The position numbers and the translations under genes are program-made. Shown piece after piece: positions 1 through 64,000 of a stretch of 64,000 nucleotides of DNA. Source of the stretch: Candidatus Obscuribacterales bacterium (GTDB taxonomy: Bacteria > Cyanobacteriota > Vampirovibrionia > Obscuribacterales > Obscuribacteraceae); NCBI GenBank assembly GCA_019744775.1, contig JAIETZ010000002.1, positions 372,001-436,000 of the forward strand, read 5' to 3'. Under the pieces are notes generated by a model, which searched no databases, was not told where the DNA came from, and saw only the letters and a program-made list of their open reading frames with translations. Within the stretch, counting starts at the first letter, position 1. Every line of letters begins with the position of its first letter.

Positions 1-15
1 AGCAGCAATTAAGTA

Positions 16-140
16 ACGAAGCGGAACAAGCGTTGCGATGAGCAATGTGCATTGTAGCGTACTGCGGCTGCCGGATGGCAAGCAAGGAGACAACCCTGTG
101 AGTTGTCGGGGCAACCGCAAAAAAGGAAATCGGAGCGTTT
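16..140 (+). repeat. Dispersed leader element, copy 1
   Basis: Purine-rich non-coding leader in front of the first crotonase gene. It shares ordered blocks with two other leaders in this window (11664-11767, and the minus strand of 15804-15930). The blocks are ACGAAGC (16-22), a small TTGC/GCAA hairpin (33-45), TGCCGG then GGCAAGC (69-83), and the terminal box CGGAGCGTT (131-139). A second hairpin, GACAAC/GTTGTC, lies near 90-108. The GGAG of the box (132-135) can also act as the Shine-Dalgarno for the ATG at 145. Homology between copies was judged by eye and function is unknown. Confidence 0.45.
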
Positions 141-144
141 ACAT

Positions 145-1101
145 ATGATAAACACAGCAGCAATTCTGGCAGGTATGCCGGTTGAGTCATTCAAGTTCCA
201 GCGCATAATCTATGAGAAAAAAGGTTATGTGGCAACGATCACCATAAACAGACCGAATGTATTGAACTGCTTCGATATGGTTACTCTTATCGAAATGGGA
301 CAGGCAATTCAAGATGCAAGTTTCGATGACAACATAGCAGTAGTTGTGTTTACCGGAGCCGGTGAACGTGCGTTCTGCACGGGCGCTGATCTGGATGAGC
401 AAGAAAGCTTCCTCAAGAAGCCAAACAACTACTACAAGTGGATGTACACGTTTATCGAAATGCACGATCGCTTGCGCAACATCGGCAAGCCGACAATTGC
501 TCGCTTGAACGGCATTGTTGCCGGCGGTGGTAATGAGCTTAATATGGCTTGCGACTTAGCAATAGCTGCCGAGCACGTGAATATCCGCCAAGTGGGTGCG
601 GCCCGCGGTAGCGTCGCTGCCGGTGGGGCTACACAGTTCCTTCCGCTCCTAATAGGAGATCGTCGAGCAAGACAGATGCTTCTTACTTGCGAGCCGATTG
701 ATGCGGAAACAGCTCTTGACTGGGGCTTGATTAACGAAGTGGTACCGCAGTCTCAACTGGATTCCGCTGTTGCGAAATTGGCTGAAAAACTCTACAACAA
801 GCTGCCTGAGTGTACGCGCTACACCAAACAGCAACTAAACTTCTGGCGTGATTTGTCCTGGAGCACAACAATTGGTCATGCCCGCGATTGGTTGAGCCTG
901 CATGCCGGCTCTTACGAAGTTGGACAAGGCTTGTCTGCCTTTGGCAACAAAGAAGAAATGCCCTATCCCAAAATTCGCTGCAAAGCCGCAGGCGATCAAC
1001 AAATGTTTTCCGCAAGCACAGAGCTAACCAATTGCCCGAGCTGCAAAGCCGAGCAGCCAACAACATTTAAGTTCTGCGGACAGTGCGGATCTAAATTCTA
1101 A
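145..1101 (+). CDS. Enoyl-CoA hydratase/isomerase family protein with C-terminal zinc ribbon
   Basis: Crotonase-fold protein of about 318 residues, first of three tandem paralogues. The N-terminal two thirds carry the CoA-binding fold, with the FTGAGERAFCTGADL segment and the oxyanion-hole region GIVAGGGNELNMACD. The first catalytic glutamate of hydratases (in GGGNELN) is present. The second position lies in RQVGAARG and has no Glu, so hydration may be lost and another CoA-ester reaction is possible. The last 25 residues form a CPSC-x10-CGQC zinc ribbon, which is not part of ordinary crotonases. I chose ATG 145 because GGAG lies 9 nt upstream; an in-frame TTG at 103 is less likely. It is probably co-transcribed with the next two genes. 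Confidence 0.85.
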   Translation: MINTAAILAGMPVESFKFQRIIYEKKGYVATITINRPNVLNCFDMVTLIEMGQAIQDASFDDNIAVVVFTGAGERAFCTGADLDEQESFLKKPNNYYKWMYTFIEMHDRLRNIGKPTIARLNGIVAGGGNELNMACDLAIAAEHVNIRQVGAARGSVAAGGATQFLPLLIGDRRARQMLLTCEPIDAETALDWGLINEVVPQSQLDSAVAKLAEKLYNKLPECTRYTKQQLNFWRDLSWSTTIGHARDWLSLHAGSYEVGQGLSAFGNKEEMPYPKIRCKAAGDQQMFSASTELTNCPSCKAEQPTTFKFCGQCGSKF

Positions 1102-1111
1102 GGAGAACGTA

Positions 1112-1894
1112 ATGATGACCATGACCTACAAAACAATTTTGACGGAAGTCGAAGGCAATATCGCCATCATTCGCCTGAATCGTCCAAAAGCATTGAATGC
1201 GCTTTCCCACGAACTAATGGGTGAGCTTGTCGAAGCCCTGACTCAATTTGATCGAGATGACAATGTCCGCTGCATCATTTTGACAGGCAGCGACAGAGCA
1301 TTTGCCGCCGGCGCCGACATCAAAGAGATGGCCGATGAAACTACAGTGAGCATCATGCTCAAGGATCAATTCGCCACCTGGGACCGCGTGCGTTTCACCA
1401 AGAAACCAATTATTGCTGCCGTTGCCGGTTATGCCTTGGGCGGCGGCTGCGAGTTGGCGATGACTTGCGACATCATCATTGCTGCTGAGTCGGCTCAATT
1501 TGGACAGCCGGAAATAAACATCGGTGTCATACCAGGAGCCGGCGGTACACAGCGCCTCACAAGAGCAGTAGGCAAATACAAAGCCATGGAAATGATCCTT
1601 ACAGGTAGACCAATTACAGCAAGCGAAGCTCTGCAAATTGGTCTTGTTAATAAGGTAGTGACCAGCGAACTGTTACTTGACGAAGCAAAAGCCCTTGCAC
1701 AAGAAATTGCGAAGAAATCCCCGATTGCAGTACGCTTAGCCAAAGAAGCCATCCTCAAGGTATTCGATACATCAATTACCGAAGGTCTGGAATTCGAACG
1801 CAAGAACTTCTACATGCTCTTCTCTTCAGAAGATCAAAAAGAAGGGATGCAAGCATTCATTGAAAAACGTGCAGCCGCTTTTACCGGCCGCTAA
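1112..1894 (+). CDS. Enoyl-CoA hydratase (crotonase)
   Basis: Protein of 260 residues, the usual length of a bacterial enoyl-CoA hydratase, which adds water to trans-2-enoyl-CoA in fatty-acid or amino-acid breakdown. Both catalytic glutamates are visible: Glu114 in GGGCELAMTCD and Glu134 in GQPEINIGVIPGAGG. The substrate-pocket motif FAAGADIKEM (residues 64-73) is also typical. It starts 10 nt after the upstream crotonase stop behind AGGAGA. It is the most conventional of the three paralogues and is likely the true short-chain hydratase. A thiolase lies at 9670-10866, but no acyl-CoA or 3-hydroxyacyl-CoA dehydrogenase is in the window. Confidence 0.93.
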   Translation: MMTMTYKTILTEVEGNIAIIRLNRPKALNALSHELMGELVEALTQFDRDDNVRCIILTGSDRAFAAGADIKEMADETTVSIMLKDQFATWDRVRFTKKPIIAAVAGYALGGGCELAMTCDIIIAAESAQFGQPEINIGVIPGAGGTQRLTRAVGKYKAMEMILTGRPITASEALQIGLVNKVVTSELLLDEAKALAQEIAKKSPIAVRLAKEAILKVFDTSITEGLEFERKNFYMLFSSEDQKEGMQAFIEKRAAAFTGR

Positions 1895-1912
1895 CCAAGG
1901 AGAATTGTAAAA

Positions 1913-2710
1913 ATGTCCGACGAAAACATTTTGCTCGTAGAAAGAAAAGACGGTGTAGCAACTATCACCTTGAATCGTCCAGATAAACTCAATTCCTTCA
2001 ACGACGAATTGACATTCAAATTGCAAGATGCGTTGAAGGAAGTGGAAAGAGATGATGCTATTCGCAGCATCATTATTACGGGAGCCGGCCGTGGTTTTTG
2101 CGCCGGACAAGACTTGCAAAATCGCAACTTCGGAGAAGGACAAGGTAAGCGCGCATCCTTGGGTGACTCTATACGCCGCCGCTACAACCCGATCGTCTTG
2201 AAGTTACGCCGCATGGAAAAACCGATCATCGCCGCAGTGAATGGAGTAGCAGCAGGCGCAGGGATGAGTTTGGCTTTAGCTTGCGATTTCCGCGTCGTTG
2301 CCGATAACGCTTCCTTCATCCAATCTTTCACCAAGGTTGGCCTTATACCGGATTCAGGATCGACGTTCGTTCTGCCGCGAATGATCGGCACCACAAAAGC
2401 ACTTGAGCTTATGTATTCAGCTGAAAAACTAGATGCTCAGACAGCTTTCAACCTGGGCCTCATAAATAAACTTGTAAGTCCCGATACAGTTATTGCTGAA
2501 GCCCTGGAGTTTGCGCTCAAATTGGCTAAAGGTCCCAGCAAGGCCTTCGGGCTGACCAAGCGGGCCATCAACAAAGCAATTTTCCCTGACCTGGAAGAGC
2601 TTTTGGAGTATGAGGCACAATTACAAGAAGTTGCCGGACGTAGCGACGATTTTGAGGAAGGCGTGAAAGCCTTTATTGAGAAACGCCCGCCTGTTTATTC
2701 AGGCAAATAA
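1913..2710 (+). CDS. Enoyl-CoA hydratase/isomerase, PaaG-like
   Basis: Crotonase-fold protein of 265 residues and last gene of the trio, with AAGGAG upstream. The first hydratase glutamate is replaced (GAGMSLALACD). The second region reads SFTKVGLIPDSGSTFVLPR, the pattern of PaaG-type 1,2-epoxyphenylacetyl-CoA isomerases and related delta-isomerases, in which the aspartate of IPDSG is the key acid. It is therefore more likely an isomerase than a hydratase. No other phenylacetate-degradation genes (paaABCDE, paaZ, paaK) are nearby, so the real substrate is unclear. A hairpin terminator follows. Confidence 0.85.
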   Translation: MSDENILLVERKDGVATITLNRPDKLNSFNDELTFKLQDALKEVERDDAIRSIIITGAGRGFCAGQDLQNRNFGEGQGKRASLGDSIRRRYNPIVLKLRRMEKPIIAAVNGVAAGAGMSLALACDFRVVADNASFIQSFTKVGLIPDSGSTFVLPRMIGTTKALELMYSAEKLDAQTAFNLGLINKLVSPDTVIAEALEFALKLAKGPSKAFGLTKRAINKAIFPDLEELLEYEAQLQEVAGRSDDFEEGVKAFIEKRPPVYSGK

Positions 2711-2737
2711 ACACTATCTCTGAGAATTTCATTATCT

Positions 2738-2784
2738 GAAAACCTGCTCAGATAGCGGGTTTTCCCGTTATTTTGTTTTTCCTT
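2738..2784 (+). terminator. Rho-independent terminator after the crotonase operon
   Basis: GAAAACCTGC (2738-2747) pairs with GCGGGTTTTC (2755-2764) around a 7-nt loop with a single wobble pair. A T-rich tract (TTATTTTGTTTTT) follows. It lies 28 bp past the third crotonase stop and separates this operon from the TPR/Tad-like genes. Confidence 0.75.
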
Positions 2785-2840
2785 CCGGGCAGGTACAAAA
2801 TGACAAGATGAACGCCTAATGCCCAAGGTCGTTGAAAGCC

Positions 2841-3425
2841 ATGAAAAACTCTCTCGCAGCTGCATGCGCAGCCCTCGCGCTTGCAATACAATTTACACAA
2901 GTTTCCGTCGCCTCGAACATCAAAAATTCTGGCATATTGGTGTCCCAAGGCTATTCCCAACTTACGCACGGAGCGCCAACTAGCGCCTGCAAAACCTTTA
3001 TACAGGTTTTACAGGTAGAACCAAATAACATGACGGCCAGGCGCTATCTGGCGCATGCCTTGACCCAGTGTGGACAGTATCAACAGGCTATTGTCCAATT
3101 TCAACAACTAGCAAAATGTGTGTCCCTCGAAGCAGTGGATTTATCACAATTAGCCACTGCTTACCTACAACTCGGAAATCATCAGTTAGCTTTGAACTGC
3201 TACAGCCAAGCCCTCAAGCTCAGCCCCTCGTTTGGTCCAGCCTTGGTCGGTTTGATAAAGACCCACCTAGCTCTATCCGACAAAATACAAGCACGCGCAA
3301 TTTGTCAAACCGCTATCACACAAGCAAGTGATAGAGTCTCAAAAGAACAAATCCGCCAACTGCTAGAGCAAACAAATGAAAAGGACAAGGAAGCGCAAGT
3401 TCAAGGTGAAACTGAGCCCGGATAG
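2841..3425 (+). CDS. Exported TPR protein (possible TadD-like role)
   Basis: Protein of 194 residues with an N-terminal signal peptide (MKNSLAAACAALALAIQ through a VSVAS-type cleavage region). About three to four TPR units follow, with phrases such as TARRYLAHALTQCGQYQQAI and LATAYLQLGNHQLALNCYSQALKLSPS. The tail is charged. ATG 2841 gives a clean signal peptide; the in-frame TTG at 2832 adds only three residues. It sits immediately before three TadE/TadG-like genes. Tad loci usually carry the TPR protein TadD beside tadE/F/G, so a pilus- or secretion-assembly scaffold role is reasonable, but no lipobox is visible. Confidence 0.7.
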   Translation: MKNSLAAACAALALAIQFTQVSVASNIKNSGILVSQGYSQLTHGAPTSACKTFIQVLQVEPNNMTARRYLAHALTQCGQYQQAIVQFQQLAKCVSLEAVDLSQLATAYLQLGNHQLALNCYSQALKLSPSFGPALVGLIKTHLALSDKIQARAICQTAITQASDRVSKEQIRQLLEQTNEKDKEAQVQGETEPG

Positions 3426-3440
3426 TCGCTCACTTCATAA

Positions 3441-3459
3441 GGGCCCATTGTATGCGTCC
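3441..3459 (+). repeat. Degenerate copy of the stop-codon palindrome
   Basis: GGGCCCATTGTATGCGTCC is a diverged relative of GGGCGCATTGCATGCGCCC found at 13273, 45838 and (inverted) 49158. Stem pairing is weakened by substitutions. It starts 16 bp after the TPR stop codon and contains the ATG at 3452, which argues against using that ATG as the start of the next gene. Confidence 0.5.
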
Positions 3460-3475
3460 TTTCACAGGTTTCACC

Positions 3476-4012
3476 ATGAAGGCAAGAAATACTAGTAGAA
3501 AAATGCGCGGCAGCTATATTGCCGATTTCGGACCCGCACTATTTATCCTGGTCATAAGTGTTTTCTTTCCACTGACCAATATGGTGTCCATGAGTCTACG
3601 TACAGCTCTGGTCAATAATGCCGTACAGCAAACAGCAGCTGCGGCATCTCGCTGCAAAACATTCGCGAATTCTGTTGGTTCAACAGATCTATCCTCACAA
3701 GCGCTTGCATCCTCGACCTTTAGTTCACTCGCCTCGAAGATTGGCGGATTTTCCTCAACTAATGTGCAAACTTCAATCATCATTACCAACATTGCCAGCG
3801 GCACATCAACTGTACAAACCACAAAGTTGGCAGCACCAGCAGACACAAATGTAAACGTCTATGCCATTCGAGTAACAGCAACGGGAACAGTCAATCCTCT
3901 AGTCTCCTGCGATGCCGGCAAATTCGGCAATATTCCTGGACTAACTACACCATTTACCATTACCAGCACTGCCAGCAGCTACTCCGAATGCACCCAAGGA
4001 CTTAATCAATAG
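3476..4012 (+). CDS. TadE-like pseudopilin/membrane protein
   Basis: Protein of about 178 residues. A short basic N-terminus is followed by one hydrophobic helix (GPALFILVISVFFPLTNMVS) and an extracytoplasmic Ala/Ser/Thr-rich domain. The layout of helix, then MSLRTALVNNAVQQTAAAASR, resembles TadE/TadF minor pseudopilins, in which the residues just after the helix form a polar helix. The ATG at 3452 falls inside a dispersed repeat, so 3476 is preferred; neither has a strong ribosome binding site. It lies 16 bp before the TadG-like gene. The family call is from layout only. Confidence 0.6.
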   Translation: MKARNTSRKMRGSYIADFGPALFILVISVFFPLTNMVSMSLRTALVNNAVQQTAAAASRCKTFANSVGSTDLSSQALASSTFSSLASKIGGFSSTNVQTSIIITNIASGTSTVQTTKLAAPADTNVNVYAIRVTATGTVNPLVSCDAGKFGNIPGLTTPFTITSTASSYSECTQGLNQ

Positions 4013-4028
4013 GACGGAGGTCACGAAA

Positions 4029-5777
4029 ATGAGTACTACAAATAGATCTCGCCGCACCAGAGGACAGTCGATCATGTCCCTGGGCGTGGTGCTCATCATT
4101 GTTGCTGTAGTTGTGCTTGGGCTACTCTCCGTCGAGGTAAATAGACTTGTCTTAGCGAAGCAACAACTTCAATCGGCAGCGGATGCAGCAGCTCTTGCCG
4201 GAGCGGCAACTCTTGCCAGTTCAGACAATCTCGACCCTATGGATGCGCAGGATCAAGCCTCCAGTACCGCCCTAAACACGTTTCAAAAAAATCAGGTGCT
4301 CGGGCGTTCACTTTCAACTGCCACAATTGGAGGAGGTGGCGGCTCCGATTACATCGACATCAATTTCCTTGATCCCCACAACAACAACGCAATTGTTGCT
4401 CCTGGCGACCCAAAAGGAAAGGTAGTCCAAGTTACTGCCAATATGGCCTTTCGTCCCCTATTTGCCTTTTTAGGTACTTATAGCTATCCGCTGGCAGCAA
4501 TTTCCAACGGTGGTGTTCCCAATTTAGATGTGGTTCTCTGCTTTGATGTTTCAGGCTCAATTGACGACCAAACGCCGGTGACATTCATTCGCCGGCGTTG
4601 GTCAAACAACAAAATTGTCTACGATATTCCTTCCACCCGATCCGGTTCACCAGTACAACCTCAAGCCAAAGGTCCACTCTATGACATCATCGGTCCGCCG
4701 GCAACCGGAACTCGCTCCAATGGTGTTTACCCACAGCACTTATCGCTGACAAACCAATCTGATGTGCGCTGGCCGCTGGTATTTAGTGAACAATCAGGCG
4801 TCACAGGTTCAGCAGTTGGACTTAGAGGCACCCCTAATGTCGGCAAACCACCAGGCAATTGCCCACCAGGAACAGCCGGCATTGGCAATCAATACACTTA
4901 TACGGATGTCGTTGTTAACATTGACGGCAAAAACACATTCGGCGGGTTGGACATTGATGGATACAATTTTCCAGACGTGGCAACTCTTGTGGAGGCATCG
5001 CGCGGCAATTTAGAAAACAATACAAATTACGTCAACTCAAAAGCCAACACCTCGCTACCTAACATCCAGCCTAAAGCAGGCTATCAAGCAAAATATTTCG
5101 AAATGGCGGCTAAGGAACTTCACCCGCTAGTTGATGCTCAAGAAGCAGCTGCGGATTTCTTCACCATCATGAACACGAATACTGATGGTCACTTTGGTCT
5201 CGTAGCATTTGCAGATGCGGCCGGCAGCAGCGCAACAAGTACGCAAAGTCTCTACAATGTAGATTCAAACTACACCACGGCAGGTACAGGCAATTTTGCT
5301 ACTCCGCAAATTGTTCTTGATCCCACAGCAACCAATACTAATTATGATTCTGTTATTGAAGTTCTTCCCAATACTAGAGCCACCACAGGCACTAATATTG
5401 GCGATGCGCTTGATGAAGCAGTAACACAAATTAAAAATCGCAGCAGAGCCGGATCTAAAAAGGCAATTGTGCTCTTTACTGATGGACAACCAACAGTCGG
5501 ACAGCCACTCTCTTCCGACCCTTGGACCAATGCTCGTAAGGCTGCACAAAACGCCAATGCTCAAGGCATCCCTGTATACACAATTGGACTTGCCCAAAAC
5601 TCAGAGATTATTCCCGGTGAAGTAGCCATTCTTAACGATACCAATTCCAGCTCATCCAACGGCGGGATAGCCGCAATTGCCGGTAATGGTGGCAAATTCT
5701 TCTTGGTCACCAAGACCTCTGATCTGCGCAAAACATTTGAGAATATTGCTCGCCAACTAGTGCAATTGGTCAAGTAG
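4029..5777 (+). CDS. TadG-like protein with von Willebrand factor A domain
   Basis: Protein of 582 residues. Residues 12-60 form a TadE/TadG-like N-terminus: a membrane helix, then a VEVNRLVLAKQQLQSAADAAALAGA helix. A vWA domain starts near residue 167, with the metal-site motif DVSGS (173-177). It resumes near residue 355 (ELHPLVDAQEAAADFF, GHFGLVAFAD) and ends with TNIGDALDEAV, AIVLFTDGQPT and PVYTIGL. A stretch of about 180 residues separates the MIDAS motif from the rest of the vWA fold, which is unusually long. AGGACGGAGG precedes the ATG. It likely projects from the cell surface as an adhesive or pilus-associated protein. No Tad ATPase or secretin is in the window. Confidence 0.82.
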   Translation: MSTTNRSRRTRGQSIMSLGVVLIIVAVVVLGLLSVEVNRLVLAKQQLQSAADAAALAGAATLASSDNLDPMDAQDQASSTALNTFQKNQVLGRSLSTATIGGGGGSDYIDINFLDPHNNNAIVAPGDPKGKVVQVTANMAFRPLFAFLGTYSYPLAAISNGGVPNLDVVLCFDVSGSIDDQTPVTFIRRRWSNNKIVYDIPSTRSGSPVQPQAKGPLYDIIGPPATGTRSNGVYPQHLSLTNQSDVRWPLVFSEQSGVTGSAVGLRGTPNVGKPPGNCPPGTAGIGNQYTYTDVVVNIDGKNTFGGLDIDGYNFPDVATLVEASRGNLENNTNYVNSKANTSLPNIQPKAGYQAKYFEMAAKELHPLVDAQEAAADFFTIMNTNTDGHFGLVAFADAAGSSATSTQSLYNVDSNYTTAGTGNFATPQIVLDPTATNTNYDSVIEVLPNTRATTGTNIGDALDEAVTQIKNRSRAGSKKAIVLFTDGQPTVGQPLSSDPWTNARKAAQNANAQGIPVYTIGLAQNSEIIPGEVAILNDTNSSSSNGGIAAIAGNGGKFFLVTKTSDLRKTFENIARQLVQLVK

Positions 5778-5802
5778 ATTGAACTGAGAGGCACTAAGCA
5801 AA

Positions 5803-6285
5803 ATGTTAGTTCGCAAAACACTCAGCAGGCAAACGAAGATAAGATCCGCGCACGGCTCTAATCTTGCAGAATTAGGGGCGATCATAACCATAATGACCAT
5901 GGTCGTCCTTTTCTGCATAAATGCCGCCGTTGTTCTGATGGCCGGCAATATTAACGACAGAGCTTGCCGCGATGCAGCGCGCGCCGCCGCCCAAGCAAGC
6001 ACGCAGACATCCGCCCAGGCGCAAGCGCAAGCAGCATTGAAATCATATACATCTTCCAATAGCTTCGTGGGTAGCCCGACATTATTATCAAGCGACTTTG
6101 TCTATCAGGATTTTGCGGGTAATCCGCCGCCGGACACTTCGCCATTTGTTTCGGTGACGACTACTCTGACCGCCAAAATCCCAGCACCAGCCTTCTGGGG
6201 AATGACTTTTGGCTCCTCAGGCAATATAGACATGAAGCAGACTTACTCTTTCCCCATAGTCAAGACGCAGCTCTATTTGAACTAA
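5803..6285 (+). CDS. TadE-like pseudopilin/membrane protein
   Basis: Protein of 160 residues with a basic N-terminus and one helix (LGAIITIMTMVVLFCINAAVVLM). An Ala/Gln-rich helical segment (DAARAAAQASTQTSAQAQAQAALK) and a beta-rich C-terminal half follow. The conserved glutamate of TadE-type pseudopilins may be the E in NLAELGAI. It follows the vWA/TadG gene by 25 bp and is the third pseudopilin-like gene in this row. Its stop overlaps the stop of the convergent TPR gene by 4 bp, so the two transcription units meet tail to tail. Confidence 0.6.
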   Translation: MLVRKTLSRQTKIRSAHGSNLAELGAIITIMTMVVLFCINAAVVLMAGNINDRACRDAARAAAQASTQTSAQAQAQAALKSYTSSNSFVGSPTLLSSDFVYQDFAGNPPPDTSPFVSVTTTLTAKIPAPAFWGMTFGSSGNIDMKQTYSFPIVKTQLYLN

Positions 6286-7319
6286 AACCCAGACCCTGTA
6301 GGCATCTCTTGCTCGTTGGGCATACTAATTTGTCCCTGTCCTTGCCCCTGGTTATAACTCTGTTGCGGTTCAGGCACGCGTATTTGTTGCTGCAACGCCA
6401 AAAGCTTATCTTTCGCCTTGGGCAGTTCCTTGTCATCCGGCAAAGCCAATCTGATGTAAGCACTGTATTCATTTATTGCAGAAGATATGTGGCTTTCCAA
6501 CTCAAATAATTTCGCTAAGTTCAAATGTGCCTGCGCGGAATTTGGATTTACTGCCAGTGCTTTCTTCCAACACTCCATTGCGCCTTGATGATTTCCTTTG
6601 GAAACATCAGCAATACCAAGATTGATTAACACTTCTTCCAAATTTAGTCCGTGCGCGCGCAACTCGCCTTCACGCTCCAGCATCCTGTTGTACTGAACAG
6701 CAGCTCCGCTCCAATTATGCTGCCGCATATACAGCCAGGTAAGCGCCATCCAGGCATCCATATAAGTCCAAGGTTGATCCCCAAGCGCATGAATATAATT
6801 GGACGTTGCTGAATCTAAATAGTTCTGCTTTTCCATCAACTGCCCATAAAGAAAGAAAACTCTTGCGTTTGGCCCTTCAAGATCGCTAAGAGCCATTGCT
6901 AGTTCTCTGTCGGCCTCGTTGTAGCGCTCATTACGAATGAGAACTTCCCCTAATTCCGCATGCGCTTCACCGCAAGGTCCCATCGTTTGTTCAATACATT
7001 TTTTATAGGCTTCAATAGCCTTCATATCCATTTTCTTTTTCTTGTAGCACTGACCGAGCTGAAAATAGGCTTTTGGATTGTAGTTGTTGCGAGCAAAATA
7101 AATAGCCTGTAAAAAGGCGTCTATGGCGCCGTCATAATCACCTATCTTCATAGCTTGCTCACCTGCCATAAAGTTTGCCTGCGAAGGCTCAACCGTGTTT
7201 TTGCCTTTCGGTTGATCAAGTTTGAATTTGGCACTTGCTTCCGGAATGCCGAAAATGCCGCCGGCAAAAACAACTGTGCAAAATATTGTGGTGAAAATCT
7301 TGACGCGGCCGCTACTCAA
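6282..7319 (-). CDS. Exported TPR-repeat protein
   Basis: Protein of about 345 residues with a signal peptide (KIFTTIFCTVVFAGGIFG, then EASA). TPR units run from about residue 50 to 310: DYDGAIDAFLQAIYFARNN, NPKAYFQLGQCYKKKKMDM and HQGAMECWKKALAVNPNSAQ. The C-terminus is Gln/Gly-rich (NQGQGQGQIS). The start is uncertain: TTG 7319 sits 3 nt from the stop of the upstream membrane-protein gene and suggests translational coupling; TTG 7349 would extend it by ten residues. Its partner is unknown. Confidence 0.7.
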   Translation of the reverse strand: MSSGRVKIFTTIFCTVVFAGGIFGIPEASAKFKLDQPKGKNTVEPSQANFMAGEQAMKIGDYDGAIDAFLQAIYFARNNYNPKAYFQLGQCYKKKKMDMKAIEAYKKCIEQTMGPCGEAHAELGEVLIRNERYNEADRELAMALSDLEGPNARVFFLYGQLMEKQNYLDSATSNYIHALGDQPWTYMDAWMALTWLYMRQHNWSGAAVQYNRMLEREGELRAHGLNLEEVLINLGIADVSKGNHQGAMECWKKALAVNPNSAQAHLNLAKLFELESHISSAINEYSAYIRLALPDDKELPKAKDKLLALQQQIRVPEPQQSYNQGQGQGQISMPNEQEMPTGSGF

Positions 7320-7563
7320 TTTTGTTAGCCTCAACTTCAATCTGCACAAAACCCATCAAATAAAGCAAGGTAGCCACAGCTAAATAGAGCAGTCCTGCTT
7401 GCCAAACATCTATATGCGGCAAACTGGAGACATTTGTAACAACAACGTTCCAAGTCCATGTGATAAACGCTATCGGCAAGACTACAACCAAGCCAAAAAC
7501 GCCCATTATCAAAATGGTAAATAATATTGCAGCGGCTAAAGGGTGGAATTGATAGACTTTCAT
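7312..7563 (-). CDS. Small two-helix membrane protein
   Basis: Protein of about 83 residues with two hydrophobic segments (PLAAAILFTILIMGVFGLVVVLPIAFI and LLYLAVATLLYLMGFVQIEVEA). A short extracytoplasmic loop lies between them and the tail is acidic. I recognise no family. ATG 7563 is favoured over ATG 7569 because the GAGG upstream is then 9 nt away. The gene overlaps the downstream TPR gene and lies 40 bp downstream of ligA, so it is probably co-transcribed with both. Confidence 0.6.
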   Translation of the reverse strand: MKVYQFHPLAAAILFTILIMGVFGLVVVLPIAFITWTWNVVVTNVSSLPHIDVWQAGLLYLAVATLLYLMGFVQIEVEANKIE

Positions 7564-7601
7564 AAGCATTTGCCTCAGGCTTCGGGCGTCAGCTTGGGCT
7601 C

Positions 7602-9659
7602 TTAGTCGGAGAGCATATCCTTGAATGCAGCTTCGTCTATTACCGTTATACCCAATTCCTCGGCGCGTGCCAATTTTGAGCCTGGGTTGGCTCCAACAAG
7701 CACAAAGCTTGTCTTTTTCGAGACTGATGAGGCTGTTTTTCCGCCATTTATCTTAATTAAACGCTCAATGGTGTCCCGGTCGTCCGACAGGGTGCCTGTT
7801 ATTACAAACGTTTGCCCCTCTAACCTGTTGCTTAATTTTTGTCTTTCAGAGGCATTGCCTTCCATTTTGACGCCGGCTGCCTTTAGCCGTTTGATTAAAT
7901 TCCGGCTGGCATCTTGTGCAAAATAATGGACAATTGCCTCACCGATTTTTTGTCCGATGCCTTCCGTTTGAGCCAAATCTTCAACCGTGGCGGAAGTCAA
8001 TTCGTCAATGGAAATAAATCGCTCAGCCAATAATTCGGCAACTGAGGCTCCAACGTGGGGTATACCTAGTGAATAAACAAAACTGGCGAATGGTCTTGTT
8101 TTAGAAGCCTCAATGTTTGTTAAAACGGTAAGCACATTTTTCTTAACAGCACCTTCCTTGGTGAGCATCGACTCAACTGAGGAAAGTTTCTTTTCGTTGA
8201 GATAGTAAAGATCCGCAGGATCGCCTATGAGCTCAGACTCAAGCAATTGCTCCACTAAAGATTCGCCCATGCCTTCGATATCCATGGCGTCACGACTGAC
8301 AAAATGCTCAATGCGGCGTCTGCGTTGAGCCGGACAAGCAAAGCCATTCGGACAGCGAATTACAACTTCGCCTTCTGTTTTCACAAGTTTTGTGTGACAA
8401 ACTGGACACTTAGTTGGATAAATAACTTCAACGGCCGTCGTTGGTCTTTTATTCAAGCGCACGGAAATAATTTCAGGAATAATATCGCCGGCCTTGCGCA
8501 CGACAATGGTGTCACCTTCGCGAACATCAAGTCGTTTTATCTGATCGTAGTTATGCAAAGAAGCCCGCTTAACAGTTGTGCCGGCCAATTGCACCGGCTT
8601 CAAATTTGCAACTGGGGTAACTGCACCGGTACGTCCCACTTCGTAGGAGATTTCTTCAATAACAGTATCTGCTTCTTCCGGCGGATATTTGAAGGCAACG
8701 GCCCAACGAGGGCTGTGCGATGTTGCTCCCAATTGATTCCAAAGACGGCGGTCATCGAGTTTTACAACGACTCCGTCAGTTTGATAATCAAGTTGATGAC
8801 GTCGTTCATGCCAGTACCGACAAAATTCCTTAACGCCGTCAATGCCTTTTACTCTCTTTCTATTCTTGTTGACAGGCAATCCATACGCGGCAAGCATTTC
8901 GAGCGATTCTTCATGACTTTGCGGCTCTTTCAATGTCTTATCCGTGACATAGGCAAAATATGTCCACAGGGAAAGCTTGCGCTTTGCAGTCACGCGTGGA
9001 TTCTTTTGACGCAAGGAACCTGCGGCGGCATTTCTCGGATTGGCAAAAGTGGCATCACCTGTTTCTTCCAACTGCTTGTTCAACGCGGCAAATCCTGACA
9101 CAGGCATATAAACTTCACCGCGCACTTCAAGCATATCCGGAATGGGGAAATCTTTTGTTGCCGAAAGAGACTGCGGCAAGTCGGCAATTGTCTTCAAATT
9201 GAGAGTAACGTCTTCGCCGACTTCACCATTGCCCCTAGTAGCACCATCGACAAATTTGCCTTTCTTGTAAGTCAATCCAATAGATAGTCCGTCAATTTTT
9301 AGTTCACAGACATAGGCAAGAGAATCCGCATGTTTGGGATCTAAATCCAGACCCTTAACAATGCGCTCCTGCCATTTATCCAATTCCTCAAAGGACATGG
9401 CATTAGCCAGGCTCATCATCGGCACACGATGCTTTACTTCACCAAATTCTGTGCTGGGGGCACCAGCCACCTTTTGGGTCGGGCTATCCGGAGTCGAAAG
9501 CTCCGGAAACTTTTGCTCAAGATTTTGCAGCTCTCGAAAAATCTGGTCAAATTGCCCGTCGCTAATTTCAGGCTTATCGAGCACGTAATAACAAAAGTTA
9601 TAGTGCTCGATTTGACGCTTCAATTCATCAACGCGCTCGCGTGCTTGATTTAAGTTCAT
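7602..9659 (-). CDS. ligA: NAD+-dependent DNA ligase LigA
   Basis: Full-length LigA (685 residues) that seals nicks in replication and repair using NAD+. The adenylation domain has the nucleophilic lysine Lys121 in ELKIDG. It is followed by an OB fold, the four-cysteine zinc finger (CPVC, then IRCPNGFACPAQ), helix-hairpin-helix repeats (ESLVEQLLESELIG, AQTEGIGQKIGEAI) and a C-terminal BRCT domain beginning near GQTFVITGTL. All core elements are intact. It starts 10 bp after the thiolase stop on the same strand, an arrangement with no evident functional logic. Confidence 0.98.
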   Translation of the reverse strand: MNLNQARERVDELKRQIEHYNFCYYVLDKPEISDGQFDQIFRELQNLEQKFPELSTPDSPTQKVAGAPSTEFGEVKHRVPMMSLANAMSFEELDKWQERIVKGLDLDPKHADSLAYVCELKIDGLSIGLTYKKGKFVDGATRGNGEVGEDVTLNLKTIADLPQSLSATKDFPIPDMLEVRGEVYMPVSGFAALNKQLEETGDATFANPRNAAAGSLRQKNPRVTAKRKLSLWTYFAYVTDKTLKEPQSHEESLEMLAAYGLPVNKNRKRVKGIDGVKEFCRYWHERRHQLDYQTDGVVVKLDDRRLWNQLGATSHSPRWAVAFKYPPEEADTVIEEISYEVGRTGAVTPVANLKPVQLAGTTVKRASLHNYDQIKRLDVREGDTIVVRKAGDIIPEIISVRLNKRPTTAVEVIYPTKCPVCHTKLVKTEGEVVIRCPNGFACPAQRRRRIEHFVSRDAMDIEGMGESLVEQLLESELIGDPADLYYLNEKKLSSVESMLTKEGAVKKNVLTVLTNIEASKTRPFASFVYSLGIPHVGASVAELLAERFISIDELTSATVEDLAQTEGIGQKIGEAIVHYFAQDASRNLIKRLKAAGVKMEGNASERQKLSNRLEGQTFVITGTLSDDRDTIERLIKINGGKTASSVSKKTSFVLVGANPGSKLARAEELGITVIDEAAFKDMLSD

Positions 9660-9669
9660 GGACGAGGTT

Positions 9670-10866
9670 TTAGTTAAGTCCTTCTCTTGAAAGAATTACG
9701 CAGTCACCTTGTGCGGTACCGGAGCAAATGGCCGCAGCACCCAATTTGGAACCGCGACGCTCCATTTCACGAGCCAGAGTCAAAAGAATCCTGGCACCGG
9801 AAGCACCGATTGGATGACCCAAAGCAATTGCTCCGCCATTCACGTTGACTTTGGATTCGTCGATGCCGAGCATCTTCATTGATGTCAGAGCAACGGAAGC
9901 AAACGCCTCATTTATTTCAACCAAGTCGAGATCAGACGCCTTCAGTCCGGCTTTATCAAGCGCTTTCTTGGTAGATAGAGCGGGCACTGTAGCCAGATAA
10001 GGAACATCTTGACCGATGGAGGCGTGGCTGACGATTTTAGCAATTGGTTTGAGTCCCAATTCTTTCGCTTTGTCGTGACTCATGATCAAAAGAACAGCAG
10101 CACCGTCATTGATACCAGGGGCATTGCCGGCGGTAACTGATCCGTCTTTCGTGAAGACCGGCTTCAATTTTTCCAGCGCTTCAATTGTGGTATCAGCACG
10201 CGGACCCTCATCATTCTCAATGGTCTTTGTCTGCCCTTTGCCGGCAGGCACCGACACAGGCAGAATTTCCTTGGCAAAAACGCCACCTTGAACAGCCTTG
10301 ACTGCAAGTTGGTGACTGCGCAAAGCCCACGCATCTTGTTCCTTGCGCGACACTTTCAATTCGTCGGCAACATTGGCACCATGCACAGCCATGTGCACGG
10401 AAGCAACGGGACATTCCAATCCGTCAGCGAGCATGGCGTCTTTGAAATTAACATGCCCCATACGTTTGCCGAATCGCGCAGCATTTGCTTCAACAATATA
10501 AGGAGCTTGGCTCATGGACTCCATGCCACCAGCAACAATAATTTCACCGTCTCCGGCACGAATGCGCAAATCACCTATTGTTACAGCGCGCATACCAGAG
10601 GCGCAAACTTTGTTGACCGTCGTTGATTCACAAGTATTGGGCAGACCAGCTTTCAAAAGAGCTTGTCTTGATGGAATTTGTCCACAACCGGCTTGCACAA
10701 CTTGACCAAGGATAACTTCGTCGACTTGCTCGCCTTTTATTTTGTTGCGTTCCAAAATAGCCTTGATAAGCGGATGTGCGAGATCAACAGCCGATACCGA
10801 ACTCAATGCTCCACCCAATTTTCCAAATGGTGTACGCAAACCATCGACAATTACAGTCTCAACCAT
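9670..10866 (-). CDS. Acetyl-CoA C-acetyltransferase (thiolase)
   Basis: Protein of 398 residues, the standard length for biosynthetic or degradative thiolase. The acylated cysteine is Cys88 in VNKVCASGM. The histidine motif GHPIGASGARIL and the second cysteine region AAICSGTAQGDC are present near the C-terminus, as is NEAFASVAL. It joins two acetyl-CoA or cleaves 3-ketoacyl-CoA and may work with the crotonases at 145-2710, though they are not in the same operon. GAGG precedes the ATG by 9 nt. The final residues read GTAQGDC where many thiolases have GGGQG. Confidence 0.93.
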   Translation of the reverse strand: MVETVIVDGLRTPFGKLGGALSSVSAVDLAHPLIKAILERNKIKGEQVDEVILGQVVQAGCGQIPSRQALLKAGLPNTCESTTVNKVCASGMRAVTIGDLRIRAGDGEIIVAGGMESMSQAPYIVEANAARFGKRMGHVNFKDAMLADGLECPVASVHMAVHGANVADELKVSRKEQDAWALRSHQLAVKAVQGGVFAKEILPVSVPAGKGQTKTIENDEGPRADTTIEALEKLKPVFTKDGSVTAGNAPGINDGAAVLLIMSHDKAKELGLKPIAKIVSHASIGQDVPYLATVPALSTKKALDKAGLKASDLDLVEINEAFASVALTSMKMLGIDESKVNVNGGAIALGHPIGASGARILLTLAREMERRGSKLGAAAICSGTAQGDCVILSREGLN

Positions 10867-10896
10867 GATTCAAAACCTCAATAGAATCCTATGACG

Positions 10897-10926
10897 CTTC
10901 GCGTTGCCAACATGGCAAACCCGAAG
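10897..10926 (-). promoter_or_regulatory. Stem-loop in the thiolase leader
   Basis: An imperfect inverted repeat, CTTCGcGTTGCCA / TGGCAAacCCGAAG with a 3-nt loop, lies about 30 bp upstream of the thiolase ATG in the 202-bp divergent gap (10867-11068) towards the RDD gene. It could be an operator or an mRNA hairpin. The rest of the gap is AT-rich (TTTAATTTCTTTTATTTAG) and probably holds both promoters; no clear -35/-10 pair stands out. Confidence 0.4.
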
Positions 10927-11068
10927 CAACAACACGTTTATCCTACCGCCATTAGGATTTTCCTGCTTTACTTGAGGTTCTCTTTCCAGCTCATTTAATT
11001 TCTTTTATTTAGTCCTTGATTTATGATAGTCAGTAGGTCTCGCGTCATCGGCAAGCGAAGGAATTCGG

Positions 11069-11629
11069 ATGAACTCATCATTTCCCCAGGGCAACCAACC
11101 TGCGCCCGACTCAAACGCGGCTCCCCAAATAGACTCAGGCAGGCGCGTTGTCGCCCTGGTTATAGATGTCGCCGCCAGCTACCTTTTGGGAATAGTCCTT
11201 TCCTTAGTCCCTTTTATCAGCCAGTTCCTGCCGTCCCAGGCAGTAATGATTGTCTTCTTGTTAGTTCGGGATGCTCTTTTTGAAGGGCGCGGAATCGGCA
11301 AAAACTTGATGGGCTTACGCGTGGTCGATGCCGCCACGGGTAGAAGTCCGACTATTTTGCAGTCAGTACAAAGAAACCTCATATTTTTTGCGCCATATGT
11401 TGTCCTCTACATGATGGGCATTGTTTTGCGCTTCGTGCCCATCCCTTGGCTTAACCAGGGCATTTTGGACATAGTAAACCTCGTGGGTATGGTTTACGTG
11501 GCAATTGTCATCCCAATTGAGGGATGGCGCGTCTGGCACAGCGAAGACGGCCAACGCATAGGCGATGAAATAGCCGGGACAAAGCTTGTCGAATCCAATA
11601 TGGACTTCTCCAATGCGATGCCGCGCTAA
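11069..11629 (+). CDS. RDD family membrane protein
   Basis: Protein of 186 residues. The RDD signature arginine and aspartates are in SGRRVVALVIDVAASYLLG and VRDALFEGRGIGKNLMGLRVVD. About three to four membrane segments are present (LLGIVLSLVPFI, AVMIVFLLV, FFAPYVVLYMMGIVL, GMVYVAIVIP). AAGGA lies 8 nt before the ATG. RDD proteins are small integral membrane proteins, and some act as transporters or Na+/H+ antiporters; the role here is unknown. The C-terminus (DGQRIGDEIAGTKLV) is typical. Confidence 0.85.
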   Translation: MNSSFPQGNQPAPDSNAAPQIDSGRRVVALVIDVAASYLLGIVLSLVPFISQFLPSQAVMIVFLLVRDALFEGRGIGKNLMGLRVVDAATGRSPTILQSVQRNLIFFAPYVVLYMMGIVLRFVPIPWLNQGILDIVNLVGMVYVAIVIPIEGWRVWHSEDGQRIGDEIAGTKLVESNMDFSNAMPR

Positions 11630-11663
11630 CAAATTGGAATCTTCTAACGTCTCTAAATCGTTG

Positions 11664-11767
11664 ACGAAGCTCAGCGGAGCGCAGGATTGCGACAGAGCAA
11701 TCCAGAGCGAGAGCGCGGATAAGCCGAATGGCTAGCGAAGGCGCAGTGAAACGCAGCCGGAGCGTTA
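11664..11767 (+). repeat. Dispersed leader element, copy 2
   Basis: Second copy of the leader family. ACGAAGC (11664-11670) is followed by a perfect hairpin, GGATTGC/GCAATCC with a 6-nt loop (11684-11703), aligned with the TTGC/GCAA hairpin of copy 1. Next come GCTAGCGAAGG (11731-11741) and CCGGAGCGTTA (11757-11767). Exactly 15 nt separate this box from the ATG at 11783; copy 3 has the same 15 nt. A TATAAT hexamer (11768-11773) directly follows the box. Confidence 0.5.
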
Positions 11768-11782
11768 TATAATAGGTCCCTT

Positions 11783-13249
11783 ATGGTGAAAACAGCTTTT
11801 GTCTGGGGCCCAATATCCAGCTTTTCTGGACCGCTCATCTCCTCGTTATTAAACAAGGGATGGCATGTTCACGTTGCTTGCAAGTCGGCGTTCAACCTCT
11901 TGGGTATGTCGCCTTTGGATTTGCCGTCGGCAGCCCAGTCCGCTCTTGAGAAATCATTGGGCGGTCATGAACAATTCCGCACCTTCTCCGAGCGCTTACG
12001 CTTTTTCCCACCAGGCGAAGTCGATAAGAACGTTGACTATGATGCGCTGATTTTTTGCCCCTTGCCACCAAACTTTGACGAAGCAAGAGCACCACGCGCA
12101 CCATGGGCTGCCGGTGAACTAGGCAATGTCTGCAAACTTCTGCGGGGCGTACCGGCATTTCTTGTTTCTTCTATCTGGGGCGGTGTACAAAACGATTATG
12201 TCGTGCCGGAAGAAATTGAATTTGCCAGACGCAAACCGCAAAGCCAATGGGAAAACGTTTGCCAGCAATATGAAATCCGTTTGCTCAACGAGATAGGCGG
12301 ATTGGAAACCAATTGGCATTTGATTAGACTGCCGCTTTTGACAGGCACCACTACAACCGGCGCCGTGCAAAATTTCAGCGGTCTCCTGGGCTTTCTTCAG
12401 TCAGTAACCGAAGTTGAACGCCATCCGGAAGCAGGCAAAGTTTTCAAACTCAATTACAATCCTGATTCCACGCTGTGGTTTATGCCTGTTGATTCAGTAG
12501 TACAAATTTTCACGCAAGTGATTGAAGACAGCTATCCACCGCGCATTTTGAATTTGGTGTCACCACAAACATTGCTTAACCAAGAATGGGTTGAGTCCTT
12601 GGGCGGGGCGCTTTGCTATCCCAAAGCGGAAGCCGCGATTGCTGATCCTTATCGCTTGCCGAGCATAATACGTCATCTCTTGCTCGACGAAGTGCAGGTA
12701 ACGACAAGAAATCTTTTTGAATTACTCGGACGCTATCAAATTTCGCCGGCTTCTATTGATCAAAACTATTTCGAGAAACAAATCCACTTTGGAAAAACGC
12801 ACAACTGGGGTCATTCATTCCCGGTTGATAAAAAGCGTCTCGAACCGACATTTTCCGAGGAATTTGCTCATCACTACTTCGAAGAATTCATGCCTATCGC
12901 TTTTGGCTCGGAATTACTCGAAGAAGCAACCAAAGGCGAAATATCAATCGGCTTTATTGTTGACGGACCCAAACAATTAGCGTGGGTTTTGAGATCAACA
13001 AATGGTCGCGCAACTGTTGAACGCTTGGATCACGGCGCCATCCGACCAAAAGTCAGCATACACTTTTCAACAAGCGTGTTGATGCGCCTTATTCTGCAAA
13101 AGACAACACTAGAAAAAGCCATGATGCTGCGCGAAGTGCGCACCGAAGGACCAATGATAGACGCATTGCGAGTAGCATCCGTATTTGGACGCTTCCTCAA
13201 AGAGTACCCATACTACGGCCGCAAAATCGAAGCAGAAAGCTTGCGCTAG
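11783..13249 (+). CDS. Rossmann-fold (SDR/epimerase-like) protein with SCP2-like C-terminus
   Basis: Protein of 488 residues. The N-terminus (VKTAFVWGPISSFSGPLISSLLNKGWHVHVA) resembles an atypical NAD(P)-binding Rossmann start, but the glycine-rich loop is poor. FLVSSIWGGVQNDYVV and WHLIRLPLLTGTTTTGAVQNF resemble the extended short-chain dehydrogenase core, without a clear YxxxK. From about residue 385 the sequence (ISIGFIVDGPKQLAWVLRS, VSIHFSTSVLMRLIL, LREVRTEGPMIDALRVASVF) follows the pattern of a sterol-carrier-protein-2 lipid-binding domain. A lipid-related reductase or carrier is plausible. The function is not established. Confidence 0.65.
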   Translation: MVKTAFVWGPISSFSGPLISSLLNKGWHVHVACKSAFNLLGMSPLDLPSAAQSALEKSLGGHEQFRTFSERLRFFPPGEVDKNVDYDALIFCPLPPNFDEARAPRAPWAAGELGNVCKLLRGVPAFLVSSIWGGVQNDYVVPEEIEFARRKPQSQWENVCQQYEIRLLNEIGGLETNWHLIRLPLLTGTTTTGAVQNFSGLLGFLQSVTEVERHPEAGKVFKLNYNPDSTLWFMPVDSVVQIFTQVIEDSYPPRILNLVSPQTLLNQEWVESLGGALCYPKAEAAIADPYRLPSIIRHLLLDEVQVTTRNLFELLGRYQISPASIDQNYFEKQIHFGKTHNWGHSFPVDKKRLEPTFSEEFAHHYFEEFMPIAFGSELLEEATKGEISIGFIVDGPKQLAWVLRSTNGRATVERLDHGAIRPKVSIHFSTSVLMRLILQKTTLEKAMMLREVRTEGPMIDALRVASVFGRFLKEYPYYGRKIEAESLR

Positions 13250-13272
13250 ATCCTCGCACTGGCCGCTCGTAG

Positions 13273-13291
13273 GGGCGCATTGCATGCGCCC
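13273..13291 (+). repeat. Stop-codon palindrome GGGCGCATTGCATGCGCCC
   Basis: Perfect 7-bp stem GGGCGCA/TGCGCCC with loop TTGCA, 23 bp after the stop at 13249 and 10 bp before the convergent ribH stop. The identical 19-mer occurs at 45838-45856. Its position between convergent genes suggests a bidirectional terminator or a REP-type element. No U-tract follows. Confidence 0.75.
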
Positions 13292-13301
13292 GTGCATGGA
13301 C

Positions 13302-13787
13302 TTATCTAGCACCAACCGGCGTACGAATAGCCTTCAGCAAATTGATCATTTCAATAGCCGTCATTGCAGCATCAGCGCCTTTGTTGCCGGCTTTGGTGCC
13401 TGCTCTTTCCACAGCTTGTTCGATGGTGTCTGTCGTCAACACGCCAAAGATGGTCGGCACAGACGATTCCAGTCCAACTTGTCCGATACCCTTTGCTGCT
13501 TCACCAGCAACATAATCAAAGTGCGGTGTTGCCCCGCGAATTACACAACCCAAACAAATTACCGCATCGTATCTACCGGAAAACGCTGCTTGTTTGGCAA
13601 CCAATGGAATTTCGTAAGCACCCGGACACCACATGATTTCAATAGACGCTTCATCAGCACCGTGGCGCTTTAATGTATCAATACAAGCACCTAAAAGTTT
13701 GCTGGTGATGAACTCGTTAAAACGACTTATGACAATTGCGTAGCGTTGTCCTTCTGCAATTAGGTTGCCCGAATATTCCTTAGCCAC
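13302..13787 (-). CDS. ribH: 6,7-dimethyl-8-ribityllumazine synthase
   Basis: Lumazine synthase of 161 residues. It condenses 5-amino-6-ribitylaminouracil with dihydroxybutanone phosphate in the penultimate step of riboflavin synthesis. Motifs are [10 protein letters not shown] near the N-terminus, [13 protein letters not shown], and [21 protein letters not shown] containing the catalytic histidine. The GTG start has AAGGAG 8 nt upstream. It directly follows ribBA in the ribE-ribBA-ribH operon. Confidence 0.97.
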
Positions 13788-13789
13788 AG

Positions 13790-15130
13790 TTATTTCTCCT
13801 TGTTTTGAGCTTGCGTATGAGCATCAAGCCCTTCCAGCCAGTGCCCCATTTTTTCCTTTTTGGTCAGCAAATAATTGATGTTGTGACTATTGCACGCTGC
13901 CGGCATAGCCACTCTTCCAGTAATTTGCAAACCATAACCTTCAAGTCCGACAATTTTGCGTGGATTGTTTGTAATGATACGCACTGATGATAATCCGAGA
14001 TCGTACATCATCTGCGCACCGACACCGTAATCACGCAAGTCAGGTTTAAAACCTAATGATTCATTTGCTTGAATGGTGTCCTGTCCTTGATCTTGGAGAG
14101 CATACGCTTTGATTTTGTTGATCAAGCCGATGCCTCTACCTTCCTGACGCAGGTAAACCAAAACACCCTCTTCTTCTGTGGCAATCATTGCCATGGCCGC
14201 TTCCAATTGAGGCCCGCAATCACAGCGCAAGCTGGCGAAGACATCACCTGTAAGACACTCGCTATGCACTCGCACCAGAACGTCTTTTTTGCCTGCAACA
14301 TTACCTTTTACAAAGGCAATGTGACCTCGCCCGTCCAATTGGTTGCGATAAGCGTACATCTTAAATTGACCATAAGCAGATGGAAATTCCGCTTCCGCTT
14401 CACGCACAACAAAACGCTCACGCTCCAGGCGATAGGCAATTAACTGAGCAATGTTGATTACCTTTAGATTATTGCGCTCGGCAAACTCAAACAACTGCGG
14501 CACGCGCGACATGCTGCCGTCATCATTGATTATTTCGCAGATAACACCAGCGGGCTTAAGTCCGGCCATGCGCGCTAGGTCAACAGCAGCTTCTGTGTGT
14601 CCGGCGCGCTTCAATACACCGCCTTCTTTTGCAATGAGCGGAGAAATGTGTCCTGGTCGTCTTAAATCAGACGGCACAGACGCATCATCAACGGCAACAC
14701 GAATTGTCGTCGCTCTATCAAAAGCGCTTATGCCTGTGGTGACACCGTATTTAGTATCGGCATCGATTGTCACAGTGAAAGCAGTACCCTGACTTTCGGT
14801 ATTGCGCTCAACCATCATGCCTAATTGCATCGCATCGGCTCGTTCTTGAGTAAGAGCCAAACACACCCAGCCACGAGCTTTGGTGATCATGAAGTTGATC
14901 ATCTCAGGCGTGCACAGCTCTGCTGCACAAATCAAATCGCCTTCATTCTCGCGACCTTCGTCGTCGGCAACTACAACCATGCGTCCGGCTTTGATATCAG
15001 CAATTGCTTCTTCAACTGTACTGAATCGTGACTGCAAGTTATTATCGGCCAATACGTTAGCGGCTTTTTTAGCTATAGATGCGGGGTTGAAATCAAGCAT
15101 GAGTTTGAATCCGTGTTTAAGTGTAACCAT
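13790..15130 (-). CDS. ribBA: Bifunctional DHBP synthase / GTP cyclohydrolase II
   Basis: Protein of 446 residues supplying both riboflavin precursors. The N-terminal half (from [19 protein letters not shown]) is 3,4-dihydroxy-2-butanone-4-phosphate synthase, with [11 protein letters not shown] and [14 protein letters not shown]. The C-terminal half is GTP cyclohydrolase II, with the zinc cysteines in [17 protein letters not shown] and [11 protein letters not shown]. The ATG at 15130 overlaps ribE by 14 bp; an internal ATG at 15100 would remove ten residues and is also possible. No ribD is in the window. Confidence 0.97.
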
Positions 15131-15788
15131 GTTCAGAAAGGACCGCTAGATCCAATCCGGTTTTATTGCCGACTTTTAAAGGTTGAGCAATATGAGGCTG
15201 CAACCAATTAGCAGCGTATTTAGCAATGAGATCTATTTCGATGTTCACCTTATCTCCCACTTGCAATTTGCCGAGTATTGTTACTTCAAGTGTGTGAGGA
15301 ATCAGCATGACGCTAAAAACAAATCCGTTGTCCATGTTGCAAGCAAATACCGTAAGGCTAACACCGTCGATGGCAACTGAGCCCTTCTCGATAAAGTATG
15401 GTCTGTGCGCATCATCGAGTGCAAACGTGATGATGTTGGTGATGCCTTCTTTCTTGATGGAGACTACCTTGGCCAATGTGTCGACGTGACCACTTACCAA
15501 ATGTCCGCCTAATCGATCAGACAACTTGAGGGCTCTCTCTAAGTTGACCTTATCGCCTTGCTTCAAATCACCAAGCTTTGTCTTGCGCAGAGTCTCCTGA
15601 CCGACTTCGACTTCAAACCATTGCTTGTCCTCTAAGACAGAGGTCAGGCAAGTACCGGTAACGCTCACCGAATCGCCCCTTTTGAGGTCAGTTGTAACCT
15701 TAGCCGCCCCTATCCGGAAGCGCTTGCCCTCGCCGGAGCCTGCTACGGCAACAATCGTGCCTACTTCTTCTACAATGCCCGAAAACAT
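15117..15788 (-). CDS. ribE: Riboflavin synthase, alpha subunit
   Basis: Protein of 223 residues that dismutates two lumazines to riboflavin. It starts with the canonical MFSGIVEEVGTI and consists of two tandem lumazine-binding barrels: DSVSVTGTCLTS with GHLVSGHVDT, then GSVAIDGVSLTVF with IPHTLEVTIL. First gene of the riboflavin operon. Its leader contains copy 3 of the dispersed leader element, and I could not find the conserved core of an FMN riboswitch in it. Confidence 0.97.
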   Translation of the reverse strand: MFSGIVEEVGTIVAVAGSGEGKRFRIGAAKVTTDLKRGDSVSVTGTCLTSVLEDKQWFEVEVGQETLRKTKLGDLKQGDKVNLERALKLSDRLGGHLVSGHVDTLAKVVSIKKEGITNIITFALDDAHRPYFIEKGSVAIDGVSLTVFACNMDNGFVFSVMLIPHTLEVTILGKLQVGDKVNIEIDLIAKYAANWLQPHIAQPLKVGNKTGLDLAVLSEHGYT

Positions 15789-15803
15789 GGCTAGTCTCTT
15801 TTG

Positions 15804-15930
15804 TAACGCTCCGGTTTCGGCTTTGCCTCCACCTTCGCTTGCCTGCCGGCATCCCCGCTTCGTTCGGCTGCGACCGCTTCACCAGCGCTCTTGCCTCACT
15901 TCGTGTGTCTGCTTTCGGCTCCTCTTCTCT
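15804..15930 (-). repeat. Dispersed leader element, copy 3 (ribE leader)
   Basis: Read on the minus strand, this non-coding stretch contains GCAGCCGAACGAAGCGG, TGCCGGCAGGCAAGCGAAGG and the terminal box CCGGAGCGTTA (complement of 15804-15814). Exactly 15 nt separate the box from the ribE ATG, as in copy 2. It occupies most of the 201-bp gap between ribE and the secretion-like cluster. The TTGC/GCAA hairpin of copies 1 and 2 is not evident. Confidence 0.45.
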
Positions 15931-15989
15931 AATATCGGAGCAATTGTACCGGTTTTTAAGAGGAAATACCTTGAAAACTTCTCTTTAAT

Positions 15990-16541
15990 TTATCTCTCTT
16001 TAATATCGGCGACCACATGCTCGCCAGTGGCGCTTTTGACGCCGATAAGCAGCTTCAGGTTAAAAGGCTGCGGACCAGAAGGACCAGACTCATCGGCCGA
16101 ATTGACAGCTACCTCGCCCTTTACGGTAACGGGAACGAGTCCGTTTTCATCGGGATCTCCGGCACTGACATCAGCTATGTGAACAGCTGCAACTTGCCGG
16201 CGAGCCTTTAGTCCCTCCAAGGTCGCAGCCATCTCTAGATTGTCTTTGGGCAAGTCGCCGTTGGACTGCATCTTCTTAACTACCTGGCTGCCCAGCTCGC
16301 CACCTAATAGTTTTTTGGTGTTGTCTTCATAGTTGATATAACTCGAGTCGACCAGATGTGTCGCTACCTGATAAACAAACTGCTCAATAGTTTGCTTGTT
16401 ACCTTCAGGACCCTCTACTTTCGGATTCGGTCTAGTGGCAATAAGCAGCACGTTAAAGAACAAGCTGACGCCTAAAGCTATTGGCACACCCCACTTCTTT
16501 GCCAGCTCTTTTGGATCAATTGTCTTAATGCGCCAGTACAC
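15990..16541 (-). CDS. VirB8/TraE-like bitopic membrane protein (putative)
   Basis: Protein of 183 residues. A short cytoplasmic N-terminus and a single helix (VPIALGVSLFFNVLLIAT) precede an extracytoplasmic alpha/beta domain. This domain contains EQFVYQVATHLVDSSYINYEDN, an exposed helical part and a beta-rich end (VPVTVKGEVAV, FNLKLLIGVKS). The layout of one helix plus an NTF2-like periplasmic domain fits VirB8/TraE of type IV secretion systems. The GTG start overlaps the preceding stop by one base (TAGTG). Last gene of the minus-strand cluster. The assignment rests on architecture and neighbours. Confidence 0.5.
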   Translation of the reverse strand: MYWRIKTIDPKELAKKWGVPIALGVSLFFNVLLIATRPNPKVEGPEGNKQTIEQFVYQVATHLVDSSYINYEDNTKKLLGGELGSQVVKKMQSNGDLPKDNLEMAATLEGLKARRQVAAVHIADVSAGDPDENGLVPVTVKGEVAVNSADESGPSGPQPFNLKLLIGVKSATGEHVVADIKER

Positions 16542-16885
16542 TAGTTAAACTCCACACTGCCTAAGATCCAATTCTTACCTTGTCTATAGAACGTAAGCGT
16601 CGCCGCTAATTCTTCTGTTTGACCATCGGGAGCAATTGCTCGTTGCGTGCCCACTATTCTAACTTTTGCATCGGTCTTTGTAAGCTTTAAAACTTTGGCG
16701 TCGGTTATATCAGCTGCTTCTCCCCAGCCCATATCTTGCCATTGCCAGGAAAAAACATTTTGAGCATCAAGCTTGGCGATTTCAATCATGCGTTGATTGC
16801 TTACGGTCTGCAACGCGAGCCAGACCAAGACAAAAAAGCCGCAGAAGAAAACGAACCATTTATTTATGGAAAAAAGCTTTTCCAT
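16541..16885 (-). CDS. Small VirB8-like/NTF2-like bitopic membrane protein (putative)
   Basis: Protein of about 114 residues. MEKLFSINKW leads into one helix (FVFFCGFFVLVWLALQTVS), followed by an alpha/beta domain ending in ATLTFYRQGKNWILGSVEFN, which resembles the closing strands of NTF2-like folds. ATG 16885 has GGAAGG about 10 nt upstream and places the gene 5 bp after the VirB4 stop. Together with the next gene it may form a pair of inner-membrane scaffold subunits. No direct family recognition. Confidence 0.45.
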   Translation of the reverse strand: MEKLFSINKWFVFFCGFFVLVWLALQTVSNQRMIEIAKLDAQNVFSWQWQDMGWGEAADITDAKVLKLTKTDAKVRIVGTQRAIAPDGQTEELAATLTFYRQGKNWILGSVEFN

Positions 16886-16890
16886 TAACT

Positions 16891-19554
16891 TCAGCCTTCC
16901 ATTTGCAGAGCCAAGTAATAAACTGCCTGCCGGCAAGCATCCGTGTGACTTATGCTGGGATTCTTCGCCTTTATTTCGCGAATCATTTCTAGGCGCCTCG
17001 GAATATCATGAATAGGTTCTGATGTGCAACACCAGTAGTCCATGTGACTGGGCACCAACCTAATAGTCCCGTGCACGCCGCCTACTATTAAAAGAGCCTG
17101 ACTATCGCGTCGTTTCTGTTCATCGCGGGCGAAATTTTCCACAGCCATTACTTCAGCGTCTGTAAGACGCAACACATCTTTCAACAACCGCAAATCACTA
17201 GGATCTTGGCGCAAAAGAATTTTCATGTGTGAGTTTTTCACAACGGAATCAGCTTGCTCTGCCTGTTTGAAAAAGTCTTTCAACTGTTGCGTAATACAAA
17301 CAAGCATCATACCGTAGTGACGAGCACGTCTGGACAGGTCATCCAACAGTCGAGCGCCTGCCTTGAATCGCATCAGTGTTGCAGCCTCATCAATGATGGC
17401 TCCAAATCTAATTCCACGCGCTTTACTTTCCGCCGCTTTCCGTCGTATGAATTCCGCCAAAATAAACATGGCTATTCTTTCCAAGCGAGGTTCGTTGACT
17501 TCACGCGTATCAAATACTATTAGGTGTTTTTCGGTATCGATATTTGTATAACCATCGACCAATCCGCCGAAGGCTCCTGTCTTTGTGAACAGAGACAAGC
17601 CGCGAGCAAACTGCTGCAATCTTTCTCTCTGTACCGGATCAACTTCATCATTGGCCGCTTGAGCTGTCACACGCGCCAAATCCGACATTGTCGGCACAGT
17701 GTTGCGGAACCCTGCATCCATGTAAGCCACTCGAATTAAGCCGTCTAAAAGTGATTTTTCCTCGACGTTCAATTCCTCGCGACCTTCCGGCGAAAGCATG
17801 ATATCCAGCAGTTGCAAGAGCACGCTTATCTTGTCACCTGAAGGTTCACCGGGTTTGTCTTCCGGTCCCAAATCAAATGGGTTCAATATCAAACCAGCAC
17901 TTGGTCCCAGGTCTACATAGGCGCACATTTCCGGTCCAAGTAATTCAGTAATGAATCTATAGGCACCAAATCTGTCCACTGTTTTGTCAATCAAGACAAA
18001 TCGCGTATCAAGAGTCAACATGCGCAGAATCATCATAGACACGGCGAATGATTTACCGGCTCCAGTTGTTCCGACAACGAACATATTGTTAGCGTCTTTG
18101 CCTGCTCCTCGGAAAAATGGATTTAAAAGCACCGGTTCACCTGAGGCAATCGCAAAGCCAAATGGAACACCATCAGGTGTGCCGCATTCAGCCGTAAAGA
18201 ATGGCCAGAACGTGCCAACTACCGGTGCCATCATACGATTGACTATTGCTAGTTTGTCTACACCAACGGCAAGTGTCGACTGCCAAGCGTCTAATTGCAA
18301 CATTTGCGCTCTATCAAGCAAGGCACCTTTATTCTTAAACACACGACGAATTTCATCCATGTTGTGTGCTAGCTGTTCCGGCTTATGCGCATACGTGTTG
18401 ACGTAGATACCTACATCGAAAGCTTTATTTGCGCTGCGTAGAAAATCGTGAATAGCAGAAGCAGCGGTACGTGTCGACTCCATGCCTTCTATATCAGGCG
18501 TAGCCATTTGAGCAGATGACATCAACCCATACTTAACATCATTCTTGAGTTTCTTACGTACTTGATCTTGATCACAGGTATGAATAAACATGGACAACGT
18601 GTATTCAACTTGCAATGTCAGCAAATCAACGAGCCAACCCATCCAAGTTTCATGTGGCGGCTCTTGCAAGTACATTGTGCCAACGTAGCGACCGTCCAGC
18701 CAAACATGCTCGTCTGCAATTCGCAAAGCAGATCTAGCCAAGCAAGATGCCTCAGAAATGTCAGGACGTGAAGGTGGAGCCTCGTTGTCGCGCGAAGCTA
18801 ATGACGGATTGAGATCTGCGTAAATTAGGTTCCTTACGTCCTTGCGCTTCATTGCCTCTGGACGCAAATTTGATAAACGCAACTGTTCAGCAACTGTACG
18901 CACCAGTCTGTTGAGATTTTCCACGTACTCTTCATGCTTCTGCAAGGAGCGCCTGCCGCTCCAAGGCTTAGTCATATTTTGAGTGTCGGGAGGCTGATAA
19001 CTCACAACAACAATGAATTCTCTATCCGGGACGAATTGCACGTCCTGCACGCGACGAAACCACTTGTCCGTATAGTCTGCGTACCATTTGAGATAATCGT
19101 TTTTGGTTTTTATCTGCGATTGAAAGCGCGACAGATACTCATCTACGGACAGATGTCGCGACCTAATAATTACCTGAATGTCCGTCTCGCAAGAATTGGC
19201 TAAAGCCGCAAAATTGCGGGCCAACTGTTCACGGTCTGCTTCATCAAATAACAATGCGTTGATGCCTTTGCATGACAGATACTTGCGCATACTACCGTCG
19301 GCAAGAATTACCAGACCTTCGTCATTATCATCACCAGGAATGGCGTGAATGAATGTAATATCCTGCCAGCTAGCGGCACCTCTTTGATCTTGCGGCGGTC
19401 CTGATTCACCATCAGTTGAAGCTCCTGGAAGTCCGCCAGGCAGCATTTCACGAATCATTTGCGGCAAGCCGCCTATAATAGCGCTGAAAAAATCACCCTG
19501 CGGCACATTGCGCAAGGACTGTCCATCTCCTGAATCTTTCAAGTTTCCCGCCAT
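16891..19554 (-). CDS. VirB4/TraC-like type IV secretion ATPase
   Basis: Protein of 887 residues. Walker A is GTTGAGKS (residues 495-502) and Walker B is FGAIIDEAATLM (717-728). Sensor-like QQLKDFF and FDTREVNEPRLERIAMFILAEFIRRK are also present. This is the conserved C-terminal motor of VirB4/TraC, the membrane-associated ATPase that powers type IV secretion or pilus assembly. The N-terminal third (IVVVSYQPPD, EEYVENLNRLVRTVAEQL) matches the VirB4 N-terminal layout. The extreme C-terminus ends in DACRQAVYYLALQMEG. It is the most reliable anchor for calling the whole region a type IV-like system. Confidence 0.88.
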   Translation of the reverse strand: MAGNLKDSGDGQSLRNVPQGDFFSAIIGGLPQMIREMLPGGLPGASTDGESGPPQDQRGAASWQDITFIHAIPGDDNDEGLVILADGSMRKYLSCKGINALLFDEADREQLARNFAALANSCETDIQVIIRSRHLSVDEYLSRFQSQIKTKNDYLKWYADYTDKWFRRVQDVQFVPDREFIVVVSYQPPDTQNMTKPWSGRRSLQKHEEYVENLNRLVRTVAEQLRLSNLRPEAMKRKDVRNLIYADLNPSLASRDNEAPPSRPDISEASCLARSALRIADEHVWLDGRYVGTMYLQEPPHETWMGWLVDLLTLQVEYTLSMFIHTCDQDQVRKKLKNDVKYGLMSSAQMATPDIEGMESTRTAASAIHDFLRSANKAFDVGIYVNTYAHKPEQLAHNMDEIRRVFKNKGALLDRAQMLQLDAWQSTLAVGVDKLAIVNRMMAPVVGTFWPFFTAECGTPDGVPFGFAIASGEPVLLNPFFRGAGKDANNMFVVGTTGAGKSFAVSMMILRMLTLDTRFVLIDKTVDRFGAYRFITELLGPEMCAYVDLGPSAGLILNPFDLGPEDKPGEPSGDKISVLLQLLDIMLSPEGREELNVEEKSLLDGLIRVAYMDAGFRNTVPTMSDLARVTAQAANDEVDPVQRERLQQFARGLSLFTKTGAFGGLVDGYTNIDTEKHLIVFDTREVNEPRLERIAMFILAEFIRRKAAESKARGIRFGAIIDEAATLMRFKAGARLLDDLSRRARHYGMMLVCITQQLKDFFKQAEQADSVVKNSHMKILLRQDPSDLRLLKDVLRLTDAEVMAVENFARDEQKRRDSQALLIVGGVHGTIRLVPSHMDYWCCTSEPIHDIPRRLEMIREIKAKNPSISHTDACRQAVYYLALQMEG

Positions 19555-19575
19555 TTATCTCGCTACCCTCAATAC

Positions 19576-19962
19576 CTACTGTTCTACCGCTATGTACGTC
19601 TCCTGTGTTTTCTTACCCGGTTCAACGATAGAGGCATCCAAATAAACAATTGCCGGTTCGCTCTTCGGCATATACTGGCGCGGCTGAATACCCAAGAGAA
19701 AGGCTAGCCTATTGCGCCACCAGACCATTGGTTTCATGGTAGGGGCTGCTACAAATACCGCAGCACCGCAGAGAATGCCTATGCCAACCCATGCGCCTAG
19801 CGGCACATTCGCGATTTTCAAGTCGGGCATCCAAGCAGCAACTTGCGAGCCGAAATAAAATGCTAAGGCGATAGCGACCACCATCACAGTCCATTGCAAT
19901 AGGGTAAAACCGCGAATCTTAAGCGGTCTATTCATAACAATGACTTTGTGCACCACGGACAT
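19576..19962 (-). CDS. VirB3/PrgI-like membrane protein (putative)
   Basis: Protein of 128 residues with two adjacent helices (LLQWTVMVVAIALAFYFGSQVAA and VGIGILCGAAVFVAAPTMKPM). A short amphipathic stretch (WWRNRLAFLLGIQPRQYMPKSEP) and an acidic tail follow. It lies directly before the VirB4 ATPase gene, as VirB3 does in T4SS operons, and PrgI/TcpA-type proteins have the same two-helix shape. GGAGG lies 10 nt before the ATG, which overlaps the DUF2225 stop (TAATG). Confidence 0.55.
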   Translation of the reverse strand: MSVVHKVIVMNRPLKIRGFTLLQWTVMVVAIALAFYFGSQVAAWMPDLKIANVPLGAWVGIGILCGAAVFVAAPTMKPMVWWRNRLAFLLGIQPRQYMPKSEPAIVYLDASIVEPGKKTQETYIAVEQ

Positions 19963-20594
19963 TAAGCACTAACCTCCGCTACAAAATCAATAGCCTGGCT
20001 ATCATTAGCATCGCTCAAGCGCATTAGCTTTCTAGCCATTATAGCGAAATGAGAGGGCAGCCTGCCGACTATTTTCGAGAAGTATTCACGACTGGCGGCA
20101 AACTCGCCGGCACGTCTCAGTATCTCTGCTACCAAGTACTCGACTTCGGCTCTTTTATCAGCCGGACAAGAGCCGTCAACCATGGACTTGCTGAAGGCAT
20201 CAGCTGCCAAACGTCTATATTCCGCAGCTTGCACCAGTGCATTTCTGTCATCTGCACACCAAGCGGCATAGAGATACAAATAAGCTACGTTGTAAAAACT
20301 ACGCCCTTCTTTCTCGGCATTTATTGCTGCTTGACGAAACTGCAAATGAGCAGTCGTTACCGGCGCAGTTAAATATGCAGGCTCTTCGATCACTTCGAAT
20401 GATGTCGACCAGTCTGCTCGTCCACAGCTCGGACAAGTAATGACGAAGTATTCTTCATATTGAGGAATTACACCTTTAAAAAACTGCCGCAATTCGCTGT
20501 TTCTGTAACCGATATCGATAACAGCAGGCAACTGCCGGGAGTTGAATTTAACTCCACAAATTGGACACTTCACTCCAATGTCAGCAACGTACAT
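19962..20594 (-). CDS. DUF2225 family protein with two CxxC zinc sites
   Basis: Protein of 210 residues. CPICG near residues 10-14 and CPSCG near residues 54-58 form a likely bipartite zinc site. A helical, TPR-like region (AEYRRLAADAFSKSMVDGSC, AEVEYLVAEILRRAGEFAASREYFSKI) follows. The pattern is that of DUF2225 proteins, cytoplasmic with no known biochemical function. It lies between the VirB6-like and VirB3-like genes and overlaps the latter by one base, so it probably belongs functionally to the cluster, which is not a usual T4SS partner. Confidence 0.75.
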   Translation of the reverse strand: MYVADIGVKCPICGVKFNSRQLPAVIDIGYRNSELRQFFKGVIPQYEEYFVITCPSCGRADWSTSFEVIEEPAYLTAPVTTAHLQFRQAAINAEKEGRSFYNVAYLYLYAAWCADDRNALVQAAEYRRLAADAFSKSMVDGSCPADKRAEVEYLVAEILRRAGEFAASREYFSKIVGRLPSHFAIMARKLMRLSDANDSQAIDFVAEVSA

Positions 20595-20620
20595 TGTCTA
20601 CGTTGTTCCTTTCTCAAGTA

Positions 20621-23600
20621 TTAACCTGTCTCTTCGTCTTCCTGGTTCGCTTTGGCAATATTTTGCTGATTTATTCTTTTGTCGTCTTGATTTTGCGGAG
20701 AATCAGCGATGTTTCCGAAATTATCACTTGGTGCGGCGCCTGCATTCGTATTTGCTGCCCCTGGCGGCATACCCTGACTTTGAAGCAACGAAGACTCGTC
20801 TTGGCTAAAGCCACCGGAGCTTCTCGGTCCGCTAAACTCAGCACTTTGTGGCGCTGAGCTCTTCAATATTCTGTCGATTACTGAAGAACCTCCGGCAGCG
20901 GCTCCTGGCATTGCCGAGGCAATGTTCGGTGTGCCACCGGCATTAGCTAAAGGATTTGATGGAGGAATATTCGATTGCAATCCTCCTTGTGAAACAGCGC
21001 CGGCATTGTTTATCGTAGTCGATGAATTTTCCGCAACAGTTTGATTGGTCACATTTTCTTGAACAACCTGAGGGCTGCTATCTGTGGTGACATGAGACTG
21101 CTCGACTCCTCCGGCAATATATTGTGTTTCCGGCCTAGCATATTGAGACTGATCGAATACAGGTTGTTGTTCCATAAATGCAGGCTGAGCTTCCGAAACA
21201 ACCGGAGTTGAGATTTCTTGCGGCACCATCTGCACAGATTCGGTCTGGATATTCTGCACTTCCGTTTGCATGTTCTGTATTTCAGTCTGCGTAGTCTGCG
21301 TTTCTGTTTGCGTATTTTGAATCTCAGTAGTGTGCACAACTTCGGGCGGCTGACTGAAATTGGCTGATACCGATGGATCAAACACTGGTGGAGGGTTGTA
21401 TGCGATATCGCTAGAGAAACCACTCGACTGTCCTGCGGCAGCATCCGTTGGGAATTGCACACCACCTGCTCCAAATCCTGCTTCGGGAGGACCTGGTATT
21501 ATGTTGGAACTTACGCTTGCATCCATTTGATTGGCACCACCAAAAGTATTTGCGGTGTGCGATCCTTCGTGGACATTCATTCCCAAATTGGCATTTATAC
21601 CACCTTGGTGCAATTGCGCAGTATCGGGTTGACCACCATGCAATTGTTGATTAGCAGATACGTTGCTGCCACCAAAAGTCGTGTCACCGGCCGATATAGG
21701 CGATCCTGGCGGCGGGTTAAGTCCTGCAGCTTGCCCTTGGGCGATTGCATTGTGACTTTGACTGCTTTGGCTATTGGACAAAGAGCTTGATTGAGCACCC
21801 GTGATTCCCGGCTGCTGAGAGCCTTGCCCACCTGTAGATCCAGGAGTACTGGCACCACCCTGACCAACAGCTCCGTGCGAACCACTTTGTCCGGCAGCTC
21901 CATGTCCACCGGCAGTTCCTACGCCACCAAATGCCGGCGGCATATTTTGAGTGCCACCAGCCGGCCCAACACCTCCAGGTCCTGCCCCTGAAAATTGTGA
22001 CGAACCAGCCTGAGCAGTTCCCGGCGGCGGTGCCACGTGAGCACCAGCACCCTGCGGTCCAGCCGTGGCTTGCGATCCTGCCGGCGAGCCAAATGGTGAA
22101 GTTCCACCTGCTCCTCCGTGTCCGGCACCAATGCCACCACTACCACCAGCAGCACCTCCGTGACCTGTAGCGCCGCTTCCTAAAGGACCACCACCGAGCG
22201 TCAACCCTGCTGACTGTCCAGCAGCGGCCCCAGCCGGTGCTCCTGCGCCTGGCTGACCTCCAGGTGCGCCCGGTCCACCGGCAGCATGACCACCAGCTTC
22301 TTTATGAGCTGCTGTAATGGCAGCGCCTTGCGCGCCTACTCCAGCTTTAGCTCCCAGAGCGGCAGCATTACCTGCAGCATGTGAACCTGCTTCTTGCGCA
22401 GCGGATGCTGCTTCGCGTCCTGCTGCCGCGACAAGTCCCAAGAAGTTAAACGCGTGTTGCACTGAATAAATTGCCAGAACATTCAACGCCGTCATAATGA
22501 CTGTTCCTGTTGTACAAACGTTGCGGAAACAAGCCATCAAAAGAATAGTTGTGTTCCAGAAAAGTGCCCAGAAACAAATAATCAGCACGCCTTCAATCCA
22601 ACTTCCGAGTGCTTTCCTAAAGGTATCAATCGGCCATACCCAAAGTGCGGCCACAATCGGTCCCATCAAGAATAAATAGTGCAGATAGGCTAACTGAAAT
22701 GCGCACATGACGTTCCATGTACCTGCAAGTCCGACGTTAGCTATGTTGACAGCGACACGCGAAATATTCATCAAGACAGGTGTTGTTTCATCAGCTAAAT
22801 CATTGACATTGCTGCCACCCTTACATGGATCCGGCCCGTAAATGTCATAGGACTCTCTTTCATGATCAGTCCAAGCTTGCAAATCTCCTGCGCCCTTTCC
22901 GGATGGTTGGGTTTTACGGAAGATACCGTTATCGTTGGAATCTTTCGGTCTAATCGGGAAAGCGCGCTTCTCTGCACACTCTGCATCCTTGTACATATTA
23001 CTGTGGAATATTCGCTGGTAATTGTCTCGAATAGTAAGCGCCATAGAGTTCGAAACATCGATTCCGTAGTTAACAACAAGATATGTTGCCGGAATAAAGA
23101 AAATCGCCACTATAGAGCGAATGATACCGTCAAAAGGATTGACGTCACCAAACAGCGGTGAACCTTGAGCAATAATTGCTTTTACTTGCGCAAGGACTGC
23201 ACCAGGCAAAAGAAGCAGTACTGCCATCGGCACAAACAGCTTGTCGCGAATAGTATTCCAACGGTTGCCTGCTTGAGTCGTGAAGTTAGGCAAATATTTT
23301 TCAGCGTATTCAATTGCAGAAGCCGATTGGTTACGCGCAAGGTTGGCTGCGCTGTTTGCTGCCGATTGCGTCTGAATCATACCCATAGCATTTATAACCC
23401 AGATTACCTTTTCCGGGTCAAACAATTGTTCGAGCATGATGTTTTGATCGTATCTATGCAGAATCTGATACTGCGTATCAGAGATAGGCAAACCAAATGT
23501 TATTAATGGATTGCGTTGAATACCTTGGTCTCTCATTGTAGGAACAATGGAAACAGCTTCCTTGACGAAAACCGGCCAAACTTGTACGGGTCCTGTCAAA

Positions 23601-23875
23601 TTGTGTTTGACTTTTCCTGGTCCTTTTGATTCTTCCTCAACTACAACATCTTCTCCGCCATATTTGGTAGGAGCGAAGCTCTTGGCGTTTTTCATACGCT
23701 TATAGAAGTCTTCTCTAATATCGCTGGCGGTTCCAGGATTAGAGTCATTTTTGTCGGAGCTGGCACCAGGTCCACCGGCCTCATTTTGCGCGAATGCCAA
23801 AGGCACCACTGACAAAAAGCAGAAGGCTAATGTGAACAATACTAGTAATTTTTTGACGTTCATTTGGCTAAACAT
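20621..23875 (-). CDS. VirB6/TrbL-like polytopic membrane protein with long low-complexity tail (paralogue A)
   Basis: Protein of 1084 residues. A signal-like N-terminus (KLLVLFTLAFCFLSVVPLAFA) precedes a conserved domain with FGLPISDTQYQILHRYDQN, QLFDPEKVIWVINAMG and SAANSAAN. Helices follow: FVPMAVLLLLPGAVLAQVKA, GIIRSIVAIFFIPATYLVV, and a later LYFLMGPIV-type set. The second half, from about residue 480, is Gly/Ala/Gln/Ser-rich disorder with short repeats such as TEIQNTQTETQTTQTEIQN. Order and hydrophobic layout resemble VirB6/TrbL channel subunits. It is a clear paralogue of the next gene, which suggests a hetero-oligomeric channel. Confidence 0.65.
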   Translation of the reverse strand: MFSQMNVKKLLVLFTLAFCFLSVVPLAFAQNEAGGPGASSDKNDSNPGTASDIREDFYKRMKNAKSFAPTKYGGEDVVVEEESKGPGKVKHNLTGPVQVWPVFVKEAVSIVPTMRDQGIQRNPLITFGLPISDTQYQILHRYDQNIMLEQLFDPEKVIWVINAMGMIQTQSAANSAANLARNQSASAIEYAEKYLPNFTTQAGNRWNTIRDKLFVPMAVLLLLPGAVLAQVKAIIAQGSPLFGDVNPFDGIIRSIVAIFFIPATYLVVNYGIDVSNSMALTIRDNYQRIFHSNMYKDAECAEKRAFPIRPKDSNDNGIFRKTQPSGKGAGDLQAWTDHERESYDIYGPDPCKGGSNVNDLADETTPVLMNISRVAVNIANVGLAGTWNVMCAFQLAYLHYLFLMGPIVAALWVWPIDTFRKALGSWIEGVLIICFWALFWNTTILLMACFRNVCTTGTVIMTALNVLAIYSVQHAFNFLGLVAAAGREAASAAQEAGSHAAGNAAALGAKAGVGAQGAAITAAHKEAGGHAAGGPGAPGGQPGAGAPAGAAAGQSAGLTLGGGPLGSGATGHGGAAGGSGGIGAGHGGAGGTSPFGSPAGSQATAGPQGAGAHVAPPPGTAQAGSSQFSGAGPGGVGPAGGTQNMPPAFGGVGTAGGHGAAGQSGSHGAVGQGGASTPGSTGGQGSQQPGITGAQSSSLSNSQSSQSHNAIAQGQAAGLNPPPGSPISAGDTTFGGSNVSANQQLHGGQPDTAQLHQGGINANLGMNVHEGSHTANTFGGANQMDASVSSNIIPGPPEAGFGAGGVQFPTDAAAGQSSGFSSDIAYNPPPVFDPSVSANFSQPPEVVHTTEIQNTQTETQTTQTEIQNMQTEVQNIQTESVQMVPQEISTPVVSEAQPAFMEQQPVFDQSQYARPETQYIAGGVEQSHVTTDSSPQVVQENVTNQTVAENSSTTINNAGAVSQGGLQSNIPPSNPLANAGGTPNIASAMPGAAAGGSSVIDRILKSSAPQSAEFSGPRSSGGFSQDESSLLQSQGMPPGAANTNAGAAPSDNFGNIADSPQNQDDKRINQQNIAKANQEDEETG

Positions 23876-23905
23876 TTGTAGTACTGGTACTCCTGTGTAA
23901 GGACA

Positions 23906-26683
23906 TTAAATGCCCTTTCCTTTGTCTCCACCTTTGTCGCCTGGTGGTGGCGGTGCAGAAGGTGGCGGTGGTGCTGAAGGGGGTGAAGGTGGTGCCGAAG
24001 GTGGTGATGGCGGCGATGGTGGTGTCGGAGGTGATGGTGGCGCATCAGGACCACCTGAAGTCCCTCCGCCTGAGCTTGGCGGAGGTGATGACGGCGAGAC
24101 AGTCCCAGAAACAGATCCACTAACACTTGCGGATCCGCCGGACCCTGCTGTTCCAGCGGATGGGATATTTGCCGAACCAGGAAACAATCCTTGCTGTTGA
24201 CCGGCCCGTAAAGCATCCCCAGCCTGACCGAGTCCGGCTGCTGTGGGTTGAGACAAATTAGCAGAAAGACCGGCCGGCATTCCCGGGTGTGCATTAGCCG
24301 TTGCGGTGGATGTAGCAGCGCCGCCAGTGCCTGCGCCCGGCGGTGGTCCTGATACCGGTGGTCCATTTGGATTACTGTTTTGCGCAGAAAGCCCTGTCTG
24401 TTGTCCAACTCCTGATGCAAGTGGAGAGGCTCCTTGTGAAGATGGAGGTTGTGCTGTCGAGGGTTGTCCGACTGCCGCCGGGCTTATGCCTGTTAGCGGA
24501 GGTTGTCCGACAGTCGGAGTAGCGGCACTGCTTGCGGTGGCGGGTGAACCTTGCGGCATGAATTGCGGCGGCTGTGTCCCGCCGGCTCCGCCTGAACCGG
24601 TTCCACCACCCTGCATATTGAGTCCGCCGCCCACACCTGAGCCTTGCTGCAGACCAAGAGCCTGGTTGGGTATGTTGATACCACTGCCCATGGCACTGCC
24701 AACTTGCGACATTTGTTGACTGGCTTGCTGCATAGGCTGGCTAAGTGCTTGAATCTGCGCTTGCGGTACACCCATAGCTTGAGCTTGCTGTTGAAACTGC
24801 TGCGTTGCACCGGCGCCCATTTGACCGCCTTTACTAATGGCGGCAGAAGCGACACTTCCAGGATCAAACTGAAACGGGTTAAAAGGAACGACCAGCATAA
24901 GACCCAAGAAACAGGTCAATACCATCATTTCCCATTGATCGGCATAATTGATACCACCGGTATCTTGCAACCAGAGTAATCGCTGCGTCATCACAGCCAT
25001 AATTACAATCCAGTAAAAACGCCAGAGAGAAACGTTAATTACAGCGTTTACCCAACTGCTGAACACTTGCCTGAAAAGCTGAGACGCCCCTTGCATAGAT
25101 GGCCAAGCAAAAAAGCATGCGGACAAAGGCCCAAGCAGGAAAAGATAGCAAATAAATACCATTTGATAAGCAGTAAGAGCGATAAGCGCATAGGCCATTC
25201 CATACTCAACGGAGTTAAACCAGAGCTGCATCATTTGAGAAAGCCACTTCTGCTTTTCTTGTTTTGTTTTCTTTTCCAAGTCGTCGTTAGCCTTACCTTG
25301 GCCTTCCCCACCGCCGGCCGGTTGAGCGATGTTGCTTAAAACCTCGTTGAAGAAGCCGGCGTTGCCACCGCCGCCGCCGCCACCGCCACCACCACCTGAA
25401 GAGCCGCTGCTGCCGCCACCACCTGGTTCAATGACGTTCAAGTGATTATCTATTGGCGGGTTAAAGGACTGCTCCTTAGACCACATAAAAATGGTCTGAG
25501 TGTTGGCCCAAGGTTTTACTGATTCGGATAAGCTGTTGCCTATGTCTATCGAATAACTAACAATCAACTGTGTAGCCGGAATGAGGAAAATAGCTATAGT
25601 TGCACGCAAAATGCCCTCAAATGGCATTGTTACCTGGCTTTCGAAAAAGCCTTTATAAACAAAACTCTGAATTTGCGTGAGAACAGCACCAGGAAGAAGA
25701 AAGAGAAGTGCCATCGGCAGGAACACTTCATGGTACATCTTCATAACCATCCACACAGCTTGCGAATTGGTTTTAGGATCTTGGTCCGGCGTACAAGCTG
25801 ACCCTGAACCTTCGTTGGCAACATTTATAAGCACATCATCGCGAATGCGATGGAGGGCATTGTTGAAGCTTGCTTCAGCAGCACCGGCTGAACTGTTGGC
25901 AGCTGACGCGCCCTGGATTTGCCCTGTATTCGTGGCCAACCAAGTCATGTGCTCAGGATCAAAGAGCAATTCTAAAAAGCGCTGGTTATTTTCTCTATCG
26001 ATAATTTGAAACTGCGTATCAGTAAGAGGCAGTCCGTTAACAGGAGCTATATTTACTCCAAGAGAATGTTGCGGCATCTTATACGTGCCAAGTGCTGTAT
26101 CAAATAATTCTTCGTCACGCTTTGTAGCAACTTCATCAAACGGCAAAGTCCACAATTTCGGCTGCGTGTAACATGCAGGCAATGGGCAAGGCGGTTGCGG
26201 TTGGTGATACCACTCTGCCGTAGGCAACCAATGTCCGACACCGTCACAATGCACGTGGCAAATATCGTAGGCTAAAACAACACGCTTACCTGGCCCAACT
26301 GATTCTCTTTTTTTCGGTCCACTGGAAGCGCCTCCGCCTCCACCGCCGCCTTCTCCACCTTCGGAGCCTTCAGCAGCACCGGCGCCACCACCACCAATTT
26401 CAACGACCAGGTCATGCCCGTCCGGATTATCAGGAATTTTCTTACCTGTCGGTCCGGCGTATTTAGCGTAAGGAAAGCGTTTGAAATACTTTTTGCGAAT
26501 ATCCCAGGCTGCTACATCGTTAGCATCTTCCGGCTTGACGGCGCCACCTGAACTTGGAACAGAGCTGCCGCCGCCACCTTGAGCAAAGGCTTCGCTAATT
26601 ATGCCCAAAGCAAAAACAAAAGCTATCAGCGCCACAAGCGCCGACGACCATATTTTACGAGTTGCTTTGTTTCTCAACTGCAT
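23906..26683 (-). CDS. VirB6/TrbL-like polytopic membrane protein with Pro/Gly-rich tail (paralogue B)
   Basis: Protein of 925 residues with a signal peptide (ALVALIAFVFALGIISEAFA). It shares with paralogue A the blocks GLPLTDTQFQIIDRENNQ, LLFDPEHMTWLATNTGQIQ, SAANSSA, FLPMALLFLLPGAVLTQIQS and AIFLIPATQLIVSYSIDIGN. Four to six more helices follow (YGMAYALIALTAYQMVFICY, SLWRFYWIVIMAVM, WEMMVLTCFLGLMLVV). A glycine run interrupts the membrane region. The tail is Pro/Ser/Ala-rich and ends in PPPPGDKGGDKGKG. AAWDIRKKYFKRFPYAKYAG near residue 60 corresponds to DIREDFYKRMKNAKSF in A. Confidence 0.65.
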   Translation of the reverse strand: MQLRNKATRKIWSSALVALIAFVFALGIISEAFAQGGGGSSVPSSGGAVKPEDANDVAAWDIRKKYFKRFPYAKYAGPTGKKIPDNPDGHDLVVEIGGGGAGAAEGSEGGEGGGGGGGASSGPKKRESVGPGKRVVLAYDICHVHCDGVGHWLPTAEWYHQPQPPCPLPACYTQPKLWTLPFDEVATKRDEELFDTALGTYKMPQHSLGVNIAPVNGLPLTDTQFQIIDRENNQRFLELLFDPEHMTWLATNTGQIQGASAANSSAGAAEASFNNALHRIRDDVLINVANEGSGSACTPDQDPKTNSQAVWMVMKMYHEVFLPMALLFLLPGAVLTQIQSFVYKGFFESQVTMPFEGILRATIAIFLIPATQLIVSYSIDIGNSLSESVKPWANTQTIFMWSKEQSFNPPIDNHLNVIEPGGGGSSGSSGGGGGGGGGGGNAGFFNEVLSNIAQPAGGGEGQGKANDDLEKKTKQEKQKWLSQMMQLWFNSVEYGMAYALIALTAYQMVFICYLFLLGPLSACFFAWPSMQGASQLFRQVFSSWVNAVINVSLWRFYWIVIMAVMTQRLLWLQDTGGINYADQWEMMVLTCFLGLMLVVPFNPFQFDPGSVASAAISKGGQMGAGATQQFQQQAQAMGVPQAQIQALSQPMQQASQQMSQVGSAMGSGINIPNQALGLQQGSGVGGGLNMQGGGTGSGGAGGTQPPQFMPQGSPATASSAATPTVGQPPLTGISPAAVGQPSTAQPPSSQGASPLASGVGQQTGLSAQNSNPNGPPVSGPPPGAGTGGAATSTATANAHPGMPAGLSANLSQPTAAGLGQAGDALRAGQQQGLFPGSANIPSAGTAGSGGSASVSGSVSGTVSPSSPPPSSGGGTSGGPDAPPSPPTPPSPPSPPSAPPSPPSAPPPPSAPPPPGDKGGDKGKGI

Positions 26684-26689
26684 TAGCTA

Positions 26690-28603
26690 TTAGCGCCTCA
26701 AGGGAATGTTTTTGCCACCTGCATCAGAGAGGTAGACGGAGATTCGATCATTCCAAGGATGACCGAAGATAGTAATGGTGCCCGACACTTCCTTGCTGGG
26801 AGCAACAAGCGTCGTTTCAAAATCAGCGCGTACCGCTGCATCTGAAAGCTTCCTGTTGTTTTCCATAATGGAAATCGCATCAGGATCAAAAGTAAGGTTT
26901 TCACTGCCGGTATTGCGAATAGCCACTTTCAAAATCGACTTACGCGGTGTGACATTTAAATTGCGCAATTCAAATGCAATGCAATCATTGCCGCCACTAC
27001 TAAGTCTCAAATCCGGCACTTGAGCCACAGGCTTAACTGCTTGCGCGACGGGAGCCTGCACCAAGTCTCCAGGCAAAGGCTTGCCTGCAACTTTACCCTT
27101 TTTCGCATCCGGCTTTTTAGCTTCTGCTTTTTTCGGTTGTGCCGGCGGTAAGGCTTTAGGTTGTGCGTTCAATTCCTGCACTTCTTCATGCTTGCTGCTG
27201 CCAAATCCAAGCAGTCCCAAAATTCCACCACCACTGCTGGACGATGACATGTCATTTTTGGCTTGCGCCAAAGCTTGTCTTTCTGCTTGAGCCAGAGAAT
27301 CAATTGAAGGAGCAACGCCTGAGACACGAGCAATCACAGTACGAGCTGCTGCTGCGCCGGCAGTTGCTGCCAATTCATTTTGCGCAACTTTTAGATCATC
27401 ACGAGCAGATTCTGCTGCTTGTTGCGCTTGCGACATGTCTGCTGCAGCTCTTTGCTGCTCAGCGGCCGACTCGGCAACTTCTGTTTCTTGTTTGCGGGCA
27501 GCAACAGTTTGTTGAGCCAGAGCAAATTTGTTGTACGCATAGAGATACCGGTAATAATCCTGAGCAACATCAGACAAAATCTTGCGCACCGAGACTGCGA
27601 CCTTTTTATCAAGTGCAACCGGCTTATACAGTTGCTCTATTTGGCGAGCCGACAGTGTTATGGACCCTCTGGATGATTCTGGAGGCATGCCGACATCAAG
27701 CTTACTCAAGCTCAGAGCGATATCCTTGTCCCTTGCTTCTGATTGCAATTGCGGAGACATGGACAAAGCACCTTTGAGCAGTGTCTTCAAATCATCGCGC
27801 TGCTTGGTGGCAGATCTAGCCTCCATGCCTGTCGGAGTAATCGGCGTAAAGTCCTGCAATTTCTTTTTCGGTTTTGCTTCTTCGTCCCCACCATTAGATT
27901 GATTAACCGCGCCCCCGGAGGCAAAAGGACTGCCGGCCGGTCGCGCATCTCCACCTTGCATAAAAGGGTTAGGTGCTGCATTACCATAAGGATTTGCATA
28001 GGGATTCATGTAAGGATTAGCATATGGGTTCATATATGCTTCCGGTGGCGCACCGTAAGGCACAGTCTGCGCTTGCGTTGACAGTGACACCGCAGGCGGT
28101 GGCGGAATCAAACCACCCGGAGCCGGGGGCGCCGGTGGCACCGAAGAGCCGTAACCACCATAAGAAGCAGCAGGCGACGGCGGCACACTACCAGGACTCG
28201 ACGGCACACCAGATGACTGAGGAGTTGACTGCGGGGCCATGAAAGGGAAAAACGGCAAAGCCGGAGCGCTGGCTTGCTGGTTGCCGCTGACCACTTGATC
28301 GGCAGGCGGCGCAAAAGGAGCACTGGATACAACCGGCAGTCCACTTGACTGACCGCCTTGAGCGGCATCTTCAGCTGCTACCAAAGGTTGCGCAACCATG
28401 TTCTTCGCTTTTAACTTCTGCAAAATCTTCGGATCGACTTTGGGGCGCAAGCCGCCCAAGACCGAACCCGATTCAGATGAAGCGGATGATGACGGCGCCT
28501 CGTCACTTGAATGCGAGCACGCCGTAAGCAGAGCCGTCAAGCTGAGCGCAAAGACTGCATTAATGGTCAAAGCGTTGGCTTTTGGTTGCATTTTATCTTT
28601 CAT
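26690..28603 (-). CDS. Large lipoprotein of the secretion-like cluster
   Basis: Protein of 637 residues with a lipoprotein signal peptide ending in LLTAC (lipid cysteine about residue 29). About 200 residues of Pro/Ser/Gly-rich linker follow, including an NPYANPYMNPYANPYGN repeat. Next is an alpha-helical region rich in Ala/Gln/Glu (AAEQQRAAADMSQAQQAAES), probably coiled coil. The C-terminal beta domain (CIAFELRNLNVTPRKSILKV, NTGSENLTFDPDAIS) looks immunoglobulin-like. It could fill the VirB7/VirB9 outer-membrane role, but no sequence-level match is claimed. It lies 6 bp upstream of paralogue B. Confidence 0.6.
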   Translation of the reverse strand: MKDKMQPKANALTINAVFALSLTALLTACSHSSDEAPSSSASSESGSVLGGLRPKVDPKILQKLKAKNMVAQPLVAAEDAAQGGQSSGLPVVSSAPFAPPADQVVSGNQQASAPALPFFPFMAPQSTPQSSGVPSSPGSVPPSPAASYGGYGSSVPPAPPAPGGLIPPPPAVSLSTQAQTVPYGAPPEAYMNPYANPYMNPYANPYGNAAPNPFMQGGDARPAGSPFASGGAVNQSNGGDEEAKPKKKLQDFTPITPTGMEARSATKQRDDLKTLLKGALSMSPQLQSEARDKDIALSLSKLDVGMPPESSRGSITLSARQIEQLYKPVALDKKVAVSVRKILSDVAQDYYRYLYAYNKFALAQQTVAARKQETEVAESAAEQQRAAADMSQAQQAAESARDDLKVAQNELAATAGAAAARTVIARVSGVAPSIDSLAQAERQALAQAKNDMSSSSSGGGILGLLGFGSSKHEEVQELNAQPKALPPAQPKKAEAKKPDAKKGKVAGKPLPGDLVQAPVAQAVKPVAQVPDLRLSSGGNDCIAFELRNLNVTPRKSILKVAIRNTGSENLTFDPDAISIMENNRKLSDAAVRADFETTLVAPSKEVSGTITIFGHPWNDRISVYLSDAGGKNIPLRR

Positions 28604-28620
28604 CTACTCCAATCTTGGCG

Positions 28621-29280
28621 TTAATGGGCATTCAAGAGACGTCCGCGTACGCTGGCGTCTGTACGAGCACTACTGCCACTACTTCCGATACCACTACCGG
28701 AGCCATATCCACCGCTATAGCTTTGAGCTTGAGCAGGTTTTGCACCACCAAGCAGGCGTCCTCTGACATTGCCCGCACCGCTTCCCGGTCCGGCGCCGGA
28801 GCCAGGCTTAGGCGTCATCATTTTCCCTAAAACACCTTGCGTTACGCCCGGCAAAGGACCTTTCGGACCCATTCCACGCGCTGGAATATTACTTTCACGT
28901 CCGAAGCCTGACTTCGGCAATGCCATTGGATTGCCCATCATCGGACTATCCGTGCGATAGCCTTGATTAGGTCCACCCAATTGAACTGGAGCCGATGCGG
29001 CACCACCGGGATCACCCATAGCGCCGGCACCACCGCCACCATACCCACCACCAGCACCTTCCGGTCCGGGTGGTAAATCAACGTAGCCTGGAGCTTGCGG
29101 CGCTTCACGAAAATCTTTTACGATAGGCCTCTCATCAATTATTTGATATTCACGCGGCGCAGTATACCAACGACTCTTCTGAATCATGTTGTCTTTGACG
29201 CGCTGTTGTGCGTCCGCATCATTTACTGATGCCAACAAAGACAACCCTGCGCTCAAACTTAGTAAAACCAATTTCTTCAT
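28621..29280 (-). CDS. Exported Gly/Pro-rich protein
   Basis: Protein of 219 residues with a good signal peptide (KKLVLLSLSAGLSLLAS, cleavage near ADAQ). Residues 24-60 are ordered and charged (NMIQKSRWYTAPREYQIIDE). The rest is Gly/Pro/Ser-rich, with RGRLLGGA and a C-terminal VRGRLLNAH echo. AAGGAG stands 7 nt before the ATG. Its codon frame is clearly coding, but no family is recognised. As a cluster member between two other exported proteins it may be a secreted or envelope component. Confidence 0.6.
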   Translation of the reverse strand: MKKLVLLSLSAGLSLLASVNDADAQQRVKDNMIQKSRWYTAPREYQIIDERPIVKDFREAPQAPGYVDLPPGPEGAGGGYGGGGAGAMGDPGGAASAPVQLGGPNQGYRTDSPMMGNPMALPKSGFGRESNIPARGMGPKGPLPGVTQGVLGKMMTPKPGSGAGPGSGAGNVRGRLLGGAKPAQAQSYSGGYGSGSGIGSSGSSARTDASVRGRLLNAH

Positions 29281-29328
29281 TACCTAACTCCTTAGTACCT
29301 TGGGCCAATGCGCCTCGTGCGGAAAAAA

Positions 29329-30390
29329 CTAAAATCCCATCGGCATCATGTTCATCGGACCTTTCATTATTTTGCCGAGACCCTTGCCGAAATTAGAAGG
29401 CTTGCCGGCTGGACGATATTTGTAGTTAACGTCATCTTCCGGCAAAGAAAGATCTTGTGTAGAACTCTGTGTGACGACAACCGGCGATGGAGCATCAGGT
29501 GACTGCTGCCCATTCCGGTCGTTAAGCCTTGGTTCGTTACCCAATGCTCTCATGTCTTTGTCTCCGGCGCCGGAGTATCTTGGCCGGTCACCATATTGAG
29601 AATTACCCGATTGCTGGCGATATGAATCACCGCCAACCGGAATTTGCTGATATTGATTGGTCGTACCGCCACCGGCACCGACTGGAATACGCTGATAAGA
29701 ATTCGTTGTGCCGCCGCCGGAGCCGACTGGAATACGCTGATAACTTCCACCACCGGCTGCGTCAGTACGCACCTTATATCCTTGTCCGCCACCGGAGCCA
29801 CCGGCATTCATTGAAGAGGCGCCACTATCGGGATCCATGAATGATCCCGAAGGCATAGCTTCTCCGCCGCCTGGCATTAACCCAGGTACAGCCTGTCCAC
29901 CAACCGGTATTTTCTGCGACATGCCGTAGATGCTGGCTGGACGTCCTTCCATTGGCACGTGTCCATAACTCTGGTGATAGGTGACTCCACCTGAGCCACC
30001 GCCGCCACCTTCTTTCTTGTCTTTCAACCAAGAGCCACCAGTACTGGAGCTAATCGGCAAATCCAATCTGTCAGGAAATGGCGGAAATAAAGCCGGTGGA
30101 ATTGGTTCATCGCAAGATATAGGTTCTACGGAAACATCAATTTTTGGTCCTGCCGGAGCACGCATCAGTTGCATGCGTCCACCACCTTGCGGTTGCGGCG
30201 GTGGCTGATACACAGGATGTCTTTGGAGTTGTGTTTGATCTGAATATTGATTATCGCCTGGAGTGTGCACGAATTTGCCCATATTGGTTGGCGGCAACTG
30301 TGCGAAAACCGCACTGCAAGACGACATTGCTGCTAAGCAAGTTAATGCCTGAAAAAGAGGCGCTTTATAAATACGCGTACAAAATCTCAC
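29329..30390 (-). CDS. Exported repeat-containing protein, first gene of the secretion-like cluster
   Basis: Protein of 353 residues with a GTG start preceded by GGAGGG. The signal peptide is APLFQALTCLAAMSSCSAVFA followed by Q. The mature part is Pro/Gly/Ser/Gln-rich with three tandem YQRIPVG-type repeats (29633-29755). The C-terminus (DLSLPEDDVNYKYRPAGKPS) is more ordered. Promoter-proximal gene of the minus-strand cluster. A secreted structural component or substrate is conceivable; I recognise no domain. Confidence 0.6.
   Translation of the reverse strand: MRFCTRIYKAPLFQALTCLAAMSSCSAVFAQLPPTNMGKFVHTPGDNQYSDQTQLQRHPVYQPPPQPQGGGRMQLMRAPAGPKIDVSVEPISCDEPIPPALFPPFPDRLDLPISSSTGGSWLKDKKEGGGGGSGGVTYHQSYGHVPMEGRPASIYGMSQKIPVGGQAVPGLMPGGGEAMPSGSFMDPDSGASSMNAGGSGGGQGYKVRTDAAGGGSYQRIPVGSGGGTTNSYQRIPVGAGGGTTNQYQQIPVGGDSYRQQSGNSQYGDRPRYSGAGDKDMRALGNEPRLNDRNGQQSPDAPSPVVVTQSSTQDLSLPEDDVNYKYRPAGKPSNFGKGLGKIMKGPMNMMPMGF
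29633..29755 (-). repeat. Tandem 15-residue coding repeats (YQRIPVG)
   Basis: Three adjacent imperfect 45-bp units encode SYQRIPVGSGGGTTN, SYQRIPVGAGGGTTN and QYQQIPVGGDSYRQ. The third is truncated. The near-identity of the first two at the DNA level points to recent tandem duplication and possible length polymorphism between strains. Confidence 0.7.
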
Positions 30391-30690
30391 TTGTGCCCTC
30401 CTAGAGAGCGATTTTGGTGAATGAGAAGTGACAACGCCAGTTGTTTTTTAGGTGGTAAGAAATGCCCGGAAATAGGCGCCGACCGCTCAATCTCTTGTAT
30501 TCCCAGTCTATCAGATGAGACCGCTCTAAACCTCCCTTTCGAGCAGTAGACTGGCTTTTGCAGCAAAGTGACTAATTTTTAATCGGTTATCCACAATTGT
30601 CAATAGGGCTCTTGAGGAATTCTTGAAAACGGTTAGCTGCATAACATTTTTGTGCCCAAAAAACTTTGGCGCGCTTCGTTATTTCAATAC
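30391..30690. other. Divergent regulatory region between the two secretion-associated operons
   Basis: About 300 bp without a gene. It separates the minus-strand cluster (from 30390) from the plus-strand TPR operon (from 30691) and must hold both promoters. It is AT-rich around 30560-30640, with TTGAGG and TTGAAA candidates for a -35 box, but no convincing -10 at 17-nt spacing was found. AGTCTATCAGATGAGACC and the downstream TAGACTGGC look weakly related. Nothing else recognised. Confidence 0.4.
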
Positions 30691-32529
30691 ATGGAATATG
30701 AAAATCAACATACGTTTAGAATGTGGTTTATGAACCAAGTCCGATTGACCATCAGTTGTATCGTTGTCGCCTCATTGGCTCAGAGTCTGACTTTTGTCAG
30801 TCCGTTGCCTGCTGAATCAGCGCGCCGGCGCGGCGGCGGAGGTGGTGGTGGCGTTTATTTGCAAACACCAAATCCACAAACGCCTGACGAGCACAACAAC
30901 AGAGGAGTCGAATTAGGCAACAAAGGACTCTGGCAAGACGCCATTCGTGAACATGAATTGGCATTGGGAGCTGAGCCGGACAACCAAACATTTCGTACCA
31001 ATTTATCGGCAGCTCAACTTAGATATGGTGACACGCTCTTTAACAAAAAGGATTTTTATCACGCAGCTATTCAATATCGCGGCGCGCTGTATGTAGATCC
31101 AGGCAATGGTCCGGCCGATCAACACCTTGATGAAGCCTTGCGCCAAGCAAACATCAACGCTGACGATCCAAAAGTACGAGCAAGAATTGCAGATGAAGCG
31201 GAAATTTCAGGCAACTACGAAACAGCAATTGTCGAATATCGCAAATGTATAAAAATGGTCGACGACGGCTACAATCACTACCGCCTAGGACAAGTGCTTT
31301 CCAAAGCAGGCAAAGTTGTTGAAGGCTACAAAGAATTGCGAACATCCGTTAGTCGTGAATGGCCCGTCGATCAAAAAAATACTTTGTCTGATGCTCACCG
31401 CCAACTAGCTGATACATTGAAAGACCATGCTTTCCGAGCTAAAGAAGGCGGCGAAGGCACAGTCGGCATGAAACGTCTTTTGAATTCCGGTATTGAATAT
31501 AGACGAGCGGTAACTATTAATCCGGCAAATGCATCCGCCATCCATGGCTTAATCGAAGTTGCCAGAGAAGCAGTGGCGATTAAGCCGAATTCTTTTGATA
31601 ATCACTTGATGCTGGCTGGCGCCTATCAGTTAGGTGGCGATTTCGATCACGCCAAGCAAGAATACGAGACTTGCTATCGACTGGGTCCGAATAATCCGGC
31701 ACTGGCTGCTGCGCGCAAGAGTTTTCATAGCGCACTTGTCAGTTCGCCATTAGCTACTCCGGCACTACTTGCCTCGACAATGGGATCGATTCAAACGCAA
31801 TTGCAGCGCAATCCAAATGACCCTGAATTACTCTACATCTATGGACGCGGCAAAGAAGCTCAAGGCGACACGCGCACGGCACTTGCTGCTTACAATAGAG
31901 CAGCATCGATCAACATCCATGCGCATCCGGATTTAGCAAAAGGAATTAAGCGCCTGGGCGGCTTCGTAGCAGAAGGCGCCGGTGAGCCTGCTCCACAAGA
32001 GACAATTGCTCCTACAAAGACTCCAAAAGGACCTTCTGCCGAAGATTTGAAAAAGCAGCAGGCTAAAGAAGAAGAGGCTAAGAAGCAGAAAATCTACTCT
32101 GATCTGGAAGAAAAAATACGTTCAGGCAAACTAGACGAAGTACAAAAAGAATTGACGGCAATTACAGATGCCAACCCGGCCGATGCAAAAGCCTGGCGCC
32201 TCTTGGGCAATGTTTATGAAAAGAAAGGTGATCTGGATCAAGCAGCCGTTTGTTATCGCCAAGCGTCTATGATGAAAGATACAGAGGCAGAAGCCATGTA
32301 TCGGCAAATCAACACTTCGCGCGTGCAACCGCTTCTGAAGGAAGCAGACAAAGCCGCATCGGAGAAGAACTGGGTACAGGCAGCCGCAACTTTGCGCGAA
32401 GCAGTAAGTATTGCGCCTAACTTGCCGCTGGTACACAGAAAACTTGGTGAAGCCCTGAAACAACTAGGTGACACCAAGGAAGCAGAAAGAGAATTCAAGA
32501 AAGCACAAGATTTGGAAAACGCCAAATGA
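30691..32529 (+). CDS. Large exported TPR protein
   Basis: Protein of about 612 residues. An N-terminal export signal (NQVRLTISCIVVASLAQSLTFVSPLPAESA) is followed by RRRGGGGGGG and then about ten TPR units (NNRGVELGNKGLWQDAIREH, QVLSKAGKVVEGYKEL, KAWRLLGNVYEKKGDLDQAA). A Lys/Glu-rich linker near residue 450 splits the repeats into two blocks. The start is uncertain: GTG 30652, ATG 30691 and ATG 30730 are in frame without a clear ribosome binding site. It overlaps the next TPR gene by 4 bp. Probably a protein-interaction scaffold in the envelope. Confidence 0.75.
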   Translation: MEYENQHTFRMWFMNQVRLTISCIVVASLAQSLTFVSPLPAESARRRGGGGGGGVYLQTPNPQTPDEHNNRGVELGNKGLWQDAIREHELALGAEPDNQTFRTNLSAAQLRYGDTLFNKKDFYHAAIQYRGALYVDPGNGPADQHLDEALRQANINADDPKVRARIADEAEISGNYETAIVEYRKCIKMVDDGYNHYRLGQVLSKAGKVVEGYKELRTSVSREWPVDQKNTLSDAHRQLADTLKDHAFRAKEGGEGTVGMKRLLNSGIEYRRAVTINPANASAIHGLIEVAREAVAIKPNSFDNHLMLAGAYQLGGDFDHAKQEYETCYRLGPNNPALAAARKSFHSALVSSPLATPALLASTMGSIQTQLQRNPNDPELLYIYGRGKEAQGDTRTALAAYNRAASINIHAHPDLAKGIKRLGGFVAEGAGEPAPQETIAPTKTPKGPSAEDLKKQQAKEEEAKKQKIYSDLEEKIRSGKLDEVQKELTAITDANPADAKAWRLLGNVYEKKGDLDQAAVCYRQASMMKDTEAEAMYRQINTSRVQPLLKEADKAASEKNWVQAAATLREAVSIAPNLPLVHRKLGEALKQLGDTKEAEREFKKAQDLENAK

Positions 32530-34259
32530 GACAAAAAACCTGGCTAACACTAGTAGCGGTAACTGCCTTCATTGGGCAGTTTGCCTTCTGCTGGCACGCC
32601 ATGGCGTTGACACTGCATGATGCCGACACTTTACTTATAAACAACAAATACAAGGAAGCTGAAGACGCCTATCGACAATTGGTAGAAAGCGATGCCAGCG
32701 GCGATGCTTATGCCGGCCTTGCCGTTTCGCTTGCCAAACAGTCTTGGCCGGCAAAAATTCTTGAGGCCGAAAAAGTATTGCGCCAAGCAAAAGGCAAGTA
32801 CGAAGAAAATCCAAATATCTTAGCGGCTGCTGGTTATGTATCCTACATTCACTCTAAAAATGTCGCATCACCTGCTAAGCGAGATCTATATTTAGAAGCT
32901 GCCGAGACACTTTGCAAAAGAGCGGTCAAAGCCAATCCTAGCATTTTAATTGCGCAACAGACATTGGGACTGGCAAAAATTGCCTCTGATGATGTTGATG
33001 GAGCTATCGATCCTTTGCGTGCTGCATGCGGCATCGCGGAAACCCCAGTTACATTAACGCTTTTGGGCAAGGCTCTACTCATCTTAAATCCCAAGGATCA
33101 AGAAGCGTCAGACATGATTAACAAAGCTATTCAGCTAAATGCCAATTACCATCCAGCCAAGTTGCAGAAAGCGATTTGCTTAAGCCAACAAGGCAAACAA
33201 GAAGAAGCCTTCATGGAATTGCATAACATTCCGCAGCAGTATCGCACCCATGATTGGTATCAAGTAGAAGGAGATCTCTTTCGCAAACAAGGCGATGGTC
33301 CTGCCGCTTTAGCTTCTTGGCGCGAGGCTATTCGTGTTGAGCCGCATGATCCAATTCCATACAAAAGACTAGGTGAATACTATGCCATGCGTGGTGACGG
33401 CGAACTAGCGATTGCCGAATTGCACAACGCCCTGGAAATCCTACCCAATGACATGGTTTTGCGCACGCAATTAGCTGAACTTGCATTGCGCCAGGACAAA
33501 CTAGACGTAGCAGAAACAGAATATCGCACTATCCTTGCCGCCACGCCCGATGATCCACAAGCACTTCTTGGACTTTCCCGTGTTTACTTCCGCAAAGCAC
33601 GCAAAGAAGGACAGTATCCACCAGGCTATCAACAATTGATGGACCAATTGCAAAACATTGTCACTGAGCAAAGTGTGCAAGGAAGAGTGATAAAAGGCGG
33701 CGCCAAAAATGTACAAGAAAGCATTCAACTATCTGAAGCAGAGAAGGCGCTTGCTCAAAATCGCTTCAAAGAAGCACGGGATAAATTCTCACAGGTAATT
33801 ATTGGACACAAAGACGATTCATATGACCTTCTCACCTTGGGCGAACAAGCCTTTAATGACGGCGACTTGCGCTCTGCTGAGCAAGCCTATACGCTGGCCA
33901 AGGAACTACCTGAAATTGCCCCACGAGCCGAGCAAGGGCTGAGCAAAATCAGCGGGCAGAGAGCTGAAGCGCAAAGACAAACAGGATTAGGAGATGCAAC
34001 GCGCGGCATTCAGGAAGTAGCCCTTGATCATTACAAGCAAGCGCTCATCGCCGACCCACAATGCGCGGAGGCTTATTACGGACTCTTCTTGCTCTACAGC
34101 AGTAAATCCAAAAAGGTTGACCGCGAGAGATTGCAGCTAGCGATCAACTATGGGCAAACATTCTTAGAAGCTGCAGACGAATCAAATCCCCACAGAAAAG
34201 AAGTAGAGTCGGCAATTGGTCGTTTACAAACTCAAATGGATAAGCTTAAAAAGAAGTAG
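32526..34259 (+). CDS. Large exported TPR protein
   Basis: Protein of 577 residues whose ATGA start overlaps the previous stop. The signal peptide is TWLTLVAVTAFIGQFAFCW to HAMA. TPR units span almost the whole length (LLINNKYKEAEDAYRQLVES, RLGEYYAMRGDGELAIAELH, LAELALRQDKLDVAETEY, HYKQALIADPQCAEAYYGLF). It pairs with the upstream TPR gene and precedes three small envelope-protein genes. The closeness to the divergent secretion-like cluster suggests shared function, but this is not shown by sequence. Confidence 0.78.
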   Translation: MRQKTWLTLVAVTAFIGQFAFCWHAMALTLHDADTLLINNKYKEAEDAYRQLVESDASGDAYAGLAVSLAKQSWPAKILEAEKVLRQAKGKYEENPNILAAAGYVSYIHSKNVASPAKRDLYLEAAETLCKRAVKANPSILIAQQTLGLAKIASDDVDGAIDPLRAACGIAETPVTLTLLGKALLILNPKDQEASDMINKAIQLNANYHPAKLQKAICLSQQGKQEEAFMELHNIPQQYRTHDWYQVEGDLFRKQGDGPAALASWREAIRVEPHDPIPYKRLGEYYAMRGDGELAIAELHNALEILPNDMVLRTQLAELALRQDKLDVAETEYRTILAATPDDPQALLGLSRVYFRKARKEGQYPPGYQQLMDQLQNIVTEQSVQGRVIKGGAKNVQESIQLSEAEKALAQNRFKEARDKFSQVIIGHKDDSYDLLTLGEQAFNDGDLRSAEQAYTLAKELPEIAPRAEQGLSKISGQRAEAQRQTGLGDATRGIQEVALDHYKQALIADPQCAEAYYGLFLLYSSKSKKVDRERLQLAINYGQTFLEAADESNPHRKEVESAIGRLQTQMDKLKKK

Positions 34260-34297
34260 AATCGGATTAGAGTCTTTCAAAGACAAGGAGATGCTCA

Positions 34298-34708
34298 ATG
34301 GTTTTTCCCAAGAAGCAGGGCAGTGACGACGACGTGATCGATGCCACACCAGGCAATTCACCGTCGCCCAATATCGGCAATAGACCACGAAATATTGCCG
34401 AAACCAAAGTCTGGAAAGAATCTACGGGCACGGCTAAGAAGGCCTGGTCCAACTATTTGGGCATGCTCAGCGACAGATTCCAGATGATGCCACGATTCGA
34501 GCAAGAGCAGTTCATTACCAGACTCTCCGTAATTTTTACGATGGGCGCAACAATCATTGTTATGGTTATGTTCTATTCTTTCTTACCAACAGCCGTACGC
34601 CTTTTAGCCTTGCCGGGGGCGCTCGTCGCCTCGTATCTAGCCGGGCTGAAGATAGTTACGCCAATCATGATTTCGCGCTACGAGCAGTACCTAAATAGAG
34701 AATACTGA
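34298..34708 (+). CDS. Membrane protein with two helices
   Basis: Protein of 136 residues. About 65 polar residues (PKKQGSDDDVIDATPGNSPS) come first, then two closely spaced hydrophobic segments (LSVIFTMGATIIVMVMFYSFL and LLALPGALVASYLAGLKIV) and a short basic end. AAGGAG lies 7 nt before the ATG. The stop overlaps the next start (TGATG). The double-helix layout is reminiscent of VirB3/PrgI-type proteins, but I recognise no family. Confidence 0.6.
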   Translation: MVFPKKQGSDDDVIDATPGNSPSPNIGNRPRNIAETKVWKESTGTAKKAWSNYLGMLSDRFQMMPRFEQEQFITRLSVIFTMGATIIVMVMFYSFLPTAVRLLALPGALVASYLAGLKIVTPIMISRYEQYLNREY

Positions 34709-34920
34709 TGCAGGACAAGGTGCAAATCCTTAAGGTAATTGGCGCCGGTATAATAATTCTGGCGGCAGTCCTTATAATGTTGCCGGGGATTATGGACTAT
34801 ATAACGTCACTTTCCCGAATGCTTATCTATATAAGTATTGCCATTGTTTTTGCCGTAACTCTATCATTCGTCTTTCGTCAATTGAAGAAAAGCAAATCCA
34901 GCGAAAATGAAAGCAAATAG
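34708..34920 (+). CDS. Small two-helix membrane protein
   Basis: Protein of 70 residues, almost entirely hydrophobic, with helices VIGAGIIILAAVLIMLPGIM and MLIYISIAIVFAVTLSFVF and a basic/Ser tail. Translationally coupled on both sides: it overlaps the upstream gene by one base and the downstream gene by 14 bp. No family recognised. The tight coupling suggests it forms a complex with its neighbours. Confidence 0.6.
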   Translation: MQDKVQILKVIGAGIIILAAVLIMLPGIMDYITSLSRMLIYISIAIVFAVTLSFVFRQLKKSKSSENESK

Positions 34921-35854
34921 ACAGTCTCAGATTATTCTTCTTAGCGCATTGCTGTGTTGCAGCTATGCGAATTCAGCTGTTGATGCGAAATCAATCATCA
35001 AACTAGCCCAAGGCAACGAAGAAAAATATGTGGTATTACCTGCCGGCACAACTTTTGAGGGTCGCATTGATTCGACAATTGGATCCGCCGCCAGCCATTC
35101 GGGTGAGCGCTTCACGATAACTATTGCCAATCCTGTTTTAGCCAACGGCATTGATGTTCTAATTCCAGCCGGCTCGCAAATAATTGGCGAAGTGGTTGAA
35201 GCAATTTCTTCAAGATCAATTCCTCACGAGAAAGAAGTGCCTCCGCTTCAAGGCAAATTGCGCATTCAAATAAATGCACTGCGCACAACTGAAGGCATTA
35301 CTTACCCACTAGTAGCTTCTCTGGTTGCCGATGCAGGCAGAGACCAAAATTCCGAACAAACTGGTGGTGTCGGTTACGTAGGTGACGCCAATAATTTTGA
35401 TGCAGTTAAGTTAGGCAAAATGAGCCGCCGCGATAACTATGGACGCAACATGGCAAGCCGCGATGAAGTTTTGCGCGATCCTATTTATGGCATTGATAAA
35501 TCAGGCAACCGCCAAAGCGGATCTCATATTCGATCACTTGTTAGACGCGGCTTCGATCTATATATAGACAGCGGCGCTCCACTCACAATCAAGCTGAATG
35601 CGCCCTTTAGAGTTTCTCTCAACAGGGGAAATCTCAATGTGCCAATAAATGAATCTGCATCCGGTTCAGAATCTGTCACCGGGTCACATTCATCATCGAT
35701 GCCACCAATGGATATGGGTTCATCAGGAGGCGGTGACATGCCATTAGATGTAATCCGCTCAAGCGGTGGCGTCCATCGTGAAAGAGAAGAAAGCGATAAG
35801 CAAACACACTCCGAAGAAAGCAAAGAAACCCGCACAACAGAAACAGCATTCTAG
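34907..35854 (+). CDS. Exported protein with VirB10/TrbI-like beta segment (putative)
   Basis: Protein of 315 residues with a signal peptide (QIILLSALLCCSYANSAVDA). Residues 40-130 read LPAGTTFEGRIDSTIGSAAS, then ANPVLANGIDVLIPAGSQII-GEV. This follows the pattern seen in the C-terminal barrel of VirB10/TrbI, where a polar surface is set to a GS-containing turn. The C-terminal 80 residues are Ser/Gly/Glu/Thr-rich. No N-terminal helix-plus-proline arm of classical VirB10 is present, so it might instead be an unrelated exported beta protein. It is followed after 9 bp by ubiX. Confidence 0.5.
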   Translation: MKANRQSQIILLSALLCCSYANSAVDAKSIIKLAQGNEEKYVVLPAGTTFEGRIDSTIGSAASHSGERFTITIANPVLANGIDVLIPAGSQIIGEVVEAISSRSIPHEKEVPPLQGKLRIQINALRTTEGITYPLVASLVADAGRDQNSEQTGGVGYVGDANNFDAVKLGKMSRRDNYGRNMASRDEVLRDPIYGIDKSGNRQSGSHIRSLVRRGFDLYIDSGAPLTIKLNAPFRVSLNRGNLNVPINESASGSESVTGSHSSSMPPMDMGSSGGGDMPLDVIRSSGGVHREREESDKQTHSEESKETRTTETAF

Positions 35855-35863
35855 GCAAAATTC

Positions 35864-36517
35864 ATGAGCACAGCAAAAGACAATTTACCTTTCGTACTGG
35901 CAATGACTGGAGCATCAGGCTCCGTGTATGGCCTACGCTTGCTGCAATATCTTTTAGAAATCGAGCAGCCGGTGGAAATGCTTTTGTCCAAAGCCGCCAT
36001 TATGGTAATGCGCGAAGAAATGGATCTAAAAGTCGGAAGCGACGCAAAAGACTTTCTCATCAAGTATTTGTCGCTGCCGCAAAATTCACCGCTAACAATG
36101 CATGATTTAGGCAACTATGGAGCAACAGTATCCAGCGGCTCATATCGCACAAAGGGCATGGCCGTTGTACCGTGCAGTGTGGGCACATTAGGGGCGCTTG
36201 CTGCCGGACTTACTGAAAATCTCATTCAAAGAGCAGCAGCCGTCACACTCAAAGAAAAAAGAAAACTGCTTATCTTATTAAGAGAAATGCCTTTCGGACA
36301 AATTCAATTGAAAAACATGCTGACTCTTTCTGAAGCCGGCGCCATCGTCTCTGCTGCTTCGCCAGGCTTTTACCACAAGCCTCAATCAATATCCGATCAA
36401 GTTGATTTTGTTGTTGGTCGCGTACTCGACCAATTTGAATTTGATCACGCTTTGTTTAAGCGCTGGAAAGGCAATGCCAAACCACTTCCGAGTCTGACAG
36501 GCAGGGAAAGTCTCTAA
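35864..36517 (+). CDS. ubiX: Flavin prenyltransferase UbiX
   Basis: Protein of 217 residues. UbiX joins dimethylallyl phosphate to FMN, making the prenyl-FMN cofactor of UbiD-type decarboxylases. The flavoprotein fold starts with MTGASGSVYGLRLLQYL. The other typical elements are VPCSVGTLGALAAGLTENLI, RKLLILLREMPFG and the C-terminal AASPGFYHKPQSISDQVDFV. No ubiD is in the window. It overlaps rimM by one base (TAATG). Confidence 0.93.
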   Translation: MSTAKDNLPFVLAMTGASGSVYGLRLLQYLLEIEQPVEMLLSKAAIMVMREEMDLKVGSDAKDFLIKYLSLPQNSPLTMHDLGNYGATVSSGSYRTKGMAVVPCSVGTLGALAAGLTENLIQRAAAVTLKEKRKLLILLREMPFGQIQLKNMLTLSEAGAIVSAASPGFYHKPQSISDQVDFVVGRVLDQFEFDHALFKRWKGNAKPLPSLTGRESL

Positions 36518-37047
36518 TGACCGATATGTTTCCTGTCGGTAAAATTGTCGGTTTTCACGGACTTGCCGGTGAAGTCAAAGTCAACGTGAAAAGCAGCGCT
36601 GATTTAGTCGGTGACATTCAAACTGTCACAGCTAAGCACGATAAGAAGCCTCCACTTACTTTGGAAGTCAGAAACGCACGCACAAAAGGCAATCTATTAT
36701 TCTTGAGTTTCACAAACTATCCCGATAGAACTTCAGTCGAACCATTACTTGATTATCTGTTGCTGGTTGATCGGGCGGAATTACGCGATCTTACCGAAGA
36801 CGAATGGTGGTTATCGGATCTAGTCGGCTTACCTGTCTACACCACTGATGGTCGCGCGGTAGGCACCATATCTAGTGTCATCGATGGAGCAACTCCCACG
36901 CTGGAAATAAAGGACGAGAAGGGCAATCCCGAAGATGAAGCAAAATCAATCTTGATTCCATTTGTCAAGGATCTAGTGCCTGTTGTGAACATCAAAGACA
37001 AACGCATTGAAGTGGTTGATTTGCCAGGCTTGCTAGAGTTTCAATAG
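36517..37047 (+). CDS. rimM: Ribosome maturation factor RimM
   Basis: Protein of 176 residues that helps 30S subunit assembly by binding S19. The N-terminal RimM domain begins FPVGKIVGFHGLAGEVKV. The C-terminal PRC-barrel is marked by WWLSDLVGLPVYTTDGRAVG, LIPFVKDLVPVVN and VDLPGLLEF. It normally neighbours rpsP, trmD and rplS, none of which is in this window, so the usual ribosomal operon is split. Confidence 0.95.
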   Translation: MTDMFPVGKIVGFHGLAGEVKVNVKSSADLVGDIQTVTAKHDKKPPLTLEVRNARTKGNLLFLSFTNYPDRTSVEPLLDYLLLVDRAELRDLTEDEWWLSDLVGLPVYTTDGRAVGTISSVIDGATPTLEIKDEKGNPEDEAKSILIPFVKDLVPVVNIKDKRIEVVDLPGLLEFQ

Positions 37048-37185
37048 TTGCCAACAGATCTTTTTCCGTTTTCAAATGCGACGTAGAAATAACTTGCCTA
37101 CCGATTGCATATAGAATATCTTTATAGAAGCGGGGCAACCATATCGCTCCCAGTCATCGGACTCTCTCCTTCAAAAAGGAAAGAA

Positions 37186-38667
37186 ATGGCCACCACGCAA
37201 GTGCATTTAAATGAGAGTCCGAATCCGCCGTTGCTGTCGCACATCAACGCGGCAGAGTTGAAGCCTTACCTTCCTGCACTCACTGTAATTTCCTTTCGTG
37301 GTCCTGGACAAGCAGGCGGCGTCTCCAAAGCGCTTGAGCCGTTGGTCAGACAACTGGAAACCAAAATAAATTGGTTGGCACTATCAGATATTCCTGGTCC
37401 GGCAAAAGCAGAAGCCCCGAGCCAAGCTGCAATTCCACGACAAGTCATCGCCAGTTTCAATGGCTTTTCCTACATCAAGCCTTCTGTGCCGACAAATTTA
37501 TTTGAGCGTCACAACCAAGTCGTAAATTCGTATCTGTGGCCGCTTCTGCATGGACGCACAGATTTAGCTCAGTTCAACCGCGAAGCCTGGCAAGGTTTCC
37601 GTCAATTGAATGAAGCTGTAGCTAACGAAGCCTTAGCTGCATCCACACAAAGCTTTCCAACAATTGCCTGGATTCACGATTATCAGTTGGCACTGGTTGC
37701 TCCGCACCTATCTGCTGAAGCAGGAATTATTCCCTGTCAGTTCTGGCACGTGCCCTGGCCAAAACCAGAACAATTTGCCGACGCAATTGTGGCTGAAGAA
37801 TTGGTGAGTGCACTGCTCTCCAATCATCTGTTGGGTTTCCACACGACAGAATACGCAACGAATTTCTTGAACACAGTGCAAATAGTAATTCCGGAAGCTG
37901 AAGTCGACTTATTGAAGATGCAAGTGAAGTATCACGGACGTCTGACTAATGTCGTCGCCATGCCGCTTGGACTAGACTTTGCTTACTGGGAGCGCTTGTC
38001 CATGGCCAACAGACCAAAAGCTGCTGCCATGAATAAGAAGTATCGCCTGGCCAATCAAGTATTACTTGGTGTCGACAGACTCGATTACGCCAAAGGACTT
38101 TTGGAAAAATTAGCCGGACTTGAATTATTCCTGCACAACAATTCCCAATGGCACAGACGCTTCCACTTCGTGCAAATTGTCCAGAATCCAAGCACCGCCG
38201 ACAAAGCACTAATTGAATATCAACAACAAGTTGAAGCCAAAGTCAAAGAAATAAATGAGCGCTATCACTTAGATGATTGGGAGCCAATTGTCTGGCTGAA
38301 CGAACATCTCGATCATTCTGAGCTTTCAGCCTGGTACTTAGCGGCTGACGCGCTGGTCACAACACCTGTACGCGACGGCTTGAATCTAATCGCCAAAGAA
38401 TACGTCGCTTGCCGTACAGACGAACAAGGTGCTGTAATTCTAAGCAAAACAGCAGGTTGCGCCGCCGAACTTTCCCCAGGCGCATTACTTGTCGACGCCG
38501 ACAATCCTTATCAAATTGCCGAAGCATTTGCTGAAGCCCTGTCCATGGCCGCCGAAGAAAAACGTCGCCGCATGATTGCCATGCGCCACATTATCGGTTG
38601 GAACCAACTCCATGATTGGGCACTAGCTTTCTTGCATCAAGCTGTTAACCTAAACAACAAAGCTTAG
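37186..38667 (+). CDS. otsA: Trehalose-6-phosphate synthase-like glycosyltransferase (GT20)
   Basis: Protein of 493 residues. GT20 enzymes transfer glucose from a nucleotide sugar to glucose-6-phosphate, giving trehalose-6-phosphate. Recognisable motifs are WIHDYQLALVAPHL, LLGFHTTEYATNFLN, GVDRLDYAKGLLEKLAGL, TPVRDGLNLIAKEYVACR and LSKTAGCAAEL. ATG 37186 has AAGGAAAG just upstream. The N-terminus lacks the usual start ending in VSNR and instead opens with SHINAAELKPYLPALTVISF, so donor or acceptor specificity may differ. No otsB phosphatase is adjacent. Confidence 0.85.
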   Translation: MATTQVHLNESPNPPLLSHINAAELKPYLPALTVISFRGPGQAGGVSKALEPLVRQLETKINWLALSDIPGPAKAEAPSQAAIPRQVIASFNGFSYIKPSVPTNLFERHNQVVNSYLWPLLHGRTDLAQFNREAWQGFRQLNEAVANEALAASTQSFPTIAWIHDYQLALVAPHLSAEAGIIPCQFWHVPWPKPEQFADAIVAEELVSALLSNHLLGFHTTEYATNFLNTVQIVIPEAEVDLLKMQVKYHGRLTNVVAMPLGLDFAYWERLSMANRPKAAAMNKKYRLANQVLLGVDRLDYAKGLLEKLAGLELFLHNNSQWHRRFHFVQIVQNPSTADKALIEYQQQVEAKVKEINERYHLDDWEPIVWLNEHLDHSELSAWYLAADALVTTPVRDGLNLIAKEYVACRTDEQGAVILSKTAGCAAELSPGALLVDADNPYQIAEAFAEALSMAAEEKRRRMIAMRHIIGWNQLHDWALAFLHQAVNLNNKA

Positions 38668-38671
38668 CTTG

Positions 38672-39226
38672 TTACCACTTCAACTCGGAGAATTTTTCCA
38701 TGTTGACTGTCGCCATGTTGCGGTAGATAGCCAATACGATGGCTAGTCCAACAGCAGCTTCAGCGGCAGCTACGGTCAAGATGAAGATAGCAAAGAGCTG
38801 TCCTTTGACGTTTGCTGGGTCGATGTAACGGGCAAATGCGACTAAGTTGATATTGACGGCGTTGAGCATCAATTCAATGGACATAAGCACGCGAATAGCG
38901 TTGCGTGAGACAACCATGCCGTAGACGCCGATACAAAAGAGAATCGCAGCCAAAATCAAATAGCGTGTCAGAGGCTCTTGGTTGGTCGTTAAAACCACAA
39001 ATCCGGCAGTTGTAGCTGTTGCTACTATTGCTTGGCGATTGGCGCCGAGAGCGCTGCAAACAAAGCCAAGGACAATTAGAGCTAAGCAAACAAATAAATA
39101 GCTGAAGTCAGCATCTTGACCAATGGCGGTCAACACTGGACCTACGCCACCGGTGAAATACGCAAGCGCCATGACGGCTGCTATTAAGGCATAAGAGATT
39201 GCCAGGCTATTAGACTTTGACGACAT
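38672..39226 (-). CDS. nuoK: NADH-quinone oxidoreductase subunit K with N-terminal membrane extension
   Basis: The last 100 residues are a normal NuoK (three helices; [36 protein letters not shown] carries the conserved glutamates). In front lie about 84 extra residues with two to three more hydrophobic segments ([50 protein letters not shown]). Ordinary NuoK is about 100 residues. ATG 39226 has GAGAGGA 6 nt upstream and overlaps nuoJ by 17 bp, so the extension belongs to the gene. Last gene of the complex I operon. Confidence 0.92.
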
Positions 39227-39842
39227 CATCAGTCCTCTCAACGTAAGTGGTGTGCGTTCCATTGCCTTCATCTGCGCTGGTAGCAGCCTTAATTGCTTTT
39301 GGTTCAGCTTTGGCTAGCATGACAGCGCCAATTAGAGCAGCCAACAGAAGTACTGAAGCAAACTCAAACGGCAGCGAATAGAAGGTCATCAACCAGCGAC
39401 CCAAGACATAAGTAATATCTGGATGCACATTTAAGCCTTGAACAGGCCATGGTTCAACAATGACGGCTTGGAAAATAGTCAGGAATAAAAGAACAGAAGC
39501 AAATAGCGCAGGCAACTTGAGCTTAGGCTGCGCAACAGACATATCTTCTTCCATTTTTGGATTGGTCAACATCAAGGCGATAACAACAACCAGCGTTATG
39601 CCTACTGCGTAAATCATGATTTGCGCCAAAGCCAAGAATTGCGCTTGCAATAAGAGGAATAATCCGGAGATTACACCAAAAACGCCGATCAAAATAAAAC
39701 CAGCGCGGATGATCATGCGGTCGAAAATTACGCCGAATGCCAGCGGTATTGCCAAAATGCCCAGTATCAAAAAGGTCACTGGTTCAACATTGGCTTGCGC
39801 CCATATTGCGAGATTCATAAACATTTGCAGATCAGGACTCAT
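39210..39842 (-). CDS. nuoJ: NADH-quinone oxidoreductase subunit J
   Basis: Protein of 210 residues with five hydrophobic segments. [47 protein letters not shown] and [19 protein letters not shown] are the typical NuoJ helices, the second having the conserved QIMIYVGA-like proton-channel motif. A 30-residue polar C-terminus follows. It lies 9 bp downstream of nuoI and overlaps nuoK, as in other complex I operons. Confidence 0.93.
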
Positions 39843-39851
39843 TTTTTCTAC

Positions 39852-40589
39852 CTATTTGGTTTCTTCTGGTTTTGTTTCTGGCTTAGCTTCTTCAGCTTTA
39901 GGTTCAGCGGGCTTAGCAGCTTTTTCAGGAGCAGCTGGTTTAGCTTCAGCGGCAGGTTTTTCAGCAGCTGGTGTTGCAGCGGCAGCAGCCGGCTTCTCGG
40001 CAGTTGCAGTAGCAGCAGGTTTCTCAGCGGTTGCTGTAGCACCTGCAGCAGGCGCAGCCGGCTTAGCAGCAGCGGCGGCAGCCGGAGCAGCTTTAGCTGG
40101 TTTTGGTTTCGGCAATGGCATCTTCTTCTTGTCGAAGTAGAAGCCTGATTCTTCTTGCGTCAAAGTCAAACGCTTCAAGTCATATATCAATGAATCGCGG
40201 CTGTAATCGGCCATTTCAAAATCATTGGTATTGATAATACAAAGCGTTGGGCAAACTTCCGTGCACAAGCCGCAGAACATACAAAGACCGTGGTCGATTT
40301 TGAAGTCGATAAGCTCAAGCTTGTTGGTGTCTGTTGATTTCTGAGCAGTAATTTCAATGCACTTATCAGGGCACACGCGCTCGCACTGGCGGCAGGAAAT
40401 ACAAAGATGCTCGCCTGTCTCCGGGTTAACCGTCAGCGCCAATCGTCCGCGGAATGCGGCCGGCAAATCCGGCATCGTATCCGGGTATAGTTTGGTGATA
40501 GGCGGGCGGAAGGTATGTTTACCTACCGTCGTCAGTCCTCTAACGACTTGATACAAGCCACCTACAGCTCGACCAATAATATCGAACAT
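39852..40589 (-). CDS. nuoI: NADH-quinone oxidoreductase subunit I with Ala/Lys/Pro/Glu-rich tail
   Basis: Residues 1-155 form a standard NuoI with two [4Fe-4S] sites: Cys63/66/69/73 (CISCRQCERVCP) and Cys103/106/109/113 (CMFCGLCTEVCP). They carry electrons to NuoB. Residues 160-245 are a low-complexity tail of Ala, Lys, Pro and Glu (AEKPAATATAEKPAAA repeats), which is not part of ordinary NuoI. The DNA of the tail is repetitive but the frame stays open to the stop. Confidence 0.95.
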   Translation of the reverse strand: MFDIIGRAVGGLYQVVRGLTTVGKHTFRPPITKLYPDTMPDLPAAFRGRLALTVNPETGEHLCISCRQCERVCPDKCIEITAQKSTDTNKLELIDFKIDHGLCMFCGLCTEVCPTLCIINTNDFEMADYSRDSLIYDLKRLTLTQEESGFYFDKKKMPLPKPKPAKAAPAAAAAAKPAAPAAGATATAEKPAATATAEKPAAAAATPAAEKPAAEAKPAAPEKAAKPAEPKAEEAKPETKPEETK

Positions 40590-40592
40590 TAT

Positions 40593-42041
40593 TTACACAA
40601 GCTCCCTGAGGAAAGTAACGGCTAACAAAAGAAATAGAGACAGCGGAATGAGGCGCTTCCAACCAAAGTCCATTAGTTGGTCAATGCGGAATCGTGGCAA
40701 AGTGCCGCGAACAAGAATGGCAAAGATAACCAGTGAATAGACCTTAACTACTACCCAGAATGCACCGAAGAAAGTTTCCGCATTGATGAATGGCACAGTC
40801 GGCATTGTCCAGTTGTTGACGGATGCCAACCAATTCCACCACTGCGCATCCATGAAGCCCTGAATGGGCGACGAGCCACCGCCGAGGAAAAGTACCGTGG
40901 CAATGGACGAAACTACAAACAAGTTGGTGAATTCAGCCAAGAAGAAGATGGCGAATTTGATGCCGCTATATTCAGTGTTATAGCCGCTGACCAATTCTGA
41001 TTCAGCTTCCGGCAAATCGAATGGAATACGGTTAATTTCAGCGCAAGCACATGTTGCATAAATACCAAACAGCAAGAACATGCAGCCGATGAATGCGAAC
41101 GCAGCGACTATACCGCCCCATGCTTGGTTAACAGCGGCCCAGGCAGCTTGTCTTGTTGGCTCGGTTACATCCGTGCTCATGTTTTTCAAGTTGTCCAAAG
41201 CTGCTCCAAGGTGAGCACCAGCTTGTGGCAGAGCACCCCCGGCAAAGATATTCCAGTGGAGAATGCCGCCTGCTTGCCGCTCGGCAATGGATACAACATC
41301 CAATGTGCCTGAGATAAGGCAAACAGTAATGATGGACAAGACAAGCGGAATCTCGTAGCTGATTGCTTGAGCGGCGCTTCTCAGTCCACCTACTAATGAA
41401 TACTTGTTATTGCTTGCCCAACCACCCATCACAATGCCCACTACAGGAATTGCTGAAACAGCAATCACGTAGAAGATTCCAGTTGGAATATTGACCATTG
41501 AGAAAAGTTGGTGGTTATTGGTGACAGCAGCCAGCAGTGGCACCATACCAATAATGGAAGGCGCAAAGAAAATAATCGGCGCCAGGGTAAACATCAATAT
41601 GTCTGCACCACGTGGCGTGATGTCTTCCTTAAAGAGCAATTTGACAGCGTCTGCTGCTGTTTGCAAAAGACCATCCGGACCTACGCGGTTTGGACCCTTA
41701 CGTACTGTAAAGAGAGCCAATGCGCGTCTTTCACAAAGCACCATGAACATGGCATTGATTGGAATGAATACTGCCACTGCAACAATTGGTGTCAAAGCAC
41801 GGAAAGTATTCGACCAGATAAGGCTGGCATCTGATGGTGCTTCGTTGAATTTGGTAAATAGGTTGAGAGAACCATCAACCATAAAACCATTGTCGATCCA
41901 GAAAGGAATTGCTACTCCGACCAAGAAGCAGGCTGCCCAAACAGCGCCGAAGATAATCGACAGCCAGATGACAGTCAGTCTGGAGAATTTAAAAATCTCG
42001 CCTATATTGGCCGGCGTTTGATGTGGATACGTGTAAGTCAC
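40593..42041 (-). CDS. nuoH: NADH-quinone oxidoreductase subunit H
   Basis: Protein of 482 residues forming the quinone-site membrane subunit. Conserved blocks are ALFTVRKGPNRVGPDGLLQTAADAVKLLFKED, ASNNKYSLVGGLRSAAQAIS-YE, NRIPFDLPEAESELVSGYNTEYSG and RGTLPRFRIDQLMDFGWKRL. It is markedly longer than the usual 320-350 residues. The additions are an N-terminal stretch, a soluble insertion (residues about 260-320, GGALPQAGAHLGAALDNLKN) and a loop near ASVNNWTMPTVPF. Confidence 0.95.
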   Translation of the reverse strand: MTYTYPHQTPANIGEIFKFSRLTVIWLSIIFGAVWAACFLVGVAIPFWIDNGFMVDGSLNLFTKFNEAPSDASLIWSNTFRALTPIVAVAVFIPINAMFMVLCERRALALFTVRKGPNRVGPDGLLQTAADAVKLLFKEDITPRGADILMFTLAPIIFFAPSIIGMVPLLAAVTNNHQLFSMVNIPTGIFYVIAVSAIPVVGIVMGGWASNNKYSLVGGLRSAAQAISYEIPLVLSIITVCLISGTLDVVSIAERQAGGILHWNIFAGGALPQAGAHLGAALDNLKNMSTDVTEPTRQAAWAAVNQAWGGIVAAFAFIGCMFLLFGIYATCACAEINRIPFDLPEAESELVSGYNTEYSGIKFAIFFLAEFTNLFVVSSIATVLFLGGGSSPIQGFMDAQWWNWLASVNNWTMPTVPFINAETFFGAFWVVVKVYSLVIFAILVRGTLPRFRIDQLMDFGWKRLIPLSLFLLLAVTFLRELV

Positions 42042-42057
42042 GCGAAGATTCTCCTCT

Positions 42058-43278
42058 TTACCTGTCTACGTCTGGCAGAATGACGTCGATTGATCCAAAT
42101 ACAGCCATGATGTCGGCAATTGGCGATCCAACCAGAAGTTCCGGCAGGACGGACAAATTGCTGAATGATGGATTACGCCATCTAAAACGTGCCGGTTTAT
42201 CCGAACCGTTGGAGATGATGTAGCAACCTAATACACCGCGTGGCGATTCTACAGCGGCAAAACCTTCGCCGGCTTTGATACGCAGACCGGCCATTTGCTT
42301 TTTGCCACTCAATTTCAAGTCACCACCGCAGTTGGCGCAATCTTCTTTGCCGCAACTGTTGCAAGCCTTGCGCTTCTCTCTCAATTCATCAGCGGTACCG
42401 CCTGGAATTTGAGCCAAGCACTGCTTGATGATTTCATTGGACTGGCGCATTTCGGCAATACGGCACATATAACGCGCCCATGTATCGCCATCGCCTTCCA
42501 TTACAGGCACTTCAAATTGCAATCTGTCATAGACGGAATACGGCTTGAATTTACGTAAGTCGTAATTTACACCCGATGCGCGCAAGCTTGGACCGGTAAC
42601 ACCGTAATCCATAGCTACGGATTTTTTCAGGCGACCAACACCTTTGGTACGCTTCAAGAAAATTGGGTTTTCTGTAACGATGGCTTCGTACTCATCGACA
42701 CGGCTCGGAAAATCTTCGGTAAATTGCTTCAACTTAGCAAACCAACCGTCTGGTGCCTCATGTTGCACGCCGCCTATGCGGATGTAGTTAAACATCATGC
42801 GCTGTCCGGCAATTGCTTCAAACAAATCAAGCAATTTTTCGCGCTCACGGAATGGATAGAAAGGGAAACCGAACATGGCGCCTAAGTCGATTAGGTAAGT
42901 ACCCAACCAGAGCAAGTGCGAAGTAATGCGGTTCATTTCCGAAACCATAACGCGATAGTACTCAGCGCGCAACGGTACCTTAATATCTTCAATATGCTCG
43001 GCTGATCTGGCAAGAGCCCAGGAAGTGAACATGCCTGAGAGATAGTCAACACGATCAATAAGAGCTTGGTATTGGAACCAAGTTCTATTTTGACCTTGCC
43101 ATTCTTGCGCACGGTGCAAGTGCCCAATTACAGGTTCTACGTGTTTGACGAATTCACCATCAAGCGTCAACAGCAAACGCAACACGCCGTGTGTTGCCGG
43201 GTGCTGTGGACCCATGTTGATGATCATCTCATCGGTCTTAAGCCCAGTTGTTTTTAGTGTAATTAGTTCACTAGCCAT
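42058..43278 (-). CDS. nuoD: NADH-quinone oxidoreductase subunit D with four-cysteine insertion
   Basis: NuoD of 406 residues (quinone-binding 49-kDa homologue). MGPQHPATHGVLRL, GHLHRAQEW, VDYLSGMF, EMNRITSHLLWLG and the C-terminal VFGSIDVILPDVDR are canonical. Where typical NuoD continues after the CLAQIPGG region with a loop, this protein has REKRKACNSCGKEDCANCGG: Cys306, 309, 314 and 317 in a CxxC-x4-CxxC arrangement. The motif would bind zinc or an iron-sulfur cluster. GAGG lies about 9 nt before the ATG. Confidence 0.95.
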   Translation of the reverse strand: MASELITLKTTGLKTDEMIINMGPQHPATHGVLRLLLTLDGEFVKHVEPVIGHLHRAQEWQGQNRTWFQYQALIDRVDYLSGMFTSWALARSAEHIEDIKVPLRAEYYRVMVSEMNRITSHLLWLGTYLIDLGAMFGFPFYPFREREKLLDLFEAIAGQRMMFNYIRIGGVQHEAPDGWFAKLKQFTEDFPSRVDEYEAIVTENPIFLKRTKGVGRLKKSVAMDYGVTGPSLRASGVNYDLRKFKPYSVYDRLQFEVPVMEGDGDTWARYMCRIAEMRQSNEIIKQCLAQIPGGTADELREKRKACNSCGKEDCANCGGDLKLSGKKQMAGLRIKAGEGFAAVESPRGVLGCYIISNGSDKPARFRWRNPSFSNLSVLPELLVGSPIADIMAVFGSIDVILPDVDR

Positions 43279-43308
43279 TTTGTTTCTCTTGCAATTTACT
43301 GTCGGTAA

Positions 43309-43845
43309 TTAGCGGAAGCTTACGGGATTTTTGTCGTTCAAAGCATCCACCGGTTGCTTATAGTCATGACGCAACGGGTAGCCTTCCCAATCCCAAGGGT
43401 TCAGAATTCTTCTCATATAAGGATGTCCGACATAACGGATACCCATGAGGTCATAACATTCGCGCTCGTGCCAGTTAGCAGCCGACCAGTAGCTAGCTGT
43501 CGTTGGCACAAGAGCTAATTGGTCTTCACCGAGAGTGGATTTTGGAACGCGAACTTTTATCACTAGTTCCCTTGTGTGTTCAAAGGACCAGAGGTGATAA
43601 ACAGACTCAATATTTTCCGGAGATTCCACGCCGGAAACAGTGACCAAGAAATCCATTCTGGTTTCGGCACTGTTGCGCAGGCGCTTAAGAGCCTTTTCCA
43701 AATTGGCGGCAGTCACTTCAATTGTTTCCACGCCGGTTGAATCAGCCAGACGAGTTGATGGAATATCGTGTTCAGCCAAAAACTGACCAAATACGCCCGG
43801 TGTTAAATTCGGCGTTTCTTCTGGTTTTGCTTGCTCTGTACTCAT
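43309..43845 (-). CDS. nuoC: NADH-quinone oxidoreductase subunit C
   Basis: Protein of 178 residues (30-kDa subunit). It has the family signature WHERECYDLMGIRYVGHPYMRRIL followed by DWEGYPLRHDYKQP. The N-terminal 30 residues (KPEETPNLTPGVFGQFL) are variable. It joins NuoB and NuoD in the hydrophilic arm and is separate from NuoD, as in cyanobacteria and unlike the NuoCD fusion of enterobacteria. Confidence 0.95.
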   Translation of the reverse strand: MSTEQAKPEETPNLTPGVFGQFLAEHDIPSTRLADSTGVETIEVTAANLEKALKRLRNSAETRMDFLVTVSGVESPENIESVYHLWSFEHTRELVIKVRVPKSTLGEDQLALVPTTASYWSAANWHERECYDLMGIRYVGHPYMRRILNPWDWEGYPLRHDYKQPVDALNDKNPVSFR

Positions 43846-43872
43846 TGTCCTTACAATTCCCTTTTGAAATTT

Positions 43873-44532
43873 CTAGGCTTTCAGATCTTCCTTGGTTAAA
43901 GCTTTCGCTTCTTCAATCAAATCTTCCATTGGACGTCCTGTGTCATAGTCGACATAACGCACCGGACGCATTTCGGAATTGCCTTTCTTGCGGCGGTCTT
44001 CTAATGACTGCGTACGAATTCTCTGTTGCAGTTTTAGCAACGCATCCAAAATACCTTCCGGACGCGGTGGGCAACCCGGCAAGTAGACATCAACCGGAAT
44101 AATGCGGTCGACACCTTGCACAACAGAATATGAATCGTTGAACATGCCACCGGTCACAGTACAGGCACCCATAGCAATAACGTACTTAGGCTCAGGCAAT
44201 TGCTCGTACAAAGTAATCAGAGCCGGTGCCATTTTGCGGGTAATTGTGCCGGCGGTGATAATCAAGTCGGCTTGTCTTGGTGTGGCACGAAATACTTCTG
44301 AACCGAATCGCGAAATATCAAATGCCGACATACCGACAGACATCATTTCGATTGCGCAACATGATGTTCCGAAGGTCAATGGCCAGACAGAATTTGATCT
44401 AGCCCAATTGGCTATCGGACTCACTAGCGGCGATACGACAGGCGAAAGCATTTCCGACAACTTCTCAACTACAAAGTCGACATTTGTTATCGTTACGGTT
44501 TCTTTTAGTTCATCAGGAACTTGAACAGACAT
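43873..44532 (-). CDS. nuoB: NADH-quinone oxidoreductase subunit B
   Basis: NuoB of 219 residues, carrier of the terminal [4Fe-4S] cluster N2. The cluster cysteines are Cys58 and Cys59 ([10 protein letters not shown]), Cys124 (MGACTVTGG) and Cys154 ([10 protein letters not shown]). The N-terminal 40 residues and the C-terminal 30 are variable. It stands 3 bp downstream of nuoA. Confidence 0.97.
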
Positions 44533-44535
44533 TTG

Positions 44536-44928
44536 TTACTCCCACTCAAGCGCGCCTTTTTTCCAGGCGTAAATAAGACCGACAGCTAAGATGCCGAGAA
44601 ACACAGCAATTTCAATTGGAGACAGCCATGGTGACTGATAGGCTTCCTTCAAGGCATTGCTGGTCATAGCCCAGGGCACCAAGAAAACAATTTCAATATC
44701 GAAGACGATAAACAACAGCGCATATAGGTAATAGCGGATATCGAATTGCATGTGCGCTTCTTGCAATGGCTTCATGCCGCACTCGTAAGGCTGATTTTTG
44801 ACCACGTTTGGTCTGTGATAGCCGAACAAGAGTTGGATTACCCAGGCAAGAAGAATCATGCCGAGGGCAGGCAGAGCAAAACCAACTATTACAAACAAAA
44901 GAATTTGAGCAACTTGTAGGTCGTACAT
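44536..44928 (-). CDS. nuoA: NADH-quinone oxidoreductase subunit A
   Basis: Protein of 130 residues with three helices and the conserved YECGMKP (here NQPYECGMKPLQEAH) and FDIRYYLYALLFIVFDIEIVFLVPW. First gene of the A-B-C-D-H-I-J-K operon. Its upstream region (44929-45117) is shared with the divergent RNase III gene. Confidence 0.96.
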   Translation of the reverse strand: MYDLQVAQILLFVIVGFALPALGMILLAWVIQLLFGYHRPNVVKNQPYECGMKPLQEAHMQFDIRYYLYALLFIVFDIEIVFLVPWAMTSNALKEAYQSPWLSPIEIAVFLGILAVGLIYAWKKGALEWE

Positions 44929-44953
44929 GTTATGTCCCAGATTTGATTTAAGA

Positions 44954-44975
44954 CTGCCCCCTGTCTAACGGGCAG
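44954..44975 (-). promoter_or_regulatory. Hairpin in the nuo operon leader
   Basis: CTGCCC (44954-44959) pairs with GGGCAG (44970-44975) across a 10-nt loop, 25 bp upstream of the nuoA ATG. It may be an mRNA hairpin or operator. The rest of the 189-bp divergent gap to rnc is AT-rich (ATATAAGATAGCAG, TTAAATTATAGCC) and likely contains both promoters. Confidence 0.4.
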
Positions 44976-45117
44976 ACTAGTAAACGTAACCACATATAAG
45001 ATAGCAGTTTATGCTTAAAAGCCGCATAGCACTTAAATTATAGCCAGATAAGGAACGTAGTCATGCGGTATCCAAAACGACATCTGAAAGTATGATGTTT
45101 GTACAAAGAAAAAAGAT

Positions 45118-45837
45118 ATGGAAATGTCCAACTTATCCCAATTGCGCCTAACTGCGCTCAACGAATTGATGACCGAGCTCTCCCTGCCGGACAAGCGCGA
45201 CGAAAAAACCCTGGGTCTAATCAATGAAGCCCTCACCCACAGCTCCTACAAGGCTGATCACAAGGGTTCGGTTGATTACGAAAGACTAGAGTTTTTCGGC
45301 GATTCGGTTTTGAAATTTGTTGTTAGTGAATATTTATTCAATCGATTTCCAAATTACAGCGAAGGCCGCTTAACAGAAATTCGCGCCGTACTTGTCAGTG
45401 GCCAAACGCTCAATCAAATCGGCACCCACTTACAACTAGGCAAGCACATCATTTTGGGCCGCGGCATTCATCTTAAGCAATCAATGATCGGCAGATCGCT
45501 GGAAGCGCTTTTTGGTGCCGTCTATCTCGCCTACGACATGCAGACTGCACGCCTACTCATCGAGTCATTGCTTTCTGAAAAAGCTGAAGCCATTCACGAA
45601 AACGCCAGCCAAGAAAACTTCAAAGCACAACTACAAGAACTCACTCAAGGACAAGCGAAAGGCGCACCAGTGTATGCCACCTCTGCCGTAGAGGGTCCCG
45701 CGCATGATCCCATCTTCAGCGTCACCGTCGCCGTCCAAGGCGAAGTAATTGCATCGGGATCAGGCCCCTCGAAGAAGCAAGCGGAACAACAAGCCGCTAA
45801 AGCAGCTCTGGAAATCCTGCTCAAGAGATCATCTTAG
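45118..45837 (+). CDS. rnc: Ribonuclease III
   Basis: RNase III of 239 residues that cleaves double-stranded RNA in rRNA and mRNA processing. The signature YERLEFFGDSVLKFVVSEYLF is intact and the second catalytic glutamate is in SLEALFGAVYLAYD. The C-terminal dsRNA-binding domain runs from NFKAQLQELTQG to KAALEILL. ATG 45118 and ATG 45124 are both possible. A perfect copy of the dispersed palindrome starts at the base after the stop codon. Confidence 0.97.
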   Translation: MEMSNLSQLRLTALNELMTELSLPDKRDEKTLGLINEALTHSSYKADHKGSVDYERLEFFGDSVLKFVVSEYLFNRFPNYSEGRLTEIRAVLVSGQTLNQIGTHLQLGKHIILGRGIHLKQSMIGRSLEALFGAVYLAYDMQTARLLIESLLSEKAEAIHENASQENFKAQLQELTQGQAKGAPVYATSAVEGPAHDPIFSVTVAVQGEVIASGSGPSKKQAEQQAAKAALEILLKRSS

Positions 45838-45856
45838 GGGCGCATTGCATGCGCCC
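45838..45856 (+). repeat. Stop-codon palindrome GGGCGCATTGCATGCGCCC
   Basis: Identical to the 19-mer at 13273-13291 and starts immediately after the rnc TAG. It lies between rnc and the convergent small exported-protein gene, 15 bp from that gene's stop. Stem 7 bp, loop TTGCA; a terminator or REP role is plausible. Confidence 0.8.
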
Positions 45857-45870
45857 GCTTTTGTCATGCT

Positions 45871-46446
45871 TTACGGCAAATCCAAATCGTCGATGGAGAC
45901 TTCGTCGCTCGGCTTGTTCCAACCTGGTGCAGGAGCCAAAGTTGGCTTCGCAGGAGCTGGAGACGGCATCAAGTCGCCCATTCCCAAAGACGCCGGTGCT
46001 TCAATTCTTTCGTTAGTCGCAGATGTCTCAGTCGACTTATGGGCAATCTCGCTTTTGCTCGAAGAGTTCGCCATGGTGTTGGCCTGTTTTCTCAGCGAAA
46101 TAGCGCCCAACTCAAATTTCGCAACACGATATTCAGCTTCAGCAGCTTTCAATTGAGCTTGAGCAACGGATACTTGCTTGCGCGCAGCTATGAGATTTTG
46201 CGCTGCCGCCTTCAGTCTCTCCGAGACAATCGGTTGGTCTTTTTGATCTTTAGCAGCCTCCGGAGCCTTCACCGTCTTCGCGATCGGTTTCACTTCAACT
46301 TTCGCCGTTGGCTTCGTATCGGTCTTCGCCGGTTTGTCCTTCTTCAACAGTCCCAGCCCGGGCAACGCACTGCCGACGTTGCTCTGCGTTAAGAGCAGCG
46401 TCAACGATGCCAGAACAACCAGGTTTTGCTTATGAGAATCAATCAT
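45871..46446 (-). CDS. Exported Lys/Ala-rich coiled-coil protein
   Basis: Protein of about 191 residues. The signal peptide (HKQNLVVLASLTLLLTQSNVGSA) is followed by a Lys/Pro/Thr-rich segment (KDKPAKTDTKPTAKVEVKPI). Next comes an alpha-helical coiled-coil-like stretch (LKAAAQNLIAARKQVSVAQAQLKAAEAEYRVAKFE) and a Pro-rich end. ATG 46446 has AGAGG about 9 nt upstream; longer starts exist at 46470. I recognise no family. Convergent with rnc. Confidence 0.6.
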   Translation of the reverse strand: MIDSHKQNLVVLASLTLLLTQSNVGSALPGLGLLKKDKPAKTDTKPTAKVEVKPIAKTVKAPEAAKDQKDQPIVSERLKAAAQNLIAARKQVSVAQAQLKAAEAEYRVAKFELGAISLRKQANTMANSSSKSEIAHKSTETSATNERIEAPASLGMGDLMPSPAPAKPTLAPAPGWNKPSDEVSIDDLDLP

Positions 46447-46864
46447 GACAACAACCTCTGCGACAGACAAAATTCAAGCTACTAAGCCAAAATTACAATC
46501 TATGAACTAATTAGTAAAATTATAGGAATAATTAGTTTTATACCTAATAGCTATCTGCAAGCACCCGGAAGTACATGCACCGAGATCGCTAAAACCAATA
46601 CAAACAGCGCCTCTAGCCCATCTTTTCGGCACAAGCCTCTGTCAAGCCACAAAGCCAGGCCGGCCCATAAACCACCCGATCCAACGGCTTTTTGAGCAGC
46701 CTCTCATTCCCGGGAATAGGCATGGGCATTGTATACTTACAGCCTGCCTAAGCTAGGTTGGTTTCCTGCAGGTTTCAGGAGATTGGCCGGGTCGGGATTC
46801 TGTCTCCGACGGATTCGCTGCCACTAGCAGAGGTAAATTTGAATCAAGGAGAAACCATATTCCA
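46447..46864. promoter_or_regulatory. Leader and promoter region of rpsA
   Basis: About 418 bp between the divergent exported-protein gene and rpsA. A -10-like TATACT lies at 46733-46738 and a perfect palindrome TTCCCGGGAA at 46708-46717, roughly where a repressor could act. The roughly 100-nt leader after it is G-rich, with GTCGG/CCGAC able to pair near 46800-46820. AAGGAG is at 46847-46852. No tRNA or riboswitch recognised. S1 leaders are known to be self-regulated in other bacteria, which would fit this long leader. Confidence 0.45.
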
Positions 46865-47965
46865 GTGTCAGCACAACAATCAGAGGGCAGCCCAAAGTCC
46901 GAGTTTGAGCTTCTTTTAGGAGAAAGCTTCAACTATAAGTTTGGTCAAGGTGACATCATCACCGGCGATGTCGTTCGCATCGAAAGAGACGGTGTTCTAG
47001 TAGATGTCGGCAGCAAATCAGAAGGGTTCGTTCCCTTCAAAGAGCTGTCCAACATCCCAGTAGGCTCCATCGAAGATGTGGTCAAAATTGGCGATCGTCT
47101 AGAGTTCTACATCCTGCGCGAAGAAAACGAAAACGGTCAATTGACCCTTTCCTTGAAGCGTGTAGCTCAAGCCCGCGGCTGGGTCCAATTGGAAGACCAG
47201 AAGCGCAAAGACCAAACAATACGTGCCAAAATTTCCGCCGTCGTCAAAGGTGGCGTAGTAGTAGATGTATACGGTCTACGTGGTTTCGTTCCAGCATCGC
47301 AATTGCGTGTTAAAGGAACAACTCCTGAAGAACTCATTGGTATGGAAATCCCAATGAAGATTTTGGAAACAGACATTAAGCGCAACAAGCTCATCTTGTC
47401 GCAAAGAATGGCTGTACAAGAAGAAAAAGCCGTACAGCGCGAGAAGATTCTGGCAACGCTGGAATCCGGTCAAGTTGTCTCCGGCGAAGTTGTCCGTATT
47501 GCCGATTTCGGTGCATTCATCGACTTGGGTGGTATCGACGGTCTTCTTCCAATTTCCGAAATCTCCTGGGAGCGCGTCTCACATCCTTCAGATGTCCTCA
47601 AAGTTGGCGATGTCGTCACTACCAAGGTTCTGAAAGTAGATCGCGAAAAAGGTCACATCAGTCTTTCATTGAAACAAATGCAAGCTGATCCATGGAAAGA
47701 AATCGAAGACAAGTTCCAAGACGGCCAAGTCATCAACGGCAAGGTTCGCAAGATCCAAGCTTTCGGCGCCTTCGTGCAAATCTATCCAGGTGTAGATGCC
47801 TTGTTGCCAACGACAGAAATGTCCGAGCAACCAAACATCAAGCCGGAAGAAGTTGTCCATGTTGGTCAAGAAATCAAAGCAATTATCAAAAAATTCGCTC
47901 CAAAAGACCATAAGATAAGCTTGTCCCTGCGCGGCGTCGATGTATCCGATCTAATCGGTACATAA
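46865..47965 (+). CDS. rpsA: 30S ribosomal protein S1
   Basis: Protein of 366 residues with four S1 RNA-binding repeats: GDIITGDVVRIERDGVLVDV, RAKISAVVKGGVVVDVYG, GQVVSGEVVRIADFGAFIDL and GQVINGKVRKIQAFGAFVQI. The E. coli protein has six, so this is a short form nearer to cyanobacterial S1. The annotated GTG (46865) sits 12 nt after AAGGAG, whereas an in-frame ATT at 46859 sits 6 nt after it, so translation might start at the rarer codon. A strong terminator follows. Confidence 0.93.
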   Translation: MSAQQSEGSPKSEFELLLGESFNYKFGQGDIITGDVVRIERDGVLVDVGSKSEGFVPFKELSNIPVGSIEDVVKIGDRLEFYILREENENGQLTLSLKRVAQARGWVQLEDQKRKDQTIRAKISAVVKGGVVVDVYGLRGFVPASQLRVKGTTPEELIGMEIPMKILETDIKRNKLILSQRMAVQEEKAVQREKILATLESGQVVSGEVVRIADFGAFIDLGGIDGLLPISEISWERVSHPSDVLKVGDVVTTKVLKVDREKGHISLSLKQMQADPWKEIEDKFQDGQVINGKVRKIQAFGAFVQIYPGVDALLPTTEMSEQPNIKPEEVVHVGQEIKAIIKKFAPKDHKISLSLRGVDVSDLIGT

Positions 47966-48001
47966 ACCAAGCGTTTCGGCCAAGAGAAACAACAGAAATA
48001 A

Positions 48002-48033
48002 GAATAAGAGCTGCCTCCGGGCAGCTCTTATTC
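48002..48033 (+). terminator. Rho-independent terminator after rpsA
   Basis: A perfect 14-bp inverted repeat: the arm GAATAAGAGCTGCC pairs with GGCAGCTCTTATTC around a TCCG tetraloop, followed by TTTAAGC. It ends the rpsA transcript 36 bp after the stop. Confidence 0.9.
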
Positions 48034-48122
48034 TTTAAGCGCACTGATTAATTCAAGTCGCCAGACCAAGCGCGGTTTTGACAGATCTGTTATGTTGAAC
48101 ATACGTATGTATAAATAACCCC

Positions 48123-48164
48123 GGTGCGTCTTGTAGGACGCACCAAATTTTGTCCTTGAGGGAC
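48123..48164 (+). promoter_or_regulatory. Double hairpin in the sigma-factor leader
   Basis: GGTGCGTC (48123-48130) pairs perfectly with GACGCACC (48137-48144) and is followed by AAATTTT. Next, TTGTCC pairs with GGACAA, closing a TTGAG loop (48150-48166 region). The second hairpin includes the GAGGG Shine-Dalgarno of the sigma gene at 48174, so it could hide the ribosome binding site. The first resembles a weak terminator. A regulated leader is inferred. Confidence 0.5.
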
Positions 48165-48173
48165 AACACGATT

Positions 48174-49157
48174 ATGAACACAACATTAAGACAAGAAGAA
48201 AAACACAAAGAAAACTACATTGAAGAAAAGATTTTGCCGGAATTTGACACGGCAATAGCTCTCAACGACTACCTTCTGTCGGAAGACGAAGAAGACTTTG
48301 CTGTGGAAGCAGAAGATCTCGAGGCTGAGAAAAATCGTGCAAATCAGGATTCAACTGTTGCATATCTGCATGAAATTGGCAGATATAAGCTTTTGACAGG
48401 CGCTGAAGAAATTGAGCTTGGTCGCAAGATTAAAGACGGCGACAAAGCTGCTCGACAAAAACTCATCAACAGCAATTTGCGTTTGGTTGTGAGTATCGCC
48501 AAGCGTTATCGTGATCGCGGACTAGGCTTTCTCGACCTCATTCAAGAAGGTAGTTTCGGATTGATGCGTGCAGTAGAAAAATATGATCCGGAAAGAGGAT
48601 TCAAATTTTCCACTTATGCCACCTGGTGGATTCGCCAAGCAATCACACGTGCCATTGCCGACAAATCACGTGCAGTTCGTGTGCCTGTGCACATGAATGA
48701 AAACTTGCAGAAATTGCGCAAGTCGATAAGCCAACTTTTACGGACGCTTGATAGAACTCCGACAATTGATGAAATTGCTCGCAACATGAAAGTGCCGAAG
48801 AGCAAAGTAATTGAATGTCTGAGGGCTGAGAAGCACCTTGTTTCTCTGGACGCTCCCATAGGCGATGACATGGAAAAGTCATTTTCGGAATTTCTGGAAG
48901 ATGAACATTCCCTGACTCCGGAAGAAAGTGCTTCCAATGAACTTCTAGCCGACGGCGTTCGAGATGCGCTAGCGAAATTGAACGAAAATGAAAGAGCAGT
49001 TGTCTCTTTGCGTTTCGGTTTGAACAATGGCGCACCGGCGACACTTGAGCGCTGCAGTCAAGTACTCAACATGAGTCGCGAACGCGCGCGCCAAATTGAA
49101 TTTCGGGCGATTAAGAAGTTGCAACAGAACGATCAATTGAGAGCGCTCAATAACTGA
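48174..49157 (+). CDS. RNA polymerase sigma-70 family factor (RpoD/SigA type)
   Basis: Protein of 327 residues. Region 1.2 is [20 protein letters not shown]. Region 2 is [59 protein letters not shown], with an intact -10-recognition helix. Region 3 is [17 protein letters not shown]. Region 4 ends [26 protein letters not shown]. Acidic region 1.1 is absent, so it may be a group-2 or primary-type factor; cyanobacteria have several such. ATG 48174 replaces an upstream TTG because the GAGGG site fits it. Confidence 0.93.
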
Positions 49158-49177
49158 GGGCGCATGCAATGCTGCCC
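49158..49177 (+). repeat. Stop-codon palindrome, inverted variant
   Basis: GGGCGCATGCAATGCTGCCC starts at the base after the sigma-factor TGA. It is the reverse complement orientation of the 13273/45838 element with one inserted T. It again stands between a plus-strand gene and a convergent minus-strand unit (the dehydrogenase remnant). Confidence 0.7.
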
Positions 49178-49189
49178 GACGGAGGCGTG

Positions 49190-49384
49190 TCATGCAGCTG
49201 CGGCAATTACTGCGGAAGGCGTTTTTCGACTCATTACGTACTTGATGCAGCCATTTTTCTTTCCGGCAAATTCATTATATGCTTCGGGCACTTCATCAAG
49301 CGTGATTCTGTGCGAGATGATAAAGCCTGGGTCAATATCGCCATTTTGAATTCGCTCAATAAGCGCGGGCATATATTTCTGCAC
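49190..49384 (-). pseudogene. Zinc-dependent alcohol dehydrogenase, C-terminal remnant
   Basis: A 65-residue segment (KYMPALIERIQNGDIDPGFI, SHRITLDEVPEAYNEFAGKK, GCIKYVM) matches the last part of medium-chain zinc alcohol/formaldehyde dehydrogenases, including the conserved PEAYNEF-type helix before the C-terminus. Full enzymes are about 350-390 residues, and nothing of the catalytic or NAD-binding domains precedes it. Upstream DNA (49385-49505) does not extend the frame. It is a decayed or truncated gene. Confidence 0.7.
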
Positions 49385-49505
49385 ACTGGAAGGGGCAAAA
49401 ATTAAACAAGAAGAGCATTCAAACTCTAATCAGCACCAAAGCCAGCAAGAGATCCGAAACAGTTGGTGTCAAACGCGCAGCAGCTATGCTTAAAGCAAGC
49501 TAGTC

Positions 49506-51992
49506 CTAAAACTTCGCCGGAACTATTTGTTGCATGATAGACAAGATCAAGGCTTCGACACAGCGAGCATCCCAAAGACTGTTGGCACCCTTGGTCAACT
49601 CTTCTTGCGCTTGTGTTGGCGCAAGTCCCGGTCGATAGACAAGATCAGAGGTCATGGCGTGATAACTATCGGCGACAGCAATAATGCGCGCAGCAAGAGG
49701 AATCTCTTCTCCTTTAAGTCCTACTCCGTCGCGTCCCGGATAGCCGTTGCCATCGAATTCCTCGTGGTGGGCTCTGACAATTGGACCCAGATTGGACAAT
49801 TCCGGGAAAGACTCGAGCAAATCAGCGCCGTCAATTGGGTGGCGCATCACCAAAAGCAATTCCTCATCACTTAATTGATCATCAGGTTTTTGCAGAATTT
49901 CTTGTGGAGCACCTAATTTGCCGACATCGTGCAATAAAGCAGCTAAGCGAATATGATCTATTTCAGCAGGCGACAGTCCCATCTGTTTAGCAATTGCCTG
50001 AGCGTATTCGGCAACCTGACGGGCGTGTCCATTCTTGTATTTGTCTTTTTGTTCAATCTGGGTAATCCAGCCGTCAATGCGGCCAAGCATACGCACATCA
50101 AGACCAGCAGTAGCGAATATGTAATCAGATGTTGGGTTTTTGGAAGCCAGCAATTCTTCTAATTTTGCTTGAGCTTGTTGTTCATCTATCTGAATTGGCG
50201 GACCTTCAACGAATTCCGGTGAGTCCGGATGGAATTTGCTCTTGTCCTTGTGCAGAGATGCCAGCAACGAGCTTCCCTGCGCGGCCCCTGTTGGTCCTTT
50301 TGGTTTACCAAACATCGCTGAACCAAGTCCGTGACTGGCAGGACCCGATGATGGGGTCGGAATAGAATCCAGATCCGCGCCCCATTTACTTTCATGCTCT
50401 TCTTCCAATGCCGCTTGTGGCGGTGGAGGTGGAGCCTGGCTGACATCCGCTACAGGCTGGAAAGTTTCGCTTGGAGCCTCAAGTGCAGGCGGCGGCGGTG
50501 GTGTCGGCTGAGCTTTAGGAGGAGGCGGCGGCATTTCCGGTTGCGACATTTCTTCCGGAGTAATTTCCACCAGCGGTGGTGGAGGCGCCTGTGCCTCTAA
50601 AGTCGGTTCAATAAATACAGGCTGTGGAGGCGTTGGTGCCGGAGCTTCACTGCCAAAATCTACAGCAGGCATTCCCGACTTGCCGGATCCACCTAGAATA
50701 TCGCCGATAGAATGCGCGCCCAAAGTAGGTGCATTCACTTCGGCAGCAGCTTCATCAGAGCCCCAAGCAGACTGCATTTCATAAGCAGGAGTTCCTGACG
50801 TGTCCGCAGCCAAAGGCGGCGCTACGTTTTCTACCGGCTGCAGTCCCTTTGTAGGGGGTGCCGGCGCTGCCGCAGGAGGTTCAGGAGCAGTCTCAACAGC
50901 AGTGGGTACAACTTCTTGCTCAGGCGGCGGCGCTGCTTGAGCCGGAGCTTGAGCTGTAGCTGCCTGAGACTGTTGACCTATTGAAGGCACCGATGTTTTC
51001 TGCGCTTGCGGTATCGACTGTTGACCAAGCGCATCTTTCAAAGCGCGTCTAATTGCCCGGATGTCTTCCTTTTCTTCTTGTCCTTCCGGCTTGTCGACAA
51101 CACGTTGATGCAATTGCATTATTGGTTCGCGTGCAAGTTTTTCAGCTGGCAATTTAGCCAAGGCTTCCGCAACTTTGTCAGCCACTGCCTGCACCATGTC
51201 GATTTCGTGGCGCGTCCAAGAACGACGCCAGTCACACTGTTGAAGAATTACACAGCCATGAGTATTGCTTTCATGACGTAAGGGAATGCCTAAATAACTT
51301 CTAGCGCCGATGAATTGCAATTCTTCCTGCATCGGTGTCACATAGGAATTTTCTTGTCCCTCAAAGACCAATAAAGGAGACTTGGCTAAAAGCGTGTGAG
51401 CAACAATTGCCGAGTCAGTTGTCGGCCAGCGAAAATCACGACAGCTCGGATACGTCCCTTGCTGGCTGTATTCATAACAACGCCAACCGGCTTGCGAATC
51501 ATCGGTACAAATGAACAAACAACGCGTAGCATTTAAAACTTTACCGAGAATATTCACAACCATGAAAAGCGCATCGCCTATTCCCAGCGAATAGGTCATC
51601 ACGTTGCCGATTTCCACCAGGAACGTATCGCGAAAAGTATCGCGTTGCACAACATCTGTAATTTGCGAGTGGCGAATTATCTCAGCTAATTCAGCCATAA
51701 TCACGCGCAAGGTGTTTATATCTTCTTCGGTCAATAACTGTTGTCTGGAAAGAGCCACATAGCCTTGAGCATTTCCTTGAAGCGCAATCGGCAAACGCAA
51801 GCAACTTGTGTCTTCGCCATTATCGGTAACTTTGTATTCGCAAACAGTTGTGATATTGCGATCAAGGGGACTGGTCAGCACGATTTGGCAAGCATCGGCT
51901 GAGAAGCTTTCGGAAAGCTCTTTCACTGTGGTTTCCAGAATCTTTTTGAGATCCCGTACTCCAGTTAGCTTTGTAGCAAGAGCGCTGGTCAT
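49506..51992 (-). CDS. GAF-domain / HD-GYP cyclic-di-GMP phosphodiesterase-like protein
   Basis: Protein of 828 residues. The N-terminal 300 residues contain two GAF-like segments (KELSESFSADACQIV to AYVALSRQQL, and MVVNILGKVLNATRCLFICTDDSQ to GVILQQ). A Pro/Ala/Glu-rich linker occupies about residues 310-560. The C-terminal HD-GYP domain has His688-Asp689 (LLHDVGKLG), then HHEEFDGNGYPG with GYP at 750-752, so catalytic residues are intact. It should degrade cyclic di-GMP in response to a sensed ligand or a partner. The ATG is followed by TSALATKLTGVRDLK. No GGDEF protein is nearby. Confidence 0.88.
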   Translation of the reverse strand: MTSALATKLTGVRDLKKILETTVKELSESFSADACQIVLTSPLDRNITTVCEYKVTDNGEDTSCLRLPIALQGNAQGYVALSRQQLLTEEDINTLRVIMAELAEIIRHSQITDVVQRDTFRDTFLVEIGNVMTYSLGIGDALFMVVNILGKVLNATRCLFICTDDSQAGWRCYEYSQQGTYPSCRDFRWPTTDSAIVAHTLLAKSPLLVFEGQENSYVTPMQEELQFIGARSYLGIPLRHESNTHGCVILQQCDWRRSWTRHEIDMVQAVADKVAEALAKLPAEKLAREPIMQLHQRVVDKPEGQEEKEDIRAIRRALKDALGQQSIPQAQKTSVPSIGQQSQAATAQAPAQAAPPPEQEVVPTAVETAPEPPAAAPAPPTKGLQPVENVAPPLAADTSGTPAYEMQSAWGSDEAAAEVNAPTLGAHSIGDILGGSGKSGMPAVDFGSEAPAPTPPQPVFIEPTLEAQAPPPPLVEITPEEMSQPEMPPPPPKAQPTPPPPPALEAPSETFQPVADVSQAPPPPPQAALEEEHESKWGADLDSIPTPSSGPASHGLGSAMFGKPKGPTGAAQGSSLLASLHKDKSKFHPDSPEFVEGPPIQIDEQQAQAKLEELLASKNPTSDYIFATAGLDVRMLGRIDGWITQIEQKDKYKNGHARQVAEYAQAIAKQMGLSPAEIDHIRLAALLHDVGKLGAPQEILQKPDDQLSDEELLLVMRHPIDGADLLESFPELSNLGPIVRAHHEEFDGNGYPGRDGVGLKGEEIPLAARIIAVADSYHAMTSDLVYRPGLAPTQAQEELTKGANSLWDARCVEALILSIMQQIVPAKF

Positions 51993-52099
51993 GAGTAGTT
52001 CCTTTTCAATTTATCTGCATAAAATGCAGGCCGTGGTAATTACTGTTTTTCCCAGTCCAGCATTACTTTAATACTCTTTATTAGTATGGCTGAATTTTA

Positions 52100-52642
52100 T
52101 TAATCCAGCGACAACGAACTTACTCGATTAAGACTTGCCAAAGCCAGGCTGAGAGCCTCTTTGACGTTTTTTGCCAATTCCAACTGGTGAATATCATCAA
52201 GGTTCACCCAAGCGGCATTTTTTACTTCCTCACTTACCACAATGGCTGGTAATGTGCCACGCTCGACAGTGCGGCAAAGAAAAGCAAGGTCCAGGTGATG
52301 TACGTACTCACCTTTTTCAAAGGCTCTTACGTTGTGTATACATAGTGGTTTTGGTAAGAAAAAAGCCTCATTGCTGCCGGTTTCAGGCATCACTTCCGAA
52401 ATTATCTCGACAGCAATCCCTGTCTCTTCAAAGACTTCACGCACGGCGGCTTCGTGCGGTAATTCAAATTCATCAATATGACCGCCTGGCGGCATCCAGG
52501 CCCCTATCCGCCGATGATGGACAAGCAGAACGTGTCCTTCTTCGACAACAACGGCCGAAGCTGTAAAGTGCTGTGGTAATGGTTCTCTTACGCTTGCCAC
52601 CCAGGTATTTTCCCATAATGGGCTTAGCTCCATGTCGAACAT
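52100..52642 (-). CDS. NUDIX hydrolase
   Basis: Protein of 180 residues. The NUDIX box GGHIDEFELPHEAAVREVFE-ETG (residues 53-75) is complete. The N-terminus (ASAVVVEEGHVLLVHHRRIGAWMPPGG) matches NUDIX proteins acting on nucleotides or related diphosphates. Substrate unknown. It faces the plus-strand membrane gene across a 39-bp gap, so both promoters are compact. Confidence 0.87.
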   Translation of the reverse strand: MFDMELSPLWENTWVASVREPLPQHFTASAVVVEEGHVLLVHHRRIGAWMPPGGHIDEFELPHEAAVREVFEETGIAVEIISEVMPETGSNEAFFLPKPLCIHNVRAFEKGEYVHHLDLAFLCRTVERGTLPAIVVSEEVKNAAWVNLDDIHQLELAKNVKEALSLALASLNRVSSLSLD

Positions 52643-52681
52643 GGCATATAGATCTTCAGTAATACCTTCAGAACTCTAGCC

Positions 52682-53614
52682 TTGATAATCAAACCAATTA
52701 ATCAGGAGCTTTCGCCCGGGGACATTGTTGGTACCGCTTTCACAACTTTGCGCCGCAATATCGGCTTTACCTGCAAAGTCTTACTGGTGCCGACAATTTT
52801 CAGCACACTGGGCAGCATGGCTATGCAATGGCCGTTAAGTAAACCGGCATATTGGACGGACTCGCTGACAGGCATGGGATCGCTTTTTCTCATTGGCATT
52901 GTAGGACTAGCGGTCGGGCTAATTGCCAAGTGGGTGCTCACGTTACGCCAAATGTCTCTTATGCGCATGGAAGGTGGATTTTCGACCGATTGGCAGGAAT
53001 CCTATGCAGCAGTTCTTCAACGTAAATGGCAGGTTATAGCACTCTGGATTCTGACAGCAATTGTCTCTGTGGGAATATTTCTTGCCTGGCTTATTCCGCT
53101 CGTACTTACTTATAAAAAAGATCAGTCTTCCGACGAACTTGTTCCTGTAATTTTGCTCAGTTTCGGGGCGCTGATAGTAGCGTTTTCAGCAATTTCCTTT
53201 GTTGTATTAATGGGTCTTTGCATAATTGCCTGCGAAAACCTATCTTTTAAAGAGAGCATTGACAAAGCAGTGAAGCTAACGTCAGGCAACATCATGCGTT
53301 GTTTGGGCTTTGCTCTCGCGTTTACTCTCACTATTGTCGTTCTTACCTATCCGCTAACCATGCCCATAATCATATTAAATCTTTGGGACACATATAAGTT
53401 AGGCGTCAGTCACAATGCCGGTGAAATACCCATGCACACAATGATTGTCACGCATGTATGGGAATCATTTATCACACTTCTAATAAGCCCGCTATTTAGT
53501 TTTGCCTTCGCCGCCTTTTATGTTGATTTACTCAATCGAAGAGAAGGACTCGATTTAAGAAGAAGACTTAACGCATTGGTTCCGTCCGAGGAAACAGACA
53601 ATCATGGAACCTAA
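52682..53614 (+). CDS. Polytopic membrane protein, head of the MoxR operon
   Basis: Protein of 310 residues starting at TTG (MIIKPINQELSPGDIVGTAF). About six hydrophobic segments are present (LTGMGSLFLIGIVGLAVGLIAKW, ALWILTAIVSVGIFLAWLIPLVL, VVLMGLCIIACENLSF, ALAFTLTIVVLTYPLT). The pattern resembles the membrane domain of glycerophosphodiester phosphodiesterase-type proteins, without a catalytic part. It overlaps the next gene by 11 bp. Probably an envelope component working with the MoxR/DUF58 unit. Confidence 0.65.
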   Translation: MIIKPINQELSPGDIVGTAFTTLRRNIGFTCKVLLVPTIFSTLGSMAMQWPLSKPAYWTDSLTGMGSLFLIGIVGLAVGLIAKWVLTLRQMSLMRMEGGFSTDWQESYAAVLQRKWQVIALWILTAIVSVGIFLAWLIPLVLTYKKDQSSDELVPVILLSFGALIVAFSAISFVVLMGLCIIACENLSFKESIDKAVKLTSGNIMRCLGFALAFTLTIVVLTYPLTMPIIILNLWDTYKLGVSHNAGEIPMHTMIVTHVWESFITLLISPLFSFAFAAFYVDLLNRREGLDLRRRLNALVPSEETDNHGT

Positions 53615-54266
53615 AGATTTAAGCGCGTACATCGCTGCGTTAAGCAAGGACTATCTCTATCCCAAAACACCAAAAGTGGTCAATCATTTCGAAGATCTTT
53701 TTCTGCGCTTACTGCGTTACATAATCGATTTTCTTGACTCGCTGCATATCAAAATACCTTATCCAACGCACGAAAACATGATGACCATGTACATGATGCT
53801 GGCGGTATTCATCGTCGCATTTATCGCTATCTCTTTGATGGTCATAGTACTCATTAGAAGTGTTCAGCAAAACACAGTTAGAATTTCTTCGCGCACACTT
53901 GTCGATGCCAACTTAGAGCCGATACTCGACTCTTCATCCTGGCTCAATATTGCCGAGGAATTGGCATCGGAAAAAAATTATCGATCTGCCTGCCGCGCAG
54001 TATTTCTCTCAACGCTGCTTGTACTTGATGAAATGACCATAGCTAAGTTTGTGACTGCCTTGAGTAATTATGAGTACCTTTACAGAATTGTCAGACACAA
54101 AGAGCTGCATGCCAAGGTAAGAGAATTGGCAAATATTGTTGACCTTATTTGGTTCGGCAATCACGAAGCAAATGCCTCCAGCTATCAATCTTGTCTTTCC
54201 CTGCACTCGGCAGTCAAAGCCGAAGCAGAGGACATTATTAGGCGGAGGCAATTCAATGGCAAGTAA
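53604..54266 (+). CDS. DUF4129-type membrane protein
   Basis: Protein of 220 residues: an N-terminal cytoplasmic or loop part, one strong helix (MMTMYMMLAVFIVAFIAISLMVIVLI), then a helical C-terminal domain. That domain contains ASEKNYRSACRAVFLSTLLVLDE and YLYRIVRHKELHAKVRELANIVDLIWFG, the arrangement seen in DUF4129 proteins. It overlaps the following gene by 11 bp. In MoxR operons such proteins accompany DUF4350 and DUF58 proteins. Confidence 0.7.
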   Translation: MEPKDLSAYIAALSKDYLYPKTPKVVNHFEDLFLRLLRYIIDFLDSLHIKIPYPTHENMMTMYMMLAVFIVAFIAISLMVIVLIRSVQQNTVRISSRTLVDANLEPILDSSSWLNIAEELASEKNYRSACRAVFLSTLLVLDEMTIAKFVTALSNYEYLYRIVRHKELHAKVRELANIVDLIWFGNHEANASSYQSCLSLHSAVKAEAEDIIRRRQFNGK

Positions 54267-55491
54267 AAGCCTTACCAATCAAATATGGTTGCAGATGGCT
54301 ATCTTTATTCTCGTGAGTACTACCGCGGCGCTCGTCAGCGTACATTTCAAGGAAAAGGTTTCGCTGCTTGCACCGGAAGTGACAATCAACCCGTCCGTAC
54401 TGAACAAAAAAGCAAGCGGCTCCAGTGCCATCTATGAGCTGACAAAAATCGCCGGACTCAATACCCACGTCTGGAAGTTGCCCTACAGAGATCTCAAAAG
54501 CATCAAAGGGCAACTTGTGATGATAAGTCCTAATCACTCGCTGGAAAAATTTGAAAGAGACCTCATTCTCGACTGGGTCTCCAAAGGAAACAGTCTTATC
54601 TATCTAGATCAATTCTCAAATCCCTACAGCAAAGAGGTTCTTGGAACATTTAATATTTGGACGCATTCAAACAAGAAACAAATAGATGTCGCGGCACTGC
54701 CCGAACCAAACTTGAGGGTGACTCGGTTTGTCGGTCCTACCAAAGTATCGTACTTAGAATCGTTTGATACAGGTAGGCATTTAGTGCCGGTGCTCCGCAA
54801 CGATAAAGATATCTTGATGGTCGAACTCAGACACGGCAAAGGCAATATCCTCCTTGGTACAACAGCCAATCTAGTGGCAAATTCTCGACTTCTGGACAGC
54901 GGAGCCAATTTCCAGCTGATCGCTAATTGGCTGCGACTAAACAATTCAACCGTCTACTTTGATGAGCGCTGTCACGGGCTTATGCAAAGTCGCAACCTTA
55001 TAACCAGCGTTTTAAGCGGTGTCAGCGGCATCTTGTTTTTGCAAATTGTCGTTATTCTCGCTATAGCAATAGCCGGTTCTGCCCAACGATTCGGACAGAA
55101 GCTGACACTTGCAAATGCTCGAAAAATATCCAATCTTGAATTTGTTAACGGCATTGCCAACTCATATCGTCGAGCACGTGCCACACACCTAGCAGCAGAT
55201 GTATTGAGCCACAACCTGCGTCTTAAATTGGCCAAGGCTCTTGGTCAATCAACAGGTGATGATGAAACACTGGCAGCTGTGTATGCCAACAGCTTGAAAG
55301 AATCAACAGGTGATATTCGTGAAGCGGAAAGGACAAGACTGATAGAGATACTTGCCGCCTCAAAAACATCAGGCAACAAGACACATATCTCCAATCAGGA
55401 AATGACTGACATCGCAGCCTATTGCGATAAGATACAGGAAACTCTAGAGACAACTCAACAAGGAAATGTCCATGACACAACAATTAGTTAA
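54256..55491 (+). CDS. DUF4350-type membrane protein
   Basis: Protein of 411 residues with N-terminal helix [17 protein letters not shown]. The soluble domain ([57 protein letters not shown]) follows the DUF4350 pattern, and there is a second helix ([11 protein letters not shown]). The C-terminal [24 protein letters not shown] part is also typical. ATG 54256 is preceded by GGAGG and fits better than the upstream in-frame ATG. It overlaps the MoxR ATPase gene by 20 bp. Confidence 0.78.
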
Positions 55492-56428
55492 GCTGACGAC
55501 TATTAGCCGGAGTTTGAAAGACGCCCTCAATAATGTCATTGTTGGGCAGGAGTTAGTTGTCGACCAACTGCTGATATCTCTTTTAGCCGAAGGACATGTT
55601 CTCATGGAAGGCGTGCCGGGCACCGCCAAGACTCTTTTAGCCAAGACACTGGCAAGGCTAATTTCCGTGGACTTTGCCCGCGTGCAATTGACCCCGGACA
55701 TGCTTCCCTCAGATATCATCGGCACAAGTGTTTATGATCTGAACAGCCGTACTTTTCACGTAAAGAAAGGGCCGATATTTACAGGGCTTCTTCTCGCTGA
55801 TGAAATTAACCGCACCCCGCCAAAAACACAATCAGCACTTTTAGAGGCAATGGAAGAACATCAAGTAACTCTTGATGGACAAACACATCCACTGCCTGAA
55901 CCTTTTATGGTTATCGCCACACAAAACCCCATTGAATTTGAGGGGACTTATCCGTTGCCGGAAGCGCAACTAGATCGCTTCATGCTCAAAATTATCGTCT
56001 CGTATCCAGGCAAGGAAGCCGAAACTAACATCTTGCGCAAATGGCAAAGCGGCGACTACAACCGCCACGCACCGGAGTTAGCACCGCTTGTCTCCAGAGA
56101 AGAAATCCTTGAATGCCGTGAACAGCTCAAGTTAGTGCAAGTCGAAGAAAGTATCTTTTCATACTTGTCGGAATTGATAGACAAGACAAGGCATATCTCT
56201 GATTTGTACTTAGGCGCCAGTCCAAGAGCAGCGATTAACTGGCTGGCGGCAGCCAAGGCACAAGCGGCGATTGCCGGCAAAGACTTTGTTACTCCAGATG
56301 AAATTAAAATGACTGCGCAACCAATTCTGCGCCATAGACTAATACTTACACCAGAAGCGGAGATGGAAGGAATTACCATCAACCAAGTAGTCGAGAATCT
56401 GCTCAATCAAGTAAAAGTACCGCGATAA
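55472..56428 (+). CDS. MoxR-type AAA+ ATPase
   Basis: Protein of about 318 residues. Walker A is GVPGTAKT; Walker B is [25 protein letters not shown]; the sensor region is [17 protein letters not shown]. MoxR ATPases are chaperone-like activators of proteins with vWA or DUF58 domains. The start is the second ATG (55472), which gives AAGGA 7 nt upstream; the first ATG (55466) would leave no spacing. Its probable partner, a DUF58 protein, is the next gene. Confidence 0.93.
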
Positions 56429-56439
56429 GGACAATTTAG

Positions 56440-57744
56440 TTGGTAGCCGCATTCCGCCTATATTTGCTCCTTTCACTAGCAGCGTTGCTTCTGCTTGTCG
56501 GCTGCTTTCATTTTGCATTTGCCGTCCTCGGTATTGTGGTAAATGTGCTGGTAGTTTTGCTTTTAATAGCCGACTGGTGCCTAACAAGTCAAAGTAAATT
56601 CCTCACAGCAAAACGTGGTGTTGCCAAAAGACTATCAATTGGCAGGTTAAATGAAGTCACGTTGACCGTAATCAATCAAGGTCCTGATGAGCTGGCATGC
56701 AGAATCAAAGACGATGTGCCTGTAGGCTTTGAGGTTGATGCTGAGGAATTTCTGGTAACCGTACCACCGCTCAACAAATTGACCCTTAATTACAATGTCA
56801 CTCCGCTCCGACGCGGCAATTACCAATTCAACAAAACTCACTTGCGTTATTTGAGTGCCTTGAAATTGTTCTGGCGGCAAATAGGTTTCAACAACCAGGA
56901 AGATGTTCGTGTATTCAATGATTTGAAGTTGCTCAATGAACTAGCAATAAAACTAAGCAGATCAAGCGAATTGGGTGAAATCAAAAAGCGCAAGCGCGGT
57001 GCTGGCACGGAATTTGCCAGCTTGAAAGAATATCAAGTCGGAGACGACAGTCGCTTTATAGATTGGAAAGCAACAGCCAGACGCAATCATCCGGTAGTGC
57101 GCAATTATGATGTAGAGCATGAGCAAAACATGCTCATCCTTGTTGATGCCGGACGCACGATGGTTTCTGATCTCAATGGACTAACGCGTTTTGATCACGC
57201 ACTTAATTCTGCCCTCGCTTTAGCACTAACAGGTCTTTCACGCGGCGATCAAGTGGGAATAGGCGTTTTCAACCACAAACCAATTTGCTACCTGCCTCCT
57301 AAAAGAGGCAAGACACAGCTTAAGGAAATGCTGGAATTAGTTTTTGATGTTCAAGCCAAGCCTGTCGAACCGGATTATGCAAGCGTGCTTACCTACTTCG
57401 CCAATCAATTGAAAGGTCGAGCATTGCTTGTCGTCTTAACTGATGTCAGCGATACAACAGCCTCAGAAGCACTGCTTAAAGGTCTAACGAGCCTAAAACC
57501 AAGGCATTTGCCTTTTTGCGTCACACTGCGCGACAAACAAATTGACGATCTAGCACAAGAAAAGACAATAGCCGAAGAACATATTTACAAGCGTGTTGCT
57601 GCGCTTGATTTAATTAGCGCAAGAGATCTTGCCTTAGCCACGTTGAGCAGGCAAGGTTGCCTTACCTTGGATAGCCCGCCGGAGCTGCTCACCAGCAAGC
57701 TAATTGCTCAATACTTGGAAGTCAAAACTCGCAGCAGGCTTTAG
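56440..57744 (+). CDS. DUF58 domain protein
   Basis: Protein of 434 residues with a TTG start and AAGGA upstream. Two N-terminal helices precede a beta-sandwich region. The DUF58 signature is GAGTEFASLKEYQVGDD, then IDWKATARRN, followed by the vWA-like part EQNMLILVDAGRTM and LVVLTDVSDTTASEALLKG. Partner of MoxR. It ends in a 4-bp overlap with the convergent LuxR-type gene stop. Confidence 0.92.
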   Translation: MVAAFRLYLLLSLAALLLLVGCFHFAFAVLGIVVNVLVVLLLIADWCLTSQSKFLTAKRGVAKRLSIGRLNEVTLTVINQGPDELACRIKDDVPVGFEVDAEEFLVTVPPLNKLTLNYNVTPLRRGNYQFNKTHLRYLSALKLFWRQIGFNNQEDVRVFNDLKLLNELAIKLSRSSELGEIKKRKRGAGTEFASLKEYQVGDDSRFIDWKATARRNHPVVRNYDVEHEQNMLILVDAGRTMVSDLNGLTRFDHALNSALALALTGLSRGDQVGIGVFNHKPICYLPPKRGKTQLKEMLELVFDVQAKPVEPDYASVLTYFANQLKGRALLVVLTDVSDTTASEALLKGLTSLKPRHLPFCVTLRDKQIDDLAQEKTIAEEHIYKRVAALDLISARDLALATLSRQGCLTLDSPPELLTSKLIAQYLEVKTRSRL

Positions 57745-59120
57745 ACAAGGTGATTGTCGCATGCATATTTCACAAGTGCAGTACGGCTCTTGAGCTTCAA
57801 CTTCTTACGGATACGAGAAGCGTGCAACTCCACAGTAGATTCGGTCAGGAAAAGCCGCTGTGCGATTTCCCGGTTTGCCAGACCCTGAGCAATTAAGCGC
57901 AAGACTTCCATTTCTCTTTGCGAAAGTCTAACGGCAGGAGCCAACTTATCCCCATCCTCGGTGTGCGGTCGGCCGCCCTGACCAACCAATTCAAGGGCCG
58001 TTGTTAATTGTTGCGTGAGTGTTGTAATCACATTCATTTTGTATAGTTGATCTTTCACTTGAGCGAGCATGTCGGCATGGTTAACGGCGATAGCTGCCTG
58101 CTGAGCCACTGTTTCTAAAACTACAATTTCCCTCTCGCTAAAAGCTCTCGAGCGTCGACAATCTAAAACAAGCAAAACTCCATGATGGATACCATGAAAG
58201 GTGATGGGCGTTCCCAGCATGGTTTTTATATCATTGCTGCGCACATATTCCATTTCTTGATGCCCCAGTTCACCAAAGGGCATTTGACCGCTCATGCTGC
58301 CTATTGCCGCTGTACGCTGCTTGAAGAAGGCAACGACATTGGGAGGAAGATGCTCAGTTCTACCAAGACCAAGCGGGCTGGAAGCAGCATCGGCATACTC
58401 GTGAGTAACAAGAGCATGACCTGGCATATCAGTGCGAACAACCAAACAGAATGTAGCGGAAAGCGCTCGTCCCAAACAATCAACAGCGGTTTGCGAAACA
58501 ACATCCTTGTCCAAAGACAGATGCAGCTTGCTTATGATGTGACGCATCATCCGCTCATCACTCAATTGCCTGGTTAATTCATCGATACTGTAGGTGGGTT
58601 TGGAAGCATCCGCCGGCGGCAAGTTTTGCTGATTCAAGAGCAAAAGCATTTCTTCGGCAATTATTTGGGCGACAGCCTTAATCTCTTCGCACGATTCTGC
58701 GTCTTCCTTTTGGTGTAAGCAAAGAAGGCCGCTCAATTCATTCTTGTTCAATAAAGGATATATGGTGCCCAGTTGGTTAGCCCGCGATTTTAAAAAGCCG
58801 GCAAAACCCTCGTCGCTACGAATCTCACTTAGAAGTAAGCATTGTCCTTGTGACAGTAACCGATAAAGTTCGGCTTCCTTATCTAAAATGAACGATCGGC
58901 CGATAAAACTTTGCCCTTCATTAAGCCAATAATCGGCCAGGATTGTCGCCTTGTTGTCCGGGGCAATTTGTAAGAGAGTGGCCCCATTTAGGGACATCGA
59001 TTGGCAAACCTGAGCCAAAGCTTCGTTTAAACCATCGCCAAAGTCAGTCGCATCCAAGATGGCGCGCCTCACCCTAGCCATTAGGCTACCTACCCGATTA
59101 AGGGTCTGGATATCAGACAT
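57741..59120 (-). CDS. GAF-domain LuxR-type transcription regulator
   Basis: Protein of 459 residues. Two GAF-like domains are visible: GDGLNEALAQVCQSMSLNGATLLQI onward, then VSQTAVDCLGRALSATFCLVV with EREIVVLETVAQQAAIAVNHADML. The C-terminus is a LuxR/FixJ helix-turn-helix (SQREMEVLRLIAQGLANREI, then FLTESTVELHASRIRKKL). It has no receiver domain, so sensing is probably intramolecular through GAF. The 262-bp upstream region holds a palindrome at 59167-59187. Confidence 0.88.
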   Translation of the reverse strand: MSDIQTLNRVGSLMARVRRAILDATDFGDGLNEALAQVCQSMSLNGATLLQIAPDNKATILADYWLNEGQSFIGRSFILDKEAELYRLLSQGQCLLLSEIRSDEGFAGFLKSRANQLGTIYPLLNKNELSGLLCLHQKEDAESCEEIKAVAQIIAEEMLLLLNQQNLPPADASKPTYSIDELTRQLSDERMMRHIISKLHLSLDKDVVSQTAVDCLGRALSATFCLVVRTDMPGHALVTHEYADAASSPLGLGRTEHLPPNVVAFFKQRTAAIGSMSGQMPFGELGHQEMEYVRSNDIKTMLGTPITFHGIHHGVLLVLDCRRSRAFSEREIVVLETVAQQAAIAVNHADMLAQVKDQLYKMNVITTLTQQLTTALELVGQGGRPHTEDGDKLAPAVRLSQREMEVLRLIAQGLANREIAQRLFLTESTVELHASRIRKKLKLKSRTALVKYACDNHLV

Positions 59121-59166
59121 ACCTTGGTCCTGCCCGTGAAATTGGTCGATTGCTTGCTGGGGTTTT

Positions 59167-59187
59167 CCCTATGTATCCAATATAGGG
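59167..59187 (-). promoter_or_regulatory. Inverted repeat upstream of the LuxR-type gene
   Basis: CCCTAT and ATAGGG are separated by 9 nt and lie about 47 bp upstream of the LuxR-type ATG. They are symmetric enough to be a dimer binding site, possibly for self-regulation. The rest of 59121-59382 contains no gene; it holds this site and the promoter of the divergent HExxH gene. Confidence 0.35.
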
Positions 59188-59382
59188 TTTCCGTAATGAC
59201 TCATGCAGGGGTTGTCAAAAAATTTAATCCGGCTCAAGACTTGCCAACCGCTTGGGTTCCGAGCCAAACCCATCCCAGCTTGACTCTTGGCAGCCTTTTG
59301 TTCGTCGCTAGTTTATTATAGAATTAATATATCTTCACACCGAAGCAGGTCGATTCTCAGTCCCAAAATTGGAAGTTAGTTA

Positions 59383-59916
59383 GTGAAAAATCTGCGCCGA
59401 CAATTTGGAAAAAAGCTGGTTGAGACAGCTCAAAAATCGCCCAGCTTGGTGCGCGATATTGAACGCATTCGTGCCGAAGGAGTGAAGATCCGCTTGGTCG
59501 ACGGCCCATGTCGGGCCTATTACGATCGCAAAAGAAAGACCATTTACATTGGTCGCTGGTGCCCGCGCAATTACAAGCTAATAAGTATTGCCCATGAATT
59601 CGTTCATGCCCTGGTCAAGCCGACCTCGGATCCAATTCCCGGCAAGACTGGCAAAAAAGAATTCGTCAAACGCTGTTTAGATGAGGAAGCGGCAGCCATT
59701 ATTCACGAGATTTCCATCATTCAAGAATTGATGCAAGCAGGCGTGAAAGTCGACAGCAAAGAACTTGAATGGCTCAGACGCTACCAGCGCGGCGGCAAGA
59801 GAGCCGTGCGCAAAGCATTGGAAAAAACCGTCACTTCAACGACTGGCGAAGAGTATCCGGAGTATTACGGAAGCTGGTACGACGAAATTGTGCCGCCAAA
59901 AAAGCGACTGCCTTAG
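59383..59916 (+). CDS. Putative zincin-type metallopeptidase (HExxH)
   Basis: Protein of 177 residues with a GTG start. The motif AHEFVHAL provides His71, Glu72 and His75; a glutamate at 101 or 102 in LDEEAAAIIHEI is a good third ligand. This resembles small zincins of the IrrE/ImmA style, but I recognise no named family. The C-terminal part is basic (RYQRGGKRAVRKAL) and ends with a Tyr/Glu-rich stretch. Neighbour PxpA-like gene is convergent. Cytoplasmic, with no signal peptide. Confidence 0.7.
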   Translation: MKNLRRQFGKKLVETAQKSPSLVRDIERIRAEGVKIRLVDGPCRAYYDRKRKTIYIGRWCPRNYKLISIAHEFVHALVKPTSDPIPGKTGKKEFVKRCLDEEAAAIIHEISIIQELMQAGVKVDSKELEWLRRYQRGGKRAVRKALEKTVTSTTGEEYPEYYGSWYDEIVPPKKRLP

Positions 59917-59919
59917 TCT

Positions 59920-60843
59920 CTAGACTTCAGCCCAACTCAGACGTGAGTGTTCATCGTCTTCCGGATTGTACGGCTCGGCTGACAGCGGGCTGGCATTCGG
60001 CATCAGTGCACGAATTTGTTCGGCCACCATTTTTGCTTTAGGAATAGCCGGGTGCAAGTGGATGCTCTGGAAATCAATGCGCACGGTTGAACCATCAATA
60101 GCTTGCAATGTCTTGTTGCGAATTAAAGACGTCGCTTGCTTGATGATCTCTTGCGGCTCGTGAATGATTGCACGCGGATGACTGTGTGCCAATAAATTAC
60201 CGTTGGCGTCATAGCCTCTGTCGACCCAAACTTCGCCGGCAACTCTGATACCAGCTTTTTCTCCGGCAGCTAATAGGTTGTGTCCAGCTGGTCCAATCAA
60301 GACAATCCAGCGATCAAACTCGGCAATGGCACGGGCGACCGTAGTCGCTGTGCGCACGTCATGGAACATCTGGCGATACATAAAACCGTGCGGACGAACT
60401 TGGCTTATTTCAAAACCGAATGTGCGGGCAAGCCCGGACAAAGCCCCCAACTGATAAAGAACCGAAGCTCTTAACTCAGCTGCCGGCAGATGAATTTCAC
60501 GGCGACCAAAGCCTGCCAAATCAGGATAACCGATATGCGCACCCAGGGCTAACCCGTAATAACGAGCTTCCTCAAGCGCAGCTTCCATAATTGCCGGGTC
60601 ACCGGCATGCGCTCCGCAAGCAATATTGGCCGATGTAACAAACGGCAAAATATCAGACTCGCCTTCAACACGGTAATGACCAAATCCTTCGCCAAGGTTG
60701 GTGTTAATGTCCATACCGCCTGATAAAAGAATGCGGGCTGACTGTGTTCTGGACGAATTGTAGCCGCGATTGTCCGAGCGAGAATCTCTGGAATCGCGGG
60801 AATCACGTGAGTTACGGGAGCGTGGGCGCTGTTGTCTTCGCAT
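59920..60843 (-). CDS. pxpA: 5-oxoprolinase subunit A (LamB/YcsF family)
   Basis: Protein of 307 residues. The family core starts at MDINTNLGEGFGHYR and includes TSANIACGAHAGDP, LALGAHIGYPDLAGFGRR, VRPHGFMYRQM, VWVDRGYDANGNLLAHS and IHLHPAIPKA. PxpA with PxpB and PxpC hydrolyses 5-oxoproline; neither partner is beside it. The 40-residue N-terminal extension is SR/D-rich (SRNSRDSRDSRDSRSDNRG) and unusual. The true start might be ATG 60711 instead of 60843, which would remove the extension. In-frame codons upstream look coding. Confidence 0.87.
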   Translation of the reverse strand: MRRQQRPRSRNSRDSRDSRDSRSDNRGYNSSRTQSARILLSGGMDINTNLGEGFGHYRVEGESDILPFVTSANIACGAHAGDPAIMEAALEEARYYGLALGAHIGYPDLAGFGRREIHLPAAELRASVLYQLGALSGLARTFGFEISQVRPHGFMYRQMFHDVRTATTVARAIAEFDRWIVLIGPAGHNLLAAGEKAGIRVAGEVWVDRGYDANGNLLAHSHPRAIIHEPQEIIKQATSLIRNKTLQAIDGSTVRIDFQSIHLHPAIPKAKMVAEQIRALMPNASPLSAEPYNPEDDEHSRLSWAEV

Positions 60844-60969
60844 ACTGAACCATACCGGGTTAACAAGGTGATTTTACCAGTAACTGCCCCCAAGCTTAGA
60901 TCATTGATTTAATGAGTGTTACAACATTACAACTAGGCTAGAATGGAAAATACTTGCAAGGAAATATCT

Positions 60970-62046
60970 ATGTCCCTCAAGTCCGTTCGACCCTGTATTT
61001 CAGGCTTACTGTCCTGTCTCATGGCGTTTGCCCTCTGGCAGAGCCCAGCGCTTGCCGGAGACGTCGAGGACAGCATTAAGGCTATTCAGAAAGAGGCCCT
61101 GGCTAAGCAGATGGACGGCGACCTCGATGGGGCAATCGACTCCTATGAGTCAGCTTGCAATTTAGCTAAAAACGAGTACGGCGAAAACTCCAAAATAGTT
61201 GGAGCCATGTATTTGGATATGGGCATTCTTGCTCTAGATTCGGCAAAACAGTTTGACAGAGCAGAAAACTTTTTGAACAAAGCCGCGCGGCTCAATGACA
61301 ATTCCGTAACCGCGCATTTAAAACTTGCAGAGTTATTAACGCTTCGCGGCACCAATGAAAAGAACTTGCAGGCACGACGCGAAATTGAAAAAGTCTTGAT
61401 GAAAAATCCTCGCTCGCAACCAGCTCGCCAGGCATTGGCCATGTTTTACCAACAGCAAGGGCAACCAATGCTGTCGTTTCACCAATATTCATATCTGAAT
61501 CAAGTGATGAACGGCAAATCTATTCCGCGCGATAAATTTGGTCGTGGCAGATCAATTCCCGTAGAGCCAAAAGCCGAGTTAGTTGCACCTGCCGTCTTTA
61601 AAATGCCGTCAGCACCAGCCGGTTATGTAAAACCATTACCTGTGCCAGTCAAACCAATCGCAAAACCAAGACCGAAACCAAGTGTTGTACCAAAGCCGAA
61701 ACCAAAACCAAGGGCAATTACTCAACCTGTAATGCGAGAGCTGCCGCCACCTGCGGAGCCAAAACCAGCTAGAACAAAACCAGCCAAGGGACGCAACGGA
61801 CTTGTGCCACCACCTCCTCCTGTTATGCCTATGTTCGGCAGCGGCTTTGCGCCACCACCTCCGGCACCAGGAACAAGCTCGCCTGCATTCAACTTAAAAA
61901 CTGAAGCTCAAATTAAGAAAAAGAACAAACCAGCTCCTGAACCAGCAGAAGAGAAGGCTGAGAAACCAGCTGAAAAACCACGCGCTACTTCTGGCGATAG
62001 TCCGGACTTCTTACTTGACTGGGCATCTGAACGTAAAAAGAAATAG
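60970..62046 (+). CDS. Exported TPR protein with proline-rich tail
   Basis: Protein of about 358 residues. The signal peptide is SGLLSCLMAFALWQSPALA. TPR-like repeats (QMDGDLDGAIDSYESACNLA, MYLDMGILALDSAKQFDRAENF, HLKLAELLTLRG) follow. The second half is Pro/Lys/Ala-rich (VPVKPIAKPRPKPSVVPKPK, PPPPPVMPMFGSGFAPPPP). ATG 60970 has AAGGAA 7 nt upstream, better than ATG 60943. Convergent with the Spy-like gene, 2 bp apart. Confidence 0.72.
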   Translation: MSLKSVRPCISGLLSCLMAFALWQSPALAGDVEDSIKAIQKEALAKQMDGDLDGAIDSYESACNLAKNEYGENSKIVGAMYLDMGILALDSAKQFDRAENFLNKAARLNDNSVTAHLKLAELLTLRGTNEKNLQARREIEKVLMKNPRSQPARQALAMFYQQQGQPMLSFHQYSYLNQVMNGKSIPRDKFGRGRSIPVEPKAELVAPAVFKMPSAPAGYVKPLPVPVKPIAKPRPKPSVVPKPKPKPRAITQPVMRELPPPAEPKPARTKPAKGRNGLVPPPPPVMPMFGSGFAPPPPAPGTSSPAFNLKTEAQIKKKNKPAPEPAEEKAEKPAEKPRATSGDSPDFLLDWASERKKK

Positions 62047-62048
62047 AC

Positions 62049-62825
62049 TCAAATTTCAGTGGAATTGTCTCTGCCCTGCGGTTGAAATCCTGGTCTATAA
62101 CCAGGACCGCCCTGCTGACGCTGCCTTTGCATCCGCGGATTGAATCCTTCGCCGCCATTGCCAAAACCGGCTCTGCTTCTAGGTTGTGGCTTAGCCTCCT
62201 GCAAGTGGCTTAACTGCTCTTTGGTCAAGACTCCGCGCATTTTGAGAAAGTCATTTACCAGAAGTTCGTCCATTTTGTCTTGCAGAGCACGGACTTCTTG
62301 GCGCTTATTTCTAATTTGCGAATCACTTGCCTTGGGATCAAACATCATGTCTTTTAGTTCACCACGCACCGTTTTTAAATTCGTGCGGACTTGTCTGACG
62401 CTTTCAGCAGTTGCTTGACGCGTGGTTTGAATTTTTTGCTTTTGTTCTTCGGTAAGATTCAGCGGGCGCAAATCGAGTGGTCCCATACCACCACTCATGC
62501 CGCCTCCCATGTTACCTCTCGGCCCGTCTCCCATTTGTCCAGCACCACGTCCACGCATCGTCTCGCGCCTACCGCCGGGACCTTCAAATCCGTCTCCGCG
62601 AGGAGGCTCGTTAAGACTTTCTTGCCCACGGCCAAATCCCCTTTGGTTCCACGAACCCGGCTGCTTTTCTCGACCCTGTCCGCGTGGCGGCGGTGGTGGC
62701 ATATCGGCACCGTCAAAATCCGGTTGATTACCAGGCGGCCCGGAACCAGGCTCTGCCGATACCGGCGGCACAGTCAACAAAGCAGCCAATGCCACAAACA
62801 ATATTGATTTACATCTTAAGCGCAT
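62049..62825 (-). CDS. Exported Spy/CpxP-like protein with Pro/Gly-rich flanks
   Basis: Protein of about 258 residues. Signal peptide SILFVALAALLTVPPVSA, then a long Pro/Gly/Arg-rich segment. A helical core (LNLTEEQKQKIQTTRQATAESVRQVRTNL to GVLTKEQLSHLQEAK) carries two LTxxQ-type motifs of Spy/CpxP periplasmic chaperone or sensor proteins. ATG 62825 has GAGG upstream and overlaps the anti-sigma stop by 17 bp. The organisation ECF sigma, anti-sigma, Spy-like suggests an envelope-stress or metal-stress module. Confidence 0.7.
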   Translation of the reverse strand: MRLRCKSILFVALAALLTVPPVSAEPGSGPPGNQPDFDGADMPPPPPRGQGREKQPGSWNQRGFGRGQESLNEPPRGDGFEGPGGRRETMRGRGAGQMGDGPRGNMGGGMSGGMGPLDLRPLNLTEEQKQKIQTTRQATAESVRQVRTNLKTVRGELKDMMFDPKASDSQIRNKRQEVRALQDKMDELLVNDFLKMRGVLTKEQLSHLQEAKPQPRSRAGFGNGGEGFNPRMQRQRQQGGPGYRPGFQPQGRDNSTEI

Positions 62826-63444
62826 AAAGACCATCCTCATCCGTTGCCATACCCATACCTTCCATAAGATTCGGCTGATAGCCGTCGTCAAAAGCCAGCA
62901 CTTCATCGTGTGCAGAACTGGCAATTAGTGTTTTTTGTTTTTGCAGCTGATTTATCTTAGCCTCTGGTTTTTGTGTCACCTCATTGGACTGAGGGGCAGC
63001 CGCCAATTTTCGTTGCATTAGCTTTCGCACACTCGGTGTGCGAGCCACTTTTACAGGCTGAGTCGGCGCAACTTTGGTCGGTTCAACTCCGGAAGAACTG
63101 CCCACCTTAACCACCGGCTTGTTCAAAAGCTGAAAACTCAAACCGAGAATAAGACAAGCTGCCGCCGCCCAAATTACCTGGCGTTTGAAAGTCAGTACTT
63201 TTCCTTTACTTTGCGGCTTTGCTTGTGCTTTAAGCAATATCGCCTGTGAAAGGTCCTTGCCGAGACTGACTTTCGGCATTGATGAAAGTCCTTTGCTGAC
63301 CATGACTATCTCAGCGAGTTCGCCGGAGCAATCGTCGCACTTACTAAGATGAGATTGCACGGAAGCTAATTCGTTGGGTGACAGTTCATTATCAAAATAG
63401 CCGTCTAATAATGGTTCGATTGTCTGGCATTTTGTATTGTCCAT
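62809..63444 (-). CDS. Zinc-finger anti-sigma factor
   Basis: Protein of 211 residues. The N-terminus holds the anti-sigma zinc motif with QSHLSKCDDCSGELAE (H-x3-C-x2-C). One helix (VIWAAAACLILGLSFQLL) follows near residue 90, then a Lys/Gln-rich extracytoplasmic domain. It starts 4 bp after the ECF sigma stop and would sequester it at the membrane. Confidence 0.82.
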   Translation of the reverse strand: MDNTKCQTIEPLLDGYFDNELSPNELASVQSHLSKCDDCSGELAEIVMVSKGLSSMPKVSLGKDLSQAILLKAQAKPQSKGKVLTFKRQVIWAAAACLILGLSFQLLNKPVVKVGSSSGVEPTKVAPTQPVKVARTPSVRKLMQRKLAAAPQSNEVTQKPEAKINQLQKQKTLIASSAHDEVLAFDDGYQPNLMEGMGMATDEDGLYALKM

Positions 63445-63448
63445 GTGA

Positions 63449-64000
63449 TTACCTCGAGGCAGGGGTAGAGTCGGGAGAAAAAATGTGTGGGCGCAGAAGA
63501 TCGCGTAGCTTCAAGCGGCCGTAATGAATACGTGAGCGCACAGTTCCTTGACTGGCACCAACAATTTCTGCAATGTCGTCGTAAGTAAGTCCTTCTATGT
63601 CACGCAAGACAATGACTATTCTTTGCTCATCAGGCAACTGGCTAAGAGAGTGTTCAATAACTTGAGCTTGCTCGCGCAATCTAAACTGCTCTTCCGGACC
63701 GGCTTTGCTGTCAGCTATTTGACCCAAAACAGCAGAGCGTGCTTCTTCAGCAGGCGAGATGGTGGCAGTTTGGTCAAATGACATATTTGCAATTTCCTTT
63801 TGACGCACACGCAAAATATCAAGACAAGCATTGTGCGCAATACGAAATAGCCATCCGGCAAAGACTTTGCTCTGGCGGAAATTATTCGCTCCTTCGTGTA
63901 TTCTCAAGAATGTGTCCTGTACCACTTCTTCCGCTTCCTCTTGGTTGGCCAAAACTCGATAAGCCAAGTTGTATAGGCGGTCCTGATACCGCCTAACCAG
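63449..64000 (-). CDS. ECF sigma factor, cut by window edge
   Basis: An RpoE-like sigma factor whose N-terminus runs off the right edge: the frame continues through 64000 (LVRRYQDRLYN before LAYRVLANQEEAEEVVQDTF). Region 2 shows FAGWLFRIAHNACLDILRVR and region 4 shows LPDEQRIVIVLRDIEGLTYDDIAEIVGASQGTVRSRIHYGRLKLRDLL. A 30-residue linker connects them. Partner of the following anti-sigma factor. At least 183 residues are visible. Confidence 0.93.
   Translation of the reverse strand: MVRRYQDRLYNLAYRVLANQEEAEEVVQDTFLRIHEGANNFRQSKVFAGWLFRIAHNACLDILRVRQKEIANMSFDQTATISPAEEARSAVLGQIADSKAGPEEQFRLREQAQVIEHSLSQLPDEQRIVIVLRDIEGLTYDDIAEIVGASQGTVRSRIHYGRLKLRDLLRPHIFSPDSTPASR

Follow-up and report, generated by a model that had tools for sequence, protein, structure and literature searches.

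Ten genes at positions 15990 to 30390 on the minus strand of the window (the whole 64-kb stretch of DNA that was analysed, G000:C2:372001-436000, from a genome of 4.1 Mb in 13 contigs) encode a genuine type IV secretion system (T4SS) that has probably been domesticated for a role in the cell. It is one of two carried by nearly every sampled member of the Obscuribacterales, and mobile modules of the order plausibly borrow a resident T4SS. This locus (locus 1) has the core parts of a T4SS and no gene for a coupling protein (T4CP), relaxase or VirB11; it is present almost throughout the order and is inherited vertically. A search of the open full-text literature, with subscription literature outside its scope, returned no description of the system in the Obscuribacterales.

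Organization of locus 1

All ten ORFs of locus 1 are open over the coordinates below, and three riboflavin genes follow.

13302..15788, minus strand: ribE, ribBA and ribH, conserved neighbours outside the machine, following the VirB8-like gene in loci that extend that far
15990..16541, minus strand: VirB8-like bitopic protein, 183 aa, by predicted fold
16541..16885, minus strand: small bitopic protein, about 114 aa, one transmembrane (TM) helix, start corrected from 16936
16891..19554, minus strand: VirB4 ATPase, 887 aa, Pfam matches over cut-off, Walker A and B motifs, detected in 52 of 53 Obscuribacterales genomes
19576..19962, minus strand: VirB3/PrgI-like two-helix membrane protein, 128 aa, PrgI (PF12666), two TM helices, counterpart in locus 2
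19962..20594, minus strand: DUF2225 zinc-ribbon/TPR protein, 210 aa, PF09986 at 52 bits, over cut-off
20621..23875, minus strand: putative VirB6-like channel protein 1, 1084 aa, signal peptide, 4 TM helices, long Gly/Ala/Ser/Gln-rich tail
23906..26683, minus strand: putative VirB6-like channel protein 2, 925 aa, signal peptide, 5 TM helices, Gly/Pro-rich tail
26690..28603, minus strand: lipoprotein, 637 aa, lipobox LTAC, Pro-rich N-terminus, TolC/OEP-like helical hairpin, C-terminal Ig-like DUF4352
28621..29280, minus strand: exported Gly-rich protein, 219 aa, 20% Gly, signal-peptide-like N-terminus read from sequence
29329..30390, minus strand: exported Gly/Pro-rich protein, 353 aa, hydrophobic N-terminal segment 12-30, 16% Gly

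Wherever an Obscuribacterales locus is covered far enough, the genes run as exported proteins, lipoprotein, VirB6, VirB6, DUF2225, VirB3, VirB4, small bitopic protein and VirB8, and then ribE-ribBA-ribH; DUF2225 was undetected in several genomes. Both the operon order and the riboflavin context are thus conserved in related genomes, and the conserved order puts the gene set beyond chance. An Rfam scan of the 64-kb window (e.g., for an FMN riboswitch before ribE) gave no match.

Core components

The first-pass annotation, made from the sequence alone, had described the VirB4 ATPase as convincing, and profile searches bear this out. The protein falls into T4SS families, with P-loop_TraG (71 bits) and TraC_F_IV (44 bits) both above the Pfam cut-off, and both Walker motifs, A (GTTGAGKS or GSTGAGKS) and B (IDEA), are present in 52 of 52 homologues. 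Homologues of this VirB4 come from MAGs labelled mostly Candidatus Obscuribacterales, Obscuribacter or Melainabacteria. The best NCBIfam match was the CD1110 VirB4 (E 1e-59, 202 bits), below the equivalog cut-off; the next curated relatives were TraC-F (177 bits), the Mbov_0397-type VirB4 (169) and VirB4_CagE (148), all below their own cut-offs.

The neighbouring protein has two predicted TM helices, in line with its earlier description as a two-helix VirB3-like protein, and 14 of the 27 members of its family match PrgI (PF12666), weakly (best E 5e-4). The protein is related to its counterpart at the matching position in locus 2, a second T4SS locus of the same genome described below (hhalign, 87%); a sequence search against the PDB gave no match. 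With a PrgI-like VirB3 and a CD1110-like VirB4, the nearest relatives of the system are of Gram-positive type, which runs against the earlier statement that the mix is not a standard Gram-positive set.

The DUF2225 protein carries a CxxC..CxxC motif in 29 of 30 homologues. A homologue lies at the matching position in locus 2 (hhalign, 99%) and is present in 21 of 21 locus-2 loci, so that DUF2225 between VirB6 and VirB3 is a shared trait of the T4SS lineage of both loci. It can thus be identified as a recurrent, unusual T4SS-linked component; within the open full-text literature, again leaving subscription sources aside, no paper combining DUF2225 with type IV secretion was found.

The two large membrane proteins are paralogues (hhalign, 100%), and the protein at the VirB6 position of locus 2 resembles both VirB6-like protein 2 (95%) and VirB6-like protein 1 (85%). 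The tail of the latter varies strongly in length between genomes. Pfam searches with the family returned no VirB6 or TrbL match and nothing useful, so the earlier assignment as VirB6/TrbL-like is supported by topology, mutual paralogy and kinship to the locus-2 counterpart and not by Pfam. By position, topology and homology to that counterpart, we infer that both are probably VirB6-like.

Two VirB8-like proteins had been proposed, and one of them is shown. The AlphaFold2 model of the 183-aa protein (pLDDT 90.8) has one TM helix, helices and a four-stranded sheet, and its Foldseek matches in the PDB are mostly TraE (pKM101, TMt 0.71), TraM, DotI, CagV and VirB8. Because plastid ARC6-type NTF2-like domains reach similar scores, operon context matters for the assignment. 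The predicted fold confirms 15990-16541 as VirB8; no family was matched at the sequence level (Pfam, profile searches), and the PDB sequence search gave chance ubiquitin-repeat matches only. The second candidate (16541-16885) has no sequence match, and hhalign found it unrelated to the VirB8-like protein. Its homologues start at MEK(L/I)F, so that the gene is 16541-16885, clear of the VirB4 overlap, and not the 131-aa ORF; the conserved start MEKxF is accompanied by a YxxxxxWxLG motif.

Lipoprotein and exported proteins

The large lipoprotein noticed earlier does carry a lipobox. Within its family, OEP is matched by 8 of 12 members (best E 5e-6) and DUF4352 by 10 of 12 (best E 7e-5), and the AlphaFold2 model shows a hairpin and a beta-sandwich. 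Foldseek with the C-terminus returned generic Ig-like folds only, and no match to the PDB was found by sequence. This OEP-like lipoprotein is a candidate outer-envelope link and no more than a candidate substitute for the outer-membrane core complex. The earlier reading of exported Gly/Pro-rich proteins agrees with the signal-like or hydrophobic N-terminal segments and the Gly contents of the last two proteins. The 219-aa protein has a C-terminal motif akin to that of a 200-aa exported protein of locus 2 (hhalign, 90%), and homologues of the 353-aa protein are found at the matching position in three other loci (L025, L028 and L033).

Parts absent from locus 1

No T4CP is encoded at locus 1; the three PF02534 matches of the genome are on contigs C1 and C4. 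No PF03432 relaxase was found in the window, both matches of the genome being on C1, and no VirB11 was found at the locus. The earlier observation that relaxase, coupling ATPase and VirB11 are missing nearby is therefore correct. None of the ten proteins matched a VirB7, VirB9 or VirB10 outer-membrane core family in Pfam or NCBIfam. Locus 1 has no recognisable pilin, no VirB2-like pilin being found, and no DNA-binding part.

Distribution and descent

The locus-1 VirB4 was found in 52 of the 53 Obscuribacterales genomes, mostly beside riboflavin genes, and in 22 of the 22 that are at least 90% complete. The sole genome without it is 64% complete; in one further genome, G398 (71% complete), only the second VirB4 was detected. 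Over 17 genomes, the distances of VirB4-1 agree with those of the unlinked VirB4-2 of locus 2 (r = 0.934; Mantel p = 2e-4, the lowest value that 5000 permutations allow). The mean distance of VirB4-1 is slightly smaller than that of the neighbouring RibBA (0.27 versus 0.28), and both resident VirB4s are as conserved as RibBA. Together, the agreement in distances and the RibBA-like conservation establish locus 1 as a vertically inherited functional machine, a fixed chromosomal part across the Obscuribacterales. Because the whole order retains it at a housekeeping rate, the machine must serve the host; such inheritance shows that there is a benefit, not which one.

These data bear directly on whether locus 1 is a decaying or ordinary conjugative element, a reading to which we give hardly any credence. 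All its parts come ultimately from conjugation machinery, but it occurs in 52 of 53 genomes, descends vertically, keeps intact Walker motifs in 52 of 52 homologues and has no relaxase; the distribution refutes the idea. An ordinary ICE was likewise rejected, since the distribution is order-wide and not patchy and relaxase and T4CP are absent beside the mating-pair-formation (MPF) cluster. The view of the first-pass annotation that this is not an ordinary conjugation element is upheld by the order-wide vertical inheritance and by the lack of relaxase, T4CP and VirB11 at the locus.

A search with the locus-2 VirB4 over 289 genomes of the class found both VirB4s throughout the order and 1 weak match outside it; the genome of the window has two VirB4 genes only. 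In a small VirB4 tree, one clade (96/94) unites the two resident proteins with some solo paralogues and is sister to the FATA/FA references, not nested within them; with few references and long branches, FATA is the nearest type and membership is not proven. The clade also lies beside the VirB4s of G345 and G367, from other families of the class, which fall outside it, and apart from the F, T, I and MPF_C types. Two same-clade VirB4s in nearly every genome suggest a duplication before the order diversified. A phylum-wide TIGR00929 scan, with two candidates scored per genome, yielded none for cyanobacteria, a weak negative. Membership in MPF_C was rejected, because the VirB4 does not group with the MPF_C VirB4 of Trichormus plasmid A and no VirB10 homologue was found.

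A second order-wide T4SS

Locus 2 (G000:C4:480000-499900, L067), which the first-pass annotation missed, is an order-wide second T4SS of the same core with a T4CP, on another contig of the same genome. Its genes run as VirB6-like, DUF2225, VirB3-like, VirB4 and VirB8-like, followed by a VirD4-type T4CP (PF02534) and a Replic_Relax protein. Between the two loci, hhalign gives 100% for VirB4 and, more weakly, 52% for VirB8. Locus 2 also encodes a conserved small protein, x143, a pilin candidate.

The two loci might belong to a single system, as different parts or states of it, and share the locus-2 T4CP and the x143 pilin candidate. Their core order matches, their families are homologous, their distribution is equal, and the T4CP was found in 21 of 21 sampled locus-2 genomes and at none of the locus-1 copies seen. 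Each locus, however, has its own VirB3, VirB4, VirB6 and VirB8, and the VirB4s are only 28-31% identical; we consider a single system unlikely.

Proposed role of locus 1

The reading that we favour is a domesticated machine serving the cell. In this model, VirB4 would power an inner-membrane translocon of VirB3, the two VirB6 proteins and VirB8, and passage through the outer envelope would fall to the OEP-like lipoprotein together with the exported proteins. Without a T4CP of its own, locus 1 might pick up its substrates after Sec export, in the periplasm or the inner membrane, like Ptl, or use a T4CP in trans. T4SSs that work without a T4CP are known: Ptl for Sec-exported substrates, Brucella for effectors and ComB for DNA uptake (PMC12857230). 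Locus 1 would serve the cell, by protein export or as a contact or surface structure, and not its own transfer; since the operon encodes exported Gly/Pro-rich proteins as well as a lipid-anchored envelope protein, such a role is the most economical one. Against this model, locus 1 has no recognisable VirB9, VirB10 or pilin, so that the crossing of the outer membrane is inferred, and the locus-2 T4CP could serve locus 1. The earlier proposal of a dedicated secretion or surface machine thus gains, in vertical inheritance, stronger evidence than it first had; the argument from local absence is not clean.

A role in DNA uptake, as for Helicobacter ComB or the archaeal Ced/Ted systems, appears improbable. 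T4CP and VirB11 are lacking, as in ComB (PMC12857230), ComEC occurs in 47 of 53 genomes, and the domesticated archaeal systems offer a precedent (PMC9905601). However, locus 1 has no DNA-binding part, and the genome has T2SSE-family ATPases, including ones of PilB size (700 aa) and of PilT size; the cell may therefore already have a conventional type IV pilus/ComEC route, which makes uptake by locus 1 less likely.

Comparison with known systems

Like the MPF_FATA systems of monoderms (pCF10 Prg, CD1110/CD1115 elements), locus 1 has a PrgI-like VirB3 adjoining VirB4, a VirB4 nearest CD1110 and a sister position in the tree. Unlike them, its VirB4 belongs to a clade of its own outside the FATA/FA references, the locus has no relaxase, T4CP or NlpC/P60 hydrolase, and it adds the lipoprotein, DUF2225 and the exported Gly/Pro proteins. 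The Patescibacteria T4SS is chromosomal, lineage-wide and mostly vertical, with a FATA-related VirB4 and PrgI, relaxase usually absent and the T4CP usually elsewhere in the genome (PMC12102498). Locus 1 is alike in all these traits, compared by description and not by sequence, but it belongs to another phylum, has a fold-recognisable VirB8 and is one of two paralogous loci per Obscuribacterales genome.

The MPF_C systems of photosynthetic cyanobacteria (Trichormus plasmid A; pCC7120alpha) share the phylum and the VirB3-VirB4 pair, whereas their VirB4 lies elsewhere in the tree and they own VirB10, T4CP and relaxase. The Vampirovibrio T4SS belongs to the same bacterial class but is of the MPF_T type, partly plasmid-borne and accompanied by relaxases (PMC4451040). 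The pertussis Ptl and Helicobacter ComB systems work without a T4CP (PMC12857230), as locus 1 may do; none is encoded at locus 1, but its genome has one in trans. Ptl and ComB both have recognisable VirB7-10, of which no homologue was found in locus 1. Archaeal Ced/Ted are domesticated chromosomal conjugation machinery (PMC9905601), as locus 1 probably is, but the locus-1 VirB4 resembles CedB only distantly, scoring 35 bits where the cut-off is 700, and no VirB2-like pilin was found.

Mobile relaxase-T4CP modules

Mobile relaxase-T4CP modules circulating among members of the order were likewise overlooked by the first-pass annotation. Outside locus 2, the matches listed include at least 97 T4CPs in at least 38 genomes of the order; 75 of them, from at least 36 genomes, have a relaxase at most 6 kb away, encoded on the same strand in 74 cases. 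Among the matches listed, no VirB4 occurs within 170 kb of the relaxase-T4CP pairs, many module contigs being short, and no resident-family VirB4, VirB6 or VirB8 turned up in twelve sampled modules. With the general VirB4 model, a classical VirB4 beside a T4CP was found in G399 only, which serves as a positive control; G399 carries two ICEs.

The module T4CP family occurs in 39 of the 53 Obscuribacterales genomes, with changing copy number; the other 236 genomes of the class gave two weak 30% matches. Distances of module T4CPs barely track the host (r = 0.14 versus 0.92 for the resident pair), and in G405 and G425, which belong to different genera, the T4CPs are 93% identical and the VirB4s 75%. 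Poor host tracking and near-identical T4CPs across genera show that the modules move between genera of the order. The module T4CP is nearest CD1115 (187 bits) and the resident VirB4 nearest CD1110 (202 bits), and the CD1110 and CD1115 families share one Brevibacillus plasmid operon with PrgI. A membrane protein of 219-225 aa follows most module T4CPs; it showed no relationship to any of the T4SS parts with which it was compared.

Some IMEs encode a VirD4 of their own, which has been proposed to stand in for a helper's coupling protein, the helpers being conjugative elements (PMC5704250). Here, modules without a channel plausibly use a resident T4SS for transfer. Locus 1 may be that channel, on the circumstantial grounds of co-distribution, matched families and no other channel in nearly all genomes. 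Locus 2, a transient ICE such as the two in G399 or another route could also provide it. A stronger form of this idea, in which locus 1 is mainly a host-owned public mating channel (MPF apparatus) for mobile elements, and possibly for chromosomal DNA, with elements bringing relaxase, a ribbon-helix-helix accessory protein and a CD1115-like T4CP, is possible but doubtful. It would account for MPF-less modules that occur in at least 36 genomes, are confined within the class to the order save for the two weak matches and move between genera; the T4CP class matches the resident VirB4 class, and a classical VirB4 near T4CPs is limited to G399. This evidence is circumstantial, however: locus 2 with its own T4CP could serve equally, and a pure parasite target would not stay conserved at a housekeeping rate.

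Bacterial conjugation channels have been described as a property of mobile elements (PMC9905601). We tentatively put forward that in the Obscuribacterales the channel may be host-owned, a vertical T4CP-less T4SS shared by order-confined, MPF-less elements that carry relaxase, accessory protein and a matching CD1115-like T4CP. If true, a fixed chromosomal T4SS in two related copies, one without a T4CP, and elements with a T4CP but no channel would form a bacterial counterpart of archaeal Ced/Ted, and would allow a direct test of splitting coupling protein and channel between host and element. The first-pass annotation had argued against conjugation from the absence of relaxase and T4CP genes nearby. 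That local absence is real, but the argument is weakened by the T4CP of the sister T4SS, by the channel-less mobile modules and by the genome of the window itself, which carries a relaxase and T4CP module on a contig other than that of locus 1.

Composition and flanks of the T4SS operon

Four features lie in or around the operon at locus 1 (window 15990-30390, minus strand):

13302-15788, riboflavin genes ribE-ribBA-ribH, which come after the operon wherever a locus reaches that far
19962-20594, DUF2225 protein, whose gene separates those of VirB6 and VirB3 at each of the two T4SS loci
20621-23875, VirB6-like protein
30652-34259, two long TPR proteins, divergent from the operon

The locus 1 copy of the DUF2225 protein went undetected in a number of genomes, among them those of L021-L025, L028 and L033. 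The VirB6-like protein and its homologues range in total length from about 1080 to more than 2200 residues across genomes, with most of this variation lying in a tail rich in Gly, Ala, Ser and Gln. Homologues of both TPR proteins adjoin the operon in L033, whereas in L028 this was seen for the first protein. No Rfam RNA, including the FMN riboswitch, was found within the window.

Other T4SS-related loci in Obscuribacterales

Further T4SS-related genes were located elsewhere in this genome (G000) and in other genomes of the order:

G000:C4:480000-499900 (L067), second T4SS, order-wide
L088:8239-12693 (G000:C1), mobile module with an RHH accessory protein, a MobA/VirD2-like relaxase and a CD1115-like coupling protein (T4CP)
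G399:C1:51418-77482 and 148383-163693, a pair of element clusters of the classical VirB/D4 type
L038, L040, L100 and L101-L103, solo VirB4 paralogues with no recognised T4SS genes adjoining

The second T4SS encodes a VirD4-type T4CP, a Replic_Relax protein, a TadE/G-like protein and the small exported protein x143. The latter, possibly a pilin, shows 77-89% identity in most genomes where it was observed.

Within the order, classical VirB/D4-type clusters were found in G399 only, where VirB4 (560-576 bits) is accompanied by a VirB11-size ATPase and a strong T4CP and relaxase. Some solo VirB4 paralogues are 59-64% identical to the locus 1 VirB4, and the others form a divergent group of 686-733 aa. 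Near the mobile module, an AbiEi/AbiEii pair and a DprA-domain protein are encoded.
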